Program-made: the position numbers and the translations under genes
Part shown: in pieces, positions 1 to 64,000 of the stretch
How the letters are laid out: the number at the start of each line of letters is the position of its first letter
Numbering within the stretch: position 1 is the stretch's first letter
Notes under the pieces: generated by a model
Told to the model about the DNA's origin: nothing
Database searches by the model: none
Seen by the model: the letters and a program-made list of their open reading frames with translations, nothing else
DNA from: Diplonema papillatum
Taxonomy: Eukaryota > Euglenozoa > Diplonemea > Diplonemida > Diplonemidae
DNA: 64,000 bases
Assembly: GCA_030068145.1 (NCBI GenBank)
Contig: JAPJBO010000180.1
Location: 1-64,000, forward strand
Direction: 5' to 3'

Positions 1-950
1 TACACAGAAACCCACATACCTAATGAGTCCGGATTCGACATCTGGATCCGAATCAGGTGTGGGTTTCTGGATTTGGACAGTCTATGGGTCGCGTAGTGAT
101 TCAGGTGTCCCACAGCACAGTTCACAGTGATTCTGGGTCTTGGGGGTCCTTGGCATCTTCTTTGGAGAAACCCGCACGCGTTCCTTGGGCTATACACAGA
201 AACCCACATACCTAATGAGTCCGGATTCGACATCTGGATCCGAATCAGGTGTGGGTTTCTGGATTTGGACAGTCTATGGGTCGCGTAGTGATTCAGGTGT
301 CCCACAGCACAGTTCACAGTGATTCTGGGTCTCGGGGGTCCTTGGCACCTTCTTTGGAGAAACCCGCACGCATTCCTTGGGCTATACACAGAAACCCACA
401 TACCAAATGAGTCCGGATTCGACATCTGGATCCGAATCAGGTGTGGGTTTCTGAATTTGGACAGTCTATGGGTCGCGTAGTGATTCAGGTGTCCCACAGC
501 ACAGTTCACAGTGATTCTGGGTGTCGGCGGTCCTTGGCATCTTCTTTGGAGAAACCCGCACGCGTTCCTTGGGCTATACACAGAAACCCATAACCAAATG
601 AGTCCGGATTTGACATCCGGATCTGAATCAGATGTGAGTTTCTGGATTTGGACAGTCTATGGGTCGCGTAGTGATTCAGGTGTCCCACAGCACAGTTCAC
701 AGTGATTCTTGGTCTTGGGGGTCCTTGGAACCTTCTCCTGAGAGACCCACACGCGTTCCCTGAGCTATACAAAGAAACCCACATACCCAGTGAGCCCAGA
801 CCTAACGTATGAACCCGAATCAGGTGTCGGCGCCTGGTTTCGGAGAGTCTATGATTCATATAGTGTTAAAATGTTCCACGGCACAGTGTCCAGCGATTCT
901 TGGTCTTGGAGGTCCTCGGCACGTGCTCAGAATATGTCCGTGTTTACGGA
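1..950. repeat. 192-bp tandem satellite, about 4.9 copies
   Basis: Units begin with TACACAGAAACCCACATA at 1, 193, 385 and 577, and with a diverged TACAAAGAAACCC at 768. Spacing is therefore 192, 192, 192 and 191 bp. Each unit carries two near-identical halves around GGTGTGGGTTTCTGGATTTGGACAG and GGTGTCCCACAGCACAG. The last unit (768-950) is clearly diverged, as expected at an array edge, and the array enters the window from the left. Short ORFs on both strands are by-products of the repeat. No gene is seen. Confidence 0.95.
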
Positions 951-1002
951 AACCACACCAAACTCAACTCTCCTAACGTGCTTCGACCATGTGCTCATTT
1001 CT

Positions 1003-1109
1003 AGTGCGGGTTTGCGGGTTTGCGGGTTTGCGGGTTTGCGGGTTTGCGGGTTTGCGGGTTTGCGGGTTTGCGGGTTTGCGGGTTTGCGGGTTTGCGGGTT
1101 TGCGGGGGG
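1003..1109 (+). repeat. Octamer array (TTTGCGGG)n, about 12 copies
   Basis: An uninterrupted run of GGTTTGCG/TTTGCGGG begins at AGTGCGGG and ends in GCGGGGGG. The same octamer, in one to three copies after GAGTGCGGG, marks module boundaries at about 3,680, 14,385, 17,305, 19,913, 53,325 and 57,845. It is G-rich on the plus strand and could form a quadruplex. It is formally telomere-like, but I know of no organism using this octamer. Confidence 0.95.
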
Positions 1110-1530
1110 AACTCTCTCAAAACCAAACACTGCAGTAAACGACCTTCCCCCCCTTCGAAATGGAAAGGCTTGCATTTTTCATCGAAGCCCAGATTCGCAA
1201 ACTTCTTCTGTGTTTTGATTACCTGTTTAGATTTCTTTGAACTGAAAGTTGCGTCTGCCTTGCTGCTGCCTTGCTCCTGCTCTTGCTGCTGTTCTTGCTG
1301 CTACACTTGCTCCTGCTGCTCCTGTTGCTTTGCTGCCTTTCTCCGAAGCTGTGGAATTCTCGGAAAACCAAACACTGCAGTCAACGACCTTCCCCATTCG
1401 AAATGGAAAGGCTTGCAAAGACTGATGTTCATTGCAAGCTTCGATTTCCACCTTAAGCGACTTCAAACAAACTTCGTCTGTGTTTTGATTTTCTGTTTAT
1501 GTTTCTTTAAATTGAAAGCTCCTATTCTGT
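1110..1530. repeat. Module R, left flank (internal tandem duplication around a short CTG tract)
   Basis: Two diverged copies of a ~240-bp unit contain AACCAAACACTGCAGT, then TTCGAAATGGAAAGGCTTGCA, then TCTGTGTTTTGATT. They are separated by a CTG/CTC-rich tract at about 1,255-1,345. The same arrangement recurs at 14,518, 49,850, 53,535, 56,425 and 62,875. I see no conserved coding frame across the copies, because indels inside the CTG tract change the frame. Confidence 0.8.
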
Positions 1531-2205
1531 CTGCTGCCTTCTGTTGGTGGCTCTTCCTGCTGCCGCGCTTACCGCTGCTCCCTTGCTGCTGCTGCCTTGC
1601 CGCTGCTGCCTTGCCGCTGCTGCCTTGCTGCTGCTGCCTTGCTTGCCCCTGCTGCCTTGCTGCTGCTGCCTTGCCGCTGTTGCCTTGCCGCTCCTGTCTT
1701 CTTGCTGCTGCTGCCTTGCTGATGTTGCCTTGCTACTGCTGCTGTTGCTTTGCTGCAGTCTTGCTTCTGCCGCTGCCTTGCCGCTGTTGCCTTGCCGCTG
1801 CTGCCTTGTTGCTGCTGTCTTGCTTCTGCTCCTGCCTTGCTGGTGCTGCCTTGCCGCTGCTGCCTTGCTGATGCTGCCTTGCCGCTGCTGTCTTGCTTCT
1901 GCTGCTGCCTTGCCGTTGCTGCCTTACCGCGGCTGCCTTGCGGATGCCGCCTTGCCGCTGCTATCGTGCCGCTGCCGCCTTGCCACTGTTGTCTTGCTTC
2001 TGCTGCTGCCTTGCCGCTGCCGCCTTGCCACTGTTGTCTTGCTTCTGCTGCTGCCTTGCCGCTGCTGCCTTCCTGCTGCTGTCTTGCTTCTACTGCTGCT
2101 GCCTTGCTGCTGCTGCCTTGCCGCTGCTGCCTTCCTGCTGCTGTCTTGCTTCTACTGCTGCCTGCCTTGCTGCTGCTGCCTTGCTGCTGCTGCTGCTTTC
2201 TTGCT
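1531..2205. repeat. CTG-rich complex repeat (CTGCCTTGCTGCTGC type)
   Basis: Imperfect 15-18 bp units of the form CCTTGCTGCTGCTGC or CCTTGCCGCTGCTGC run without interruption. All unit lengths are multiples of three, so long Leu/Cys/Ala-rich ORFs (plus) and Gln/Ala/Ser-rich ORFs (minus) arise in several frames at once. Open frames overlapping on both strands, with no unique sequence in them, argue for repeat DNA and against genes. Confidence 0.9.
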
Positions 2206-3684
2206 GACCGATTTTACGCCTGGGAAGAGTAGGTGCGCAGCTCGGAGGCCAGATACGAAGTTAGGGGCTTTCACCCACAGCAAAGGAACTGCTTGCCTTG
2301 GCCGCGTTTCGAAAAACACGTTTCCAGGGGACACCACGAGGAGGTGGCAAGTCAGATTTTGTCCCCCAACCCCAAGACCACCCATTGAGAATTCCTTTTT
2401 TTTTTTTTTTTTTGGAAGAATCGTACGGGGGCCTTCGAGGCAAACTGGGAAAAATGGGCAAGACAAGCAAGTTCCAAAAGGGGAAGTTCAAATACTTCGT
2501 TTGTGGGCCGACACTCGGGTATTCTCCGGTGTCTTTTCGATTGGTGTGACTCAGTCCCTCCTGCTGCAAATTTTGTGAAATGCAGGAGTGGACTTGTCAC
2601 AGCCAACCGCACAGACAGCCTTGATTTTTTTTTAAACACCAGGCCGTACAGTTTGCCAGACAAGAAACCTGGTGCCTGACCTGGTGGGTTCTCCGGGTTC
2701 ACTTCTTCACAACGAAAAACGGCACAACCACGAACACAGACAGGCGCGGTTTGAACCCGCACCAGTTGCACACTGCAACCGGCGCCTGCCCCACGGCACT
2801 GGGGACTCAGAAAAACGAAAGGAGAGTCGGCTAAGGGCCTGGAAAGGCCGCGGCTCAGCCACAAGCCGCCACCTGTCACTCAGACTGGGGCCAACTAATT
2901 CAAAAAACCGGGGGCACATTGGTAACCATCCCGATTTTACCCCGCCTTCACGATGAGAGGGCCACAAGGGAGTCAAACTTGGCAAGGCTCACCTGGAAGG
3001 TGCCTCTTTGCACCGCCCCCCCCGTTCCTGCTGGGCAGCTTGGGGCAGGATCTTTTACGCCCGGGAAGGGTAGGTGCGCAGCTCGGACGCCAGATACGAA
3101 GTAAGGGGCTTTCACCCACAGCAAAGGTACTGCTTGCCTTGGCCGCGTTTCGAAAAACACGTTTCCAGGGGACACCGCGAGGAGGTGGCAAGTCAGATTT
3201 TGTCCCCCAACACTGTTCGCATGAGCTCCGAATTCCTGTGAGACACCGAAAACGTGATAGGCAACTGTTGCATGTCGAAATGGGGGGGGCACGTTCTCCC
3301 GAAGTTGCGACCCTTGAAAGAACGTCGTTCGTAGGAGCTTCGAATTCCTGTGACGGTTTCGTTGGATGCATCGGTCAAAATATCAACAAAAATATGTACC
3401 CATAGCTCTGTCAGAACCTTTTCGCTGACTCGTAACTTCACATACCTTGACTGCTTCCACACGAACTCTCGAACACCAGATTTTTCAAGCACAACTCCGA
3501 CCCGAACCATCTTGTGAATTTCTTTTCTTCTTCTAGTTCCTGTTTGCGTTGTGTGTGCTGAATCCTGTTTTCTTTCGAGTCGGCCTCTTCACACAAGAGG
3601 CCGAACCTGGACAAGAAGGCCCACATCGAAGCACTAAGAATCCATCAAATGCACGAGGGGGCCCGCAGGGCCACCGAGTGCGGG
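2206..3684. repeat. Module R, right part with a ~165-bp direct repeat
   Basis: A ~165-bp segment (about 2,209-2,372), beginning TTTTACGCCTGGGAAGAGTAGG and ending near GATTTTGTCCCCCAA, is repeated at about 3,049-3,215. It flanks ~680 bp that includes a T-run and a 21-bp hairpin around 2,761-2,781. The module ends with GGGGGCCCGCAGGGCCACCGAGTGCGGGTT at about 3,657-3,686. A near-identical copy lies 13,626 bp downstream, and a shorter one lies at 17.44-18.83 kb. Short forms with only one copy of the direct repeat lie at 52.1, 54.2 and 57.2 kb. Confidence 0.8.
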
Positions 3685-4117
3685 TTACTATCCAATATGC
3701 GGGTTAAGAATCTGTCCGTGTGTCACAATGAAAACTCCAAGCAAAAATTTCACCTTTGTAGAAAAAAAAATTCCAAAAAATTCCTGAAAAAAAAAATCCA
3801 AAAATCCATTTTCCTAGGCAATTTCCTTTAGGAAAACTGCAAAATTTTGGCAGCATCCAATTCTAGCGGGTCAGACCCCAAGATGATCAGACCAGGTTAC
3901 TATACAAATATGCGGGTTAAGAATCTGTCCGTGTGTCACAATGAAAAACTCCAAGCAAAAATTCACCTTTTGTAGAAAAAAATTCCAAAAAAATTCCTGA
4001 AAAAAAAAATCCAAAAATCCATTTTCCTAGGCAATTTCTTTAGGAAAACTGCAAAATTTTGGCAGCATTCAATTCTAGCGGGTCAGACCCCAAGATGATC
4101 AGACCAGGTTACTATAT
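3685..4117 (+). repeat. S214 satellite, two units before foldback element 1
   Basis: Units start at TTACTAT (3,685, 3,897, 4,109) with spacing of 212 bp. Each holds a TATA-like TATACAAATA or related start, GTCCGTGTGTCACAATGA, A-rich tracts and the tail GATGATCAGACCAGG. The third unit is cut after ACTATAT by the foldback element at 4,118. The first unit adjoins the octamer-type boundary GTGCGGG. Confidence 0.93.
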
Positions 4118-5733
4118 GAGTCGACATGCCAAAAGGGGGGGGGGGGGGTTTGGGCGGAAAAATCCCCGCATAGTTTCACCCAGGGTCTGACGGGTACTGA
4201 GGCCCCATACCCTTCCTAAAACATCATTCTGCGTTCAAATACGCCCTCAGAAGCCTCCGGAGAGCCTTCTATGATGTCCCAAATGCGATTTTGTGGGTTT
4301 TTAGGGGGTCCCCGTCTGCTGGCCGTAACCGCCATAGAAGACACATATGCAACCTGATGCTGGGTCGTCTCCTCGGAGCAAAATCTAAGCCTAAACACAC
4401 GTTTTCGGCGTTCTCTATCATTTCCCCAGGTGCATTTCGACCCCTCGGACTTCATAAATTATCTCGCTTACAGGTGTTGGGGTGTGCAAAAACAAGGCAA
4501 ATGGACCCTACAGACCGTACAAGCCCTGCCTGTCTATCCAGGCTTTGGGGTCAAATTGCGCCGCCTTGGCGCCATGTGCACCGTTTTGGTCCTCGTTCGT
4601 GCTGCTTTGGGATCCACTAAGAACTCTGGTCTGATTTGCGGGAACGCTTTGCTCGGTTTTGGTGCCCACTTTCACCGTTCAAAGTGCATTCCAGTGGTGA
4701 AGACTTTGCGCCGAAGCAGGAGAGGAAGCGACCCAGTAGGCGCCACTTCACCGTGAGCGGGTCTCGGAACAGAACTCAACGTCCCAGGTGATACTGCCGA
4801 CCATGGCGGGTGTGTGCGCCACACAGTTTGTCTGACCAAGCTCACTGCACAGGAGCTTGCCACACATCCTCGGGTCATGTGCCCGCCTCTGCAAAGTCAT
4901 CCAGCGAGAAGCACTTTGCAGCCATGGGTGAGAAAGGTGCCAGAAGGGAAGACATTGCCAGGAAAGCTCTGAAAGCCTGCCTGAAAGCGGTGAAGCCTGC
5001 TTCAAAATCATGAAGTGAACGCGTCGTAGTCAACCGCTTCGACGACGTTTGAGAACGGCTGATGATCGCCTGTTACTTAACGCTTGTCCTACTTCGTTCA
5101 CCAAGCCTTGCAGAATCACCAGAGTAGCATAAAATGATGCAGGTAGAAGCCTAAACAGGCCTTAGAACAGTGAAAGTGGGCGCCAAAACCGAGGAAAGCG
5201 TCCCGCAAATCAGACCAGAGTTCTTAATGGACCCCAAAGCAGCACAAACGAAGCCCGAAACGGTGGATGTGGCGCCAAAGCCGGTGCAATTTGACCCCAA
5301 AGCCTGTATAGACAGGCAGGGCGTAGTTCGGTCTGTCCCCAATGCAGGGGGCCATTCTCCTTATCTTTGCACGTCCCGGAACACCTGTGAGTGAAAGAAA
5401 CCACGAAGCCCGAGGGTCGAATGCGCCTGGAGAGTGCTAGAGAACGCCGAAAACGTGTGTTTGGGCTGGGATCTTGCACAGAGAAGCGACCCAGCTTCAG
5501 GTTGCATATGTTTCTACTATGGCGGTTTACGGCCAGCAGACGGGGGGACCCCCTAAAAACCCACAAAATCGCATTTGGGACATCATAGAAGGCTCTCCGG
5601 AGGCTTCTGAGGGCGTATTTGAACGCAGAATGCTGTTTTAGGAAGGGTATGGGGCCTCAGTACCCGTCAGACCCTGGTGAACTATGCGGGGATTTTTCCG
5701 CCCAAACCCCCCCCCCCCCTTTTGGCATCGTAC
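4118..5733. mobile_element. Foldback (long-TIR) element, copy 1
   Basis: The termini read GAGTCGACATGCCAAAAGGGG and CCCCTTTTGGCATCGTACC. About 560 bp at each end are inverted complements of one another: roughly 4,118-4,685 pairs with 5,165-5,733, with indels. They enclose ~480 bp of unique sequence. The interrupted satellite gives a 4-bp ATAT target duplication (4,114-4,117 and 5,734-5,737). No transposase is visible. The longest internal ORFs are under 125 codons and follow the repeat arms. This is a non-autonomous element of unknown superfamily. A 4-bp duplication fits several DNA-transposon groups. Confidence 0.85.
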
Positions 5734-6166
5734 CATATAAATATGCGGGTTAAGAATCTGTCCGTGTGTCACAATGAAAAACTCCAAGCAAAAATTTCAC
5801 CTTTGTAGAAAAAAAAATTCCAAAAAATTCCTGAAAAAAAAAATCCAAAAATCCATTTTCCTAGGCAATTTCCTTTAGGAAAACTGCAAAATTTTGGCAG
5901 CATCCAATTCTAGCGGGTCAGACCCCAAGATGATCAGACCAGGTTACTATATAAATATGCGGGTTAAGAATCTGTCCGTGTGTCACAATGAAAAACTCCA
6001 AGCAAAAATTTCACCTTTGTAGAAAAAAAAATTCCAAAAAATTCCTGAAAAAAAAAATCCAAAAATCCATTTTCCTAGGCAATTTCCTTTAGGAAAACTG
6101 CAAAATTTTGGCAGCATCCAATTCTAGCGGGTCAGACCCCAAGATGATCAGACCAGGTTACTATAT
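5734..6166 (+). repeat. S214 satellite, two units between the foldback copies
   Basis: Units start at 5,734 (resuming mid-unit at ATATAAATATG), 5,944 and 6,158. The third is interrupted at ACTATAT at exactly the same base as at 4,117. Foldback plus satellite therefore forms a 2,047-bp higher-order unit. Confidence 0.93.
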
Positions 6167-7783
6167 GAGTCGATGCCAAAAGGGGGGGGGGGGGGTTTGG
6201 GCGGAAAAATCCCCGCATAGTTCACCAGGGTCTGACGGGTACTGAGGCCCCATACCCTTCCTAAAACATCATTCTGCGTTCAAATACGCCCTCAGAAGCC
6301 TCCGGAGAGCCTTCTATGATGTCCCAAATGCGATTTTGTGGGTTTTTAGGGGGTCCCCCCGTCTGCTGGCCGTAAACCGCCATAGAAGACACATATGCAA
6401 CCTGATGCTGGGTCGCTCCTCGGAGCAAAATCTAGGCCTAAACACACGTTTTCGGCGTTCTCTATCATTCTCCAGGTGCATTCGACCCTCGGACTTCATA
6501 AATTATCTCGCTTACAGGTGTTCCGGGGTGTGCAAAAACAAGGCGAATGGACCCTACAGACCGTACCACGCCCTGCCTGTCTATACAGGCTTTGGGGTCA
6601 AATTGCGCCGCCTTGGCGCCATGTGCACCGTTTTGGTCTCGTTCGTGCTGCTTTGGGATCCACTAAGAACTCTGGTCTGATTTGCGGGACGCTTTGCTCG
6701 GTTTTGGTGCCCACTTTCACCGTTCAAAGTGCATCCAGTGGTGAAGACTTTGCGCCGAAGCAGGAGAGGAAGCGACCCAGTAGGCGCCACTTCACCGTGA
6801 GCGGGTCTCGGAACAGAACTCAAACTGTCCCAGGTGATACTGCCGACCATGGCGGGTGTGTGCGCCACACAGTTTGTCTGACCAAGCTCACTGCACAGGA
6901 GCTTGCCACACATCCCTCGGGTCATGTGCCGCCTCTGCAAAGTCATCCAGCGAGAAGCACTTTGCAGCCATGGGTGAGAAAGGTGCCAGAAGGGAAGACA
7001 TTGCCAGGAAAGCTCTGAAAGCCTGCCCTGAAAGCGGTGAAGCCTGCTTCAAAATCATGAAGTGAACGCGTCGTAGTCAACCGCTTCGACGACGTTTGAG
7101 AACGGCTGATGATCGCCTGTTACTTAACGCTTGTCCTACTTCGTTCACCAAGCCTTGCAGAATCACCAGAGTAGCATAACATGATGCAGGTAGAAGCCTA
7201 AACAGGCCTTAGAACAGTGAAAGTGGGCGCCAAAACCGAGGAAAGCGTCCCGCAAATCAGACCAGAGTTCTTAATGGACCCCAAAGCAGCACAACCGAAG
7301 CCCGAAACGGTGGATGTGGCGCCAAAGCCGGTGCAATTTGACCCCAAAGCCTGTATAGACAGGCAGGGCGTAGTTCGGTCTGTCCCCAATGCAGGGGGCC
7401 ATTCTCCTTATCTTTGCACGTCCCGGAACACCTGTGAGTGAAAGAAACCACGAAGCCCGAGGGTCGAATGCGCCTGGAGAGTGCTAGAGAACGCCGAAAA
7501 CGTGTGTTTGGGCTGGGATCTTGCACAGAGAAGCGACCCAGCTTCAGGTTGCATATGTTTCTACTATGGCGGTTTACGGCCAGCAGACGGGGGGACCCCC
7601 TAAAAACCCACAAAATCGCATTTGGGACATCATAGAAGGCTCTCCGGAGGCTTCTGAGGGCGTATTTGAACGCAGAATGCTGTTTTAGGAAGGGTATGGG
7701 GCCTCAGTACCCGTCAGACCCTGGTGAACTATGCGGGGATTTTTCCGCCCAAACCCCCCCCCCCCCCCTTTTGGCATCGTACC
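6167..7783. mobile_element. Foldback (long-TIR) element, copy 2
   Basis: Near-identical to copy 1, offset by about 2,047 bp, with the same ATAT flanks (6,163-6,166 and 7,784-7,787) at the same base of the satellite unit. Its left end, GAGTCGATGCCAAAAGG, is intact, whereas copy 1 has two extra bases. The shared insertion point means it was copied with the satellite and did not transpose independently. Confidence 0.85.
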
Positions 7784-7996
7784 ATATAAATATGCGGGTT
7801 AAGAATCTGTCCGTCTGTCACAATGAAAAACTCCAAGCAAAAATTTCACCTTTGTAGAAAAAAAAATTCCAAAAAATTCCTGAAAAAAAAAATCCAAAAA
7901 TCCATTTTCCTAGGCAATTTCCTTTAGGAAAACTGCAAAATTTTGGCAGCATCCAATTCTAGCGGGTCAGACCCCAAGATGATCAGACCAGGTTAC

Positions 7997-8006
7997 TATA
8001 TAAATA
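7997..8006 (+). promoter_or_regulatory. TATA-box-like element of an S214 unit (representative)
   Basis: TATATAAATA lies 31-40 bp upstream of the ACAATGA start of the unit's micro-ORF. The element recurs once per unit, as TATATAAATA or TATACAAATA. Promoter activity is inferred from sequence alone. Confidence 0.35.
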
Positions 8007-8036
8007 TGCGGGTTAAGAATCTGTCCGTCTGTCACA

Positions 8037-8141
8037 ATGAAAAACTCCAAGCAAAAATTTCACCTTTGTAGAAAAAAAAATTCCAAAAAATTCCTGAAAA
8101 AAAAAATCCAAAAATCCATTTTCCTAGGCAATTTCCTTTAG
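8037..8141 (+). CDS. 34-codon micro-ORF of the S214 unit (representative)
   Basis: This short ORF starts at CACAATGAAA and ends at TAG. It has a Lys-rich start (MKNSKQKFHLC), a run of Lys/Asn/Ser and a hydrophobic end (IFLGNFL). It is present in most S214 units. The ~201-bp satellite family carries a 30-codon ORF with the same first eleven residues. Both end in Phe-Leu and then a stop. There is no signal peptide and no known family. The A-rich composition could produce a Lys-rich frame by chance, so coding status is uncertain. Confidence 0.2.
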   Translation: MKNSKQKFHLCRKKNSKKFLKKKIQKSIFLGNFL

Positions 8142-11100
8142 GAAAACTGCAAAATTTTGGCAGCATCCAATTCTAGCGGGTCAGACCCCAAGATGATCAG
8201 ACCAGGTTACTATATAAATATGCGGGTTAAGAATCTGTCCGTCTGTCACAATGAAAAACTCCAAGCAAAAATTTCACCTTTGTAGAAAAAAAAATTCCAA
8301 AAAATTCCTGAAAAAAAAAATCCAAAAATCCATTTTCCTAGGCAATTTCCTTTAGGAAAACTGCAAAATTTTGGCAGCATCCAATTCTAGCGGGTCAGAC
8401 CCCAAGATGATCAGACCAGGTTACTATATAAATATGCGGGTTAAGAATCTGTCCGTCTGTCACAATGAAAAACTCCAAGCAAAAATTTCACCTTTGTAGA
8501 AAAAAAAATTCCAAAAAATTCCTGAAAAAAAAAATCCAAAAATCCATTTTCCTAGGCAATTTCCTTTAGGAAAACTGCAAAATTTTGGCAGCATCCAATT
8601 CTAGCGGGTCAGACCCCAAGATGATCAGACCAGGTTACTATATAAATATGCGGGTTAAGAATCTGTCCGTCTGTCACAATGAAAAACTCCAAGCAAAAAT
8701 TTCACCTTTGTAGAAAAAAAAATTCCAAAAAATTCCTGAAAAAAAAAATCCAAAAATCCATTTTCCTAGGCAATTTCCTTTAGGAAAACTGCAAAATTTT
8801 GGCAGCATCCAATTCTAGCGGGTCAGACCCCAAGATGATCAGACCAGGTTACTATATAAATATGCGGGTTAAGAATCTGTCCGTCTGTCACAATGAAAAA
8901 CTCCAAGCAAAAATTTCACCTTTGTAGAAAAAAAAATTCCAAAAAATTCCTGAAAAAAAAAATCCAAAAATCCATTTTCCTAGGCAATTTCCTTTAGGAA
9001 AACTGCAAAATTTTGGCAGCATCCAATTCTAGCGGGTCAGACCCCAAGATGATCAGACCAGGTTACTATATAAATATGCGGGTTAAGAATCTGTCCGTCT
9101 GTCACAATGAAAAACTCCAAGCAAAAATTTCACCTTTGTAGAAAAAAAAATTCCAAAAAATTCCTGAAAAAAAAAATCCAAAAATCCATTTTCCTAGGCA
9201 ATTTCCTTTAGGAAAACTGCAAAATTTTGGCAGCATCCAATTCTAGCGGGTCAGACCCCAAGATGATCAGACCAGGTTACTATATAAATATGCGGGTTAA
9301 GAATCTGTCCGTCTGTCACAATGAAAAACTCCAAGCAAAAATTTCACCTTTGTAGAAAAAAAAATTCCAAAAAATTCCTGAAAAAAAAAATCCAAAAATC
9401 CATTTTCCTAGGCAATTTCCTTTAGGAAAACTGCAAAATTTTGGCAGCATCCAATTCTAGCGGGTCAGACCCCAAGATGATCAGACCAGGTTACTATATA
9501 AATATGCGGGTTAAGAATCTGTCCGTCTGTCACAATGAAAAACTCCAAGCAAAAATTTCACCTTTGTAGAAAAAAAAATTCCAAAAAATTCCTGAAAAAA
9601 AAAATCCAAAAATCCATTTTCCTAGGCAATTTCCTTTAGGAAAACTGCAAAATTTTGGCAGCATCCAATTCTAGCGGGTCAGACCCCAAGATGATCAGAC
9701 CAGGTTACTATATAAATATGCGGGTTAAGAATCTGTCCGTCTGTCACAATGAAAAACTCCAAGCAAAAATTTCACCTTTGTAGAAAAAAAAATTCCAAAA
9801 AATTCCTGAAAAAAAAAATCCAAAAATCCATTTTCCTAGGCAATTTCCTTTAGGAAAACTGCAAAATTTTGGCAGCATCCAATTCTAGCGGGTCAGACCC
9901 CAAGATGATCAGACCAGGTTACTATACAAATATGCGGGTTAAGAATCTGTCCGTCTGTCACAATGAAAAACTCCAAGCAAAAATTTCACCTTTGTAGAAA
10001 AAAAAATTCCAAAAAATTCCTGAAAAAAAAAATCCAAAAATCCATTTTCCTAGGCAATTTCCTTTAGGAAAACTGCAAAATTTTGGCAGCATCCAATTCT
10101 AGCGGGTCAGACCCCAAGATGATCAGACCAGGTTACTATATAAATATGCGGGTTAAGAATCTGTCCGTCTGTCACAATGAAAAACTCCAAGCAAAAATTT
10201 CACCTTTGTAGAAAAAAAAATTCCAAAAAATTCCTGAAAAAAAAAATCCAAAAATCCATTTTCCTAGGCAATTTCCTTTAGGAAAACTGCAAAATTTTGG
10301 CAGCATCCAATTCTAGCGGGTCAGACCCCAAGATGATCAGACCAGGTTACTATATAAATATGCGGGTTAAGAATCTGTCCGTCTGTCACAATGAAAAACT
10401 CCAAGCAAAAATTTCACCTTTGTAGAAAAAAAAATTCCAAAAAATTCCTGAAAAAAAAAATCCAAAAATCCATTTTCCTAGGCAATTTCCTTTAGGAAAA
10501 CTGCAAAATTTTGGCAGCATCCAATTCTAGCGGGTCAGACCCCAAGATGATCAGACCAGGTTACTATACAAATATGCGGGTTAAGAATCTGTCCGTCTGT
10601 CACAATGAAAAACTCCAAGCAAAAATTTCACCTTTGTAGAAAAAAAAATTCCAAAAAATTCCTGAAAAAAAAAATCCAAAAATCCATTTTCCTAGGCAAT
10701 TTCCTTTAGGAAAACTGCAAAATTTTGGCAGCATCCAATTCTAGCGGGTCAGACCCCAAGATGATCAGACCAGGTTACTATACAAATATGCGGGTTAAGA
10801 ATCTGTCCGTGTGTCACAATGAAAAACTCCAAGCAAAAATTTCACCTTTGTAGAAAAAAAAATTCCAAAAAATTCCTGAAAAAAAAAATCCAAAAATCCA
10901 TTTTCCTAGGCAATTTCCTTTAGGAAAACTGCAAAATTTTGGCAGCATCCAATTCTAGCGGGTCAGACCCCAAGATGATCAGACCAGGTTACTATACAAA
11001 TATGCGGGTTAAGAATCTGTCCGTCTGTCACAATGAAAAACTCCAAGCAAAAATTTCACCTTTGTAGAAAAAAAAATTCCAAAAAATTCCTGAAAAAAAA

Positions 11101-12272
11101 AATCCAAAAATCCATTTTCCTAGGCAATTTCCTTTAGGAAAACTGCAAAATTTTGGCAGCATCCAATTCTAGCGGGTCAGACCCCAAGATGATCAGACCA
11201 GGTTACTATACAAATATGCGGGTTAAGAATCTGTCCGTCTGTCACAATGAAAAACTCCAAGCAAAAATTTCACCTTTGTAGAAAAAAAAATTCCAAAAAA
11301 TTCCTGAAAAAAAAAATCCAAAAATCCATTTTCCTAGGCAATTTCCTTTAGGAAAACTGCAAAATTTTGGCAGCATCCAATTCTAGCGGGTCAGACCCCA
11401 AGATGATCAGACCAGGTTACTATACAAATATGCGGGTTAAGAATCTGTCCGTCTGTCACAATGAAAAACTCCAAGCAAAAATTTCACCTTTGTAGAAAAA
11501 AAAATTCCAAAAAATTCCTGAAAAAAAAAATCCAAAAATCCATTTTCCTAGGCAATTTCCTTTAGGAAAACTGCAAAATTTTGGCAGCATCCAATTCTAG
11601 CGGGTCAGACCCCAAGATGATCAGACCAGGTTACTATATAAATATGCGGGTTAAGAATCTGTCCGTCTGTCACAATGAAAAACTCCAAGCAAAAATTTCA
11701 CCTTTGTAGAAAAAAAAATTCCAAAAAATTCCTGAAAAAAAAAATCCAAAAATCCATTTTCCTAGGCAATTTCCTTTAGGAAAACTGCAAAATTTTGGCA
11801 GCATCCAATTCTAGCGGGTCAGACCCCAAGATGATCAGACCAGGTTACTATACAAATATGCGGGTTAAGAATCTGTCCGTCTGTCACAATGAAAAACTCC
11901 AAGCAAAAATTTCACCTTTGTAGAAAAAAAAATTCCAAAAAATTCCTGAAAAAAAAAATCCAAAAATCCATTTTCCTAGGCAATTTCCTTTAGGAAAACT
12001 GCAAAATTTTGGCAGCATCCAATTCTAGCGGGTCAGACCCCAAGATGATCAGACCAGGTTACTATACAAATATGCGGGTTAAGAATCTGTCCGTGTGTCA
12101 CAATGAAAAACTCCAAGCAAAAATTTCACCTTTGTAGAAAAAAAAATTCCAAAAAATTCCTGAAAAAAAAAATCCAAAAATCCATTTTCCTAGGCAATTT
12201 CCTTTAGGAAAACTGCAAAATTTTGGCAGCATCCAATTCTAGCGGGTCAGACCCCAAGATGATCAGACCAGG

Positions 12273-13104
12273 TTTGGTCGGGTTTGCAGCGCGTTGGTCC
12301 CCTGGACCTGCCATTTCCGGTTCTGCTCTCACTCCAACCCTCTTTTCCTTAAACCTTTGGCTTCTGCTTTTTCGGGCTTGGCATCCCACTTTTGCAGATG
12401 GGGCAAACACAGGACTCCAGAAGGAACGGCGCAGAACGGGAAGCAAATGGATAGTGTTGGAGTCCTGTGTGTCTACATTCTCTTTCTTCAACCAAGGAAT
12501 CCTGTCAAGGCATTCTCTTGGTCTTGCTGGGGCCCTCTTGGAGCTGCTGCTGGTCTCTGCTGCTGATTTTGGCTGCTGTTTTCTGCTTTCGCTTTCCTGG
12601 CTATTTCAAAAAGTTTCCAAAAATAGCAAATTTGAGGAGGAAAGTTCAAGAATCACATCCCATGCCAAAGATTGTTGCTATGCATGTGCTTTGTCTGTCT
12701 CTAATCTGCCCAAAACTTCCACCGATTAAGGACCATCAGAACTTTGAACACACAGACCTCGAAAGGTTTGCTTCCCCCTGTTTTGTTTCCACTACAGTTG
12801 GCCACATACAATGTTGTGAGACAAAGTTTTTTCGGCCGGTTGTGAGGAACTGCCTGCAGGAGTTGCCCAAAGCATGACGTCAAGGACGCCCAACAAAGCC
12901 TATGGAGGGGCTCGCTTCTGATCCAAAATGCTGGCATAGTGGCACAGGTTGATCTTGCTGACTGGCTCGACAGGTACTCCCGCGTTGCAAAGTGCAGCTT
13001 CCTTTCAACCCTTCAAAGATGGGACAAAGCACAAACACAAGAGACAACCAATAGCCATTTTCCCCTTCCCCCTTCCCCCCTCCCAATGTTTTTGGTTCCT
13101 AGTT
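12273..13104. repeat. Module U, copy 1
   Basis: It begins TTGGTCGGGTTTGCAG directly after the satellite. From TGCCAAAGATTGTTGCTATGC (about 12,662) onward it is the diverged paralogue of 55,560-56,000 and 61,905-62,350. No ORF is conserved between the three copies. The first ~390 bp (12,273-12,660) align only loosely with the starts of the other copies. Confidence 0.75.
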
Positions 13105-13262
13105 TGGTTCTGCTGATGCTGCTGCTGCTGTTCTTCTCCTGCTCTTGCTGCTGCTCTTGCTGCTGTTCTTGCTGCTGTTCTTGCTGCTGTTCTTGCTGCT
13201 GCTCTTGCTGCTGCTCTTGCTGCTGCTCTGCTGCTGCTCTGCTGCTCTTGCTGCTGTTTCTG
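13105..13262. repeat. CTG/CTCTTG trinucleotide-type repeat
   Basis: Runs of CTGCTGTTCTTG and CTGCTGCTCTTG (12-bp units) give poly-Gln-like frames on the minus strand and Leu/Cys frames on the plus strand. The equivalent tracts in the paralogous modules are at 49,330-49,470, 56,005-56,090 and 62,380-62,480. Confidence 0.9.
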
Positions 13263-14517
13263 CTGGAAAAGGCAAAGGGGTGAAAACCCCACGTGCTGAC
13301 AATAGTGGCAACCTGTTTTTCGGCCAAAAGGGGCCTGCCATGTCAGCACTGGTGGGACTTCTTTATCATTTCTTTATAAAGATGGAGAAAAGTGTGCATG
13401 AACAGCCTTAAGTGGCTGTATCCTTGTGTGGCTTCCAAACTTGGAAGAACAATGCTTCGAAAGAAACCCTCGTGTGAAGTCGAAGCTTCCACTACTAACT
13501 ACTGAGACTTTCTTTGAAGGCCACAACTTCAGGGAGGTGAGCCTTTTCATTTCAATGTCGTTCATCTGAGCTTCAGATTCCTGTGAGGGCTTCTTTGAAT
13601 GAATCGGTAATGAATACACGAAAACGGGTACCCGCACCTCTCTCAGAACCTCTTCATTGACCCGCAAATTCGGATGCTTTTATTGTTTCCGCAAGAGACC
13701 CAAGAACATGGTTCGTCTTAGCGGTCAAGAATTGAAGAACATGAGTACCTATAGCACTGTCAGAACCTCTTGAATGACTCGCAATTCGCATGCTTTGACA
13801 GTTTCCGCAAGACGAGCTTTTCCAATCAACCAAACACACGGTCATTGATGACCAACCAATTGGGGAAATAACATCTAAGACTGCCTGTGTCGGCCGCGCG
13901 TTGAGCACGTTTCCGAGGGACACCACGAGGAGGTGCAGGTCAGATTCTTGTCCCTCATGTAAAGAAACGCATGATAAGAGACCTTCTCCCTTTTCAAAAC
14001 GGGGGGCTTGTACTGCCGAAGTTCCGACCGGCGAAAGAACACTGTTCGTATGAGCTCGAATTCCTGTGAGGGTTTCTTTGGATGAATCGGTCAAAAAATC
14101 GAGAAAACGGGTACCCATAGCTCTCCCAGAACCTCTTCAATGACTGGGCATACCTTGGTTGGTGTCGCGCGAAACCTCAAAGACCAGCTTTTCGATCACC
14201 AAATTCGTCCGACATCGTCGCCATTCATTGTGAACTTGTTCTTTGGTGCTAATTATTCCTGTTTTTGTTGCGTTTTTCGCTCTCTTTCGAGTCGGCCTCT
14301 TCACAAAGAGGCCGTATCTAGAAGGAAGGCTAAAAACACTGAGAATCAATCCAATCCACGAGGGGGCCCGCAGGGCAACCGAGTGCGGGTTTGCGGGTCT
14401 GCGACAATCCCGCCAACAACACAGTAACTGTTTACTTCCTGCTGATTTGCTGCTCACTGCTGTTTGTGCTGGTGCTGCTCTTGCTCCTGCTTCTCTTGTT
14501 GCCTTTCATCGAAGCTG
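13263..14517. repeat. Module U tail and dispersed-repeat mosaic
   Basis: This stretch holds GAAAACCCCACGTGCTGACAA (as in the other U modules). It then carries several diverged copies of two short dispersed motifs. One is around GAATTCCTGTGAGGGTTTCTT-GGATGAATCGGTCAAAA (13,575 and 14,058). The other is CGTTTCCGAGGGACACCACGAGGAGGTG (about 13,908). It ends in the GAGTGCGGGTTTGCGGG boundary at about 14,380. No gene is recognised. Confidence 0.65.
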
Positions 14518-17312
14518 TGAAACTCTCTCAAAACCAAACACTGCAGTAAACGACCTTCCCCCCCTTCGAAATGGAAAGGCTTGCATTTTTCATCGAAGCC
14601 CAGATTCGCAAACTTCGTCTGTGTTTTGATTACCTGTTTAGATTTCTTTGAACTGAAAGTTGCTGTCTGCCTTGCTGCTGCCTTGCTCCTGCTCTTGCTG
14701 CTGTTCTTGCTGCTACTCTTGCTCCTGCTGCTCCTGTTGCTCTGCTGCCTTTCTCCGAAGCTGTGGAATTCTCGGAAAACCAAACACTGCAGTCAACGAC
14801 CTTCCCCACTTCGAAATGGAAAGGCTTGCAAAGACTGATGTTCATTGCAAGCTTCGATTTCCACCTTAAGCGCTTCAAACAAACTTCGTCTGTGTTTTGA
14901 TTTTCTGTTTATGTTTCTTTAAATTGAAAGCTCCTATTCTGTCTGCTGCCTTCTGTTGGTGCTCTTCCTGCTGCCGCCTTACCGCTGCTCCCTTGCTGCT
15001 GCTGCCTTGCCGCTGCTGCCTTGCTGCTGCTGCCTTGCTGCTCTGCTTGCTTGCCCCTGCTGCCTTGCTGCTGCTGCCTTGCCGCTGTTGCCTTGCCGCT
15101 CCTGTCTTCTTGCTGCTGCTGCCTTGCTGATGCTGCCTTGCTACTGCTGCTTTGCTTTGCTGCTGTCTTGCTTCTGCCGCTGCCTTGCCGCTGTTGCCTT
15201 GCCGCTGCTGCCTTGTTGCTGCTGTCTTGCTTCTGCTCCTGCCTTGCTGGTGCTGCCTTGCCGCTGCTGCCTTGCTGCTGCTGCCTTGCCGCTGCTGTCT
15301 TGCTTCTGCTGCTGCCTTGCCGTTGCTGCCTTACCGCGGCTGCCTTGCGGATGCCGCCTTGCCGCTGCTATCGTGCCGCTGCCGCCTTGCCACTGTTGTC
15401 TTGCTTCTGCTGCTGCCTTGCCGCTGCTGCCTTGTTGCTGGTGGCTTGCTTCTGCTGCAGCCTTGCTGGTGCTGCCTTGCTGATGCCGCCTTGCTGCTGC
15501 CATCGCGATGCTGCCGCCTTGCCGCTGTTGCCTTGCTGCAACTGCCTTGCTGCTGCTGCCTTGCTGCGGCTGCCTTGCTGCGGCTGCTGCCTTGCTGCGG
15601 CTGCTGCCTTGCTGCGGCTGCCTTGCTGCGGCTGCTGCCTTGCTGCTGCTGCCTTGCCTTGCTGCGGCTGCTGCCTTGCTGCGGCTGCCTTCCTGCTGCT
15701 GTCTTGCTTCTACTGCTGCTGCCTTGCTGCTGCTGCCTTGCCGCTGCTGCCTTCCTGCTGCTGTCTTGCTTCTACTGCTGCCTGCCTTGCTGCTGCTGCC
15801 TTGCTGCTGCTGCCTTGCTGCTGCTGCTGCTTTCTTGCTGACCGATTTTACGCCTGGGAAGAGTAGGTGCGCAGCTCGGAGGCCAGATACGAAGTTAGGG
15901 GCTTTCACCCACAGCAAAGGAACTGCTTGCCTTGGCCGCGTTTCGAAAAACACGTTTCCAGGGGACACCACGAGGAGGTGGCAAGTCAGATTTTGTCCCC
16001 CAACCCCAAGACCACCCATTGAGAATTCCTTTTTTTTTTGGAAGAATCGTACGGGGGCCTTCGAGGCAAACTGGGAAAAATGGGCAAGACAAGCAAGTTC
16101 CAAAAGGGGAAGTTCAAATACTTCGTTTGTGGGCCGACACTCGGGTATTCTCCGGTGTCTTTTCGATTGGTGTGACTCAGTCCCTCCTGCTGCAAATTTT
16201 GTGAAATGCAGGAGTGGACTTGTCACAGCCAACCGCACAGACAGCCTTGATTTTTTTTTAAACACCAGGCCGTACAGTTTGCCAGACAAGAAACCTGGTG
16301 CCTGACCTGGTGGGTTCTCCGGGTTCACTTCTTCACAACGAAAAACGGCACAACCACGAACACAGACAGGCGCGGTTTGAACCCGCACCAGTTGCACACT
16401 GCAACCGGCGCCTGCCCCACGGCACTGGGGACTCAGAAAAACGAAAGGAGAGTCGGCTAAGGGCCTGGAAAGGCCGCGGCTCAGCCACAAGCCGCCACCT
16501 GTCACTCAGACTGGGGCCAACTAATTCAAAAAACCGGGGGCACATTGGTAACCATCCCGATTTTACCCCGCCTTCACGATGAGAGGGCCACAAGGGAGTC
16601 AAACTTGGCAAGGCTCACCTGGAAGGTGCCTCTTTGCACCGCCCCCCCCGTTCCTGCTGGGCAGCTTGGGGCAGGATCTTTTACGCCCGGGAAGGGTAGG
16701 TGCGCAGCTCGGACGCCAGATACGAAGTAAGGGGCTTTCACCCACAGCAAAGGTACTGCTTGCCTTGGCCGCGTTTCGAAAAACACGTTTCCAGGGGACA
16801 CCGCGAGGAGGTGGCAAGTCAGATTTTGTCCCCCAACACTGTTCGCATGAGCTCCGAATTCCTGTGAGACACCGAAAACGTGATAGGCAACTGTTGCATG
16901 TCGAAATGGGGGGGGCACGTTCTCCCGAAGTTGCGACCCTTGAAAGAACGTCGTTCGTAGGAGCTTCGAATTCCTGTGACGGTTTCGTTGGATGCATCGG
17001 TCAAAATATCAACAAAAATATGTACCCATAGCTCTGTCAGAACCTTATCGCTGACTCGTAACTTCACATACCTTGACTGCTTCCACACGAACTCTCGAAC
17101 ACCAGATTTTTCAAGCACAACTCCGACCCGAACCATCTTGTGAATTTCTTTTCTTCTTCTAGTTCCTGTTTGCGTTGTGTATGCTGAATCCTGTTTTCTT
17201 TCGAGTCGGCCTCTTCACAAAAGAGGCCGAACCTAGACAAGAAGGCCCACATCAAAGCGCTGAGAGTCCATCAAATGCACGAGGGGGCCCGCAGGGCCAC
17301 CGAGTGCGGGTT
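14518..17312. repeat. Module R, copy 2 (segmental duplication of 1.11-3.68 kb)
   Basis: It follows copy 1 in order: tandem flank, CTG-rich block (about 14,941-15,838, longer than in copy 1), the two ~165-bp direct repeats, the T-run, and the GAGTGCGGG boundary at 17,300. The right part is offset by exactly 13,626 bp and is almost identical. The CTG block differs by expansion, including CTGCGG variants at 15,570-15,690. The 454-aa minus-strand frame across 15,141-16,505 is repeat-derived. Confidence 0.88.
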
Positions 17313-18833
17313 TGCGGGTGAGGGTTTCTTTGGATGAATCGGTCAAAAATTCGAGAAAACGGGTACCCATAGCTCTCCCAGCACCTCTTCAATGACTCGC
17401 AAGTGGGCATACCTTGGTTGGTTTCCCGCGAAACCTCAAAGAGAGTAGGTGCGCAGCTCGGAGGCCAGATACGAAGTTAGGGTTTCACCACAGCAAAGGA
17501 ACTGCTTGCCTTGGCCGCGTTTCGAAAAACACGTTTCAGGGACACCACGAGGAGGTGGGCAAGTCAGATTTTGTCCCCCAACCCCAAGACCACCTTGAGA
17601 ATTCCTTTTTTTTTTTTTTTTTGGAAGAATCGTACGGGGGCCTTCGAGGCAAACTGGAAAAATGGGCAAGACAAGCAAGTTCCAAAAGGGGAAGTTCAAA
17701 TACTTCGTTTGTGGGCCGACACTCGGGTATTCTCCGTGTCTTTTCGATTGGTGTGACTCAGTCCCTCCTGCTGCAAATTTTGTGAAATGCAGGAGTGGAC
17801 TTGTCACAGCCAACCGCACAGACAGCCTTGATTTTTTTTTAAACACCAGGCCGTACAGTTTGCCAGACAAGAAACCTGGTGCCTGACCTGGTGGGTTCTC
17901 CGGGTTCACTTCTTCACAACGAAAAACGGCACACCACGAACACAGACAGGCGCGGTTTGAACCCGCACCAGTTGCACACTGCAACCGGCGCCTGCCCCAC
18001 GGCACTGGGGACTCAGAAAAACGAAAGGAGAGTCGGCTAAGGGCCTGGAAAGGCCGCGGCTCAGCCACAAGCCGCCACCTGTCACTCAGACTGGGGCCAA
18101 CTAATTCAAAAAACCGGGGGCACATTGGTAACCATCCCGATTTTACCCCGCCTTCACGATGAGAGGGCCACAAGGGAGTCAAACTTGGCAAGGCTCACCT
18201 GGAAGGTGCCTCTTTGCACCGCCCCCCCCGTTCCTGCTGGGCAGCTTGGGGCAGGATCTTTTACGCCCGGGAAGGGTAGGTGCGCAGCTCGGACGCCAGA
18301 TACGAAGTAAGGGGCTTTCACCCACAGCAAAGGTACTGCTTGCCTTGGCCGCGTTTCGAAAAACACGTTTCCAGGGGACACCGGAGGAGGTGGCAAGTCA
18401 GATTTTGTCCCCCAACACCTTCGCATGAGCACTTTCCTGAAGGAACACCGAAAACGTGATAGGCAACTGTTGCATGTCGAAATGGGGGGGGCACGTTCTC
18501 CCGAAGTTGCGACCCTTGAAAGAACGTCGTTCGTAGGAGCTTCGAATTCCTGTGACGGTTTCGTTGGATGCATCGGTCAAAATATCAACAAAAATATGTA
18601 CCCATAGCTGTCAGAACCTTTCGCTGACTCGTAACTTCACATACCTTGACTGCTTCCACACGAACTCTCGAACACCAGATTTTTCAAGCACAACTCCGAC
18701 CCGAACCATCTTGTGAATTTCTTTTCTTCTTCTAGTTCCTGTTTGCGTTGTGTGTGCTGAATCCTGTTTTCTTTCGAGTCGGCCTCTTCACACAAGAGGC
18801 CGAACCTGGACAAGAAGGCCCACATCTGCAAAT
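17313..18833. repeat. Module R, copy 3, lacking the CTG block
   Basis: A ~125-bp piece like 14,060-14,180 (to about 17,441) joins directly to GAGAGTAGGTGCGCAGCTCGG, the middle of the R module, and continues to AAGAAGGCCCACATC. It differs from copies 1 and 2 by many small deletions, so it is an older, decaying copy. It contains both ~165-bp direct repeats. Confidence 0.85.
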
Positions 18834-19165
18834 GTTAATCACCTGCTTGAGGGACGCAATGACCGCAGAACGGTGCCAGACTGACAGCCAATGACCAGCA
18901 AGCGGCACCAGAATGACTGCCAACGACCAAAGAACAGAAGCTAGAATGACCACAAATGCCCAAAGAGCCGCGCCTGAATGACAGCGAACCGCCAAAGAGC
19001 GGTACTAGAGCGACTGCAAATGTCCAAAGCACCTTTGTTTGAAGGACGGCAAATGACTGCAGAACGGTGCCAGATTGACAGCCAATGGCCAAGGATTGGC
19101 ACCAGAACGACTGCCAATCGAGATCGTTCCAACAATGACAGCCAATGAATGACCAGCAAGCGGCA
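18834..19165. repeat. 32-bp degenerate minisatellite, short block
   Basis: About ten units follow the pattern GAATGACNGCNAATGNCCAAAGAGCGGCNCCA, mostly 32 bp each with few indels. It is the paralogue of 23,705-24,030 at the end of the long block, followed in both places by CGAACAGCGTGACAC. Confidence 0.85.
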
Positions 19166-19925
19166 CCAGAATTAACGAACAGCGTGACACGTGAATGGTA
19201 TCGTTTGGCTGAACAGGAAACTGTCCAAACCTGTCAAAGAATCCTGATCAATCATCAGGCAAAGACAGTTGGATAAACAACAAAGACTGCCTGCGTCGGC
19301 CGCGCTTGCAGCGCGTTTCCGAGGAACACCACGAGGAGGTGCAGGTCAGATTTTTGTCCCTCATGTCAAAAACAAGCAATGAGCCATCGTCTGGACTTCG
19401 AAGCGGAGGATGATGAGGAATATGTGTGACTCTTGATCCCTTTGAAGAGTTTCCTGCAGTTCACAGGCCACCTTGCCAAAGGAGCTCTCAACAATGCGAT
19501 GAGTGCCCCTGAGTGTCGAAATGGGGGAAGAAGTTCCGATCTTCGAAAGAACGTCGTTCGTCTGTACTTCGAATTCCTGTGAGGGTTTCTTCAGATGCAT
19601 CGGTCAAACCCATCATCAAATTGAGCACGGCGCACCGCTCTCTGCACTTGTTCACTTAATCAAAAAAATGGCATACTTCATTGTTTCCGGTGGGCGCCAA
19701 AACAACCGCATTGAACCTCGTCACCCGCATCTTTTATTTTGGTGTCATGTTCTTGTTGGTTTTATTACCTTTTTTGTCGTTTCAATTTGAATGGTTTCAA
19801 CTTCTTCTTGCTCGAGTCGGGCCTCCCATAGATGAGAGGCCTTTCCTGGACAAGACGGCCGCCTTCTTTCAAAGGTTCGGGATTCACGAGGGGGCCCGCT
19901 AGGGCACCGGTGCGGGTTTTGCGGG
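19166..19925. repeat. Module E, copy 1, with an unoccupied hAT target site
   Basis: Nearly identical to 24,031-24,362 joined to 48,543-48,970, and to 52,570-53,330. The sequence GATGAGTGCCCCTGAGTGTCGAAATGG is uninterrupted here, with GTGCCCCT at 19,503-19,510. This is the empty form of the site that carries the 24-kb transposon elsewhere in the window. It ends in the GGTGCGGGTTTTGCGGG boundary. No conserved gene is seen. Confidence 0.88.
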
Positions 19926-20587
19926 TTACTATAAATATTTGTTGGCTTCAAAACCGTCCGTCCGTCACAGTAAGATTTCCTTGTTTAAAATTCACCTTCG
20001 TCGAAAATTTTTATAAAACTCAAAAAAAAAATTCAATAGGGTCCCCTACAGAAATCACGAAATAGCCTATAACCAGTCCAGGTGTCAGGATACTATAAAT
20101 ATTTGTGGCTTCAAAACCCGTCCGTCCGTCCAGTAAGATTTCTCCTTGTTTAAAATTCACCTTCGTCGAAAATTTTTATAAAACCTCAAAAAAAAAAATT
20201 CAATAGGGTCCCCTACAGAAATCCACGAAATAGCCTATAAAGTCCAGGTGTCAGGATACTATAAATATTTGTGGCTTCAAAACCGTCCGTCCGTCACAGT
20301 AAGATTTTCCTTGTTTAAAATTCACCTTCGTCGAAAATTTTATAAAACTCAAAAAAAAAATTCAATAGGGTCCCCTACAGAAATCCACGAAATAGCCTAT
20401 AACCAGTCCAGGTGTCAGGATACTATAAATATTTGTGGCTTCAAAACCCGTCCGTCCGTCACAGTAAGATTTTCCTTGTTTAAAATTCACCTTCGTCGAA
20501 AATTTTTATAAAAACTCAAAAAAAAAATTCAATAGGGTCCCCTACAGAAATCCGCGAAATAGCCTATAACCAGTCCAGGTGTCAGGA
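19926..20587 (+). repeat. S165 satellite, four units
   Basis: Units start at TACTATAAATATTTG (19,927, 20,091, 20,257, 20,421), spaced 164-166 bp, and the array ends at 20,587. The order of motifs matches S214 and S201: TATA-like box, CCGTCCGTCACAGT, then AAAATTCACCTTCGTCGAAAA. Here ACAATGAAA has become ACAGTAAGA, so the micro-ORF is lost. The array exits into TTGGTCGGGTTTGCAG, the same exit as S214. Confidence 0.92.
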
Positions 20588-20885
20588 TTGGTCGGGTTTG
20601 CAGCACAGGTTTGTAACGTTTTTGTGCACCGCACCAACGACTCTCAAACTTTCTTACAGGTACTGCTTTGAAGAATCCAGGGGCAGTCCGCAAACCCGAA
20701 AAAATTAAAGGAAGAATTCGACATACTGTACTCACACTCTTGTGGCTTCCCCCTTTTGCGCATCGCTTCATCGATTCATTGCTTCATCTATTGCTTTGCG
20801 TTCTTTGTTGACTTCTTGTGCAGCAAGCTGGACCCTAAGTGCAATGCAAACAACACACCTTTCGTTCTGCCACTGTTTGTTGTAG
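20588..20885. other. Unassigned sequence between the S165 array and the nonamer repeats
   Basis: About 300 bp without a detectable repeat copy elsewhere in the window. It holds no convincing ORF or RNA motif. Confidence 0.6.
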
Positions 20886-21165
20886 GTGCTGTTGATGCTG
20901 TTGATGCTGTTGATGCTGTTGATGCTGTTGATGCTGTTGATGCTGTTGATGCTGTTGATGCTGTTGATGCTGTTGCTGCTGTGCTGCTGTTGCTGCTGTT
21001 GCTGCTGTTGCTGCTGTAGGTGCTGTTGGTGCTGTTGGTGCTGTTGGTGCTGTTGGTGCTGTTGGTGCTGTTGGTGCTGTTGGTGCTGTTGGTGCTGTTG
21101 GTGCTGTTGGTGCTGTTGGTGCTGTTGGTGCTGTTGGTGCTGTTGGTGCTGTTGGTGCTGTTGTT
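20886..21165. repeat. Two nonamer arrays: (GTTGATGCT)n then (GTTGGTGCT)n
   Basis: About nine copies of GTTGATGCT (20,890-20,970), a short CTGCTGTTG bridge, then about fifteen copies of GTTGGTGCT (21,020-21,160). Both arrays are preceded by GTAGGTGCT. This suggests that one nonamer array was duplicated and then fixed a single A-to-G variant. Both strands are open: an Asn-Ser-Thr repeat on the minus strand, Leu-Leu-Met and Cys-Trp-Cys repeats on the plus strand. Confidence 0.93.
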
Positions 21166-22500
21166 AAACTTGGGCAATGGTATGTGTTTGTTTCTGCTTC
21201 CTGACTCCTGCTGACGCTCCCCCCTCATCTTCTGATTCTCTATCTGCTGCCCCTGCTGCTGCCAGCTGTTACCCTGGCTGCCCCTCCTAGCTGATGCTCA
21301 TCTTGCTTATTCCCCTGTTGATGCAGCTGCTGCTGCTCCTCTATCTGCTGCCCCTCTAGCTGCTGCTCCTCCAGCTGCTCCTGTCTTGCCTCCAGTGGTT
21401 GCTCATCTTGCTTCCTTCTTGCTGCTGCTCCTCGAGCTGCTGCTCATCTTCCTTCTTCCCTCTTGCTGTAGCTCTTCCTCCTGCTTCTGCTCCTCTATCT
21501 GCTGCCCCTCTAGCTGTTCTATCCTCTAGCTGCTGCTCATCTTGCTTCTTTCTCTCTTGCTGCAGCTCTTCCTCCTGCTTCTGCTCCTCTTTCTGTTGCC
21601 CCTCTAGCTGTTTTATCCTAGCTGCTGCTCCTCTAGCTGCTACTCATCTTGCTTCTTCCCTCTTTGCTGCTCCTCGAGCTGCTCCTCATCTTGCTGCTGC
21701 TCATCTTCCTTCTTCCCTCTTGCTGTAGCTCTTCCTCCTGCTTCTGCTCCTCTATCTGCTGCCCCTCTAGCTGTTCTATCCTCTAGCTGCTGCTCATCTT
21801 ACTTCTTTCTCTCTTTTTGCTGCAGCTCTTCCTCCTGCTTCTGCTCCTCTATCTGCTGCCCCTCTAGCTGTTCTATCCTCTAGCTGCTGCTCATCTTGCT
21901 TCTTTCTCTCTTGCTGCAGCTCTTCCTCCTGCTTCTGCTCCTCTTTCTGTTGCCCCTCTAGCTGTTTTATCCTAGCTGCTGCTCCTCTAGCTGCTACTCA
22001 TCTTGCTTCTTCCCTCTTTGCTGCTCCTCGAGCTGCTCCTCATCTTGCTGCTGCTCATCTTCCTTCTTCCCTCTTGCTGTAGCTCTTCCTCCTGCTTCTG
22101 CTCCTCTATCTGCTGCCCCTCTAGCTGTTCTATCCTCTAGCTGCTGCTCATCTTGCTTCTTTCCTCTTGCTGCTGCTCCTCGAGCTGCTGCTCATCTTGT
22201 TCCTGCTCATCTTCCTTCTTCCCCTCTTGCTGTAGCTTTTCCTCTGCTTCTGCTCCTCCATCTGCTGCTCCTCTAGCTGCTCCTTTCTTGCCTCTAGCTG
22301 CTGCTCATCTTGCTTCTTTCCTCTTGCTGCTGCTCCTCGAGCTGCTGCTCATCTTGCTCCGGCTCGTCTTCCTTCTCCCCCTCTTGCTGTAGCTCTTCCT
22401 CCTGCTTCTGCTCCTCTACCTGCTGCCCTTCTAGCAGTTCTATCATCTAGCTGCTGCTCCTCTTGCTTCTTCCTCTTGCTGCTCCTCCTGTCTGCTGCTC
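21166..22500. repeat. Pyrimidine-rich CTGCTCCTCTAG-type complex repeat
   Basis: Variants of CTGCTGCTCATCTTGCTTC, CTCTAGCTG and CTCCTCCTGCTTCTGCTCC alternate. A ~354-bp block starting at AGCTGTTCTATCCTCTAG (21,512) is repeated at 21,866, so there is a higher-order unit as well as the short one. The plus strand is almost entirely C and T with regular TG, which suits triplex or slipped-strand structures. No gene is seen. Confidence 0.85.
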
Positions 22501-24030
22501 ATCACGCTACGGCTCGATAGCAAGACCTCAAATTCCCAAAGAGTCGCGTCTGAATGATAAAGAGCGGCCCAAGAACGACTGCAAATTGGCCGATAATCAA
22601 ACAGCGGCGCAAGAACGACTGCAACTGTGGGCGGCAATGACAGATGACAGATGAACGGAGCTAGACCACAAATGTCCAAAGAGCCATGCCCGACTGACAG
22701 CAAACGGCCAAAGTGCGGTACGAGAACGACTGCAAATGTCCATAACACCTGTCTTTTTTTCCTTCAAGGACAGCAGATGACCGCAGAACGGTACCAGAAT
22801 GACAGCCAATGTCCAAGGAGCGGCACCAGAACGACTGCAGATTGCCAGAGACTGCCCCAAGAATGACAGCCAATGACCAATGAACAGCGTTAGAATGACA
22901 CAAATGCCCATGAGCCACGCCTGAATGACAGTGAACGGGCAAAGAGCGGCGCTAGAACGACTGCAATGGCCAAACTACAGAACGAGAACGACTGCAACTG
23001 GCCGGAGATCGCCCAGGAAGGACAGCCAATGACCAGCAAGCGGCACCAGAATGACAGCGAACGGCCATAGAGCGGTACCAGAACGACTGTGCCAGAATGC
23101 CAGCGAATGCGCCAGAACGACTGCAGATTGCCAGAGATCGCCCAGCCAATGACCAGCAAGCGGCACTAGAATGACTGCCTATGACCAACAAACGGCGCTA
23201 AAATGACCACAAATGCCCATGAGCCACACCTGAATGACGGACCAAGAGCGGCGCTAAAACGACTGCAATGGCCAAACTGCGGAACGAGAACGACTGCAAC
23301 TGGCCGGAGATCGCCCAGGAAGGACAGCCAATGACCAACGAGCGGTACCAGAATGACAGTGAACGGCCATAGAGCGGTACCAGAACGACTGTGCCAGAAT
23401 GCCAGCAAATGGCCAAGGAGCGGCGCCAGAACGACTCTCAATGACCAAAGAATGCCGCTAGAACGACTACAAATGCCCATAGAGCCTGAATGACGGCGGT
23501 CGGCCAAATGCAAATGTCCAAAGAACGGCGCTTGAACGACTGCAAATTGCCCAAGAGCAGCGCCAGCATGACTGAAAATGGCCAAACTGCGGCGCGAGAA
23601 CGCTGCAACAGGCTGGAGACCGCCCAGGAATGACAGCCAATGACCAAAGAGCGGCACCAGAATGACAGTGAACAGCCACAGAGTGGTACGAGAACGACTG
23701 CAAATGTCTAAATCACCTTGCTTGAGGGACGGCAAATGACCAGCAAGCGGCACCAGAATGACTGCCGACGACCAAAGAACGGAGCTAGAATGACCACAAA
23801 TGCCCAAAGAGCCGCGCCTGAATGACAGCGAACCGCCAAAGCGGTACTAGAGCGACTGCAAATGTCCAAAGCACCTTTGTTTGAAGGACGGCAAATGACT
23901 GCAGAACGGTGCCAGATTGACAGCCAATGGCCAAGGATTGGCACCAGAACGACTGCCAATCGCCAGAGATCGTTCCAACAATGACAGCCAATGAATGACC
24001 AGCAAGCGGCACCAGAATTAACGAACAGCG
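22501..24030. repeat. 32-bp degenerate minisatellite, long block (~47 units)
   Basis: Consecutive units such as GAATGACAGCCAATGACCAAAGAGCGGCACCA differ at many positions yet nearly all keep 32 bp. Because 32 is not a multiple of three, the minus-strand frame reads three different translations in turn. It is open over long stretches (23,166-23,807, 213 codons). Unit boundaries show no conserved-repeat/variable-spacer alternation, so this is not a CRISPR array. Confidence 0.88.
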
Positions 24031-24362
24031 TGACACATGAATGGTATCGTTTGGCTGAACAGGAAACTGTCCAAACCTGTCAAAGAATCCTGATCAATCA
24101 TCAGGCAAAGACAGTTGGATAAACAACAAAGACTGCCTGCGTCGGCCGCGCTTGCAGCGCGTTTCCGAGGAACACCACGAGGAGGTGCAGGTCAGATTTT
24201 TGTCCCTCATGTCAAAAACAAGCAATGAGCCATCGTCTGGACTTCGAAGCGGAGGATGATGAGGAATATCCTTTGTGTGACTCTTGATCCCTTTGAAGAG
24301 TTTCCTGCAGTTCACAGCGCCACCTTGCCAAAGGAGCTCTCAACAATGCGATGAGTGCCCCT
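24031..24362. repeat. Module E, copy 2, left half (interrupted by the hAT element)
   Basis: Matches 19,166-19,510 and 52,570-52,907 up to GATGAGTGCCCCT. There the match stops exactly at 24,362 and resumes at 48,543 with GTGCCCCTGATGTCGAAATGG. GTGCCCCT at 24,355-24,362 is the left copy of the 8-bp target duplication. Confidence 0.92.
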
Positions 24363-24445
24363 CAGGGTGGAACATAAGATCTGGGCCTCGGGGCCAAGGG
24401 CCAAGCAGGGGTTTTAGGTTTTTTTTGGGTGGACACCAGATTCTC
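24363..24445 (+). repeat. hAT terminal inverted repeat, left
   Basis: Begins CAGGGTGGAACATAAG and reaches GGTTTTTTTTGGGTGGACACC. The right end read inward has CAGCCTGGAAC and GGTTTTTTTTGGTGGCCTTACC at similar depth. The match is imperfect but collinear. Confidence 0.8.
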
Positions 24446-24683
24446 TAAGGTGAAATGGTCAAAACCTCCTGGGAAATTGGGGCGAAAAAAAATTTACGAA
24501 GCGCGGTTTTTAGGTCATTCCGGCACTCAAAAAAATTTTTTTTTCGCTGACTTTTTCCCTACAGACCACCTTCGCCGCCAGGTTTTACCGGTAGGTAGGT
24601 TTCAGTAAAAATGCAAGTACATGGCCCTACCCGCACGACTCCGGGTCCGAGCTTCACCCCCCGCCGAACGGTACGGTAAATCA

Positions 24684-24738
24684 AACTGCTTGCATGGGGG
24701 GTCCGGGGGGCAGCCCCCCCGGGGCACGGTACGGTACA
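24684..24738 (-). repeat. Subterminal GC hairpin with GTACCGTACCGT head, left copy
   Basis: The plus strand reads GGGGGGTCCGGGGGGCAGCCCCCCCGG (24,696 onward) and then CACGGTACGGTACACA. Its reverse complement has the same order as the two right-end copies: a TGTACCGTACCGT head, a CCGGGGGGC-NNN-GCCCCCCGG hairpin, then ACCCCCC. A second GGTACGGTA lies just outside, at about 24,670. Confidence 0.8.
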
Positions 24739-24769
24739 CAACAAACAGGTGGCCTTACAGGCTTACACT

Positions 24770-24875
24770 CGAATTTGGCGGTTTGTGACGGTCGAATTTG
24801 GCCTGGTTACGTCGTGTGATGCTGTGTGACGGTCGATATTGGTCTTTTTACGCCGCGTGATGCTGTGTGACAGGG
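24770..24875 (-). repeat. Diverged 41-bp subterminal repeats, left end (~2-3 units)
   Basis: GTGACGGTCGAATTTGGC, GTTACGTCGTGTGATGCTG and TGTGACGGTCGATATTGG match, in reverse complement, the 41-bp array at 47.93-48.34 kb (TTACGGTCGAATTGGGCAGG, TAACGCTCGTGTAACGCTA). They sit inside the hairpin, mirroring the right end. Confidence 0.65.
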
Positions 24876-25567
24876 GAAGGTCCGGGAGGGCTCCATCCGG
24901 CGCACGGTAGAAGGGATGCTGGCTTGGCAAGCTAGCTGAGATTTCCAGCAGAATTGTCCTGTTAGCCGTTTATGGTACGAAATGTCCTTCGCTTGACGAG
25001 TCATTAGCACGTCTGAACTTCACCAGGGCTTTCGATATTGACTTGTCTCTAGGTTTTTGCAGAAAGGTATGCTCGCTGGAACACGGGACAGGCGCGATGA
25101 CCCGCAGACAATACTCGAAGCTCATGCATGTTCATCGGCTCTACCTCATGAAGGGCTCAGACACACTTTGTAGACGAGCCTGCCACCCTCGTTCGCCACT
25201 GGCCAAGGCTCACTGCTGTAGCTCGGTTGGTTGCAAATTAAGCTCATCTGCACCATCGGGGAGTGGATGTGTTTGGTCGTTCCATGCCTGTACAGGATGG
25301 TCTTATTGCACCTTGCTAAGAGCTAAGAAAAAAACGGCGAGAGCACGAAGGCTTCTGCGTCATCAGACGAGACTGTCTCCCAGCGTCGGGCTTGCACAAA
25401 AAGTATGCCGCGGTTAGTATGTGATCGTGAAGCTAGTTTCCTCCAGAATACGCTAGCAAAATCATTTGTTTTTGTTTCTGCAATAACAGAACCCGAGCTG
25501 AACTCAAGGGATGTCGTTTGCTCGACACTAACGTTCTTGCAACGAGAAATCTCTGCGTCACCTCTGC
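24876..25567. other. hAT 3' non-coding region
   Basis: Sequence between the subterminal repeats and the transposase stop codon. The longest frame here (25,043-25,417, plus) has no ATG start and no recognisable motif. I see nothing further to annotate. Confidence 0.5.
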
Positions 25568-28500
25568 TCATTCGTCGGACCGGGACGAAGACGGGGACGA
25601 GGACGAGGACGAGGACGAGGAAAGGGAAGAGGAGGACGAACCGCAAGACGTAGAATCTTCCTCTGTCTCTTCTTCATCTTCTTCAACTTCTTCAACTTCT
25701 TCTTCTTCTTCAAATGCAGTCAACACTAAAACTGCCTTCTCGAAGAGAGTCTTTCCGTCAGCGGCAAACCTGACATTAACTGCCTCCAGTTTTTCCCACT
25801 TGGAATCTGGAGCCGGTTCTGTCTTCTTCCGGCTGTCACCAGCGGCCCGTCGACGTTTCTGCGCCCACCAAAGTCTACTTCCGGTCTCGATGAGCTCCCT
25901 TGCAGCAGCATCATCCCTCGGACCGTTTTTCACCAACATCAGCTCTGCACTGACGCTTGGCACTTTCGTCCGGTTGCGTACTGAGGGCAGTCGCGCCCGC
26001 ATCTGACCGAAGTCACGCTCTACGCCGGCGCTACTAGCGCACGTGCAGCAGATGGCAACTTGCACCACGCGCGGGACATTTTCTGTCATGTCCGCGTACG
26101 AGGCCAGTCGCTCCGACCAGAACTGCAATGGGTTCGGTGCGCCCGAACTCTTCTTGAAGGCTATGGCTGCAGCCTTTAGAGTCTGCCACTCCTGCAACAG
26201 ACTCTTTGGCGGTACGTCAGCAAAGGAGCACAGACTCTCCCACGCGTCATTCCTGAAGCCTGGTTGCCGTAGTTCCGCCTCTTTGCAGAGAACACAGCTT
26301 ACGACCAGGTTCGCAAGCACCACGTGTTCCGAAAGGACTACTTCCGGGACCATAAGTTTGGTTATGTCCTGGTGAATAGCCCGAAACCTTTTCGGAACGG
26401 TGTTGTCGATGGCCATTTTGCACAGTCGCATTTGAGTATTGCGAACGGCTCCTTCTATCTCGCAAGCCAGTCCTGCTTCAAGCTGGGCAACAAGCTGCGG
26501 GGAGGCAATTGTACGAAACAATTCGTGCAAATACTTCAGATCCGAAGCGAAGGAGGCTTTCTGCAAGCGGTCACAGAGCTTTCCTCTTTTCAGAAGCTTT
26601 ACCTCCATGTCTGCAGCTTGGCTTTTTTTTTTTGATTTCTTCGTCTTCGCCCGGCTGAAGAGTTCCCTGTCACTCAATACAGCCAGCCATCCCTCCCGCA
26701 TGCCAGGGGTGCAAGCGTTGGCGAAAGACCTCTCCCACTTCTTCATCCAACGAATGCGCCAGCTCGCGTCCGGCTTTGGCATCTTATGGCCCATCGCGTC
26801 CTCGAGAGCCCGGCGAAGAAGATTGCTTCCCCGAAAGATGCTGTTAATCTGGCGGAGCACAGACGTCATGTCTTTAAACGCTGGGCAGTCTAGCAAGATT
26901 TTCATCTTGACCTGCATTCTGTGTGCAGCGTCCATGCTCATCGCCAGAGACCGCCCAGCCGCCTTCCCCATCAACGCCGCGGCACCGTTGTCGCAACCTG
27001 TCATCGTCGATCCGTCGTCCGAGCTCCACCCATATACGTGACGAGGATGCAGGCTCATCTGCTTCAGCACTTCGTCTATGGCGGCAAAGGCTGCCTCTCC
27101 AGTTGCACCAAACTTCTTCTTTTTGTTCGTCTTCTTCGTGGCTGTCGGGGCGGATGTCTGCCCCTTAGCAGTTGAGCCCTTCGGAGCTGGCTTGGCAGCA
27201 GCTTTTCTGTTCGAGCTTTGCACTTTCGGGGTTGGTGCCGGCTTGGCAGCAACCTTCTCGCTCGACTTCGAACAGCGCGCTTTCGAGGTTGTCGTTGCTT
27301 GCCCCTTTGCAATTGTCGGCTTGACAGTGACCGCAGGCTTGTTCGCGGACGAGGGCTCCGACGCAGATGGAGGTGGCAAGGGTCCTCTGGCAGCGAAGAA
27401 CGCGGTGATGGGTTTGACGCCTAAAGCAGCTGCGACGGCAGACGGGGTTTGTACCGCCGCCTTCGGTGTCTTCGCCGTCGGTGGAGCAGCTGCGTTCTTC
27501 TGCTTTGGGATCCTCGTGCCCTTAAGCCTCGGTTTTCGTGCTGGGAGCGCGACGGCCGATACTAGGCCGACGAAAACTTCCTTCACCAGTAGTGGCGACG
27601 ACAAGTCTACCCACCGCAACCGGACGGCCAAGACTTCATCACCACAATGCGGCAACGAGGAACCGTCGACCACAACGAACAAAGGCGGTACGCACTTCGG
27701 TCCACGTGACAGTAGATCCTGTCGTAGCCGAAACAAGAGCAGTTTCGCCCACACGCCGATGAGCTCCCGGATGTCTCGTCGGAGCCCGTGCCTCTTTGTG
27801 ACGGCGGTTCCTTGCAGCTGCTCGCCCCACAATTGGTGAGCGATCTGGCGGTGGCTGAGACCACCCATGACACCGACATAGGCACGGGCATTGAGATTGT
27901 AGAGTGGTGTCTCAAGCCTTTCGTCTGTACGCAATGGCAAGATGCGGTCTTCGGTGTTTGAATGCCGCTCGGGCCGGGAGGGTACGCCCGCTACCGCAGT
28001 GCGGACGCTTCGAGCTTTCAACACCGTGAGCGCAGCGACGTGGCCACACTTCTTCAAGTGCTTCGTCCGCGACTTCTTGGCGGGCGGAGCCGACCAGTTC
28101 TGCTCTACCCCGAATGCGTATGCAGCCGCCTTAGCACTAGTCGGATAGGGGACGGCCTTCAGGAGGATAGCTGTTCTGCACACTTTGCAAAACGTTGTCT
28201 TCCCTTCCACATCGAAGCAGTCTTCTCCTGTCAACTCATACAGAGGACTCTGCGAAGCCGTTGGGTTGACGAATCTACCCTCTGATATCGTGAGCTCCTC
28301 TTGGCAACGAAGCTGGGACAGTTTGCAAAGTCGAACAACGAAACAGTGATCGCCCTTGAACACGCAGAAAGCTTTGGACCGGTCTTGCAGCTTGTCGACT
28401 TTCTCGAGGAGAGATGCGACCGAAAGGGCACCATCGATGTCCACGGCACTAAAACTGTGAAGGTTCAGCTTCTCCCGGAATTCGGTGAACGACTTCAACA

Positions 28501-31500
28501 AGGGAATGTAAGAGAGGGGGGTGAGACACTCCGTTGCTATGGCGTCGGCGTATGACTGTCTGTCCCGTTCGTCAACGATGAACTGACCGGCACGTGACCA
28601 CCACTCCGCCAGCATGGACGTGTTTGGGTTCGCAATAGGTCTTCCTTCCTGCAGTGCGTTCACAACGTAACCCACAACGTACGTGCTGGCATGCAGCCGA
28701 GGGTCGACAGCGGAGAACCCGTTATTGCCTGCAACGGCGCCGCGTTCACGTAAGCCATCAGCCACCGCTTTTTGCAATGCGCCGGGGCGCGAGTCGTACA
28801 CGTGAAATTCCCAACCCTTCAATGAAGGGCCAAATTCACGTTGGTCGTTGGAGCGGGTTGGATCGGATTTCAACGCTGTCTTCTGACTTTTCCGCGGAGG
28901 ACTTGTGTCAGGGTATGGGGGGCGGTCACCTGGACACAGGACTGTGGGTTCATCCTCTGCCTTTACACCCAGGCGGGCCCGGATCACCCCGAAACAGTCA
29001 GGACACGCACAACACGTGCATTCTGAGCAGCGCCAGCCGTCTCTGCAGTTCTTGCCACAGACGTTACATATCCACAGACTGTCATCCGGGCACTTTCGCT
29101 TCGCAGAAAAGCCTCTCAAACGGAAGTGGCCGTTGCATTCCAGACATCCGAACACCTTTTCTTCGGACGTGTTGGACTTTGCCTCAGGAAAAGGATGAAG
29201 CGAGTCTTCTGGACTGGCGATAATATCCTCCTCCATCGCGACGACGGTAAGAGGTAGCTGTAACTCGGACGGCAAGCACACGTACATGTACTGATCACAT
29301 GCCACATGGCCTGCTTCTGCGGAAATGCGCACGATGTTCCTCGCCGCAAATGTGGCAGTGTCGGATGGGGGACCTGTGAAAAGCAGGTGTAACAGCTGTG
29401 CGAAGTCCAGGTATCCCAACTTATTGGCAGCCGCGAATTTCTGCACAATGTTGGCACTTGACTGGTTCTCCGAAGCGTAGCTGAAAAACTCTGCTACGTC
29501 TCGGATCTGAGTCCTCGTTAACGCATGCGAATGGCAATGATGAGCTGCCACCGCACTGACCAACATGGACTCGCTGACGCTCGGACGTACGTCCAAGACC
29601 TCCACATCTACGACGGTCTCCAAGCGCTTTACCAGCTGATCGGCAGCTGCGCTTCTCCGGCATCCAATGGTGACCCGAACAGGTTTGGGTATCGGTACCG
29701 AAGTCGAGGTCAACAAGGTATTGTCGGGGTCTGGACTGATCACATTTTTCGATGCGACGGTTGTGCTAGATAGCACACTTTGGCGTCTGTCTGAAGCGTT
29801 GAGGAAGCGTGGCAGTACTGGAACGGCCAAAATCTCCACCGTCTCTTTTCCAGTGTCGGCGTCGATACTCGAGCGAGTCAACTGAGTGAAATTACGCTCG
29901 AGACCCTGGACGAGGGTCGGCTGCATGCGGGAGCTGCCTTGCAGAGACGGCATTCTCACGTAGATGAAGTGCCCGGTGCGAGACTTCATCTCTGCCATAG
30001 ACGGAACAAACACGATGTTGTGATTTGTTCGCCACGTCTCCTCACCTTTGAGTATGGCCCACAACTTCGCAAACGGCAGGTAACCAAGACCTCTTGTCGC
30101 CGCAAAGTTCCGCACATCACGGCAAGGAATGCCGGCACCCGAGATGGTATCGAGGGTCAAGCCGTAATCAGCAGCACATGCGTTTAATGCTGCATGTGCG
30201 ATGTCAGCAAGTTGGCACCGTTTCGTTGCCACAACACTTGCATATAAAGCGCACGTATTGCCCTGTTGCACGCTCTGAAAGCATGTCGCAGTGTCCCATG
30301 CCGAAGCCATGCACCGAGCCAGCTGCGAAGAGAAGTTATTTCCCCACTCTGGCAACGAGTCAACGACTGCGAACGTAACGTTCTGGTGCACCCGGCGAAG
30401 CATCACAACGTAGCCGTCTTCGCGGAAGCTTCGGACGCAAGTCTTCCATTCGACACACCTTGACTCTGCGTCATTGCGCATTACCCACTTTCCGTTTTCC
30501 TTCAGGAAAGCAACGTTGTGGCCACTGAGCAAGTCCCTTCCAAGATGCGTCACAAACCCAACAACCTCAAACTCGTCTTCTGGGGCCACGGTCACGGTCT
30601 GAGTGAGGGTCACGGGTGTGCACCTCTTCGCTGTCCCTTTCGCAGTCAAGGCGTACCGCTTCAGCATGACGAAAACGGTATCTTCCAATGTAACTTTGTC
30701 TGTTACATTTGTTGTGGAGTTTTGCTTGCACGCAGGACACGTATACTCTTCCAACAACGTCGGTAGAGTTGAAATGCAACCTTTGAGGTGCCATTCAAAG
30801 GTTCTCGCGAAACCGGAAGATCGTTCGAGCGCGATTTGAAGCTCCGTGACCGGTTCAGGAGTCACGCTTGCATGTGTACAGCTTGAGCAAGACTTCGTGC
30901 TCAAAAGCGTGTTTGCGAAGCGACCGTCGGTCTGCTGGCGAATCCTGGTCAGGATCTCGTGCGCATCATGCATCGCGTACTCCGTGCCTGCCGGGAACAT
31001 GACTTGCCGCAAGTCAAGAGCTCGTGTCTGAACTTCGGTGTCAGTCTTGTTTGACCGGTATGCCTCAACTGTCTTCCTAATTACGGCTGCCAAGGGGGTC
31101 GGAGGCTGGGTCTGATTGGTTAGCTGGTTCAAATAGCCAGTGTCCCTGATCAGCAGTTGGAGAATGGCATTGATGCAACACGTGTTCTTTGTGTTTGCAA
31201 TGCCCCTCCCGGCAGTGGCTTCAGGATCGTAGGACCCTGATTCATCAACGCCGGGGTAAACGGCAGAAGGCCTGTCTGTGGTAGCCCGACTTTCAGGGTT
31301 GTGGCTCGGCGACTTCTTCAACGCGGTAGCTGTAGCAGAACGCTGCGCACTGACACCCATCGAAGGGCGAACTGCTTCAGGCACCTCGATGTTAGGCGGA
31401 GTCCATGTGCGGGCTTCGGCATCGTTGGCAAGCTGCTCGTACGCGACCGAATACACCACAGTGGCAGCTGCAGCAGCAAGGTCCGGACTTGAAGCTGAAG

Positions 31501-33115
31501 AGTCTGAGGTCGACTTTGCCTTCGATGTGGATATGACATCGCGGGGCGGCGTCATCGCACCTGGTGTTGGTGCAGTCTTGGGCAGTGTATCGACAGGCGA
31601 GGAAGGGGTGCTCTGGGTGGACAGGGAAGCAGCCGTATTGGGGCTACCTGTATTCGAAGTTGGTGCGACGAAAGCAAATTCGGGAAGTGGCTCCGGTGAA
31701 AGGTTGCTTATGTGCACTGGCGACTCTGCTGTGCTGAGATAGCTTTGCAAAGCAGCAGGCAAGGTGAGAAGTCGAAGGCCGAGGAGGTGCTGAAAAATGG
31801 CAACCTGAGATGTACTCGTAGGCCCCTGTACAACTCGGTTCAGCGTCGCAGTAGGCGCGTCGAAAAGCCAGGCGTGACTATTAGTCAACTCGGCGCAAAG
31901 GCGTAACGAGTTCACTTCGTCGTCCGTGAAACGTTCAACACCACTTCCCTGCAAGGAACAGCCGGAAGGGGGCACAGCTTTGTAAACGGCTGTCTGCAAG
32001 TTCGTCCGGTCCGGGAACAACACCTCGAAACCCTCCACGATGCTCGAGACAGGAACGAACGAGCCTTCAAGCCGCATCCATTCGGCATCGAAGAAAGCGA
32101 CGAGGTCGACCGGACTTGTCGGCCGGACAGCGGTACAAGGAGTGGCTGATGCACCTGTCACACGAGCAGCATCGCCGTTCATCGATGGAGCATCGGTGGT
32201 CGGTGTTCTCAGCGCGCAGGCGGGTGCAGTCGGTGCAGGTGTTGCAGGTGCAGCCGGCGCGGATGCAGGTGCCGTCGGCGCAGCTGATCCACCACGATCG
32301 CATCCCGAGCTGGCACTGATCGAAATTTCGGACCCTGACACCTCCGTCAGCGGCAAAGTGAGCACACTTAGTACACTCGACACTTGGTCGACGGAAACAC
32401 TTCGCGAAGACGGCGGGCACATGGAAGCATCGCATGGCATCACGTCGTCAACTTGCACCAGTTCCACCTCTGGGATATCGAGAGGCAAGTCGGTTTGGGT
32501 CCCTACATCCCTTGCGCACACCAACTTTTCGGCATTCTCATGCAGTTTCGGTTGCCTTGTGGCTTTGTCCAGAGCATTGTGTAGGTGCCGCAGCTCCTCC
32601 TCTTGTCGATGTACCGTCGTCTTCAGCGCCGCCACAGCCTTCTCGAAATTCTCAAGTACTTCACCGACTCTTCCCGTTGCAGAGCCGCCGACACGGTCGG
32701 TGTCCAATGCGACAGGACTTGTGCGGCGTCTTTTGCACGGCGTTTCCGGCGAGCTCTGCGTTGTGCAGGGTAGCCGAAGGCTCTCCACCGACTGACGCAA
32801 CGCTGGTGATCGGTGAGCCACCAGTAGGAGGGCAGCGAGCTTGGCGGGGGCCGGCACGACAGAGGTCGTGACTGTCTCCCCTAGCACCGTCGACAGGCTG
32901 CTGCGCAGGAACTGATCGTCGCCCCGCAAGCTCCCGCAAAACCGGGTGCTCCACTCTTCGATTTCTGAGTGGCGGAGCTTCCTTCTTGAGAACGCCGACC
33001 CCGTCAGCTTCTGCCAAGTACTGCCCAACTTTGCAGGCAGAGACACAAGCCACGGATCGGTGTAATCGCCGAAGTTCAGTCCTGAGTTAAGACCTAACTC
33101 AACATTGTTTGGCAT
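25568..33115 (-). CDS. hAT transposase fused to a ubiquitin-specific protease (2,515 aa)
   Basis: One uninterrupted frame, starting at an ATG with A at -3. Domains in order: coiled coil (~150-187). Pro/Ser/Thr-rich linkers (~260-330, ~480-630). A USP/C19 domain (~636-908) has a Cys box with C646, a DAHE motif, two CxxC zinc pairs, a His box with H866 and a following N881-D882; all catalytic positions are present. Diverged repeated modules follow (~915-1060 and ~1140-1285), the first with NTC at C955 and GHF at H1049. A ZZ-like cysteine cluster lies at ~1332-1377 and a BED-like finger at ~1640-1692. The transposase core has D1817 (VVVDGSS) and D2033-D2034 (SSDDGSTM). At the usual CxxH it reads DAAH (H2065), so the Cys is replaced by Asp. 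The hATC dimerisation motif includes E2366. The third catalytic acid could not be assigned. The tail is Glu- and Ser-rich. Known hAT transposases are mostly 600-1,000 aa. The domain fusion is seen directly; deubiquitinase activity is inferred. Confidence 0.9.
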   Translation of the reverse strand: MPNNVELGLNSGLNFGDYTDPWLVSLPAKLGSTWQKLTGSAFSRRKLRHSEIEEWSTRFCGSLRGDDQFLRSSLSTVLGETVTTSVVPAPAKLAALLLVAHRSPALRQSVESLRLPCTTQSSPETPCKRRRTSPVALDTDRVGGSATGRVGEVLENFEKAVAALKTTVHRQEEELRHLHNALDKATRQPKLHENAEKLVCARDVGTQTDLPLDIPEVELVQVDDVMPCDASMCPPSSRSVSVDQVSSVLSVLTLPLTEVSGSEISISASSGCDRGGSAAPTAPASAPAAPATPAPTAPACALRTPTTDAPSMNGDAARVTGASATPCTAVRPTSPVDLVAFFDAEWMRLEGSFVPVSSIVEGFEVLFPDRTNLQTAVYKAVPPSGCSLQGSGVERFTDDEVNSLRLCAELTNSHAWLFDAPTATLNRVVQGPTSTSQVAIFQHLLGLRLLTLPAALQSYLSTAESPVHISNLSPEPLPEFAFVAPTSNTGSPNTAASLSTQSTPSSPVDTLPKTAPTPGAMTPPRDVISTSKAKSTSDSSASSPDLAAAAATVVYSVAYEQLANDAEARTWTPPNIEVPEAVRPSMGVSAQRSATATALKKSPSHNPESRATTDRPSAVYPGVDESGSYDPEATAGRGIANTKNTCCINAILQLLIRDTGYLNQLTNQTQPPTPLAAVIRKTVEAYRSNKTDTEVQTRALDLRQVMFPAGTEYAMHDAHEILTRIRQQTDGRFANTLLSTKSCSSCTHASVTPEPVTELQIALERSSGFARTFEWHLKGCISTLPTLLEEYTCPACKQNSTTNVTDKVTLEDTVFVMLKRYALTAKGTAKRCTPVTLTQTVTVAPEDEFEVVGFVTHLGRDLLSGHNVAFLKENGKWVMRNDAESRCVEWKTCVRSFREDGYVVMLRRVHQNVTFAVVDSLPEWGNNFSSQLARCMASAWDTATCFQSVQQGNTCALYASVVATKRCQLADIAHAALNACAADYGLTLDTISGAGIPCRDVRNFAATRGLGYLPFAKLWAILKGEETWRTNHNIVFVPSMAEMKSRTGHFIYVRMPSLQGSSRMQPTLVQGLERNFTQLTRSSIDADTGKETVEILAVPVLPRFLNASDRRQSVLSSTTVASKNVISPDPDNTLLTSTSVPIPKPVRVTIGCRRSAAADQLVKRLETVVDVEVLDVRPSVSESMLVSAVAAHHCHSHALTRTQIRDVAEFFSYASENQSSANIVQKFAAANKLGYLDFAQLLHLLFTGPPSDTATFAARNIVRISAEAGHVACDQYMYVCLPSELQLPLTVVAMEEDIIASPEDSLHPFPEAKSNTSEEKVFGCLECNGHFRLRGFSAKRKCPDDSLWICNVCGKNCRDGWRCSECTCCACPDCFGVIRARLGVKAEDEPTVLCPGDRPPYPDTSPPRKSQKTALKSDPTRSNDQREFGPSLKGWEFHVYDSRPGALQKAVADGLRERGAVAGNNGFSAVDPRLHASTYVVGYVVNALQEGRPIANPNTSMLAEWWSRAGQFIVDERDRQSYADAIATECLTPLSYIPLLKSFTEFREKLNLHSFSAVDIDGALSVASLLEKVDKLQDRSKAFCVFKGDHCFVVRLCKLSQLRCQEELTISEGRFVNPTASQSPLYELTGEDCFDVEGKTTFCKVCRTAILLKAVPYPTSAKAAAYAFGVEQNWSAPPAKKSRTKHLKKCGHVAALTVLKARSVRTAVAGVPSRPERHSNTEDRILPLRTDERLETPLYNLNARAYVGVMGGLSHRQIAHQLWGEQLQGTAVTKRHGLRRDIRELIGVWAKLLLFRLRQDLLSRGPKCVPPLFVVVDGSSLPHCGDEVLAVRLRWVDLSSPLLVKEVFVGLVSAVALPARKPRLKGTRIPKQKNAAAPPTAKTPKAAVQTPSAVAAALGVKPITAFFAARGPLPPPSASEPSSANKPAVTVKPTIAKGQATTTSKARCSKSSEKVAAKPAPTPKVQSSNRKAAAKPAPKGSTAKGQTSAPTATKKTNKKKKFGATGEAAFAAIDEVLKQMSLHPRHVYGWSSDDGSTMTGCDNGAAALMGKAAGRSLAMSMDAAHRMQVKMKILLDCPAFKDMTSVLRQINSIFRGSNLLRRALEDAMGHKMPKPDASWRIRWMKKWERSFANACTPGMREGWLAVLSDRELFSRAKTKKSKKKSQAADMEVKLLKRGKLCDRLQKASFASDLKYLHELFRTIASPQLVAQLEAGLACEIEGAVRNTQMRLCKMAIDNTVPKRFRAIHQDITKLMVPEVVLSEHVVLANLVVSCVLCKEAELRQPGFRNDAWESLCSFADVPPKSLLQEWQTLKAAAIAFKKSSGAPNPLQFWSERLASYADMTENVPRVVQVAICCTCASSAGVERDFGQMRARLPSVRNRTKVPSVSAELMLVKNGPRDDAAARELIETGSRLWWAQKRRRAAGDSRKKTEPAPDSKWEKLEAVNVRFAADGKTLFEKAVLVLTAFEEEEEVEEVEEDEEETEEDSTSCGSSSSSLSSSSSSSSSPSSSRSDE

Positions 33116-33165
33116 TTTGTTACATGGAGTTTAGAAGCGGTGACTGAATTTTGTTTTTTCGTTGT

Positions 33166-33175
33166 CTTTAAATAC
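33166..33175 (-). promoter_or_regulatory. TATA-like box upstream of the hAT gene
   Basis: The minus strand reads GTATTTAAAG about 50-60 bp before the start codon, a usual spacing for a core promoter plus short leader. This is sequence evidence only. Confidence 0.4.
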
Positions 33176-33229
33176 TCAAGTTCGAAGCGCAAACAGAACC
33201 CGAACTTTTTCCAAAACACGAACTGACAA

Positions 33230-33305
33230 TGATGGGACAGCTTTCTGAATTGTGGGCATCATGCGTGTGATGGGACAGCTTTCTGAATTGTGGGCATCAT
33301 GCGTG
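33230..33305. repeat. 38-bp perfect tandem duplication upstream of the hAT gene
   Basis: TGATGGGACAGCTTTCTGAA and the next 18 bases occur twice in tandem (33,230-33,267 and 33,268-33,305), about 115-190 bp before the transposase start. It could be a duplicated regulatory segment. Confidence 0.9.
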
Positions 33306-33350
33306 TATGTATGTGGTGGGCTTGCAGTGCAACTTGGCACTAACTCTTGC

Positions 33351-33367
33351 GACTCGGAATCCGAGTC
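33351..33367. promoter_or_regulatory. Palindrome GACTCGG-AAT-CCGAGTC
   Basis: A perfect 7-bp inverted repeat with a 3-bp centre, about 240 bp upstream of the transposase start. It could bind a dimeric protein. No function is demonstrated. Confidence 0.3.
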
Positions 33368-35266
33368 CCGACTCAGCGGACTCTCTCTAAATTGCTGGGG
33401 GCAGTGAAGAGGTTTCAGCTTCTTACGTTCGTAAGAAAATGCATGCAACCGTCAGGCTGGACCCAAAGTTTGGACACCGGAGCCCGGGCACGGAGTTCTG
33501 GGCGCACGCTGATTCGCGGCTGACATTTGCTGTTTACGAGGAAACGGGAAGAGATGCGTAGTTTTGTTGAGAAGTGGCTTTACGTTGGCGGACAAATAGT
33601 TTCGAGCGGCTGCTTAAAAGTGCGCTTCTTGACTTCCCGAGACTGGACAACTGGTTTCTGTGAGATTTTTGTTTATTGCGGAAATTAACTTCGCCGAACT
33701 TTACGGTTTCCCGAACTATAACTACTGCCTCCAGTTTCGCCCCGCGCCGGCCTTTAGCCGAGCACGTACTTCTTGCTGCGGTAACTGCCGGACGTTTTCC
33801 GTCATTTTCTGGTGGAAGAAGTCCTGGCAGGCGGCCCGAAGCAGTCCGGTCCGGTCCTCGGACTCCGGGTTTGCGGGCGGCGGTTATTTTTTTGGAGCGC
33901 GGGACACTGGATTTGCCATTTTGGTACAGCGGGGTTGCCTACGTCCGGTTGCTTTCCCGGAGCGGTAGTCCCAATGCATGCTTCTTCAGCACAGTGAACG
34001 CCACCTTCACTGTGACCTGGCTGGCCTGCTTTACAGGGCAGGTCCGACCAGGCGAAGAAACTCTACCACGACATTTTAAAAATTGTCTGAAGACCACGCG
34101 CTGTCGCATTTTTCCTCTCCTTTCCTTTTTGTTCTCCAAAGAAGACAGGATAGAAGGAAAAGGTGCCTCATCTTTCGCAATTTTTTTTTTTTTCGGGACT
34201 GACTTCCCAGCGGAGTGACGATTTAACGAGACATGGCTGGAAAGCCAGCGGTCAGTTGGGAGACTGGGCAAGCGAATCCGTGTCAACGGCGGGTGAGTAG
34301 CGACACCCCCCGCAAGCGAGCCGAACACAACGGGCGAAAGGAGAGAAGACAGAAGAAAGGACTCCAGCAAGGACACAAACCCGCACGGCAACCACGCCAC
34401 TGCAGAGCAGAAAGACGAGTTGCGGCTATACACGGTTTGCATGATCACTTCGCGCTCACAGTACCACACTTACTGCTCTTTCTTCTTTTCACGCACCGAA
34501 CACACGCGAAGGTACACACTGAGAGAAATACAGAAGACAGAAGAAAGGATTCCAGCAAGGACACAAGCCCGCACGACAACCACGCCACTGCAGAGCAGAC
34601 AGACGAGTTGCGGCTACACACGGCTTGCATGATCTCTTCGCGCCAAAAGAACCTTTGTTCGCTTCGCTCTTCCGTCCTTTCTCAACAACCGAACGCACAC
34701 AGCTACAGAAAAACGGGGCCTTTGCCTCACGGAGACCCTGCCTGACATTAGGGAAGGCCAACCGACACATCATTCGATTCAAGAATCACTGTCGGTCCCG
34801 AGTGTCAGGTCAATCTGTACCCTCACGAGGACAGAACCCCTCACACGTAACTCGTCTGACGAGTGCCCCGCGTGTGGGGGGATGCGTAACGAGCTCAGGG
34901 GCCGAAACGGGGGTCTCCGACGTGATTAGCAGCATACTACAGAAGGCTGCCAAAGCATCTTTTCAAAACACACCAACATGTCTACAGGAACCAGCGAAAG
35001 AACCTCTCCCACGGCAAGAACAATCAGCCCAGCTGGCCTCTTCCTCTCCTTTCCTTTTTGTTCTCCAAAGAAGACAGGATAGAAGGAAAAGGTGCCTCAT
35101 CTAAAAAAAAATAATAAAATCCTCACTCCTATGCTTGTGTCTGTCACTCTCGTCCTCCGCTCCTGCTCTGCTTGCCGCGCGCAGTATAGTTGGAGCAAAA
35201 GGTGAAGCCAGAAAGCTGTTAATCTTGCTGCTGACCACATGAAGTGGTGCAAGTTTCTTTTCCTAC
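33368..35266. other. hAT internal non-coding region with local duplications
   Basis: No ATG-initiated ORF here resembles a gene. A ~118-bp segment (GAAGACAGAAGAAAGGA through TTGCATGATC) occurs at about 34,343-34,462 and again at 34,531-34,648, a 188-bp period. A 62-bp segment (TTCCTCTCCTTTCCTTTTTG to CTCATCT) occurs at 34,112-34,173 and at 35,041-35,102; the second copy is followed by an A-rich AAAAAAAAATAATAAAA. A perfect 9-bp stem (CACAGTGAA/TTCACTGTG) lies at 33,990-34,014. Confidence 0.7.
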
Positions 35267-35282
35267 AAAAAAAAAAGCGAAT
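35267..35282 (+). repeat. Left target duplication of the nested LINE
   Basis: AAAAAAAAAAGCGAAT here is identical to 42,874-42,889, directly after the LINE poly-A. A 16-bp duplication starting in an A-run is what target-primed reverse transcription predicts. Only the last six bases are independent of the A-tract. Confidence 0.6.
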
Positions 35283-37484
35283 GTCCGCGATGACGGTCTG
35301 ACGGGGGACCGGGAGAAACTAAAACTGTACCCTGGCTGGGAAACACCGCTGCTCCCGCTGAGAGTCTCAGCGTACCTGGAAACTGACGTGGTAGCAGAGA
35401 TCGCGGCGTTAAACCCTGTGAAACTATCACAGCGCCTGCTTGACTGCAGATACCCGACTGAAAAAGTGACAGACGCCTGGGGTGCACGGGTATGGGACGG
35501 CAGATGTGAGGTGTGTGTCACAGTGCCAGAGGAAGACTCAGAATCCCTCCTCCGCTGTAGCGGCGCAGATGGGGTCTTTCTGTCACCGATGTCGCCAATG
35601 CCCCTCAAGGTGATTCAGCTGGGCACCTGTACCCTGGAACGCGCAAGGCAGATAGCAACACTGGCCGGGGATGCCCATCGTGGACTAGAAGAGATTGGAA
35701 GAGGGTACGGGCTACGAGTTGGAAACGGCTCATACGCAGCGGTCAGACACGAGCTAGCCTCGCAGGGACTGCTACCACCAGAACAAGGGACATTCCTTGT
35801 GCAAGGTATCCCGTGTGGTACAAACGCCGCAACGCTGCGTTCCAACTTGCAGGCACTCGGATGGATAGTCACCCCGCTTTACAAAAGGACTGGGCCGCGA
35901 CGCCTGGTTAGCTGGGTTGTGCTCTCAGAATGGTTACCTGGTAAGGACACGTACACGACGAGGACGGGGGTAAACCTAAGGATCCGCAGGATTGAGGATG
36001 ACCCGACCCCCCCGGAAAAGCACACACCCGGGCCCTCCCTCTCCAAGGAATACCGTTCGGTGAACGCAGCAGGAGGAAAGAGGAAAGACCCTATCTCCAA
36101 GACTCTCCTAACCCGCAGAGAGTTCCAAGAAAGATTCCCAAGGGGCCAAGAGGCTGAGCTCATGTGGAAGGTGGCGGGCGAGTACCCGGGGTCACAGGAG
36201 CAGCCCGATATGGAAGTCGATGACGGACAACCCCTGTTTGGAGGAAAAAGGGTCGATGACGAATCGACGGACGAAGCAAACGTGGCTGCAAAGACGGAGT
36301 CGGTCCCCACTTGTCCGCCGGTCCCGACACCACCTAGTGACCTGGGTGCAAGGATGGCCAGCCTTGAGGCCACACTGCAGGCTGTCCTCACTCACTCTGC
36401 CTCCCTCCAACCTGACACTGCGGTACAACTGCTGAGGGCGGAGGTGCAAGCCCTAAGACAAAAAACCTGCCAGCCCTCGGACGAACTAAACCTACTCCGA
36501 GCAGAAATCGCCAGCCTCAGACAACACAGGCCCCAACCACCTACAAACGAACAACCTGAGGTGGCTCGGTTGCGGGCAGAAAACCACGCACTGAAGCAGG
36601 GACTCAGTCAAGCTGCGGCAGCGCCGGCACAGCAGCAGACAAATGTGGTCAACCCCCAATCGCACCCGCCAAGCCCGGAGACGACGGAACGCCAAAATCC
36701 GCAATCCCCGCCGGAGAACGCAGCGAAGTGTGGCAAACAGTCGGTGCTCGGGACCTTACAAACGGATGCTTCACGCAGTGTGGAAGGCCAACGTGCTGAG
36801 GTTGGAAAATCGGCTAGTAACCTGGACAGGCGCTCCGCATCCGTGGTCCGGGGCGAAGTAGTACCTCGTCGTCGGCGACGAAACTCAGATGAGAACGTCA
36901 GGGAAGGGCGCCGGGGGGAAACCCCCCCAAGCGACGCGGAGTCAGCGCCACGAAGGGAGAGGGACTCAGCTGCTTGCCGGCCTCGGGGACCACCAGTCTG
37001 TCCTGGAACGAGTATCGACGACCCTCGAACTATGACCCACGTAGCGCAAGCCACCGAGGCCCCCCCGGGCCCCTCGTACCAGCCGACAAACCACTGTAGT
37101 GAAAACCGGGACGAACAGCAGGCGGTCTGCACGTTGGACGCGACACACTGCCCCCAAGGCATAGTGCGGGAGCCGCACGTACCTGTCGCTGCGACCGAGC
37201 AGTCTGTATCCTCGCAGGTTGTGGAGAAACAGGCAGTGGGTGACGGAGAGATGTGTAAACCGGGAAACAAATGCGACGAGTCGGAAACGGCCGTGATTCA
37301 GCGCCAGAAGTTCCAGCCATACTCGTCAGTGAGAGCGCAGACCCCAACGCCGAGGCGCTGCGAATCGCCACACCCGTGTGGTAGGGGGGCCCCCAGCACG
37401 CCTACCGGCAGGCTCCCCGGCGGCTCTAGAGCCTCGCCGCACACAGGTAAGGGAAGGAACATGCCCCATTCCTTTCGTTCTTAG
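35283..37484 (+). CDS. LINE ORF1, N-terminally truncated nucleic-acid-binding protein
   Basis: The frame is open from just after an in-frame stop at 35,232, but the segment before 35,283 is probably flanking DNA. The first in-frame ATG comes only after about 115 codons. Near residue 190 counted from 35,244 is an RRM-like stretch (FLVQGIPCGT, LGWIVTPLYKR, SWVVLSEWLPG). It is followed by a predicted coiled coil with heptad-like LRAE repeats (ARMASLEATLQ, LLRAEVQALRQ, LNLLRAEIASLRQ, VARLRAENHALKQ). The C-terminal third is Pro/Arg/Ser-rich and disordered, without zinc knuckles. RRM plus coiled coil is a common LINE ORF1 architecture for binding and packaging the RNA. It overlaps ORF2 by 107 nt. 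Confidence 0.75.
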   Translation, partial: VRDDGLTGDREKLKLYPGWETPLLPLRVSAYLETDVVAEIAALNPVKLSQRLLDCRYPTEKVTDAWGARVWDGRCEVCVTVPEEDSESLLRCSGADGVFLSPMSPMPLKVIQLGTCTLERARQIATLAGDAHRGLEEIGRGYGLRVGNGSYAAVRHELASQGLLPPEQGTFLVQGIPCGTNAATLRSNLQALGWIVTPLYKRTGPRRLVSWVVLSEWLPGKDTYTTRTGVNLRIRRIEDDPTPPEKHTPGPSLSKEYRSVNAAGGKRKDPISKTLLTRREFQERFPRGQEAELMWKVAGEYPGSQEQPDMEVDDGQPLFGGKRVDDESTDEANVAAKTESVPTCPPVPTPPSDLGARMASLEATLQAVLTHSASLQPDTAVQLLRAEVQALRQKTCQPSDELNLLRAEIASLRQHRPQPPTNEQPEVARLRAENHALKQGLSQAAAAPAQQQTNVVNPQSHPPSPETTERQNPQSPPENAAKCGKQSVLGTLQTDASRSVEGQRAEVGKSASNLDRRSASVVRGEVVPRRRRRNSDENVREGRRGETPPSDAESAPRRERDSAACRPRGPPVCPGTSIDDPRTMTHVAQATEAPPGPSYQPTNHCSENRDEQQAVCTLDATHCPQGIVREPHVPVAATEQSVSSQVVEKQAVGDGEMCKPGNKCDESETAVIQRQKFQPYSSVRAQTPTPRRCESPHPCGRGAPSTPTGRLPGGSRASPHTGKGRNMPHSFRS

Positions 37485-40400
37485 GGACGAAGGTAGTCCT
37501 ACAGCAGGCCCGCTCGGTCCGAAAAACGCGCGGGTCGGCACCGAGCAGCGCAGCCTACGCCGAAAACGAGGCCCGCCACTCGGGAAACAAAACGGCGTGA
37601 GACGGGAGAAGACAGGCCTTCACAGTCCGGAGTCGACGCTGCGAGTAATCAGCTTCAACTGCAGATCATTCAAGGCAAGGGAATACCCGCCAAACTCGCA
37701 GGACGAGATCAGCCGATTGGTCGCCAGACACCAGCCAGACATACTCCTCTTGCAGGAAACATGGCTGAGCGACAAATCGCTGCCTCCGGTGCTCCCCGGT
37801 TACCGTGCGCACAGACGTGACAGGCCAGGGGGTGGGGGCCATGGTGGAGTCCTGACGTTCGTGAAGTCGGACCTAGCGGCCACACAGATCCCCGTGGGCC
37901 CCTTCGGTGGTGATGGAGCAATGGAAAGCATTGCCGTTGCTGTCGAGCGGGCGGGCCTCCCCCCAATCCGAGTCTACAACGTATACAGGCCCCCCCAGCC
38001 AACTGCCTCTGAGTCGGGGAAGTTAAACATGCGGCCCTTCCCGATGGATGATGGGGTGGTAGTTGCCGGCGACCTAAATGTCCACCACGCTGACTGGTCG
38101 CAGGGGGTTGGCAACCCTGGGGGAGTAGTCCTACGCGACTGGCTACTTCGTAACTCGGCCAGAACATGGAATGACCCTGCCTCGCCGACTATGTGCCACA
38201 GGAAGCATGCAAGGCCCTCCTCCCCCGATATCGTCGTAGCGTCTGAGACCCCTGACTTTGTGACGTGCTGGAAAGTCCTAGAGCCCTGGGGCTCCGACCA
38301 CAGGCCGGTTTACTTTGAGCTGCCAAGAGGCTACCGGCAAGCTAGGGCCAAACTCCAGAAAGGCTACTCCTGGAAAAAAGCCGACTGGGGAAAAATGAAG
38401 GCGTATCTGGACGAGCAAAGCGAGAAGCTTCTTGCGGGTCGATATGGGCGACATGACATCATGGGGAAGGTCACGTCACTCCTGCAAGATGGCCTGCGAA
38501 AGTTTGTCCCTACGTCCTCGTCGGAGCGCGTGCACAGAGCCTGGTGGACCCCTGAACTGAGCCGTCTGGAGACGGAAAAGGCAGCTTTGCATGCGGCGGC
38601 CTCGGCCGACCCCCTGGATAGGGAGAAGGCAAACGCCTACGAGAAGGCGAAAACCACCTTCTCAACAGAGGCGACGAAGGCAAAGGCTGGCTACTGGGGC
38701 GGTATAGTTGCGAACATCAACGCGTTTACCGACCTGGGCCTCCTGTACCGCCAGATACGCAGGATTGACGGGCGATCGCAACGATACTCCGTCCCGCCGA
38801 TCCGGGTTGGCAACGTTTACGTGGTGGACGCCGCGGAAAAGGCAGACATCTTCGGTGACCACCTCGCAACGTTATGCCGCCGGGAAGGCCCAAGGGCAGT
38901 AAGGCCTGCTTACATACATCCGAGCGGAGACTTCGAGGAAGCGGTAATCCCCTTCACAGAAGGTGAGCTGGACAGAGCGATCGCAGAACTCCGTGACACC
39001 ACGTCACTTGACCCTGACGGCATCTGCTCGTCCTTGCTGTCCCATATTGGCGACGCCACGAAGGGACTGCTCCTAGAGATGTACAACATCTCGTGGACTA
39101 CGGCAGCGGTACCCCAGAGCTGGAGAGATGCCCATGTCATTCCTGTCCCAAAGCCTGACAAGGACCATAGCCGCCCTGAGGGTTACAGGCCGATTTCCCT
39201 GACGAGCGTGATTTCCAAACTGATGGAGGTCATGATTAAGAACCGCCTGTCCTTTATCACTGAGAGCCCCAAGTTCCCCCATGTACGCCCTTTCTGCGAC
39301 TCGCAGGGTGGCTTTCGTAAAGGTAGGGGCACTGAAGAACAGGTCCTAAGCATGGTAACCGCAATGGACCTGGCACGCAGCAACGGGTACTACTCGTGTC
39401 TATTGTCATTTGACTTAGCAAATGCATTTGACACGGTCGACCATGACTACCTGCTAGCAGTCATGGAGAAACGTGGCGTGCCCCCTCGCTTCACCCGTTG
39501 GATTCGTGCCTTCCTGCGAGGACGGACGGCTGCGTACAAGGTCGACGGGAAAGTAGGGAAGAAAGTCTCGTTGAGCCGCGGCGTTCCCCAGGGCACAGTC
39601 CTCGGCCCCATCCTCTTCCTGTTTTGCATCGACGGGCTGGGCGTAAAGCTTGAGGAAATCAGCAGTGCGCTTGGAAACACAAAGGCCGGACCAAACTACC
39701 TGACCCCGTCACTGTTTGCAGATGACGTGGGGGTTGTCGTCTCGGCCTTGACGGTTGCCGAACTCGAAGTGAAGGCACAGATGGTGGTGGACGCAGTCGA
39801 GAAATGGGTTGCTGGCGCCCGGATGAAACTGGCGCATCACAAGACAGAGGCCGTGCTCATCTGTCCACCGGGCAAGAGTACGGTACCCCCACGGTTGCGT
39901 TTCCGCAATGCTAGGTCGTCCATTCGCATTCCTGGATCCCAACTCCCAGCCTGGATAAGACGCTACAGCCATACTTTTGTGGCAAATGAAGCGCAATACA
40001 GAGTACATGAGGGCAAGCGGGTGGAAGCGGTTAACGGCCACTCTGGTTTCTCCAACGATGACATACATGCCATACATGGGGAAGTGCGCAACCAGTGGGT
40101 CGTCCTTGATCTCACGGAGCCTGTCCGCTGGGTGAAACAGACGAAGTTACTCGGCCTCATCATCGATGACGAGCTGTCTTTTCACGCACACGCTGAGAGG
40201 GCCATAAAGCGCATGGCACAGAGAGGGAACCTCCTGCGCCACCTGTCGGGGAAAGCGTGGGGGTGCAGCACCGCTACGCTGCGCAGCCTGTACCTAACCT
40301 ACGTGATCCCCTCTGTGACGTACTGTTTGTCGGTCTACGGGCCCTACTTGCTCAAATCGTCGCGCGCCTACCTCAGATCCTTTGAGCGACTCCACACGAG

Positions 40401-42216
40401 CTCGCTTGCGCACATCCTGGGATGCCGCAAAGGCGTTTCTGACTTTGTGGCGACCCGGGAGTCAGGTATTCCGCCGCTGGAGGTGTACGTGGACGTCAGA
40501 CTCGGCAGCCTCTGGGAGAGAATGTTGCCCCGCAAGCACCTCTGGCCGGACGTCTTCAGACTGCCGTCCACACTGAGTCGACGATACACAGAGCTGACGC
40601 TGAAAGCCGGCACCCGCAACCTGCCGAGGGAACTCTGGGTGCACAACCCCTTCGCCCCTTGGCACCCACGTCCGGCGGTAGACATCAACCCCTCCCTGCC
40701 CGGCGGAAAAAAGGCAGCAGCACCTTCCGAGAAGAAACGTTCTGTCGAGAGCCAACTGCGTAAGCTCCCAGCCCCGGACTGTACGGTGTGGACCGATGGA
40801 TCCGTACGCAGGGTACAGCCGCCGCCTCCACAGCCCGGTTCTCAAGCAGAACGCAACATATGGCCATGGTCCATGAAATGCGTAGACACCTGGACCTGGG
40901 GCGGAGCTGCAGCCTTGATTGAGTGCGCGCCCACGATCTCCCTTGCAAACGACCATGGCTTCGAGATCCGCCAGCGAGACGCCGTCCGTTCGACCACCCT
41001 CTCACACGCCGCTGGACGCTTTCCCTCCAGCCTCAAGGCGGAGACGCTCGCATTGGCCGCGGCCCTCAGGGCCCTCCTTAGGCTCCTCACGCCCACCACC
41101 GCGCCCCGAACGGTCTTACTGCTGTCAGACTCGCAGTCGCTATTGCAACGTTTGGCGAGCGGCCCACAGACGCAGAAGCAACCCCTCATGGTACACATCT
41201 GGACCATGCTCCGTATCCTCACACGGTTAGGATACACAGCAACGCTCCAGTTTGTGTACGGACACTGTGGCCTGCGCGGAAACGAGGTGACCGACGGACT
41301 GGCGAGGCACGCCACTCTCCAACACCACAGAGAGCTGTCGCGGTGCCGGGGTAACCCCACAAGGGAGTGTCCGATCGCGGCGGAGGATGCGGTGGCGCGC
41401 TACAAGGCGTACCTGTCCGCCGTGTCCACCGAGGCCATGGCGCGAGCGGCGTTTGAAAGGGCGACCAAACACCGCATCACACTGCCCTACGCCCGGATCG
41501 TGGATGGGCGGAACATCAAGCGCCCAGCTCACCTCACGACGCGCGCTGAGCGGGTGATCCGGCAGTTCAGGACTGGTCACCACCCGCTAGTGATGACCAT
41601 GTACGCCCCGGACTACGCCGATCTCGACAAGCAGGAAAGGCGGCGTGCCTATCGCAGCTGTGCACTGTGCGGCAAGCACCGCCCGAACGTGCTCGAACAC
41701 CTGCTCGTTGAATGCGACGATGCGGCTAGCCAGCCACACCGCAGGAGCATGTGGTCGAAGGCTCTGGTCGGCAAGGGGCCCGAGGCCGCGTCACGCCTGC
41801 CGCCCGGAGCTACCAATGCCGACAAGCTGTGGCACGTCCTTTTCAAGTTTCCCGAGCTCGCCCTCGAGTACTTGCAGGATGCGGGTTTAATCCCTCGGTT
41901 CGTTAACGTGAGACCAGATTGTGGGGAGGCGCTGACCCCTTCCGGCTCAATCTGTGACGGAAGGTCTGTGTGGAGCTCACAGACTGTCACCTCGCAGATT
42001 AGTGCCCCACAGAGCACTCCGGCTAGCAGACAGCCGGTAAGCCTCAGCCGTGAACCAGTGGACTCGGAAGCCAGCGAGCCATACCGCAATTTGCACGACG
42101 ACGGCCCGCCTCTCCGCACCAGCAGGTCTCCCACGCCCGACTTGGAGTCGGTGGCGGCTGGTGGGATCTGCTACACAGACGCCATCAGCAGTGACGGCTC
42201 AAACGACTGGGCCTGA
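37378..42216 (+). CDS. LINE ORF2: endonuclease, reverse transcriptase, RNase H, zinc knuckle (up to 1,612 aa)
   Basis: Positions count from 37,378. Apurinic-type endonuclease: FNCRSF (N94), LLLQETW (E127), GDLNVHHADW (~232) and SDHRP (~305). Reverse transcriptase: SFDLANAFD (D679), GVPQGTVLGP and FADD (D782-D783). RNase H: VWTDGS (D1140), KAETLAL, LLSDSQS and GHCGLRGNEVTD. A CxxCx9Hx4C knuckle lies near 1429-1445. All catalytic motifs look intact. The frame begins at GTG, and its first ATG is codon 182, inside the endonuclease and after two of its catalytic motifs. Expression must therefore use a +1 shift from ORF1 in the 107-nt overlap, a non-AUG start, or another mechanism. The presence of RNase H separates it from L1-type elements. 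Confidence 0.93.
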   Translation: MVGGPPARLPAGSPAALEPRRTQVREGTCPIPFVLRDEGSPTAGPLGPKNARVGTEQRSLRRKRGPPLGKQNGVRREKTGLHSPESTLRVISFNCRSFKAREYPPNSQDEISRLVARHQPDILLLQETWLSDKSLPPVLPGYRAHRRDRPGGGGHGGVLTFVKSDLAATQIPVGPFGGDGAMESIAVAVERAGLPPIRVYNVYRPPQPTASESGKLNMRPFPMDDGVVVAGDLNVHHADWSQGVGNPGGVVLRDWLLRNSARTWNDPASPTMCHRKHARPSSPDIVVASETPDFVTCWKVLEPWGSDHRPVYFELPRGYRQARAKLQKGYSWKKADWGKMKAYLDEQSEKLLAGRYGRHDIMGKVTSLLQDGLRKFVPTSSSERVHRAWWTPELSRLETEKAALHAAASADPLDREKANAYEKAKTTFSTEATKAKAGYWGGIVANINAFTDLGLLYRQIRRIDGRSQRYSVPPIRVGNVYVVDAAEKADIFGDHLATLCRREGPRAVRPAYIHPSGDFEEAVIPFTEGELDRAIAELRDTTSLDPDGICSSLLSHIGDATKGLLLEMYNISWTTAAVPQSWRDAHVIPVPKPDKDHSRPEGYRPISLTSVISKLMEVMIKNRLSFITESPKFPHVRPFCDSQGGFRKGRGTEEQVLSMVTAMDLARSNGYYSCLLSFDLANAFDTVDHDYLLAVMEKRGVPPRFTRWIRAFLRGRTAAYKVDGKVGKKVSLSRGVPQGTVLGPILFLFCIDGLGVKLEEISSALGNTKAGPNYLTPSLFADDVGVVVSALTVAELEVKAQMVVDAVEKWVAGARMKLAHHKTEAVLICPPGKSTVPPRLRFRNARSSIRIPGSQLPAWIRRYSHTFVANEAQYRVHEGKRVEAVNGHSGFSNDDIHAIHGEVRNQWVVLDLTEPVRWVKQTKLLGLIIDDELSFHAHAERAIKRMAQRGNLLRHLSGKAWGCSTATLRSLYLTYVIPSVTYCLSVYGPYLLKSSRAYLRSFERLHTSSLAHILGCRKGVSDFVATRESGIPPLEVYVDVRLGSLWERMLPRKHLWPDVFRLPSTLSRRYTELTLKAGTRNLPRELWVHNPFAPWHPRPAVDINPSLPGGKKAAAPSEKKRSVESQLRKLPAPDCTVWTDGSVRRVQPPPPQPGSQAERNIWPWSMKCVDTWTWGGAAALIECAPTISLANDHGFEIRQRDAVRSTTLSHAAGRFPSSLKAETLALAAALRALLRLLTPTTAPRTVLLLSDSQSLLQRLASGPQTQKQPLMVHIWTMLRILTRLGYTATLQFVYGHCGLRGNEVTDGLARHATLQHHRELSRCRGNPTRECPIAAEDAVARYKAYLSAVSTEAMARAAFERATKHRITLPYARIVDGRNIKRPAHLTTRAERVIRQFRTGHHPLVMTMYAPDYADLDKQERRRAYRSCALCGKHRPNVLEHLLVECDDAASQPHRRSMWSKALVGKGPEAASRLPPGATNADKLWHVLFKFPELALEYLQDAGLIPRFVNVRPDCGEALTPSGSICDGRSVWSSQTVTSQISAPQSTPASRQPVSLSREPVDSEASEPYRNLHDDGPPLRTSRSPTPDLESVAAGGICYTDAISSDGSNDWA

Positions 42217-42868
42217 CGACGCCGCATCGTTCAACTCCACTGTTATCGAACCCAACGACACCACGCAACGTGCTGCTTCAAGACGGCAACGTAACATCAC
42301 CTACAAACCCACGGCCTTCAAGAAGTGCTGCCAGACAACGCCGATGAACTCGCAGCTGCCGTGTGCGTGTCCTTGAGCTTCCACATTGTCGCCTCGGCCA
42401 AAGCCAGCGTGTGCACAAACAAACGCCGTCGAACTCAGCTCTGCAAAAAACGACTGTTGCACTTGCTACCAAGCACCGCAAACCGCTGCGCCTCCAAAGG
42501 CAGCAAGAATATAAACTGAAGCACAAACTACAAATGCACCGACAACAGCAAAAGTGTTCCATAAACTGTGCACTGGCTACCAAGGCACCACCAACTGTTG
42601 CACCTACATCAAACAAAAAAACATACAAGACAAACCCAGAGAGTTCGGGTACAGCACGAAGCGACCCACTGTAACCCTGGGTAAACGTTAAAAAGTTACA
42701 CAATGAAACAAGAGACAACGAAATCACCCCACCCTAGCCTAGCAAACAACCTAGCCCCCAACAAACTAGCCTGTGCCTTGTGCAGCACACAGTGTCTAAC
42801 CTGCGTGGCATGTTACTTGACAGTAACACGGCCCAGTAAAGCCGTTTCCCGCCGTGTCGGGTGTCAAC
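42217..42868 (+). other. LINE 3' untranslated region
   Basis: A-rich on the plus strand, many stops, ends at the poly-A. It has GTAAACGTTAAAAAGTTACACAATG near 42,680. No conserved ORF is seen. Confidence 0.6.
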
Positions 42869-42888
42869 AAAAAAAAAAAAAAAGCGAA

Positions 42889-42906
42889 TTTTTTTTTTTT
42901 TTTTTT
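42889..42906. repeat. T18 tract after the LINE target duplication
   Basis: A15-GCGAA-T18 forms a near-perfect A/T hairpin. AGCGAAT occurs on both sides of the T-run (42,883-42,889 and 42,910-42,916). The A-tract and T-tract may have been adjacent in the pre-insertion target. Confidence 0.7.
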
Positions 42907-42922
42907 AGTAGCGAATGAACGT

Positions 42923-42992
42923 GGCAACGTGGTTGAGTCGCAAGGTTAGCGACTTCGAAGACACTGACGCGGGTTCAAACCCCGACGCCCGA
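42923..42992 (+). other. tRNA-like sequence with A- and B-box-like motifs (SINE head or tRNA pseudogene)
   Basis: GGCAACGTGGTTGAGTCGCAAGG resembles the start of a tRNA with an A box. GGGTTCAAACC (42,971-42,981) is a good B box about 40 bp further on. The T-stem pairs at four of five positions, but the acceptor and anticodon stems do not form. It is therefore not a functional tRNA by eye. ATTATTTT follows as a weak Pol III stop. Confidence 0.35.
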
Positions 42993-43057
42993 TTATTTTC
43001 AAAATTCCGTCGAATTTTTTCGCAGCACTCATCGAGCTGCTCGCAAAGGGCACTTTC

Positions 43058-46000
43058 TCCGCCCGGCGGCACAAGCGTGTTCTCGGCAAGAACACACGTG
43101 TGCTGCCACAATTTGGACGGAGACGTCAAAGTTCTGTCACTTTGAGAGGTGCACACGCGTGATCTCGGCCAGAACACGCTTGTGCCTCCACCTGACTAAA
43201 ATGGAAAAACGTCCAGCTGCCGGGATTGAACCCGCGTCTACAGCACCAAATTGCATAACAACAAAATTGCGACCGGCCAGAATACGCTTGTGCGACCAGC
43301 TCGCACCCGGCGGCACAAGCGTGTTCTCGGCAAGAACACACGTGTGCTGCCACAATTTGGACGGAGACGTCAAAGTTCTGTCACTTTGAGAGGTGCACAC
43401 GCGTGATCTCGGCCAGAACACGCTTGTGCCTCCACCTGACTAAAATGGAAAAACGTCCAGCTGCCGGGCAAATTGCATCCAACAAAATTGCGACCGGCCA
43501 GAATACGCTTGTGCGACCAGCTCGCACCCGGCGGCACAAGCGTGTTCTCGGCAAGAACACACGTGTGCTGCCACAATTTGGACGGAGACGTCAAAGTTCT
43601 GTCACTTTGAGAGGTGCACACGCGTGATCTCGGCCAGAACACGCTTGTGCCTCCACCTGACTAAAATGGAAAAACGTCCAGCTGCCGGGATTGAACCCGC
43701 GTCTACAGCACCAAATTGCATCCAACAAAATTGCGACCGGCCAGAATACGCTTGTGCGACCAGCTCGCACCCGGCGGCACAAGCGTGTTCTCGGCAAGAA
43801 CACACGTGTGCTGCCACAATTTGGACGGAGACGTCAAAGTTCTGTCACTTTGAGAGGTGCACACGCGTGATCTCGGCCAGAACACGCTTGTGCCTCCACC
43901 TGACTAAAATGGAAAAACGTCCAGCTGCCGGGCAAATTGCATCCAACAAAATTGCGACCGGCCAGAATACGCTTGTGCGACCAGCTCGCACCCGGCGGCA
44001 CAAGCGTGTTCTCGGCAAGAACACACGTGTGCTGCCACAATTTGGACGGAGACGTCAAAGTTCTGTCACTTTGAGAGGTGCACACGCGTGATCTCGGCCA
44101 GAACACGCTTGTGCCTCCACCTGACTAAAATGGAAAAACGTCCAGCTGCCGGGATTGAACCCGCGTCTACAGCACCAAATTGCATCCAACAAAATTGCGA
44201 CCGGCCAGAATACGCTTGTGCGACCAGCTCGCACCCGGCGGCACAAGCGTGTTCTCGGCAAGAACACACGTGTGCTGCCACAATTTGGACGGAGACGTCA
44301 AAGTTCTGTCACTTTGAGAGGTGCACACGCGTGATCTCGGCCAGAACACGCTTGTGCCTCCACCTGACTAAAATGGAAAAACGTCCAGCTGCCGGGATTG
44401 AACCCGCGTCTACAGCACCAAATTGCATAACAACAAAATTGCGACCGGCCAGAATACGCTTGTGCGACCAGCTCGCACCCGGCGGCACAAGCGTGTTCTC
44501 GGCAAGAACACACGTGTGCTGCCACAATTTGGACGGAGACGTCAAAGTTCTGTCACTTTGAGAGGTGCACACGCGTGATCTCGGCCAGAACACGCTTGTG
44601 CCTCCACCTGACTAAAATGGAAAAACGTCCAGCTGCCGGGATTGAACCCGCGTCTACAGCACCAAATTGCATCCAACAAAATTGCGACCGGCCAGAATAC
44701 GCTTGTGCGACCAGCTCGCACCCGGCGGCACAAGCGTGTTCTCGGCAAGAACACACGTGTGCTGCCACAATTTGGACGGAGACGTCAAAGTTCTGTCACT
44801 TTGAGAGGTGCACACGCGTGATCTCGGCCAGAACACGCTTGTGCCTCCACCTGACTAAAATGGAAAAACGTCCAGCTGCCGGGATTGAACCCGCGTCTAC
44901 AGCACCAAATTGCATAACAACAAAATTGCGACCGGCCAGAATACGCTTGTGCGACCAGCTCGCACCCGGCGGCACAAGCGTGTTCTCGGCAAGAACACAC
45001 GTGTGCTGCCACAATTTGGACGGAGACGTCAAAGTTCTGTCACTTTGAGAGGTGCACACGCGTGATCTCGGCCAGAACACGCTTGTGCCTCCACCTGACT
45101 AAAATGGAAAAACGTCCAGCTGCCGGGATTGAACCCGCGTCTACAGCACCAAATTGCATCCAACAAAATTGCGACCGGCCAGAATACGCTTGTGCGACCA
45201 GCTCGCACCCGGCGGCACAAGCGTGTTCTCGGCAAGAACACACGTGTGCTGCCACAATTTGGACGGAGACGTCAAAGTTCTGTCACTTTGAGAGGTGCAC
45301 ACGCGTGATCTCGGCCAGAACACGCTTGTGCCTCCACCTGACTAAAATGGAAAAACGTCCAGCTGCCGGGCAAATTGCATCCAACAAAATTGCGACCGGC
45401 CAGAATACGCTTGTGCGACCAGCTCGCACCCGGCGGCACAAGCGTGTTCTCGGCAAGAACACACGTGTGCTGCCACAATTTGGACGGAGACGTCAAAGTT
45501 CTGTCACTTTGAGAGGTGCACACGCGTGATCTCGGCCAGAACACGCTTGTGCCTCCACCTGACTAAAATGGAAAAACGTCCAGCTGCCGGGATTGAACCC
45601 GCGTCTACAGCACCAAATTGCATCCAACAAAATTGCGACCGGCCAGAATACGCTTGTGCGACCAGCTCGCACCCGGCGGCACAAGCGTGTTCTCGGCAAG
45701 AACACACGTGTGCTGCCACAATTTGGACGGAGACGTCAAAGTTCTGTCACTTTGAGAGGTGCACACGCGTGATCTCGGCCAGAACACGCTTGTGCCTCCA
45801 CCTGACTAAAATGGAAAAACGTCGGGATTGAACCCGCGTCTACAGCACCAAATTGCATCCAACAAAATTGCGACCGGCCAGAATACGCTTGTGCGACCAG
45901 CTCGCACCCGGCGGCACAAGCGTGTTCTCGGCAAGAACACACGTGTGCTGCCACAATTTGGACGGAGACGTCAAAGTTCTGTCACTTTGAGAGGTGCACA

Positions 46001-46494
46001 CGCGTGATCTCGGCCAGAACACGCTTGTGCCTCCACCTGACTAAAATGGAAAAACGTCCAGCTGCCGGGATTGAACCCGCGTCTACAGCACCAAATTGCA
46101 TCCAACAAAATTGCGACCGGCCAGAATACGCTTGTGCGACCAGCTCGCACCCGGCGGCACAAGCGTGTTCTCGGCAAGAACACACGTGTGCTGCCACAAT
46201 TTGGACGGAGACGTCAAAGTTCTGTCACTTTGAGAGGTGCACACGCGTGATCTCGGCCAGAACACGCTTGTGCCTCCACCTGACTAAAATGGAAAAACGT
46301 CCAGCTGCCGGGCAAAATGCATCCAACAAAATTGCGACCGGCCAGAATACGCTTGTGCGACCAGCTCGCACCCGGCGGCACAAGCGTGTTCTCGGCAAGA
46401 ACACACGTGTGCTGCCACAATTTGGACGGAGACGTCAAAGTTCTGTCACTTTGAGAGGTGCACACGCGTGATCTCGGCCAGAACACGCTTGTGC
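43058..46494. repeat. 243-bp satellite array, about 14 units with 221-bp deletion variants
   Basis: GTGATCTCGGCCAGAACACG recurs at spacings of 244, 221, 243, 221, 243, 244, 243, 244, 243, 221, 243, 235, 243 and 221 bp. The 221-bp units lack ATTGAACCCGCGTCTACAGCAC, which contains an inverted B-box-like GGTTCAATCCC. One unit lacks CAGCTGCC. Within each unit, GGCACAAGCGTGTTCT and near-identical versions occur once forward and twice inverted. All ORFs here are repeat-derived. Confidence 0.95.
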
Positions 46495-47688
46495 CACCTC
46501 GGGAAATTGTCCAAATAGGTTTTCCGACCTCGAAACCCAGCATTGGAAAATTGTCCCACCTCGGGAAATTGTCCAAATAGGTTTTCCGACCTCGAAACCC
46601 AGCATTGGAAAATTGTCCCACCTCGGGAAATTGTCCAAATAGGTTTTCCGACCTCGAAACCCAGCATTAGAAAATTGTCCCACCTCGGGAAATTGTCCAA
46701 ATAGGTTTTCCGACCTCGAAACCCAGCATTGGAAAATTGTCCCACCTCGGGAAATTGTCCAAATAGGTTTTCCGACCTCGAAACCCTGCATTGGAAAATT
46801 GTCCCACCTCGGGAAATTGTCCAAATAGGTTTTCCGACCTCGAAACCCAGCATTGGAAATTGTCCCACCTCGGGAAATTGTCCAAATAGGTTTTCCGACC
46901 TCGAAACCCAGCATTAGAAAATTGTCCCACCTCGGGAAATTGTCCAAATAGGTTTTCCGACCTCGAAACCCAGCATTAGAAAATTGTCCCACCTCGGGAA
47001 ATTGTCCAAATAGGTTTTCCGACCTCGAAACCCAGCATTGGAAAATTGTCCCACCTCGGGAAATTGTCCAAATAGGTTTTCCGACCTCGAAACCCAGCAT
47101 TAGAAAATTGTCCCACCTCGGGAAATTGTCCAAATAGGTTTTCCGACCTCGAAACCCAGCATTAGAAAATTGTCCCACCTCGGGAAATTGTCCAAATAGG
47201 TTTTCCGACCTCGAAACCCAGCATTGGAAAATTGTCCCACCTCGGGAAATTGTCCAAATAGGTTTTCCGACCTCGAAACCCAGCATTGGAAAATTGTCCC
47301 ACCTCGGGAAATTGTCCAAATAGGTTTTCCGACCTCGAAACCCAGCATTAGAAAATTGTCCCACCTCGGGAAATTGTCCAAATAGGTTTTCCGACCTCGA
47401 AACCCAGCATTGGAAAATTGTCCCACCTCGGGAAATTGTCCAAATAGGTTTTCCGACCTCGAAACCCTGCATTGGAAAATTGTCCCACCTCGGGAAATTG
47501 TCCAAATAGGTTTTCCGACCTCGAAACCCAGCATTAGAAAATTGTCCCACCTCGGGAAATTGTCCAAATAGGTTTTCCGACCTCGAAACCCTGCATTAGA
47601 AAATTGTCCCACCTCGGGAAATTGTCCAAATAGGTTTTCCGACCTCGAAACCCAGCATTGGAAAATTGTCCCACCTCGGGAAATTGTA
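46495..47688. repeat. 62-bp satellite array, about 19 units
   Basis: CACCTCGGGAAATTGTCCAA starts a unit every 62 bp (one unit of 61 bp near 46,800). Variants are limited to CAGCATTGG/CAGCATTAG/CTGCATTGG. It abuts the 243-bp array without a spacer. Because 62 is not a multiple of three and the minus strand has no stop codon in any phase, frames up to 371 codons are open there. Confidence 0.95.
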
Positions 47689-47717
47689 CAGGGGGGAGAG
47701 GGGCAGCTGAGGCTCAA

Positions 47718-47763
47718 TGTACCGTACCGTCTCCCGGGGGGCGGTGCCCCCCGGACCCCCCCC
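47718..47763 (+). repeat. Subterminal GC hairpin with GTACCGTACCGT head, right inner copy
   Basis: TGTACCGTACCGT, then a stem CCGGGGGGC/GCCCCCCGG around a short loop, then ACCCCCCC. Same orientation as 48,405-48,450 and inverted relative to 24,684-24,738. Confidence 0.85.
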
Positions 47764-47930
47764 TATATTAAAACTCGCGAGAGAAAACGGGGTTGGTGTC
47801 TATTCTGAAGGGAAAAACGGGCTGCATAAGGTTCTGGCCCCAAACCCCGCTCGCAAAAAAAAAAAAGAAATCGCCGCTGCGCGGGCCACCGGAGGAACAC
47901 CTATAATTGGGGGTGGCGTTCGGCGTCCGC
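47764..47930. other. Spacer between the right-end hairpin and the 41-bp repeats
   Basis: Contains a run of about 12 As at about 47,854. No gene is seen. The 91-codon plus frame starting in the hairpin is not supported. Confidence 0.5.
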
Positions 47931-48345
47931 TTATTTCGACCCAAGGCGTTACATGTCGAATTCGACTCCAAAGTAGCGTGACACGAGCGTGACATGTCAA
48001 ATATGACTGTAAATTAGCGTTACCCGAGCGTTACCTGCCCAATTCGACCGTAAAGTAGCGTGACACGAGCGTGACATGTCAAATTTGACTGTAACGTAGC
48101 GTTACATGAGCGTGACATACCAAATATGACTGTAAATTAGCGTTACCCGAGCGTTACCTGCCCAATTCGACCGTAAAGTAGCGTGACACGAGCGTTACAT
48201 GTCGAATTCGACTCCAAAGTAGCGTGACACGAGCGTGACATGTCAAATTCGACTGTAACGTAGCGTTACATGAGCGTGACATACCAAGTATGGCTGTAAA
48301 CTAGCGTTACACGAGCGTTACCTGCCCAATTCGACCGTAAAGTAC
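47931..48345 (+). repeat. 41-bp subterminal repeat array, about 10 units
   Basis: Units such as GTAGCGTGACACGAGCGTGA-CATGTCAAATTTGACTGTAAC alternate CGTGACA/CGTTACA and CAAATTTGACTGTAA/CAATTCGACCGTAAA variants. The diverged counterpart at the left end lies in opposite orientation. Such arrays near hAT ends are the usual place for transposase binding sites; that role is inferred. Confidence 0.85.
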
Positions 48346-48404
48346 CTGCTGGAACGGGTCGCCGAGTGGTGTGGCCCCCGGACCGCTCATTTCGAGCAAA
48401 CTCA

Positions 48405-48450
48405 TGTACCGTACCGTTCGCCGGGGGGCGAAGCCCCCCGGACCCCCCCC
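48405..48450 (+). repeat. Subterminal GC hairpin with GTACCGTACCGT head, right outer copy
   Basis: TGTACCGTACCGTTCG followed by CCGGGGGGCGAAGCCCCCCGG (9-bp stem, GAA loop) and ACCCCCCCC. It lies about 90 bp inside the transposon end. Confidence 0.88.
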
Positions 48451-48459
48451 ATTGTCGTG

Positions 48460-48542
48460 AGGCTGGTAAGGCCACCAAAAAAAACCCCCAAAAAGGACCT
48501 CACCGTAGGCGGGGGTCAAGGGCCAAGCAAAGTTCCAGGCTG
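48460..48542 (-). repeat. hAT terminal inverted repeat, right
   Basis: The reverse complement begins CAGCCTGGAACTTTGC and continues to GGGGGTTTTTTTTGGTGG. It ends at 48,542, immediately before GTGCCCCT (48,543-48,550). Confidence 0.8.
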
Positions 48543-48970
48543 GTGCCCCTGATGTCGAAATGGGGAAGAAGTTCCGATCTTCGAAAGAACGTCGTTCGTC
48601 TGTACTTCGAATTCCTGTGAGGGTTTCTTCAGATGCATCGGTCAAAACCATCATCAAATTGAGCACGCGCACCGCTCTCTGCACTTGTTCACTTAATCGC
48701 AAAAAAAATGGCATACTTCATTGTTTCCGGTGGGCGCCAAAACAACCGGCATTGAACCTCGTCACCCCGCCATCTTTTATTTTGGTGTCATGTTCTTCCG
48801 GTTGTTTTTATTACCTTTTTTGTCGTTTCAATTTGAATGGTTTCAACTTCTTCTTGCTCGAGTCGGGCCTCCCATAGATGAGAGGCCCCCTTTCCTGGAC
48901 AAGACGGCCGCCTTCTTTGGTTTTCAAAGGTTCGGGATTCACGAGGGGGCCGCTAGGGCCACCGGTGCGG
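48543..48970. repeat. Module E, copy 2, right half
   Basis: Starts with the right copy of the 8-bp duplication and follows 19,503-19,920 and 52,900-53,320 to the boundary CACGAGGGGGCCGC...GGTGCGGG. Short frames here are not conserved between copies. Confidence 0.9.
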
Positions 48971-49237
48971 GTTACTATATAAGTATGCTTGCTTGTCTGT
49001 CTGTCTGTCTGTCTGTTCGTCACAATGAAAAATTCCAAGCAAAAATTTCACCTTTGTCAAAAAAAAATTCTGAAAAACTCAAAATTCAGAATCCAGTTTC
49101 TATTGGTTTTCCTATGAACCAGACCTGCAAACCAGCCATTTTTTGGCAGCATCCAATTCCACAGGTCATAGGTTACTATATAATTATGTGGCTTGTCCGT
49201 CTGTCTGTCTGTCTGTTCGTCACAATGAAAAATTTCA
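48971..49237 (+). repeat. S201 satellite, one full unit and one truncated unit
   Basis: TTACTATATAAGTATGCTTG (48,971) and TTACTATATAATTATGTGGC (49,172) begin the units. The first carries the micro-ORF. The second breaks off after CACAATGAAAAATTTCAAGC and joins AAGAGACAACCAATAGCC of module U. Confidence 0.9.
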
Positions 49238-50259
49238 AGCAAGAGACAACCAATAGCCATTTTCCCCTCCCATCCTTCCTCCCAAGGTTTTGGGTTCCTG
49301 GTTTGGTTCTGCTGATGCTGTGATTGTTACGTCTGCTAAAGCTGTGCTGCTTCCGCTGCTACTTCTGCTGCTGCTGCTGCTGCTGCTTCTGCTGCTTCTG
49401 CTGCTTCTGCTGCTTCTGCTCCTGCTCCCTGCTGGTGCTTCAGTCTTGCTGATGTTGCTGCTGCTGCAAAAAAGGTGAATGAGTGAAAATCCCATGTGCT
49501 GACAACGGTGGCTACCTGTTTTTGGGCCAAAAGGGGCCTGCCATGCCAGAACTGGGACATCTTTTTATTTCTTTACAATAAGAAGAAAAGTGTGGACAAA
49601 AGGCTTAAAGCAACCTTCTCTTGACTTCGATGGGGTTTTTGCTGCCTTGCTGCTGATCCTCTTGCTGCTCCTCTTGTTCCTCTGTTTGGTTTTGCTGCCT
49701 TGCCACTCTTGCTCCTGCTGCTGTTGCTGATTTCCCTGAAGCCAACAACACAGTAACTGTTTACTTCCTGCTGATTTGCTGCTCACTGCTGTTTGTGCTG
49801 GTGCTGCTCTTGCTCCTGCTTCTCTTGTTGCCTTTCATCGAAGCTGTGAAACTCTCTCAAAACCAAACACTGCAGTAAACGACCTTCCCCCCCTTCGAAA
49901 TGGAAAGGCTTGCATTTTTCATCGAAGCCCAGATTCGCAAACTTCGTCTGTGTTTTGATTACCTGTTTAGGTTTCTTTGAACTGAAAGTTGCTGTCTGCC
50001 TGCTGCTGCCTTGCTCCTGCTCTTGCTGCTGTTCCTGCTGCTAGTCTTGCTCCTGCTGCCTTTCTCCGAAGCTGTGGAATTCTCGGAAAACCAAACACTG
50101 CAGTCAACGACCTTCCCCACTTCGAAATGGAAAGGCTTGCAAAGACTGATGTTCATTGCAAGCTTCGATTTCCACCTTAAGCGCTTCAAACAAACTTCGT
50201 CTGTGTTTTGATTTTCTGTTTATGTTTCTTTAAATTGAAAGCTCCTATTCTGTCTGCTG
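49238..50259. repeat. Module U tail and module R flank, copy at 49 kb
   Basis: Near-identical to about 62,280-63,120 (offset 13,029 bp). It includes a CTG/CTTCTG tract (49,330-49,470) and the AACCAAACACTGCAGT tandem flank. No gene is seen. Confidence 0.85.
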
Positions 50260-50819
50260 CCTTCTGTTGGTGCTCTTCCTGCTGCTGCCTTACCGCTGCT
50301 CCCTTGCTGCTGCTGCCTTGCCTGCTGCTGCCTTGCTGCTGCTGCCTTGCCGCTGTTGCCTTGCCGCTCCTGTCTTCTTGCTGCTGCTGCCTTGCTGATG
50401 CTGCCTTGCTACTGCTGCTTTGCTTTGCTGCTGTCTTGCTTCTGCCGCTGCCTTGCCGCTGTTGCCTTGCCGCTGCTGTCTTGCTGCTGCTGTCTTGCTG
50501 CTGCTTCCTAGCTGCTGCTTCCTTGCCGCTGCTGTCTTGCTGCTGCTACTCTTGCTGTTGCTGCTCCTGCTGCTCTGCTGCCTTTCTCCAAAGCTGTGGA
50601 ATTCTCGCAAAACCAAACACTGTGGTCAACGACCTTCCCCACTTCGAAATGGAAAGCCTTGCAAAGACTGATGTTCATCGCAAGCTTCGTTTTCCAACTT
50701 AAGCGCTTCAAACAAACTTTGTCTGTTGTTGCTGCTGCTGCCTTGCCGCTGCTATGATGCTGCTGCTGCTGCCGCTATCGCTGCCTTGCCGCTGCTGCCT
50801 TGCTGCTACTGCTTTGCTG

Positions 50820-50916
<97 letters not shown>

Positions 50917-52112
50917 TTGTTGCTGCCTTTCCGCTGCTATGTTGCTGCTGCTGCTTCCCTGCCGCTGCTGCCTTGCTGCTGCTGCTGCCTTGCTGCTACT
51001 GCTGCCTTGCCGCTGCTGCCTTGCTGATGCTGCCTTGCCGCTGCAGTCTTGCTTCTGCTGCTGCCTTGCTGCTCCTGCTCCCTTGCTGCTGCTGCCTTGC
51101 CGCCGCTGCCTTGCTGCTGCTGCTGCCTTGCTGCTGCTGCCTTACCGCGGCTGCCTTGCTGATGCCGCCTTGCCGCTGCTATCGAACTGCTGCCGCCTTG
51201 CCGCTGTTGCCTTGCCGATGCTGTCTTGCTGCCGGTGTCTTGCCGCTGCTGTCTTGCTTCTGCTGCTGCCTTGCCGCCGCTGCCTTGTTGCTGCTTGCTT
51301 CTGCTCTGCCTGCTGGTGCTGCCTTGCCGCGGCTGCCTTGCTGCTACTGCTGCCTTGCCGTTGCTGCCTTGCTGCTGCTGCCTTGCTGCTGCTGCCTTGC
51401 TGCTCCTGCTGCCTTGCTGCTGATGCCTTACCGCGGCTGCCTTGTTGCTGCCTTGCGGATGCCGCCTTGCCGCTGCTATCGTGCTGCTGCTGCCTTGCCG
51501 CTGCTGCCTTGTTGCTGGTGGCTTGCTTCTGCTGCTGCCTTGCTTGCTGGCCTTGCCGCGGCTGCCTTGGCTGTGCTGCTACCTTGCTGCTTGCTGCTGA
51601 TGCTGCCTTGCCGCTGCTGCGATGCTGCTGCCTTGCCGCTGCTGCCGCTGCTTCTGCTGCTGCCTTGCCGCTGCTGCCTTGTTGCTGGTGGCTTGCTTCT
51701 CTGCTGCTGCCTTGCCGCGTGCTGCCTTGCTGCTGCTGCTGCCTTGCTGCTGCTGCTGCCTTGCTGCTGCTGCTGCCTTGCTGATGCCGCCTTGGCGATG
51801 CTGCCGCCTTGCCGCTGTGCCGCTGCTGCCTTGCTGCTGCTGCCTTGCTGCTGCCTTGTTGCTGCTGCCTTGCTGCGGCTGCCTTACTGCGGCTGCCTTG
51901 CTGTGGCTGCCTTGCTGCGGCTGCTGCCTTGCTGCTGCTGCCTTGCCGCGGCTGCCTTCCGGATGCCGCCTTGCCGCTGCTGTCGTGCTGCTGCTGCCTT
52001 GCCGCTGTTGCCTTGCCGCAGCTGCCTTGCTGCTCGTGTCTTCCCGCAGCTGTCTTGCTTCTGCTGCTGCTGCCTTGCCGGGCAGCCTTGCTGCTGCTGC
52101 TGCTTTCTTGCC
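50260..52112. repeat. CTG-rich complex repeat, largest block, with a pure (CTG)~30 run
   Basis: CCTTGCTGCTGCTGC-type units are interrupted at about 50,580-50,725 by a diverged R-flank piece (TTTCTCCAAAGCTGTGGAATTC). A perfect CTG run of about 30 repeats occupies 50,825-50,914. Long Leu/Cys ORFs (for example 50,754-52,139) span the whole block in overlapping frames and end just past it, so they are repeat artefacts. Confidence 0.92.
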
Positions 52113-52450
52113 GACCTTTTTTACGCCTGGGAAGGGTAGCTGCGCAGCTCGGAGGCCAGATACGAAGTTAGGGGCTTTCACCCACAGCAAAGGAACTGCT
52201 TGCCTTGGCCGCGTTTCGAAAAACACGTTTCCAGGGGACACCGCGAGGAGGTGGCAAGTCAGATTTTGTCCCCCAACCCCAAGACCACCCAGGGGCCTTT
52301 GATGGCCAGCTTCTTGGACTTCACGACCTCTCAGGACCACTTTGCTGAAGGAACACCGAAAACGTGATAGGCAACTGTTGCATGTCGAAATGGGGAGGGC
52401 ACGTTCTCCCGAAGTTGCGACCGAAAGAACGTCGTTCGTAGGAGCTTCGA
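52113..52450. repeat. Module R, right part, short form
   Basis: One copy of the ~165-bp segment (TTTTACGCCTGGGAAGGGTAG through GTCCCCCAACCCC), then GGGGCCTTTGATGGCCAGCTT and the AACGTCGTTCGTAGGAGCTTCGAA motif. There it switches abruptly into 32-bp minisatellite sequence. Confidence 0.85.
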
Positions 52451-53350
52451 ACGGTGCCAGATTGACAGCCAATGGCCAAGGATTGGCACCAGAACGACTG
52501 CCAATCGCCAGAGATCGTCCCAAGAATGACAGCCAATGAATGACCAGCAAGCGGCACCAGAATTAACGAACAGCGTGACACGTGAATGGTATCGTTTGGC
52601 TGAACAGGAAACTGTGCAAACCTGTCAAAGAATCCTGATCAATCATCAGGCAAAGACAGTTGGATAAACAACAAAGACTGCCTGCGTCGGCCGCGCTTGC
52701 AGCGCGTTTCCGAGGAACACCACGAGGAGGTGCAGGTCAGATTTTTGTCCCTCATGTCAAAAACAAGCAATGAGCCATCGTCTGGACTTCGAAGCGGAGG
52801 ATGATGAGGAATATCCTTTGTGTGACTCTTGATCCCTTTGAAGAGTTTCCTGCAGTTCACAGCGCCACCTTGCCAAAGGAGCTCTCAACAATGCGATGAG
52901 TGCCCCTGATGTCGAAATGGGGAAGAAGTTCCGATCTTCGAAAGAACGTCGTTCGTCTGTACTTCGAATTCCTGTGAGGGTTTCTTCAGATGCATCGGTC
53001 AAAACCATCATCAAATTGAGCACGCACACCGCTCTCTGCACTTGTTCACTTAATCGCAAAAAAATGGCATACTTCATTGTTTCCGGTGGGCGCCAAAACA
53101 ACCGGCATTGAACCTCGTCACCCCGCCATCTTTTATTTTGGTGTCATGTTCTTCCGGTTGTTTTTATTACCTTTTTTGTCGTTTCAATTTGAATGGTTTC
53201 AACTTCTTCTTGCTCGAGTCGGAGCCTCCCCCTAGATGAGAGGCCCCCTTTCCTGGACAAGACGGCCGCCTTCTTTCAAAGGTTCGGGATTCACAAGGGG
53301 GCCCGCTAGGGCCACCGAGTGCGGGTTTGCGGGTTTGCGGGGGGGACATT
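52451..53350. repeat. Module E, copy 3, with an unoccupied hAT target site
   Basis: A few 32-bp minisatellite units (to about 52,560), then the same sequence as the two flanks of the transposon joined together. GATGAGTGCCCCTGATGTCG is continuous, with GTGCCCCT at 52,900-52,907. It ends in GAGTGCGGGTTTGCGGGTTTGCGGGG. Confidence 0.9.
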
Positions 53351-54916
53351 TCTTTTTCATTTCTTTAAAATAAGAAGAAAAGTGTGGACAAAAGGCTTAA
53401 AGCAACCTTCTCTTGACTTCGATGGGGTTTTTGCTGCCTTGCTGCTGCTCATCTAGCTGCTCCTGTTGTTCCTGTGTTTGGTGCTGGTGCTGCTCTTGCT
53501 CCTGCTTCTCTTGTTGCCTTTCATCGAAGCTGTGAAACTCTCTCAAAACCAAACGCTGCAGTAAACGACCCTCCCCCTTCGAAATGGAAAGGCTTGCATT
53601 TTTCATCGAAGCCCCGATTCGCAAACTTCGTCTGTGTTTTAATTTCCTGTTTAGGTTTCTTTGAAACGAAAGTTGCTGTCTGCCTTGCTGCTGCCTTGCT
53701 CCTCCTCTTGCTGCTCTTCTTGCTGCTACTCTTGCTCCTGCTGCTCTGCTGCCTTTCTCCGAAGCTGTGGAATTCTCGCAAAACCAAACACTGCAGTCAA
53801 GGACCTTCGCTTGCAAAGACTGCTTTCATTGCAAGCTCCGATTTCCTTCTTAAGCGCTTCAAACAAACTTCGTCTGTGTTTTGATTTTCTGTTTATGTTT
53901 ATTTGAATTCAAAGCTCCTATCCTGTCTGCTGCCTTCTGTTGGTGCTCTTCCTCCTGCTGATTAACCGCTGCTGTCTTGCTCTGGCTGCCTTGCTGCTGC
54001 TGCCTTGCCGCTGCTGCCTTGCTGCTGCTGCCTTGCTGCTGCTGTCCTGCTGCCGCTCCTGCCTTGCCGCTGCTGTCTTGCCTTGCTGCTGCTGCCTTGC
54101 CGCTGCTGTCTTGCTTCTGCTGCTGCATTGCCGTTGCTGCCTTGCCGCGGCTGCCTTGCCGTGGCTGCCTTGCTGCTGCTGCCTTGCTGCTGCTGCCTTG
54201 CTGCTGCTGCTGCTTTCTTGCCGACCTTTTTTACGCCTGGGAAGAGTAGGTGCGCAGCTCGGAGGCCAGATACGAAGTTAGGGGCTTTCACCCACAGCAA
54301 AGGTACTGCTTGCCTTGGCCGCGTTTCGAAAAACACGTTTCCAGGGGACACCGCGAGGAGGTGGCAAGTCAGATTTTGTCCCCCAACCCCAAGACCACCC
54401 ATTGAGAATTCCGGGGCCTTTGATGGCCAGCTTCTTGGACTTCACGACCTCTCAGGAACACTTTGCTGAAGGAACACCGAAAACGTGATAGGCAACTGTT
54501 GCATGTCGAAATGGGGGGGCACGTTCTCCCGAAGTTGCGACCCTTGAAAGAACGTCGTTCGTAGGAGCTTCGAATTCCTGTGACGGTTTCGTTGGATGCA
54601 TCGGTCAAAATATCAACAAAAATATGTACCCATAGCTCTGTCAGAACCTTTTCGCTGACTCGGAACTTCACATACCTTGACTGCTTCCACACGAACTCTC
54701 GAACACCAGATTTTTCAAGCACAACTCCGACCCGAACCATCTTGTGAATTTCTTTTCTTCTTCTAGTTCCTGTTTGCGTTGTGTGTGCTGAATCCTGTTT
54801 TCTTTCGAGTCGGCCTCTTCACACAAGAGGCCGAACCTGGACAAGAAGGCCCACATCGAAGCACTAAGAATCCATCAAATGCACGAGGGGGCCCGCAGGG
54901 CCACCGAGTGCGGGTT
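53351..54916. repeat. Module R, short form, copy at 53 kb
   Basis: Near-identical to 56,238-57,850 (offset 2,887 bp at the left, 2,936 bp further right because of a 49-bp length difference in the CTG block at 53,940-54,222). It ends GAGTGCGGGTT and leads straight into one S201 unit. Confidence 0.9.
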
Positions 54917-54940
54917 ACTATATAATTATGTGGCTTGTCC

Positions 54941-54974
<34 letters not shown>

Positions 54975-55127
54975 TCGTCACAATGAAAAATTCCAAGCAA
55001 AAATTTCACCTTTGTCAAAAAAAAATTCTGAAAAACTCAAAATTCAGAATCCAGTTTCTATTGGTTTTCCTATGAACCAGACCCGCAAACCAGCCATTTT
55101 TTGGCAGCATCCAATTCCACAGGTCAG
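54917..55127 (+). repeat. S201 satellite, single unit
   Basis: One unit of the family that forms a 17-copy array at 58-61 kb, between the same flanking sequences (GTGCGGG on the left, TTTGCCCGGGTTTGCAGGAGG on the right). The CTGT tract is longer here. It shows the pre-expansion state of the locus. Confidence 0.92.
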
Positions 55128-56034
55128 GTTTGCCCGGGTTTGCAGGAGGTGTGCCCCCCTCTATCTCTTCCAATCAGGCTTGGCAACACAGGACCCCCAA
55201 AGAACGCGCAGAATGGGAAGCAAAAGGATGAGTGGTGGGAGTCCTGTGTGTCTAGGGGCTTGTCTCTCACTCTGTTGGCTGGCTTGCTGGCTGCTGACTT
55301 GCTGGTGCTGACTTGCTGGTGCTGACTTGCTGGTGCTGACTTGCTGGTGCTGAGGGTGTCTGCTGGTACTGCGCTGCCTGCTATGTGCTTCCTGCTGGTG
55401 CCTGCGTGTGCTGCCTGCCGTTGGTGCTGCCTGCCGTTGGTGCTGCCTGCTGCTGGTGCTGGCTGGTGTGTGCCTCCTGCTGGTGCTGCCTGGTGCTCAT
55501 AATATTTTTTTCCAAAACTTGAAAATTCGAAAAATATACCCAAGTATCACAGTCCCCGTGCCAAAGATTGTTGCTATGCGTGTGCTTTGTCTGTCTCTAA
55601 TCTGCCCAAAACTTCCACCGATTAGGGATCATCAGAACTATGAACACGCAGACCTCGAAAGGTTTGCTTCCTCCTGTTTTGTTTCCACTGCGGTTAGCCA
55701 CATACAATGTCGTGAGACAAAGTTTTTTCGGCCAGTTGCGAGGAACTGCCTGCAGGAGTTGCTCAAAGCATGAACGTCAAGGACGCTCAACAAAGCCTAT
55801 GGAGGGGCTCGCATCTGATCCAAAATGCTGGCATAGTGACACGGGTTGATCTTGCTGACTGGCTCGACAGGTACTCCCGCGTTGCAAAGTGCAGCTTCCT
55901 TTCAACCCTTCAAAGATAGGACAAAGCACGCACACAAGAGACAACCAATAGCCATTTTCCCCTCCCCCATCCTTCCTCCCAATGTTTTGGGTTCCTGGTT
56001 TGGTTCTGCTGATGCTGTGCTGCTTCTGCTGCTA

Positions 56035-56072
<38 letters not shown>

Positions 56073-56237
56073 TTCTGCTCCTTCTCCCCCTGCTGGTGCT
56101 TCAGTCTTGTTGATGTTTCTGCTGCTACAAAAAAAAATGCGAATGAGTGGAAACCCCATGTGCTGACAACGGTGGCTACCTGTTCTTTGGGCCAAAAGGG
56201 GCCTGCCATGCCAGCACTGGGACATCTTTTCATTTCT
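55128..56237. repeat. Module U, copy 2
   Basis: GCCCGGGTTTGCAGGAGG, CTTGCTGGTGCTGA repeats (55,290-55,350), CTGCCTGCCGTTGGTG repeats, then TGCCAAAGATTGTTGCTATGCG onward as in 12,662 and 61,905, and a CTG run at 56,040-56,080. The closest paralogue is 61,430-62,600. No ORF is conserved among the three copies. Confidence 0.85.
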
Positions 56238-57876
56238 TTACATTCATTTCTTTAAAATAAGAAGAAAAGTGTGGGCAAAAGGCTTAAAGCAACCTTCTCT
56301 TGACTTCGATGGGGTTTTTGCTGCCTTGCTGCTGCTCATCTAGCTGCTCCTGTTGTTCCTGTGTTTGGTGCTGGTGCTGCTCTTGCTCCTGCTTCTCTTG
56401 TTGCCTTTCATCGAAGCTGTGAAACTCTCTCAAAACCAAACGCTGCAGTAAACGACCCTCCCCCTTCGAAATGGAAAGGCTTGCATTTTTCATCGAAGCC
56501 CCGATTCGCAAACTTCGTCTGTGTTTTAATTTCCTGTTTAGGTTTCTTTGAAACGAAAGTTGCTGTCTGCCTTGCTGCTGCCTTGCTCCTCCTCTTGCTG
56601 CTCTTCTTGCTGCTACTCTTGCTCCTGCTGCTCTGCTGCCTTTCTCCGAAGCTGTGGAATTCTCGCAAAACCAAACACTGCAGTCAAGGACCTTCGCTTG
56701 CAAAGACTGCTTTCATTGCAAGCTCCGATTTCCTTCTTAAGCGCTTCAAACAAACTTCGCCTGTGTTTTGATTTTCTGTTTATGTTTATTTGAATTCAAA
56801 GCTCCTATCCTGTCTGCTGCCTTCTGTTGGTGCTCTTCCTCCTGCTGATTAACCGCTGCTGTCTTGCTCTGGCTGCCTTGCTGCTGCTGCCTTGCCGCTG
56901 CTGCCTTGCTGCTGCTGCCTTGCTGCTGCTGTCCTGCTGCCGCTCCTGCCTTGCCGCTGCTGTCTTGCCTTGCTGCTGCTGCCTTGCCGCTGCTGTCTTG
57001 CTTCTGCTGCTGCATTGCCGTTGCTGCCTTGCCGCGGCTGCCTTGCCGTGGCTGCCTTGCTGCTGCTGCCTTGCTGCTGCTGCCTTGCTGCTGCTGCCTT
57101 GCTTCTACTGCTGCCTGCCTTGCTGCTGCTGCCTTGCTGCTGCTGCTGCTTTCTTGCCGACCTTTTTTACGCCTGGGAAGAGTAGGTGCACAGCTCGGAG
57201 GCCAGATACGAAGTTAGGGGCTTTCACCCACAGCAAAGGAACTGCTTGCCTTGGCCGCGTTTCGAAAAACACGTTTCCAGGGGACACCGCGAGGAGGTGG
57301 CAAGTCAGATTTTGTCCCCCAACCCCAAGACCACCCATTGAGAATTCCGGGGCCTTTGATGGCCAGCTTCTTGGACTTCACGACCTCTCAGGAGCACTTT
57401 GCTGAAGGAACACCGAAAACGTGATAGGCAACTGTTGCATGTCGAAATGGGGGGGCACGTTCTCCCGAAGTTGCGACCCTTGAAAGAACGTCGTTCGTAG
57501 GAGCTTCGAATTCCTGTGACGGTTTCGTTGGATGCATCGGTCAAAATATCAACAAAAATATGTACCCATAGCTCTGTCAGAACCTTTTCGCTGACTCGGA
57601 ACTTCACATACCTTGACTGCTTCCACACGAACTCTCGAACACCAGATTTTTCAAGCACAACTCCGACCCGAACCATCTTGTGAATTTCTTTTCTTCTTCT
57701 AGTTCCTGTTTGCGTTGTGTGTGCTGAATCCTGTTTTCTTTCGAGTCGGCCTCTTCACACAAGAGGCCGAACCTGGACAAGAAGGCCCACATCGAAGCAC
57801 TAAGAATCCATCAAATGCACGAGGGGGCCCGCAGGGCCACCGAGTGCGGGTTTGCGGGTTTGCGGGTTTTTTTTTT
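56238..57876. repeat. Module R, short form, copy at 56 kb
   Basis: Near-identical to 53,351-54,916, with an expanded CTG block (56,827-57,157). It ends GAGTGCGGGTTTGCGGGTTTGCGGG plus a T-run. Confidence 0.9.
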
Positions 57877-58039
57877 GGCCTGTCCGTGTTTTTGCTGTTG
57901 CATGTGAAATTGTTGTGGGTCAACAAAGAAAACCGCAAACCTTTGTGTGGCTTCTGTCCACGAAAACAAAAGAAAACAGCATCCCTGTACCTAAACAAGA
58001 AAGGCAAACCGCACAGAGGCAGCATCCAAACAGGTCAGG
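57877..58039 (+). repeat. Diverged edge unit of the S201 array
   Basis: Starts GGCCTGTCCGTGTTTTTGC and ends GGCAGCATCCAAACAGGTCAGG, matching the start (GGCTTGTCCGTCTGTC) and end (GGCAGCATCCAATTCCACAGG) of an S201 unit. The middle is unrelated. It is either an old degenerate unit or a precursor form. Confidence 0.55.
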
Positions 58040-58244
58040 TTACTATATAATTATGTGGCTTGTCCGTCTGTCTGTCTGTCTGTCTGTCGTCACAATGAAA
58101 AATTCCAAGCAAAAATTTCACCTTTGTCAAAAAAAAATTCTGAAAAACTCAAAATTCAGAATCCAGTTTCTATTGGTTTTCCTATGAACCAGACCCGCAA
58201 ACCAGCCATTTTTTGGCAGCATCCAATTCCACAGGTCAGGTTAC

Positions 58245-58254
58245 TATATAATTA
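58245..58254 (+). promoter_or_regulatory. TATA-box-like element of an S201 unit (representative)
   Basis: TATATAATTA lies about 42-51 bp upstream of the micro-ORF ATG, with the CTGT tract in between. It is repeated in each unit. Confidence 0.3.
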
Positions 58255-58295
58255 TGTGGCTTGTCCGTCTGTCTGTCTGTCTGTCTGTCGTCACA

Positions 58296-58388
58296 ATGAA
58301 AAATTCCAAGCAAAAATTTCACCTTTGTCAAAAAAAAATTCTGAAAAACTCAAAATTCAGAATCCAGTTTCTATTGGTTTTCCTATGA
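58296..58388 (+). CDS. 30-codon micro-ORF of the S201 unit (representative)
   Basis: Starts at CACAATGAAA and ends at TGA. Its first eleven residues, MKNSKQKFHLC, are identical to those of the S214 micro-ORF. The third codon differs synonymously (AAT against AAC). The C-terminus is hydrophobic (IQFLLVFL). It is present in all 17 array units and in the copies at 48,971 and 54,917. Translation is undemonstrated. Confidence 0.22.
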   Translation: MKNSKQKFHLCQKKILKNSKFRIQFLLVFL

Positions 58389-61300
58389 ACCAGACCCGCA
58401 AACCAGCCATTTTTTGGCAGCATCCAATTCCACAGGTCAGGTTACTATATAATTATGTGGCTTGTCCGTCTGTCTGTCTGTCTGTCTGTCGTCACAATGA
58501 AAAATTCCAAGCAAAAATTTCACCTTTGTCAAAAAAAAATTCTGAAAAACTCAAAATTCAGAATCCAGTTTCTATTGGTTTTCCTATGAACCAGACCCGC
58601 AAACCAGCCATTTTTTGGCAGCATCCAATTCCACAGGTCAGGTTACTATATAATTATGTGGCTTGTCCGTCTGTCTGTCTGTCTGTTCGTCACAATGAAA
58701 AATTCCAAGCAAAAATTTCACCTTTGTCAAAAAAAAATTCTGAAAAACTCAAAATTCAGAATCCAGTTTCTATTGGTTTTCCTATGAACCAGACCCGCAA
58801 ACCAGCCATTTTTTGGCAGCATCCAATTCCACAGGTCAGGTTACTATATAATTATGTGGCTTGTCCGTCTGTCTGTCTGTCTGTCGTCGTCACAATGAAA
58901 AATTCCAAGCAAAAATTTCACCTTTGTCAAAAAAAAATTCTGAAAAACTCAAAATTCAGAATCCAGTTTCTATTGGTTTTCCTATGAACCAGACCCGCAA
59001 ACCAGCCATTTTTTGGCAGCATCCAATTCCACAGGTCAGGTTACTATATAATTATGTGGCTTGTCCGTCTGTCTGTCTGTCTGTCGTCGTCACAATGAAA
59101 AATTCCAAGCAAAAATTTCACCTTTGTCAAAAAAAAATTCTGAAAAACTCAAAATTCAGAATCCAGTTTCTATTGGTTTTCCTATGAACCAGACCCGCAA
59201 ACCAGCCATTTTTTGGCAGCATCCAATTCCACAGGTCAGGTTACTATATAATTATGTGGCTTGTCCGTCTGTCTGTCTGTCTGTCTGTCGTCACAATGAA
59301 AAATTCCAAGCAAAAATTTCACCTTTGTCAAAAAAAAATTCTGAAAAACTCAAAATTCAGAATCCAGTTTCTATTGGTTTTCCTATGAACCAGACCCGCA
59401 AACCAGCCATTTTTTGGCAGCATCCAATTCCACAGGTCAGGTTACTATATAATTATGTGGCTTGTCCGTCTGTCTGTCTGTCTGTCGTCACAATGAAAAA
59501 TTCCAAGCAAAAATTTCACCTTTGTCAAAAAAAAATTCTGAAAAACTCAAAATTCAGAATCCAGTTTCTATTGGTTTTCCTATGAACCAGACCCGCAAAC
59601 CAGCCATTTTTTGGCAGCATCCAATTCCACAGGTCAGGTTACTATATAATTATGTGGCTTGTCCGTCTGTCTGTCTGTCTGTCTCGTCACAATGAAAAAT
59701 TCCAAGCAAAAATTTCACCTTTGTCAAAAAAAAATTCTGAAAAACTCAAAATTCAGAATCCAGTTTCTATTGGTTTTCCTATGAACCAGACCCGCAAACC
59801 AGCCATTTTTTGGCAGCATCCAATTCCACAGGTCAGGTTACTATATAATTATGTGGCTTGTCCGTCTGTCTGTCTGTCTGTCGTCACAATGAAAAATTCC
59901 AAGCAAAAATTTCACCTTTGTCAAAAAAAAATTCTGAAAAACTCAAAATTCAGAATCCAGTTTCTATTGGTTTTCCTATGAACCAGACCCGCAAACCAGC
60001 CATTTTTTGGCAGCATCCAATTCCACAGGTCAGGTTACTATATAATTATGTGGCTTGTCCGTCTGTCTGTCTGTCTGTCTGTCGTCACAATGAAAAATTC
60101 CAAGCAAAAATTTCACCTTTGTCAAAAAAAAATTCTGAAAAACTCAAAATTCAGAATCCAGTTTCTATTGGTTTTCCTATGAACCAGACCCGCAAACCAG
60201 CCATTTTTTGGCAGCATCCAATTCCACAGGTCAGGTTACTATATAATTATGTGGCTTGTCCGTCTGTCTGTCTGTCTGTCTGTCGTCACAATGAAAAATT
60301 CCAAGCAAAAATTTCACCTTTGTCAAAAAAAAATTCTGAAAAACTCAAAATTCAGAATCCAGTTTCTATTGGTTTTCCTATGAACCAGACCCGCAAACCA
60401 GCCATTTTTTGGCAGCATCCAATTCCACAGGTCAGGTTACTATATAATTATGTGGCTTGTCCGTCTGTCTGTCTGTCTGTTCGTCACAATGAAAAATTCC
60501 AAGCAAAAATTTCACCTTTGTCAAAAAAAAATTCTGAAAAACTCAAAATTCAGAATCCAGTTTCTATTGGTTTTCCTATGAACCAGACCCGCAAACCAGC
60601 CATTTTTTGGCAGCATCCAATTCCACAGGTCAGGTTACTATATAATTATGTGGCTTGTCCGTCTGTCTGTCTGTCTGTCTGTTCGTCACAATGAAAAATT
60701 CCAAGCAAAAATTTCACCTTTGTCAAAAAAAAATTCTGAAAAACTCAAAATTCAGAATCCAGTTTCTATTGGTTTTCCTATGAACCAGACCCGCAAACCA
60801 GCCATTTTTTGGCAGCATCCAATTCCACAGGTCAGGTTACTATATAATTATGTGGCTTGTCCGTCTGTCTGTCTGTCTGTCTGTCGTCACAATGAAAAAT
60901 TCCAAGCAAAAATTTCACCTTTGTCAAAAAAAAATTCTGAAAAACTCAAAATTCAGAATCCAGTTTCTATTGGTTTTCCTATGAACCAGACCCGCAAACC
61001 AGCCATTTTTTGGCAGCATCCAATTCCACAGGTCAGGTTACTATATAATTATGTGGCTTGTCCGTCTGTCTGTCTGTTCGTCACAATGAAAAATTCCAAG
61101 CAAAAATTTCACCTTTGTCAAAAAAAAATTCTGAAAAACTCAAAATTCAGAATCCAGTTTCTATTGGTTTTCCTATGAACCAGACCCGCAAACCAGCCAT
61201 TTTTTGGCAGCATCCAATTCCACAGGTCAGGTTACTATATAATTATGTGGCTTGTCCGTCTGTCTGTCTGTCTGTTCGTCACAATGAAAAATTCCAAGCA

Positions 61301-61429
61301 AAAATTTCACCTTTGTCAAAAAAAAATTCTGAAAAACTCAAAATTCAGAATCCAGTTTCTATTGGTTTTCCTATGAACCAGACCCGCAAACCAGCCATTT
61401 TTTGGCAGCATCCAATTCCACAGGTCAGG

Positions 61430-62874
61430 TTTGCCCGGGTTTGCTGGAGGTGTGCCCCCTCTATCTCTTGCAATCAGGCTTGGCAACACAGGACCCCCAA
61501 AGAACGCGCAGAATGGGAAGCAAAAGGATGAGTGGTGGGAGTCCTGTGTGTCTAGGGGCTTGTCTCTCACTCAAGGCTTTTTGTTGGCTGGCTTGCTGGC
61601 TGCTGACTTGCTGGTGCTGACTTGCTGGTGCTGACTTCCTGGTGCTGACTTCCTGGTGCTGACTTGCTGGGTGCTGGCCTGGGTGTCTCCTGGTACTGCG
61701 CTGCCTGCTATGTGCTTCCTGCTGGTGCTGCCTGCGTGTGCTGCCTGCCGTTGGTGCTGCCTGCCGTTGGTGCTGCCTGCTGCTGGTGCTGGCTGGTGTG
61801 TGCCTCCCGCTGGTGCTGCCTACTGGTGCTGCCTGGTGCTCATAATATTTTTTTCCAAAACTTGAAAATTCGAAAAATATACCCAAGTATCAAAGTCCCC
61901 GTGCCAAAGATTGTTGCTATGCGTGTGCTTTGTCTGTCTCTAATCTGCCCAAAACTTCCACCGATTAGGGATCATCAGAACTATGAACACGCAGACCTCG
62001 AAAGGTTTGCTTCCTCCTGTTTCGTTTCCACTGCGGTTAGCCACATACAATGTCGTGAGACAAAGTTTTTTCGGCCAGTTGCGAGGAACTGCCTGCAGGA
62101 GTTGCTCAAAGCATGAACGTCAAGGACGCTCAACAAAGCCTATGGAGGGGCTCGCATCTGATCCAAAATGCTGGCATAGTGACACGGGTTGATCTTGCTG
62201 ACTGGCTCGACAGGTACTCCCGCGTTGCAAAGTGCAGCTTCCTTTCAACCCTTCAAAGATAGGACAAAGCACGCACACAAGAGACAACCAATAGCCATTT
62301 TCCCCTCCCATCCTTCCTCCCAAGGTTTTGGGTTCCTGGTTTGGTTCTGCTGATGCTGTGATTGTTACTTCTGCTAAAGCTGTGCTGCTTCTGCTGCTAC
62401 TTCTGCTGCTGCTGCTGCTGCTGCTTCTGCTGCTTCTGCTGCTTCTGCTCCTGCTCCCTGCTGGTGCTTCAGTCTTGCTGATGTTGCTGCTGCTGCAAAA
62501 AAGGTGAATGAGTGAAAATCCCATGTGCTGACAACGGTGGCTACCTGTTTTTGGGCCAAAAGGGGCCTGCCATGCCAGAACTGGGACATCTTTTTATTTC
62601 TTTACAATAAGAAGAAAAGTGTGGACAAAAGGCTTAAAGCAACCTTCTCTTGACTTCGATGGGGTTTTTGCTGCCTTGCTGCTGATCCTCTTGCTGCTCC
62701 TCTTGTTCCTCTGTTTGGTTTTGCTGCCTTGCCACTCTTGCTCCTGCTGCTGTTGCTGATTTCCCTGAAGCCAACAACACAGTAACTGTTTACTTCCTGC
62801 TGATTTGCTGCTCACTGCTGTTTGTGCTGGTGCTGCTCTTGCTCCTGCTTCTCTTGTTGCCTTGCATCGAAGCT
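61430..62874. repeat. Module U, copy 3, and following flank
   Basis: Paralogue of 55,128-56,237 up to about 62,600, then of 49,565-49,850. It contains CTTGCTGGTGCTGACTTCC repeats (61,600-61,670) and a CTG/CTTCTG tract (62,380-62,480). No gene is seen. Confidence 0.85.
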
Positions 62875-63695
62875 GTGAAACTCTCTCAAAACCAAACACT
62901 GCAGTAAACGACCTTCCCCCCCTTCGAAATGGAAAGGCTTGCATTTTTCATCGAAGCCCAGATTCGCAAACTTCGTCTGTGTTTTGATTACCTGTTTAGG
63001 TTTCTTTGAACTGAAAGTTGCTGTCTGCCTGCTGCTGCCTTGCTCCTGCTCTTGCTGCTGTTCCTGCTGCTACTCTTGCTCCTGCTGCTCCTGCTGCCTT
63101 TCTCCGAAGCTGTGGAATTCTCGGAAAACCACCGTTGCCGCTGCTGCCTTGCCGCTGCTGCCTTGCTGCTGCTGCCTTGCTTGCCCCTGCTGCCTTGCTG
63201 CTGCTGCCTTGCCGCTGTTGCCTTGCCGCTCCTGTCTTCTTGCTGCTGCTGCCTTGCTGATGCTGCCTTGCTACTGCTGCTTTGCTTTGCTGCTGTCTTG
63301 CTTCTGCCGCTGCCTTGCCGCTGTTGCCTTGCCGCTGCTGTCTTGCTGCTGCTGTCTTGCTGCTGCTTCCTAGCTGCTGCTTCCTTGCCGCTGCTGTCTT
63401 GCTGCTGCTACTCTTCCTGTTGCTGCTCCTGCTGCTCTGCTGCCTTTCTCCAAAGCTGTGGAATTCTCGCAAAACCAAACACTGTGGTCAACGACCTTCC
63501 CCACTTCGAAATGGAAAGCCTTGCAAAGACTGATGTTCATCGCAAGCTTCGTTTTCCAACTTAAGCGCTTCAAACAAACTTCGTCTGTTGTTGCTGCTGC
63601 TGCCTTGCCGCTGCTATGATGCTGCTGCTGCTGCCGCTGCCGCTGCCTTGCCGCTGCTGCCTTGCTGCTACTGCCTTGCTGCCTTGTTGCTGCTG

Positions 63696-63731
<36 letters not shown>

Positions 63732-64000
63732 AGCCTTGTTGCTGCCTTTCCGCTGCTATGTTGCTGCTGCTGCTTCCCTGCCGCTGCTGCCTTGCTGCTG
63801 CTGCTGCCTTGCTGCTGCTGCTGCCTTGCTGCTGCTGCTGCCTTGCTGCTGCTGCTGCCTGTAGCTGCTGCTGCTGCCTTGTTGCTGCCCCTGCCTAGCT
63901 GCAGCTGCTGCTGCTGCTGCCTTGTTGCTGCTGCCTTGGCGCTGCTGTGTTGCTGCTCCTGCTTCCCTGCCGCTGCTGCCTTGCTGCTGCTGCTGCCTTG
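62875..64000. repeat. Module R with CTG-rich block, running off the window
   Basis: R flank to about 63,130, then CTGCCTTG-type repeats to the end. These are interrupted at about 63,430-63,590 by the same TTTCTCCAAAGCTGTGGAATTC piece as at 50,580. A short perfect CTG run lies at about 63,697-63,731. The block continues past 64,000. Confidence 0.9.

Follow-up and report, generated by a model that had tools for sequence, protein, structure and literature searches.

The window analyzed here, 64,000 nucleotides from contig JAPJBO010000180.1 of the diplonemid Diplonema papillatum, is occupied between positions 24363 and 48542 by a hAT-like transposon, an insertion of 24,180 bp that, minus a nested LINE, measures about 15.6 kb and contains a single long ORF along with three tandem arrays (Table 1). 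The ORF at 25568-33115, the only long one of the element outside the nested LINE, lies on the minus strand, begins with ATG and encodes 2515 residues, at the position where a first-pass annotation of this DNA had put it. Given its base composition, this frame would contain about 96 stops by chance, and none is found (probability of none, about 2e-43).

Table 1. Coordinates of the element, its protein domains and its surroundings, given as positions in the window.
Feature	Positions	Strand	Remarks
Single 2515-aa ORF	25568..33115	-	N-terminal region, USP, (N/K)TCA...GHF domain + degenerate repeat, Cys-rich patch, transposase, Ser/acidic tail
USP (peptidase C19, Pfam UCH)	30407..31207	-	Residues 637-903, with C646, H866, D882
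(N/K)TCA...GHF domain	29948..30262	-	Residues 952-1056; common to relatives
Degenerate second copy of TCA...GHF domain	29267..29590	-	Residues ~1176-1283; without the Cys and GHF
Putative hAT-like transposase core	25916..27904	-	Residues ~1738-2400; D1817, D2033/2034, H2065, RW, E2366
Left target-site duplication	24355..24362	.	GTGCCCCT; single copy at empty paralogous site ~52900-52907
Left terminus	24363..24373	+	CAGGGTGGAAC; common left border of the family
Right terminus	48532..48542	-	CAGCCTGGAAC on the minus strand; 9/11 bases as in the left terminus
Right target-site duplication	48543..48550	.	GTGCCCCT
Uninterrupted paralogous copy of the host repeat hit by the insertion	52449..53335	+	Empty-site control
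Nested non-LTR retrotransposon (LINE)	34174..42918	+	Endonuclease + RT, ORF 37378-42216; outside the element proper
243-bp tandem array	43062..46495	+	Inside the element; common to other copies
62-bp tandem array	46489..47687	+	Inside the element
41-bp tandem array	47946..48344	+	Inside the element

The only Pfam domain of the ORF at E<=1 is UCH (PF00443), which matches residues 637-903 over nearly the whole profile (positions 1-251 of 254) with an E value of 7e-13 and a score of 49 bits (cut-off, 23.9). The C19 domain that had been predicted for residues 636-908 is thus borne out, together with each of the residues named for it, all of them in one frame: the catalytic residues C646 (within KNTCC, 643-647), H866 (within GHN) and D882, the DAHE motif (717-720) and both intact CxxC pairs, CSSC at 743-746 and CPAC at 793-796. 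Two zinc-binding CxxC pairs are a feature of many USPs. Aligned with L029, L030, L031, L032 and part of P0013, five further USPs of this study, the domain shows no variation at the Cys, the His, the Asp or the D, H and E of DAHE. Of its four CxxC cysteines, three are likewise constant, and the fourth (796) is unaligned in L031. Single-sequence searches of the window USP against solved USPs gave weak matches (the best to USP36, E = 0.0055), and therefore the domain is divergent. We infer that it is catalytically active. In the stretch that separates the degenerate repeat from the transposase, residues 1324-1374 (positions 28994-29146) form a cysteine-rich patch with several CxxC motifs, which may bind zinc.

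Borders, copies and transposase of the element

The left border at 24363 was found by flank alignment, and the left terminus begins the window copy as well as the 10 other copies with a left end available. The right border was set within the window, where the host repeat at 23904-24362 resumes at 48543-48973. The two ends form short imperfect terminal inverted repeats starting with CAG (CAGGGTGGAAC/CAGCCTGGAAC). Target-site duplications of 8 bp flank all three copies with both ends read, and they are G/C-rich: GTGCCCCT in the window, where the empty site fixes the length, GTGGGGGT at C270, and GGGGGGGG at C226, whose length is uncertain because it lies inside a G run.

In 271 Mb of genome (2910 contigs), the ORF has at least 44 matching pieces, among them six copies of the whole ORF including that of the window (7545-7548 of 7548 bases), all with 100% identity, which argues for recent movement. 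Judged from its ends and copies, the window element is a recently mobile hAT-like DNA transposon, and it is probably autonomous. The nested LINE, with Pfam matches to an endonuclease (PF03372, 1.8e-21) and an RT (PF00078, 4.3e-32), is replaced in the C72 copy by 149 other bases between 34173 and 42919. One further copy (L022 at C592) is a mosaic that matches the window element at 93-95% identity in its left part and at about 99% in the remainder, as if two subfamilies had recombined. The window also contains two large satellite arrays, one of 21 units of 214 bp (7780-12274) and one of 17 units of 201 bp (58030-61431), and partial copies of them occur at other places in it.

The C-terminal 1000 residues of the window protein are 37, 36 and 39% identical to those of three relatives, P0002, P0003 and P0004, respectively. 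Invariant in all four are D1817 (VVVD), D2033/D2034 and G2035 (SDDG), H2065 (DAAH), W2119, the RW at 2122-2123 and E2366 (GVERDFG). We take the order VVVD, SDDG, DAAH, RW and C-terminal ERDFG, combined with CAG termini, to be characteristic of hAT elements, and from these motifs, the target-site duplications and the termini, we infer a transposase of the hAT type. The first-pass annotation had described a hAT catalytic core and a hATC dimerization motif about 900 residues past the USP. The core finds support in the motifs invariant in the relatives and in the 8-bp duplications. No Pfam hAT or hATC profile matched the whole ORF at E<=1. Nor was there a Pfam match to an N-terminal BED zinc finger in the ORF at E<=1, or to any Pfam family when residues 1680-2440 were searched alone at E<=10, a search limited by HMMER filters that drop most matches above 0.1. 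A profile search of the PDB with the transposase alignment returned nothing credible, and an AlphaFold2 model of the transposase built from four sequences was poor (mean pLDDT, 39.6). Because no hAT profile matched and the model was poor, we use the label hAT-like. It is imaginable that the transposase belongs to another superfamily with 8-bp duplications (e.g., P-like) or to an undescribed one, in which case the fusion would stand and only the label would change. The missing Pfam and PDB matches and the low confidence of the fold model fit this possibility, and so do the target duplications, since G/C-rich sites are not known as the usual hAT target. However, the motif order and the CAG termini fit hAT, and the low-confidence model places strands and helices near the acidic residues in an order resembling RNase H, interrupted by a long insertion of helices. 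A non-hAT transposase therefore appears doubtful to us.

USPs in related and unrelated elements

A second family of hAT-like elements bears on the question of whether the two halves of the ORF belong together. The protein record of P0003 (DIPPA_16902) starts just after the TCA motif, downstream of where a USP would lie, and we had considered it a USP-less relative. At its locus, C104, the open genomic frame is 2011 aa long, and we examined two pieces of the upstream DNA, 421 and 401 bases in length and 419 bases apart. One (L035) encodes a His box, TGHF ... HNDS, in a fragment whose UCH match (E = 0.0038) is below the cut-off; the other (L036) encodes a Cys box, GSCCFASSVIQML, in the same frame. 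P0003 was dropped as a USP-less relative on account of these two boxes. After the His box comes the TCA motif, and the sequence is collinear with that of P0001, the window protein (E = 3e-10). As read from these boxes, the order USP, TCA...GHF domain and transposase is kept in two families whose transposases are 36-39% identical. Since in the second family, too, the middle domain is preceded by USP Cys and His boxes, the join of USP and transposase is not a matter of chance, and we reject a fortuitous joining of two frames on the evidence of the stop-free frame, the six identical copies and the collinearity at C104. The single relative read without a USP is P0002 (1727 aa, from a Logan assembly), in which no UCH match was found in the roughly 490 residues scanned before the NTCA motif. 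Hence, the USP is not indispensable to the family and was gained or lost. Of the doubt raised at first pass, that homologues might lack the USP and the frame be joined by chance, the first part applies to P0002; the second family carries USP boxes at the same place.

The middle domain is present in USP-less P0002 as well. Its TCA motif reads NTCA in P0001 and P0002 and KTCA in P0014, and its GHF part is also found in P0003. The domain has no Pfam match and no credible PDB match by profile search; a Cys and a His at this spacing suggest a second, papain-like protease as a possibility.

USPs are also found in unrelated elements of the same genome. With the window USP as query, the best 124 of 626 candidates comprised 14 matches of the same family, all of them 100% identical and without stops, and 110 others at 26-31% identity. 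Among the latter, 100 had no stop and many lay in long frames recurring at several loci. Four of the 110 were read. Three of them, L029, L030 and L032, proved to be retroelements that combine an RT-like region with a UCH domain (2.8e-18 to 3e-15), which in all three ORFs, each read to its stop, forms the very C-terminus. Penelope-like elements (PLEs) with an N-terminal GIY-YIG domain are known. GIY-YIG (PF01541) is above the cut-off in L029 (4.6e-06) and L030 (7.7e-06), L032 and a further element, L034, having been fetched without that part, and RVT_1 is below the cut-off in the PLE candidates (E = 0.04-0.08); the assignment of L029, L030, L032 and L034 to the PLEs rests on sequence motifs and on the pairing with GIY-YIG. 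PLEs with a C-terminal USP (L029, L030, L032 and L034) stand in tandem at C510 (period, ~5.7 kb) and C2819 (~5.85 kb), and the protein of L030 matches DIPPA_16664 of D. papillatum (100% identity over the matched 71%). Among the matches listed, a USP match follows on the same strand, no more than 400 bases 3', for 62 of 81 PLE RTs, which leaves 19 without one, and the proportion for full-length RT matches is 43 of 54; conversely, 62 of the 110 other USP matches are preceded by an RT match and 48 are not. Many of these matches are fragments, so that a missing partner may be real or simply unscored. The fourth sequence read, L031 (ORF 3-2870; one locus among the matches listed), has a UCH domain (6.2e-15) and a Pif1-type helicase C-terminal match below the cut-off and is possibly a Helitron; one stretch of it looks OTU-like to the eye and has no Pfam match.

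In a Pfam UCH search of the genome, 149 of 935 candidates were scored, and we take the 34 first-ranking matches (>87 bits) to be mostly cellular genes. Many of the other 115 matches listed have identical scores and recurring frame lengths, and one of them, C248, when read in part, revealed an RT 38% identical to that of L030. The 14 control genomes of this search gave no UCH match, a result without bearing on other eukaryotes. A further RT-USP fusion, P0013, comes from a EukProt transcriptome labeled Rhum, which we read as Rhynchopus humris, a diplonemid; it combines UCH (2.5e-21) with an RT below the Pfam cut-off and is 33% identical to the L030 ORF over 58% of the query. The six USPs, with host USPs not among them, form a tree with long branches. 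In viral contigs, the patterns used detected no relative of P0001, A3 or A6. On the public record, the PLE protein P0012 bears the name "Ubiquitin carboxyl-terminal hydrolase 26" and the PLE protein P0006 is entered as hypothetical. The former entry is a warning for annotation, and USP gene counts in the D. papillatum genome are likely inflated by transposons.

The three PLE USPs compared are under purifying selection. For the pairs of L029, L030 and L032 (NG86), dN/dS was 0.097-0.120 in the USP (279-281 codons), 0.056-0.071 in the RT and 0.28-0.88 in the short linker, values that are rough because dS of RT and USP is high (1.3-2.1, near saturation). The window family gives no dN/dS because its 14 USP matches are identical, and constraint on the USP of hAT-like elements would instead be argued from the retention of the Cys and His boxes in the second family.

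Possible role of the USP and comparison with known systems

We propose, with a probability of roughly 0.6, that host ubiquitination restrains the proteins of the element and that the USP, fused in cis, counters it. The USP would be active and would owe its retention to a ubiquitin-based restraint of mobile-element proteins by the host. Located on the same polypeptide, it may deubiquitinate the transposase itself or its partners at the donor or target DNA, and the transposase complex would thereby escape degradation. Since PLEs with a USP share no transposition chemistry with a DNA transposon, a general anti-ubiquitin role is favored over a role in a DDE step. The presence of the USP on a hAT-like transposon and on unrelated retrotransposons of one genome suggests that genome parasites in this diplonemid gain by blocking the host ubiquitin system. 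In a wider and more tentative proposal, to which we would give somewhat less than even odds, the diplonemid USPs are a shared weapon of unrelated elements (hAT-like, several PLE lineages and possibly a Helitron), a C19 module taken up or exchanged against ubiquitin restraint by the host. If so, the genome holds far more transposon USPs than cellular ones.

An active USP might also have its substrates in chromatin, such as ubiquitinated histones where the element inserts, or among DNA repair factors, instead of protecting its own protein. Such substrates are common for USPs, and the fusion in cis would carry the enzyme to the target DNA. Moreover, activation of repair factors during transposition has been suggested for Ulp1 and OTU domains where Bao et al. 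discuss them (2010, PMC2836005). However, PLEs use a different route and still carry a USP, which general protection explains at least as well, and we regard a chromatin or repair role as rather unlikely. A self-processing role, in which either the USP or the TCA...GHF domain cuts a long polyprotein as retroelement proteases do, could be supposed from the great length of the ORF, its several linkers and the second Cys/His-type domain adjoining the USP. Yet USPs cut after ubiquitin-like folds, and the ORF contains no ubiquitin-like Pfam domain; in addition, the very C-terminus of L029, L030 and L032 would be a poor site for a processing enzyme, all of which makes self-processing quite improbable. 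The USP could, finally, be a passenger, a host sequence caught by chance and without a role. P0002 does without it, and PLEs transduce host DNA, according to PMC6431247, but this reading is already disfavored, and we consider it highly improbable in view of the purifying selection in three pairs of PLE USPs, the catalytic boxes in two divergent hAT-like families, the fusion in the transcript read as that of another diplonemid and the 100 stop-free matches among the 110 others listed.

Like the hAT elements Hermes, Ac and hobo, the window element has 8-bp target-site duplications, short terminal repeats starting with CAG, the order D-D-H-RW-E and an ERDFG motif. It differs from them in the lack of a BED or hATC profile match, in its size (~15.6 kb, with a protein of 2515 aa), in its G/C-rich targets and in the USP and TCA...GHF domains. 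The PLEs of D. papillatum resemble known PLEs with an N-terminal GIY-YIG in uniting GIY-YIG and RT in one ORF (L029 and L030) and in their tandem copies, but they have a C-terminal USP added. The closest precedent is Trichomonas vaginalis XP_001314237.1, a single example protein in which, by its description in Bao et al. (2010, PMC2836005), an IS5-like transposase_11 is joined to a peptidase C19; it shares with the window protein the combination of a USP-type domain and a DNA transposase, but its transposase is of an unrelated type. DNA transposons with Ulp1 or OTU domains, discussed in the same paper, likewise have a ubiquitin or SUMO protease attached, but Ulp1 and OTU domains are not C19 USPs. 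Helitrons and Helentrons encode VTD or OTU deubiquitinases, VTD being of proven activity and proposed to prevent the degradation of transposition proteins in the account given by PMC9741609; by that account, they too are transposons encoding a deubiquitinase, though of other families and in another transposon class. For D. papillatum itself (published assembly, ~280 Mb), the main text of PMC10161547 names retrovirus-like, LINE-1, SLACS, R2, jockey types, TATE, MULE and Helitron, and the words ubiquitin, Penelope and hAT do not occur in it. The first-pass annotation knew of no described hAT with an in-frame C19 USP. We found neither a hAT or hAT-like element nor a PLE with a USP described in the literature searched, which included few subscription papers or bioRxiv preprints, and the first-pass statement needs to be qualified by the C19 domain on the IS5-like transposase, as that case is described in PMC2836005.

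Ubiquitin and SUMO proteases thus occur on several transposon types, and in a single protist lineage, one class of these enzymes is seen in many copies on two kinds of element with unrelated mechanisms. Should the domains prove active, the idea of ubiquitin as a general eukaryotic brake on mobile elements becomes testable. In sum, deubiquitinase domains on transposons were already known (OTU, ULP1, VTD and one IS5-like C19 case), and what is new here is the combination of a USP with a hAT-like element and with PLEs, and its unusually wide spread.
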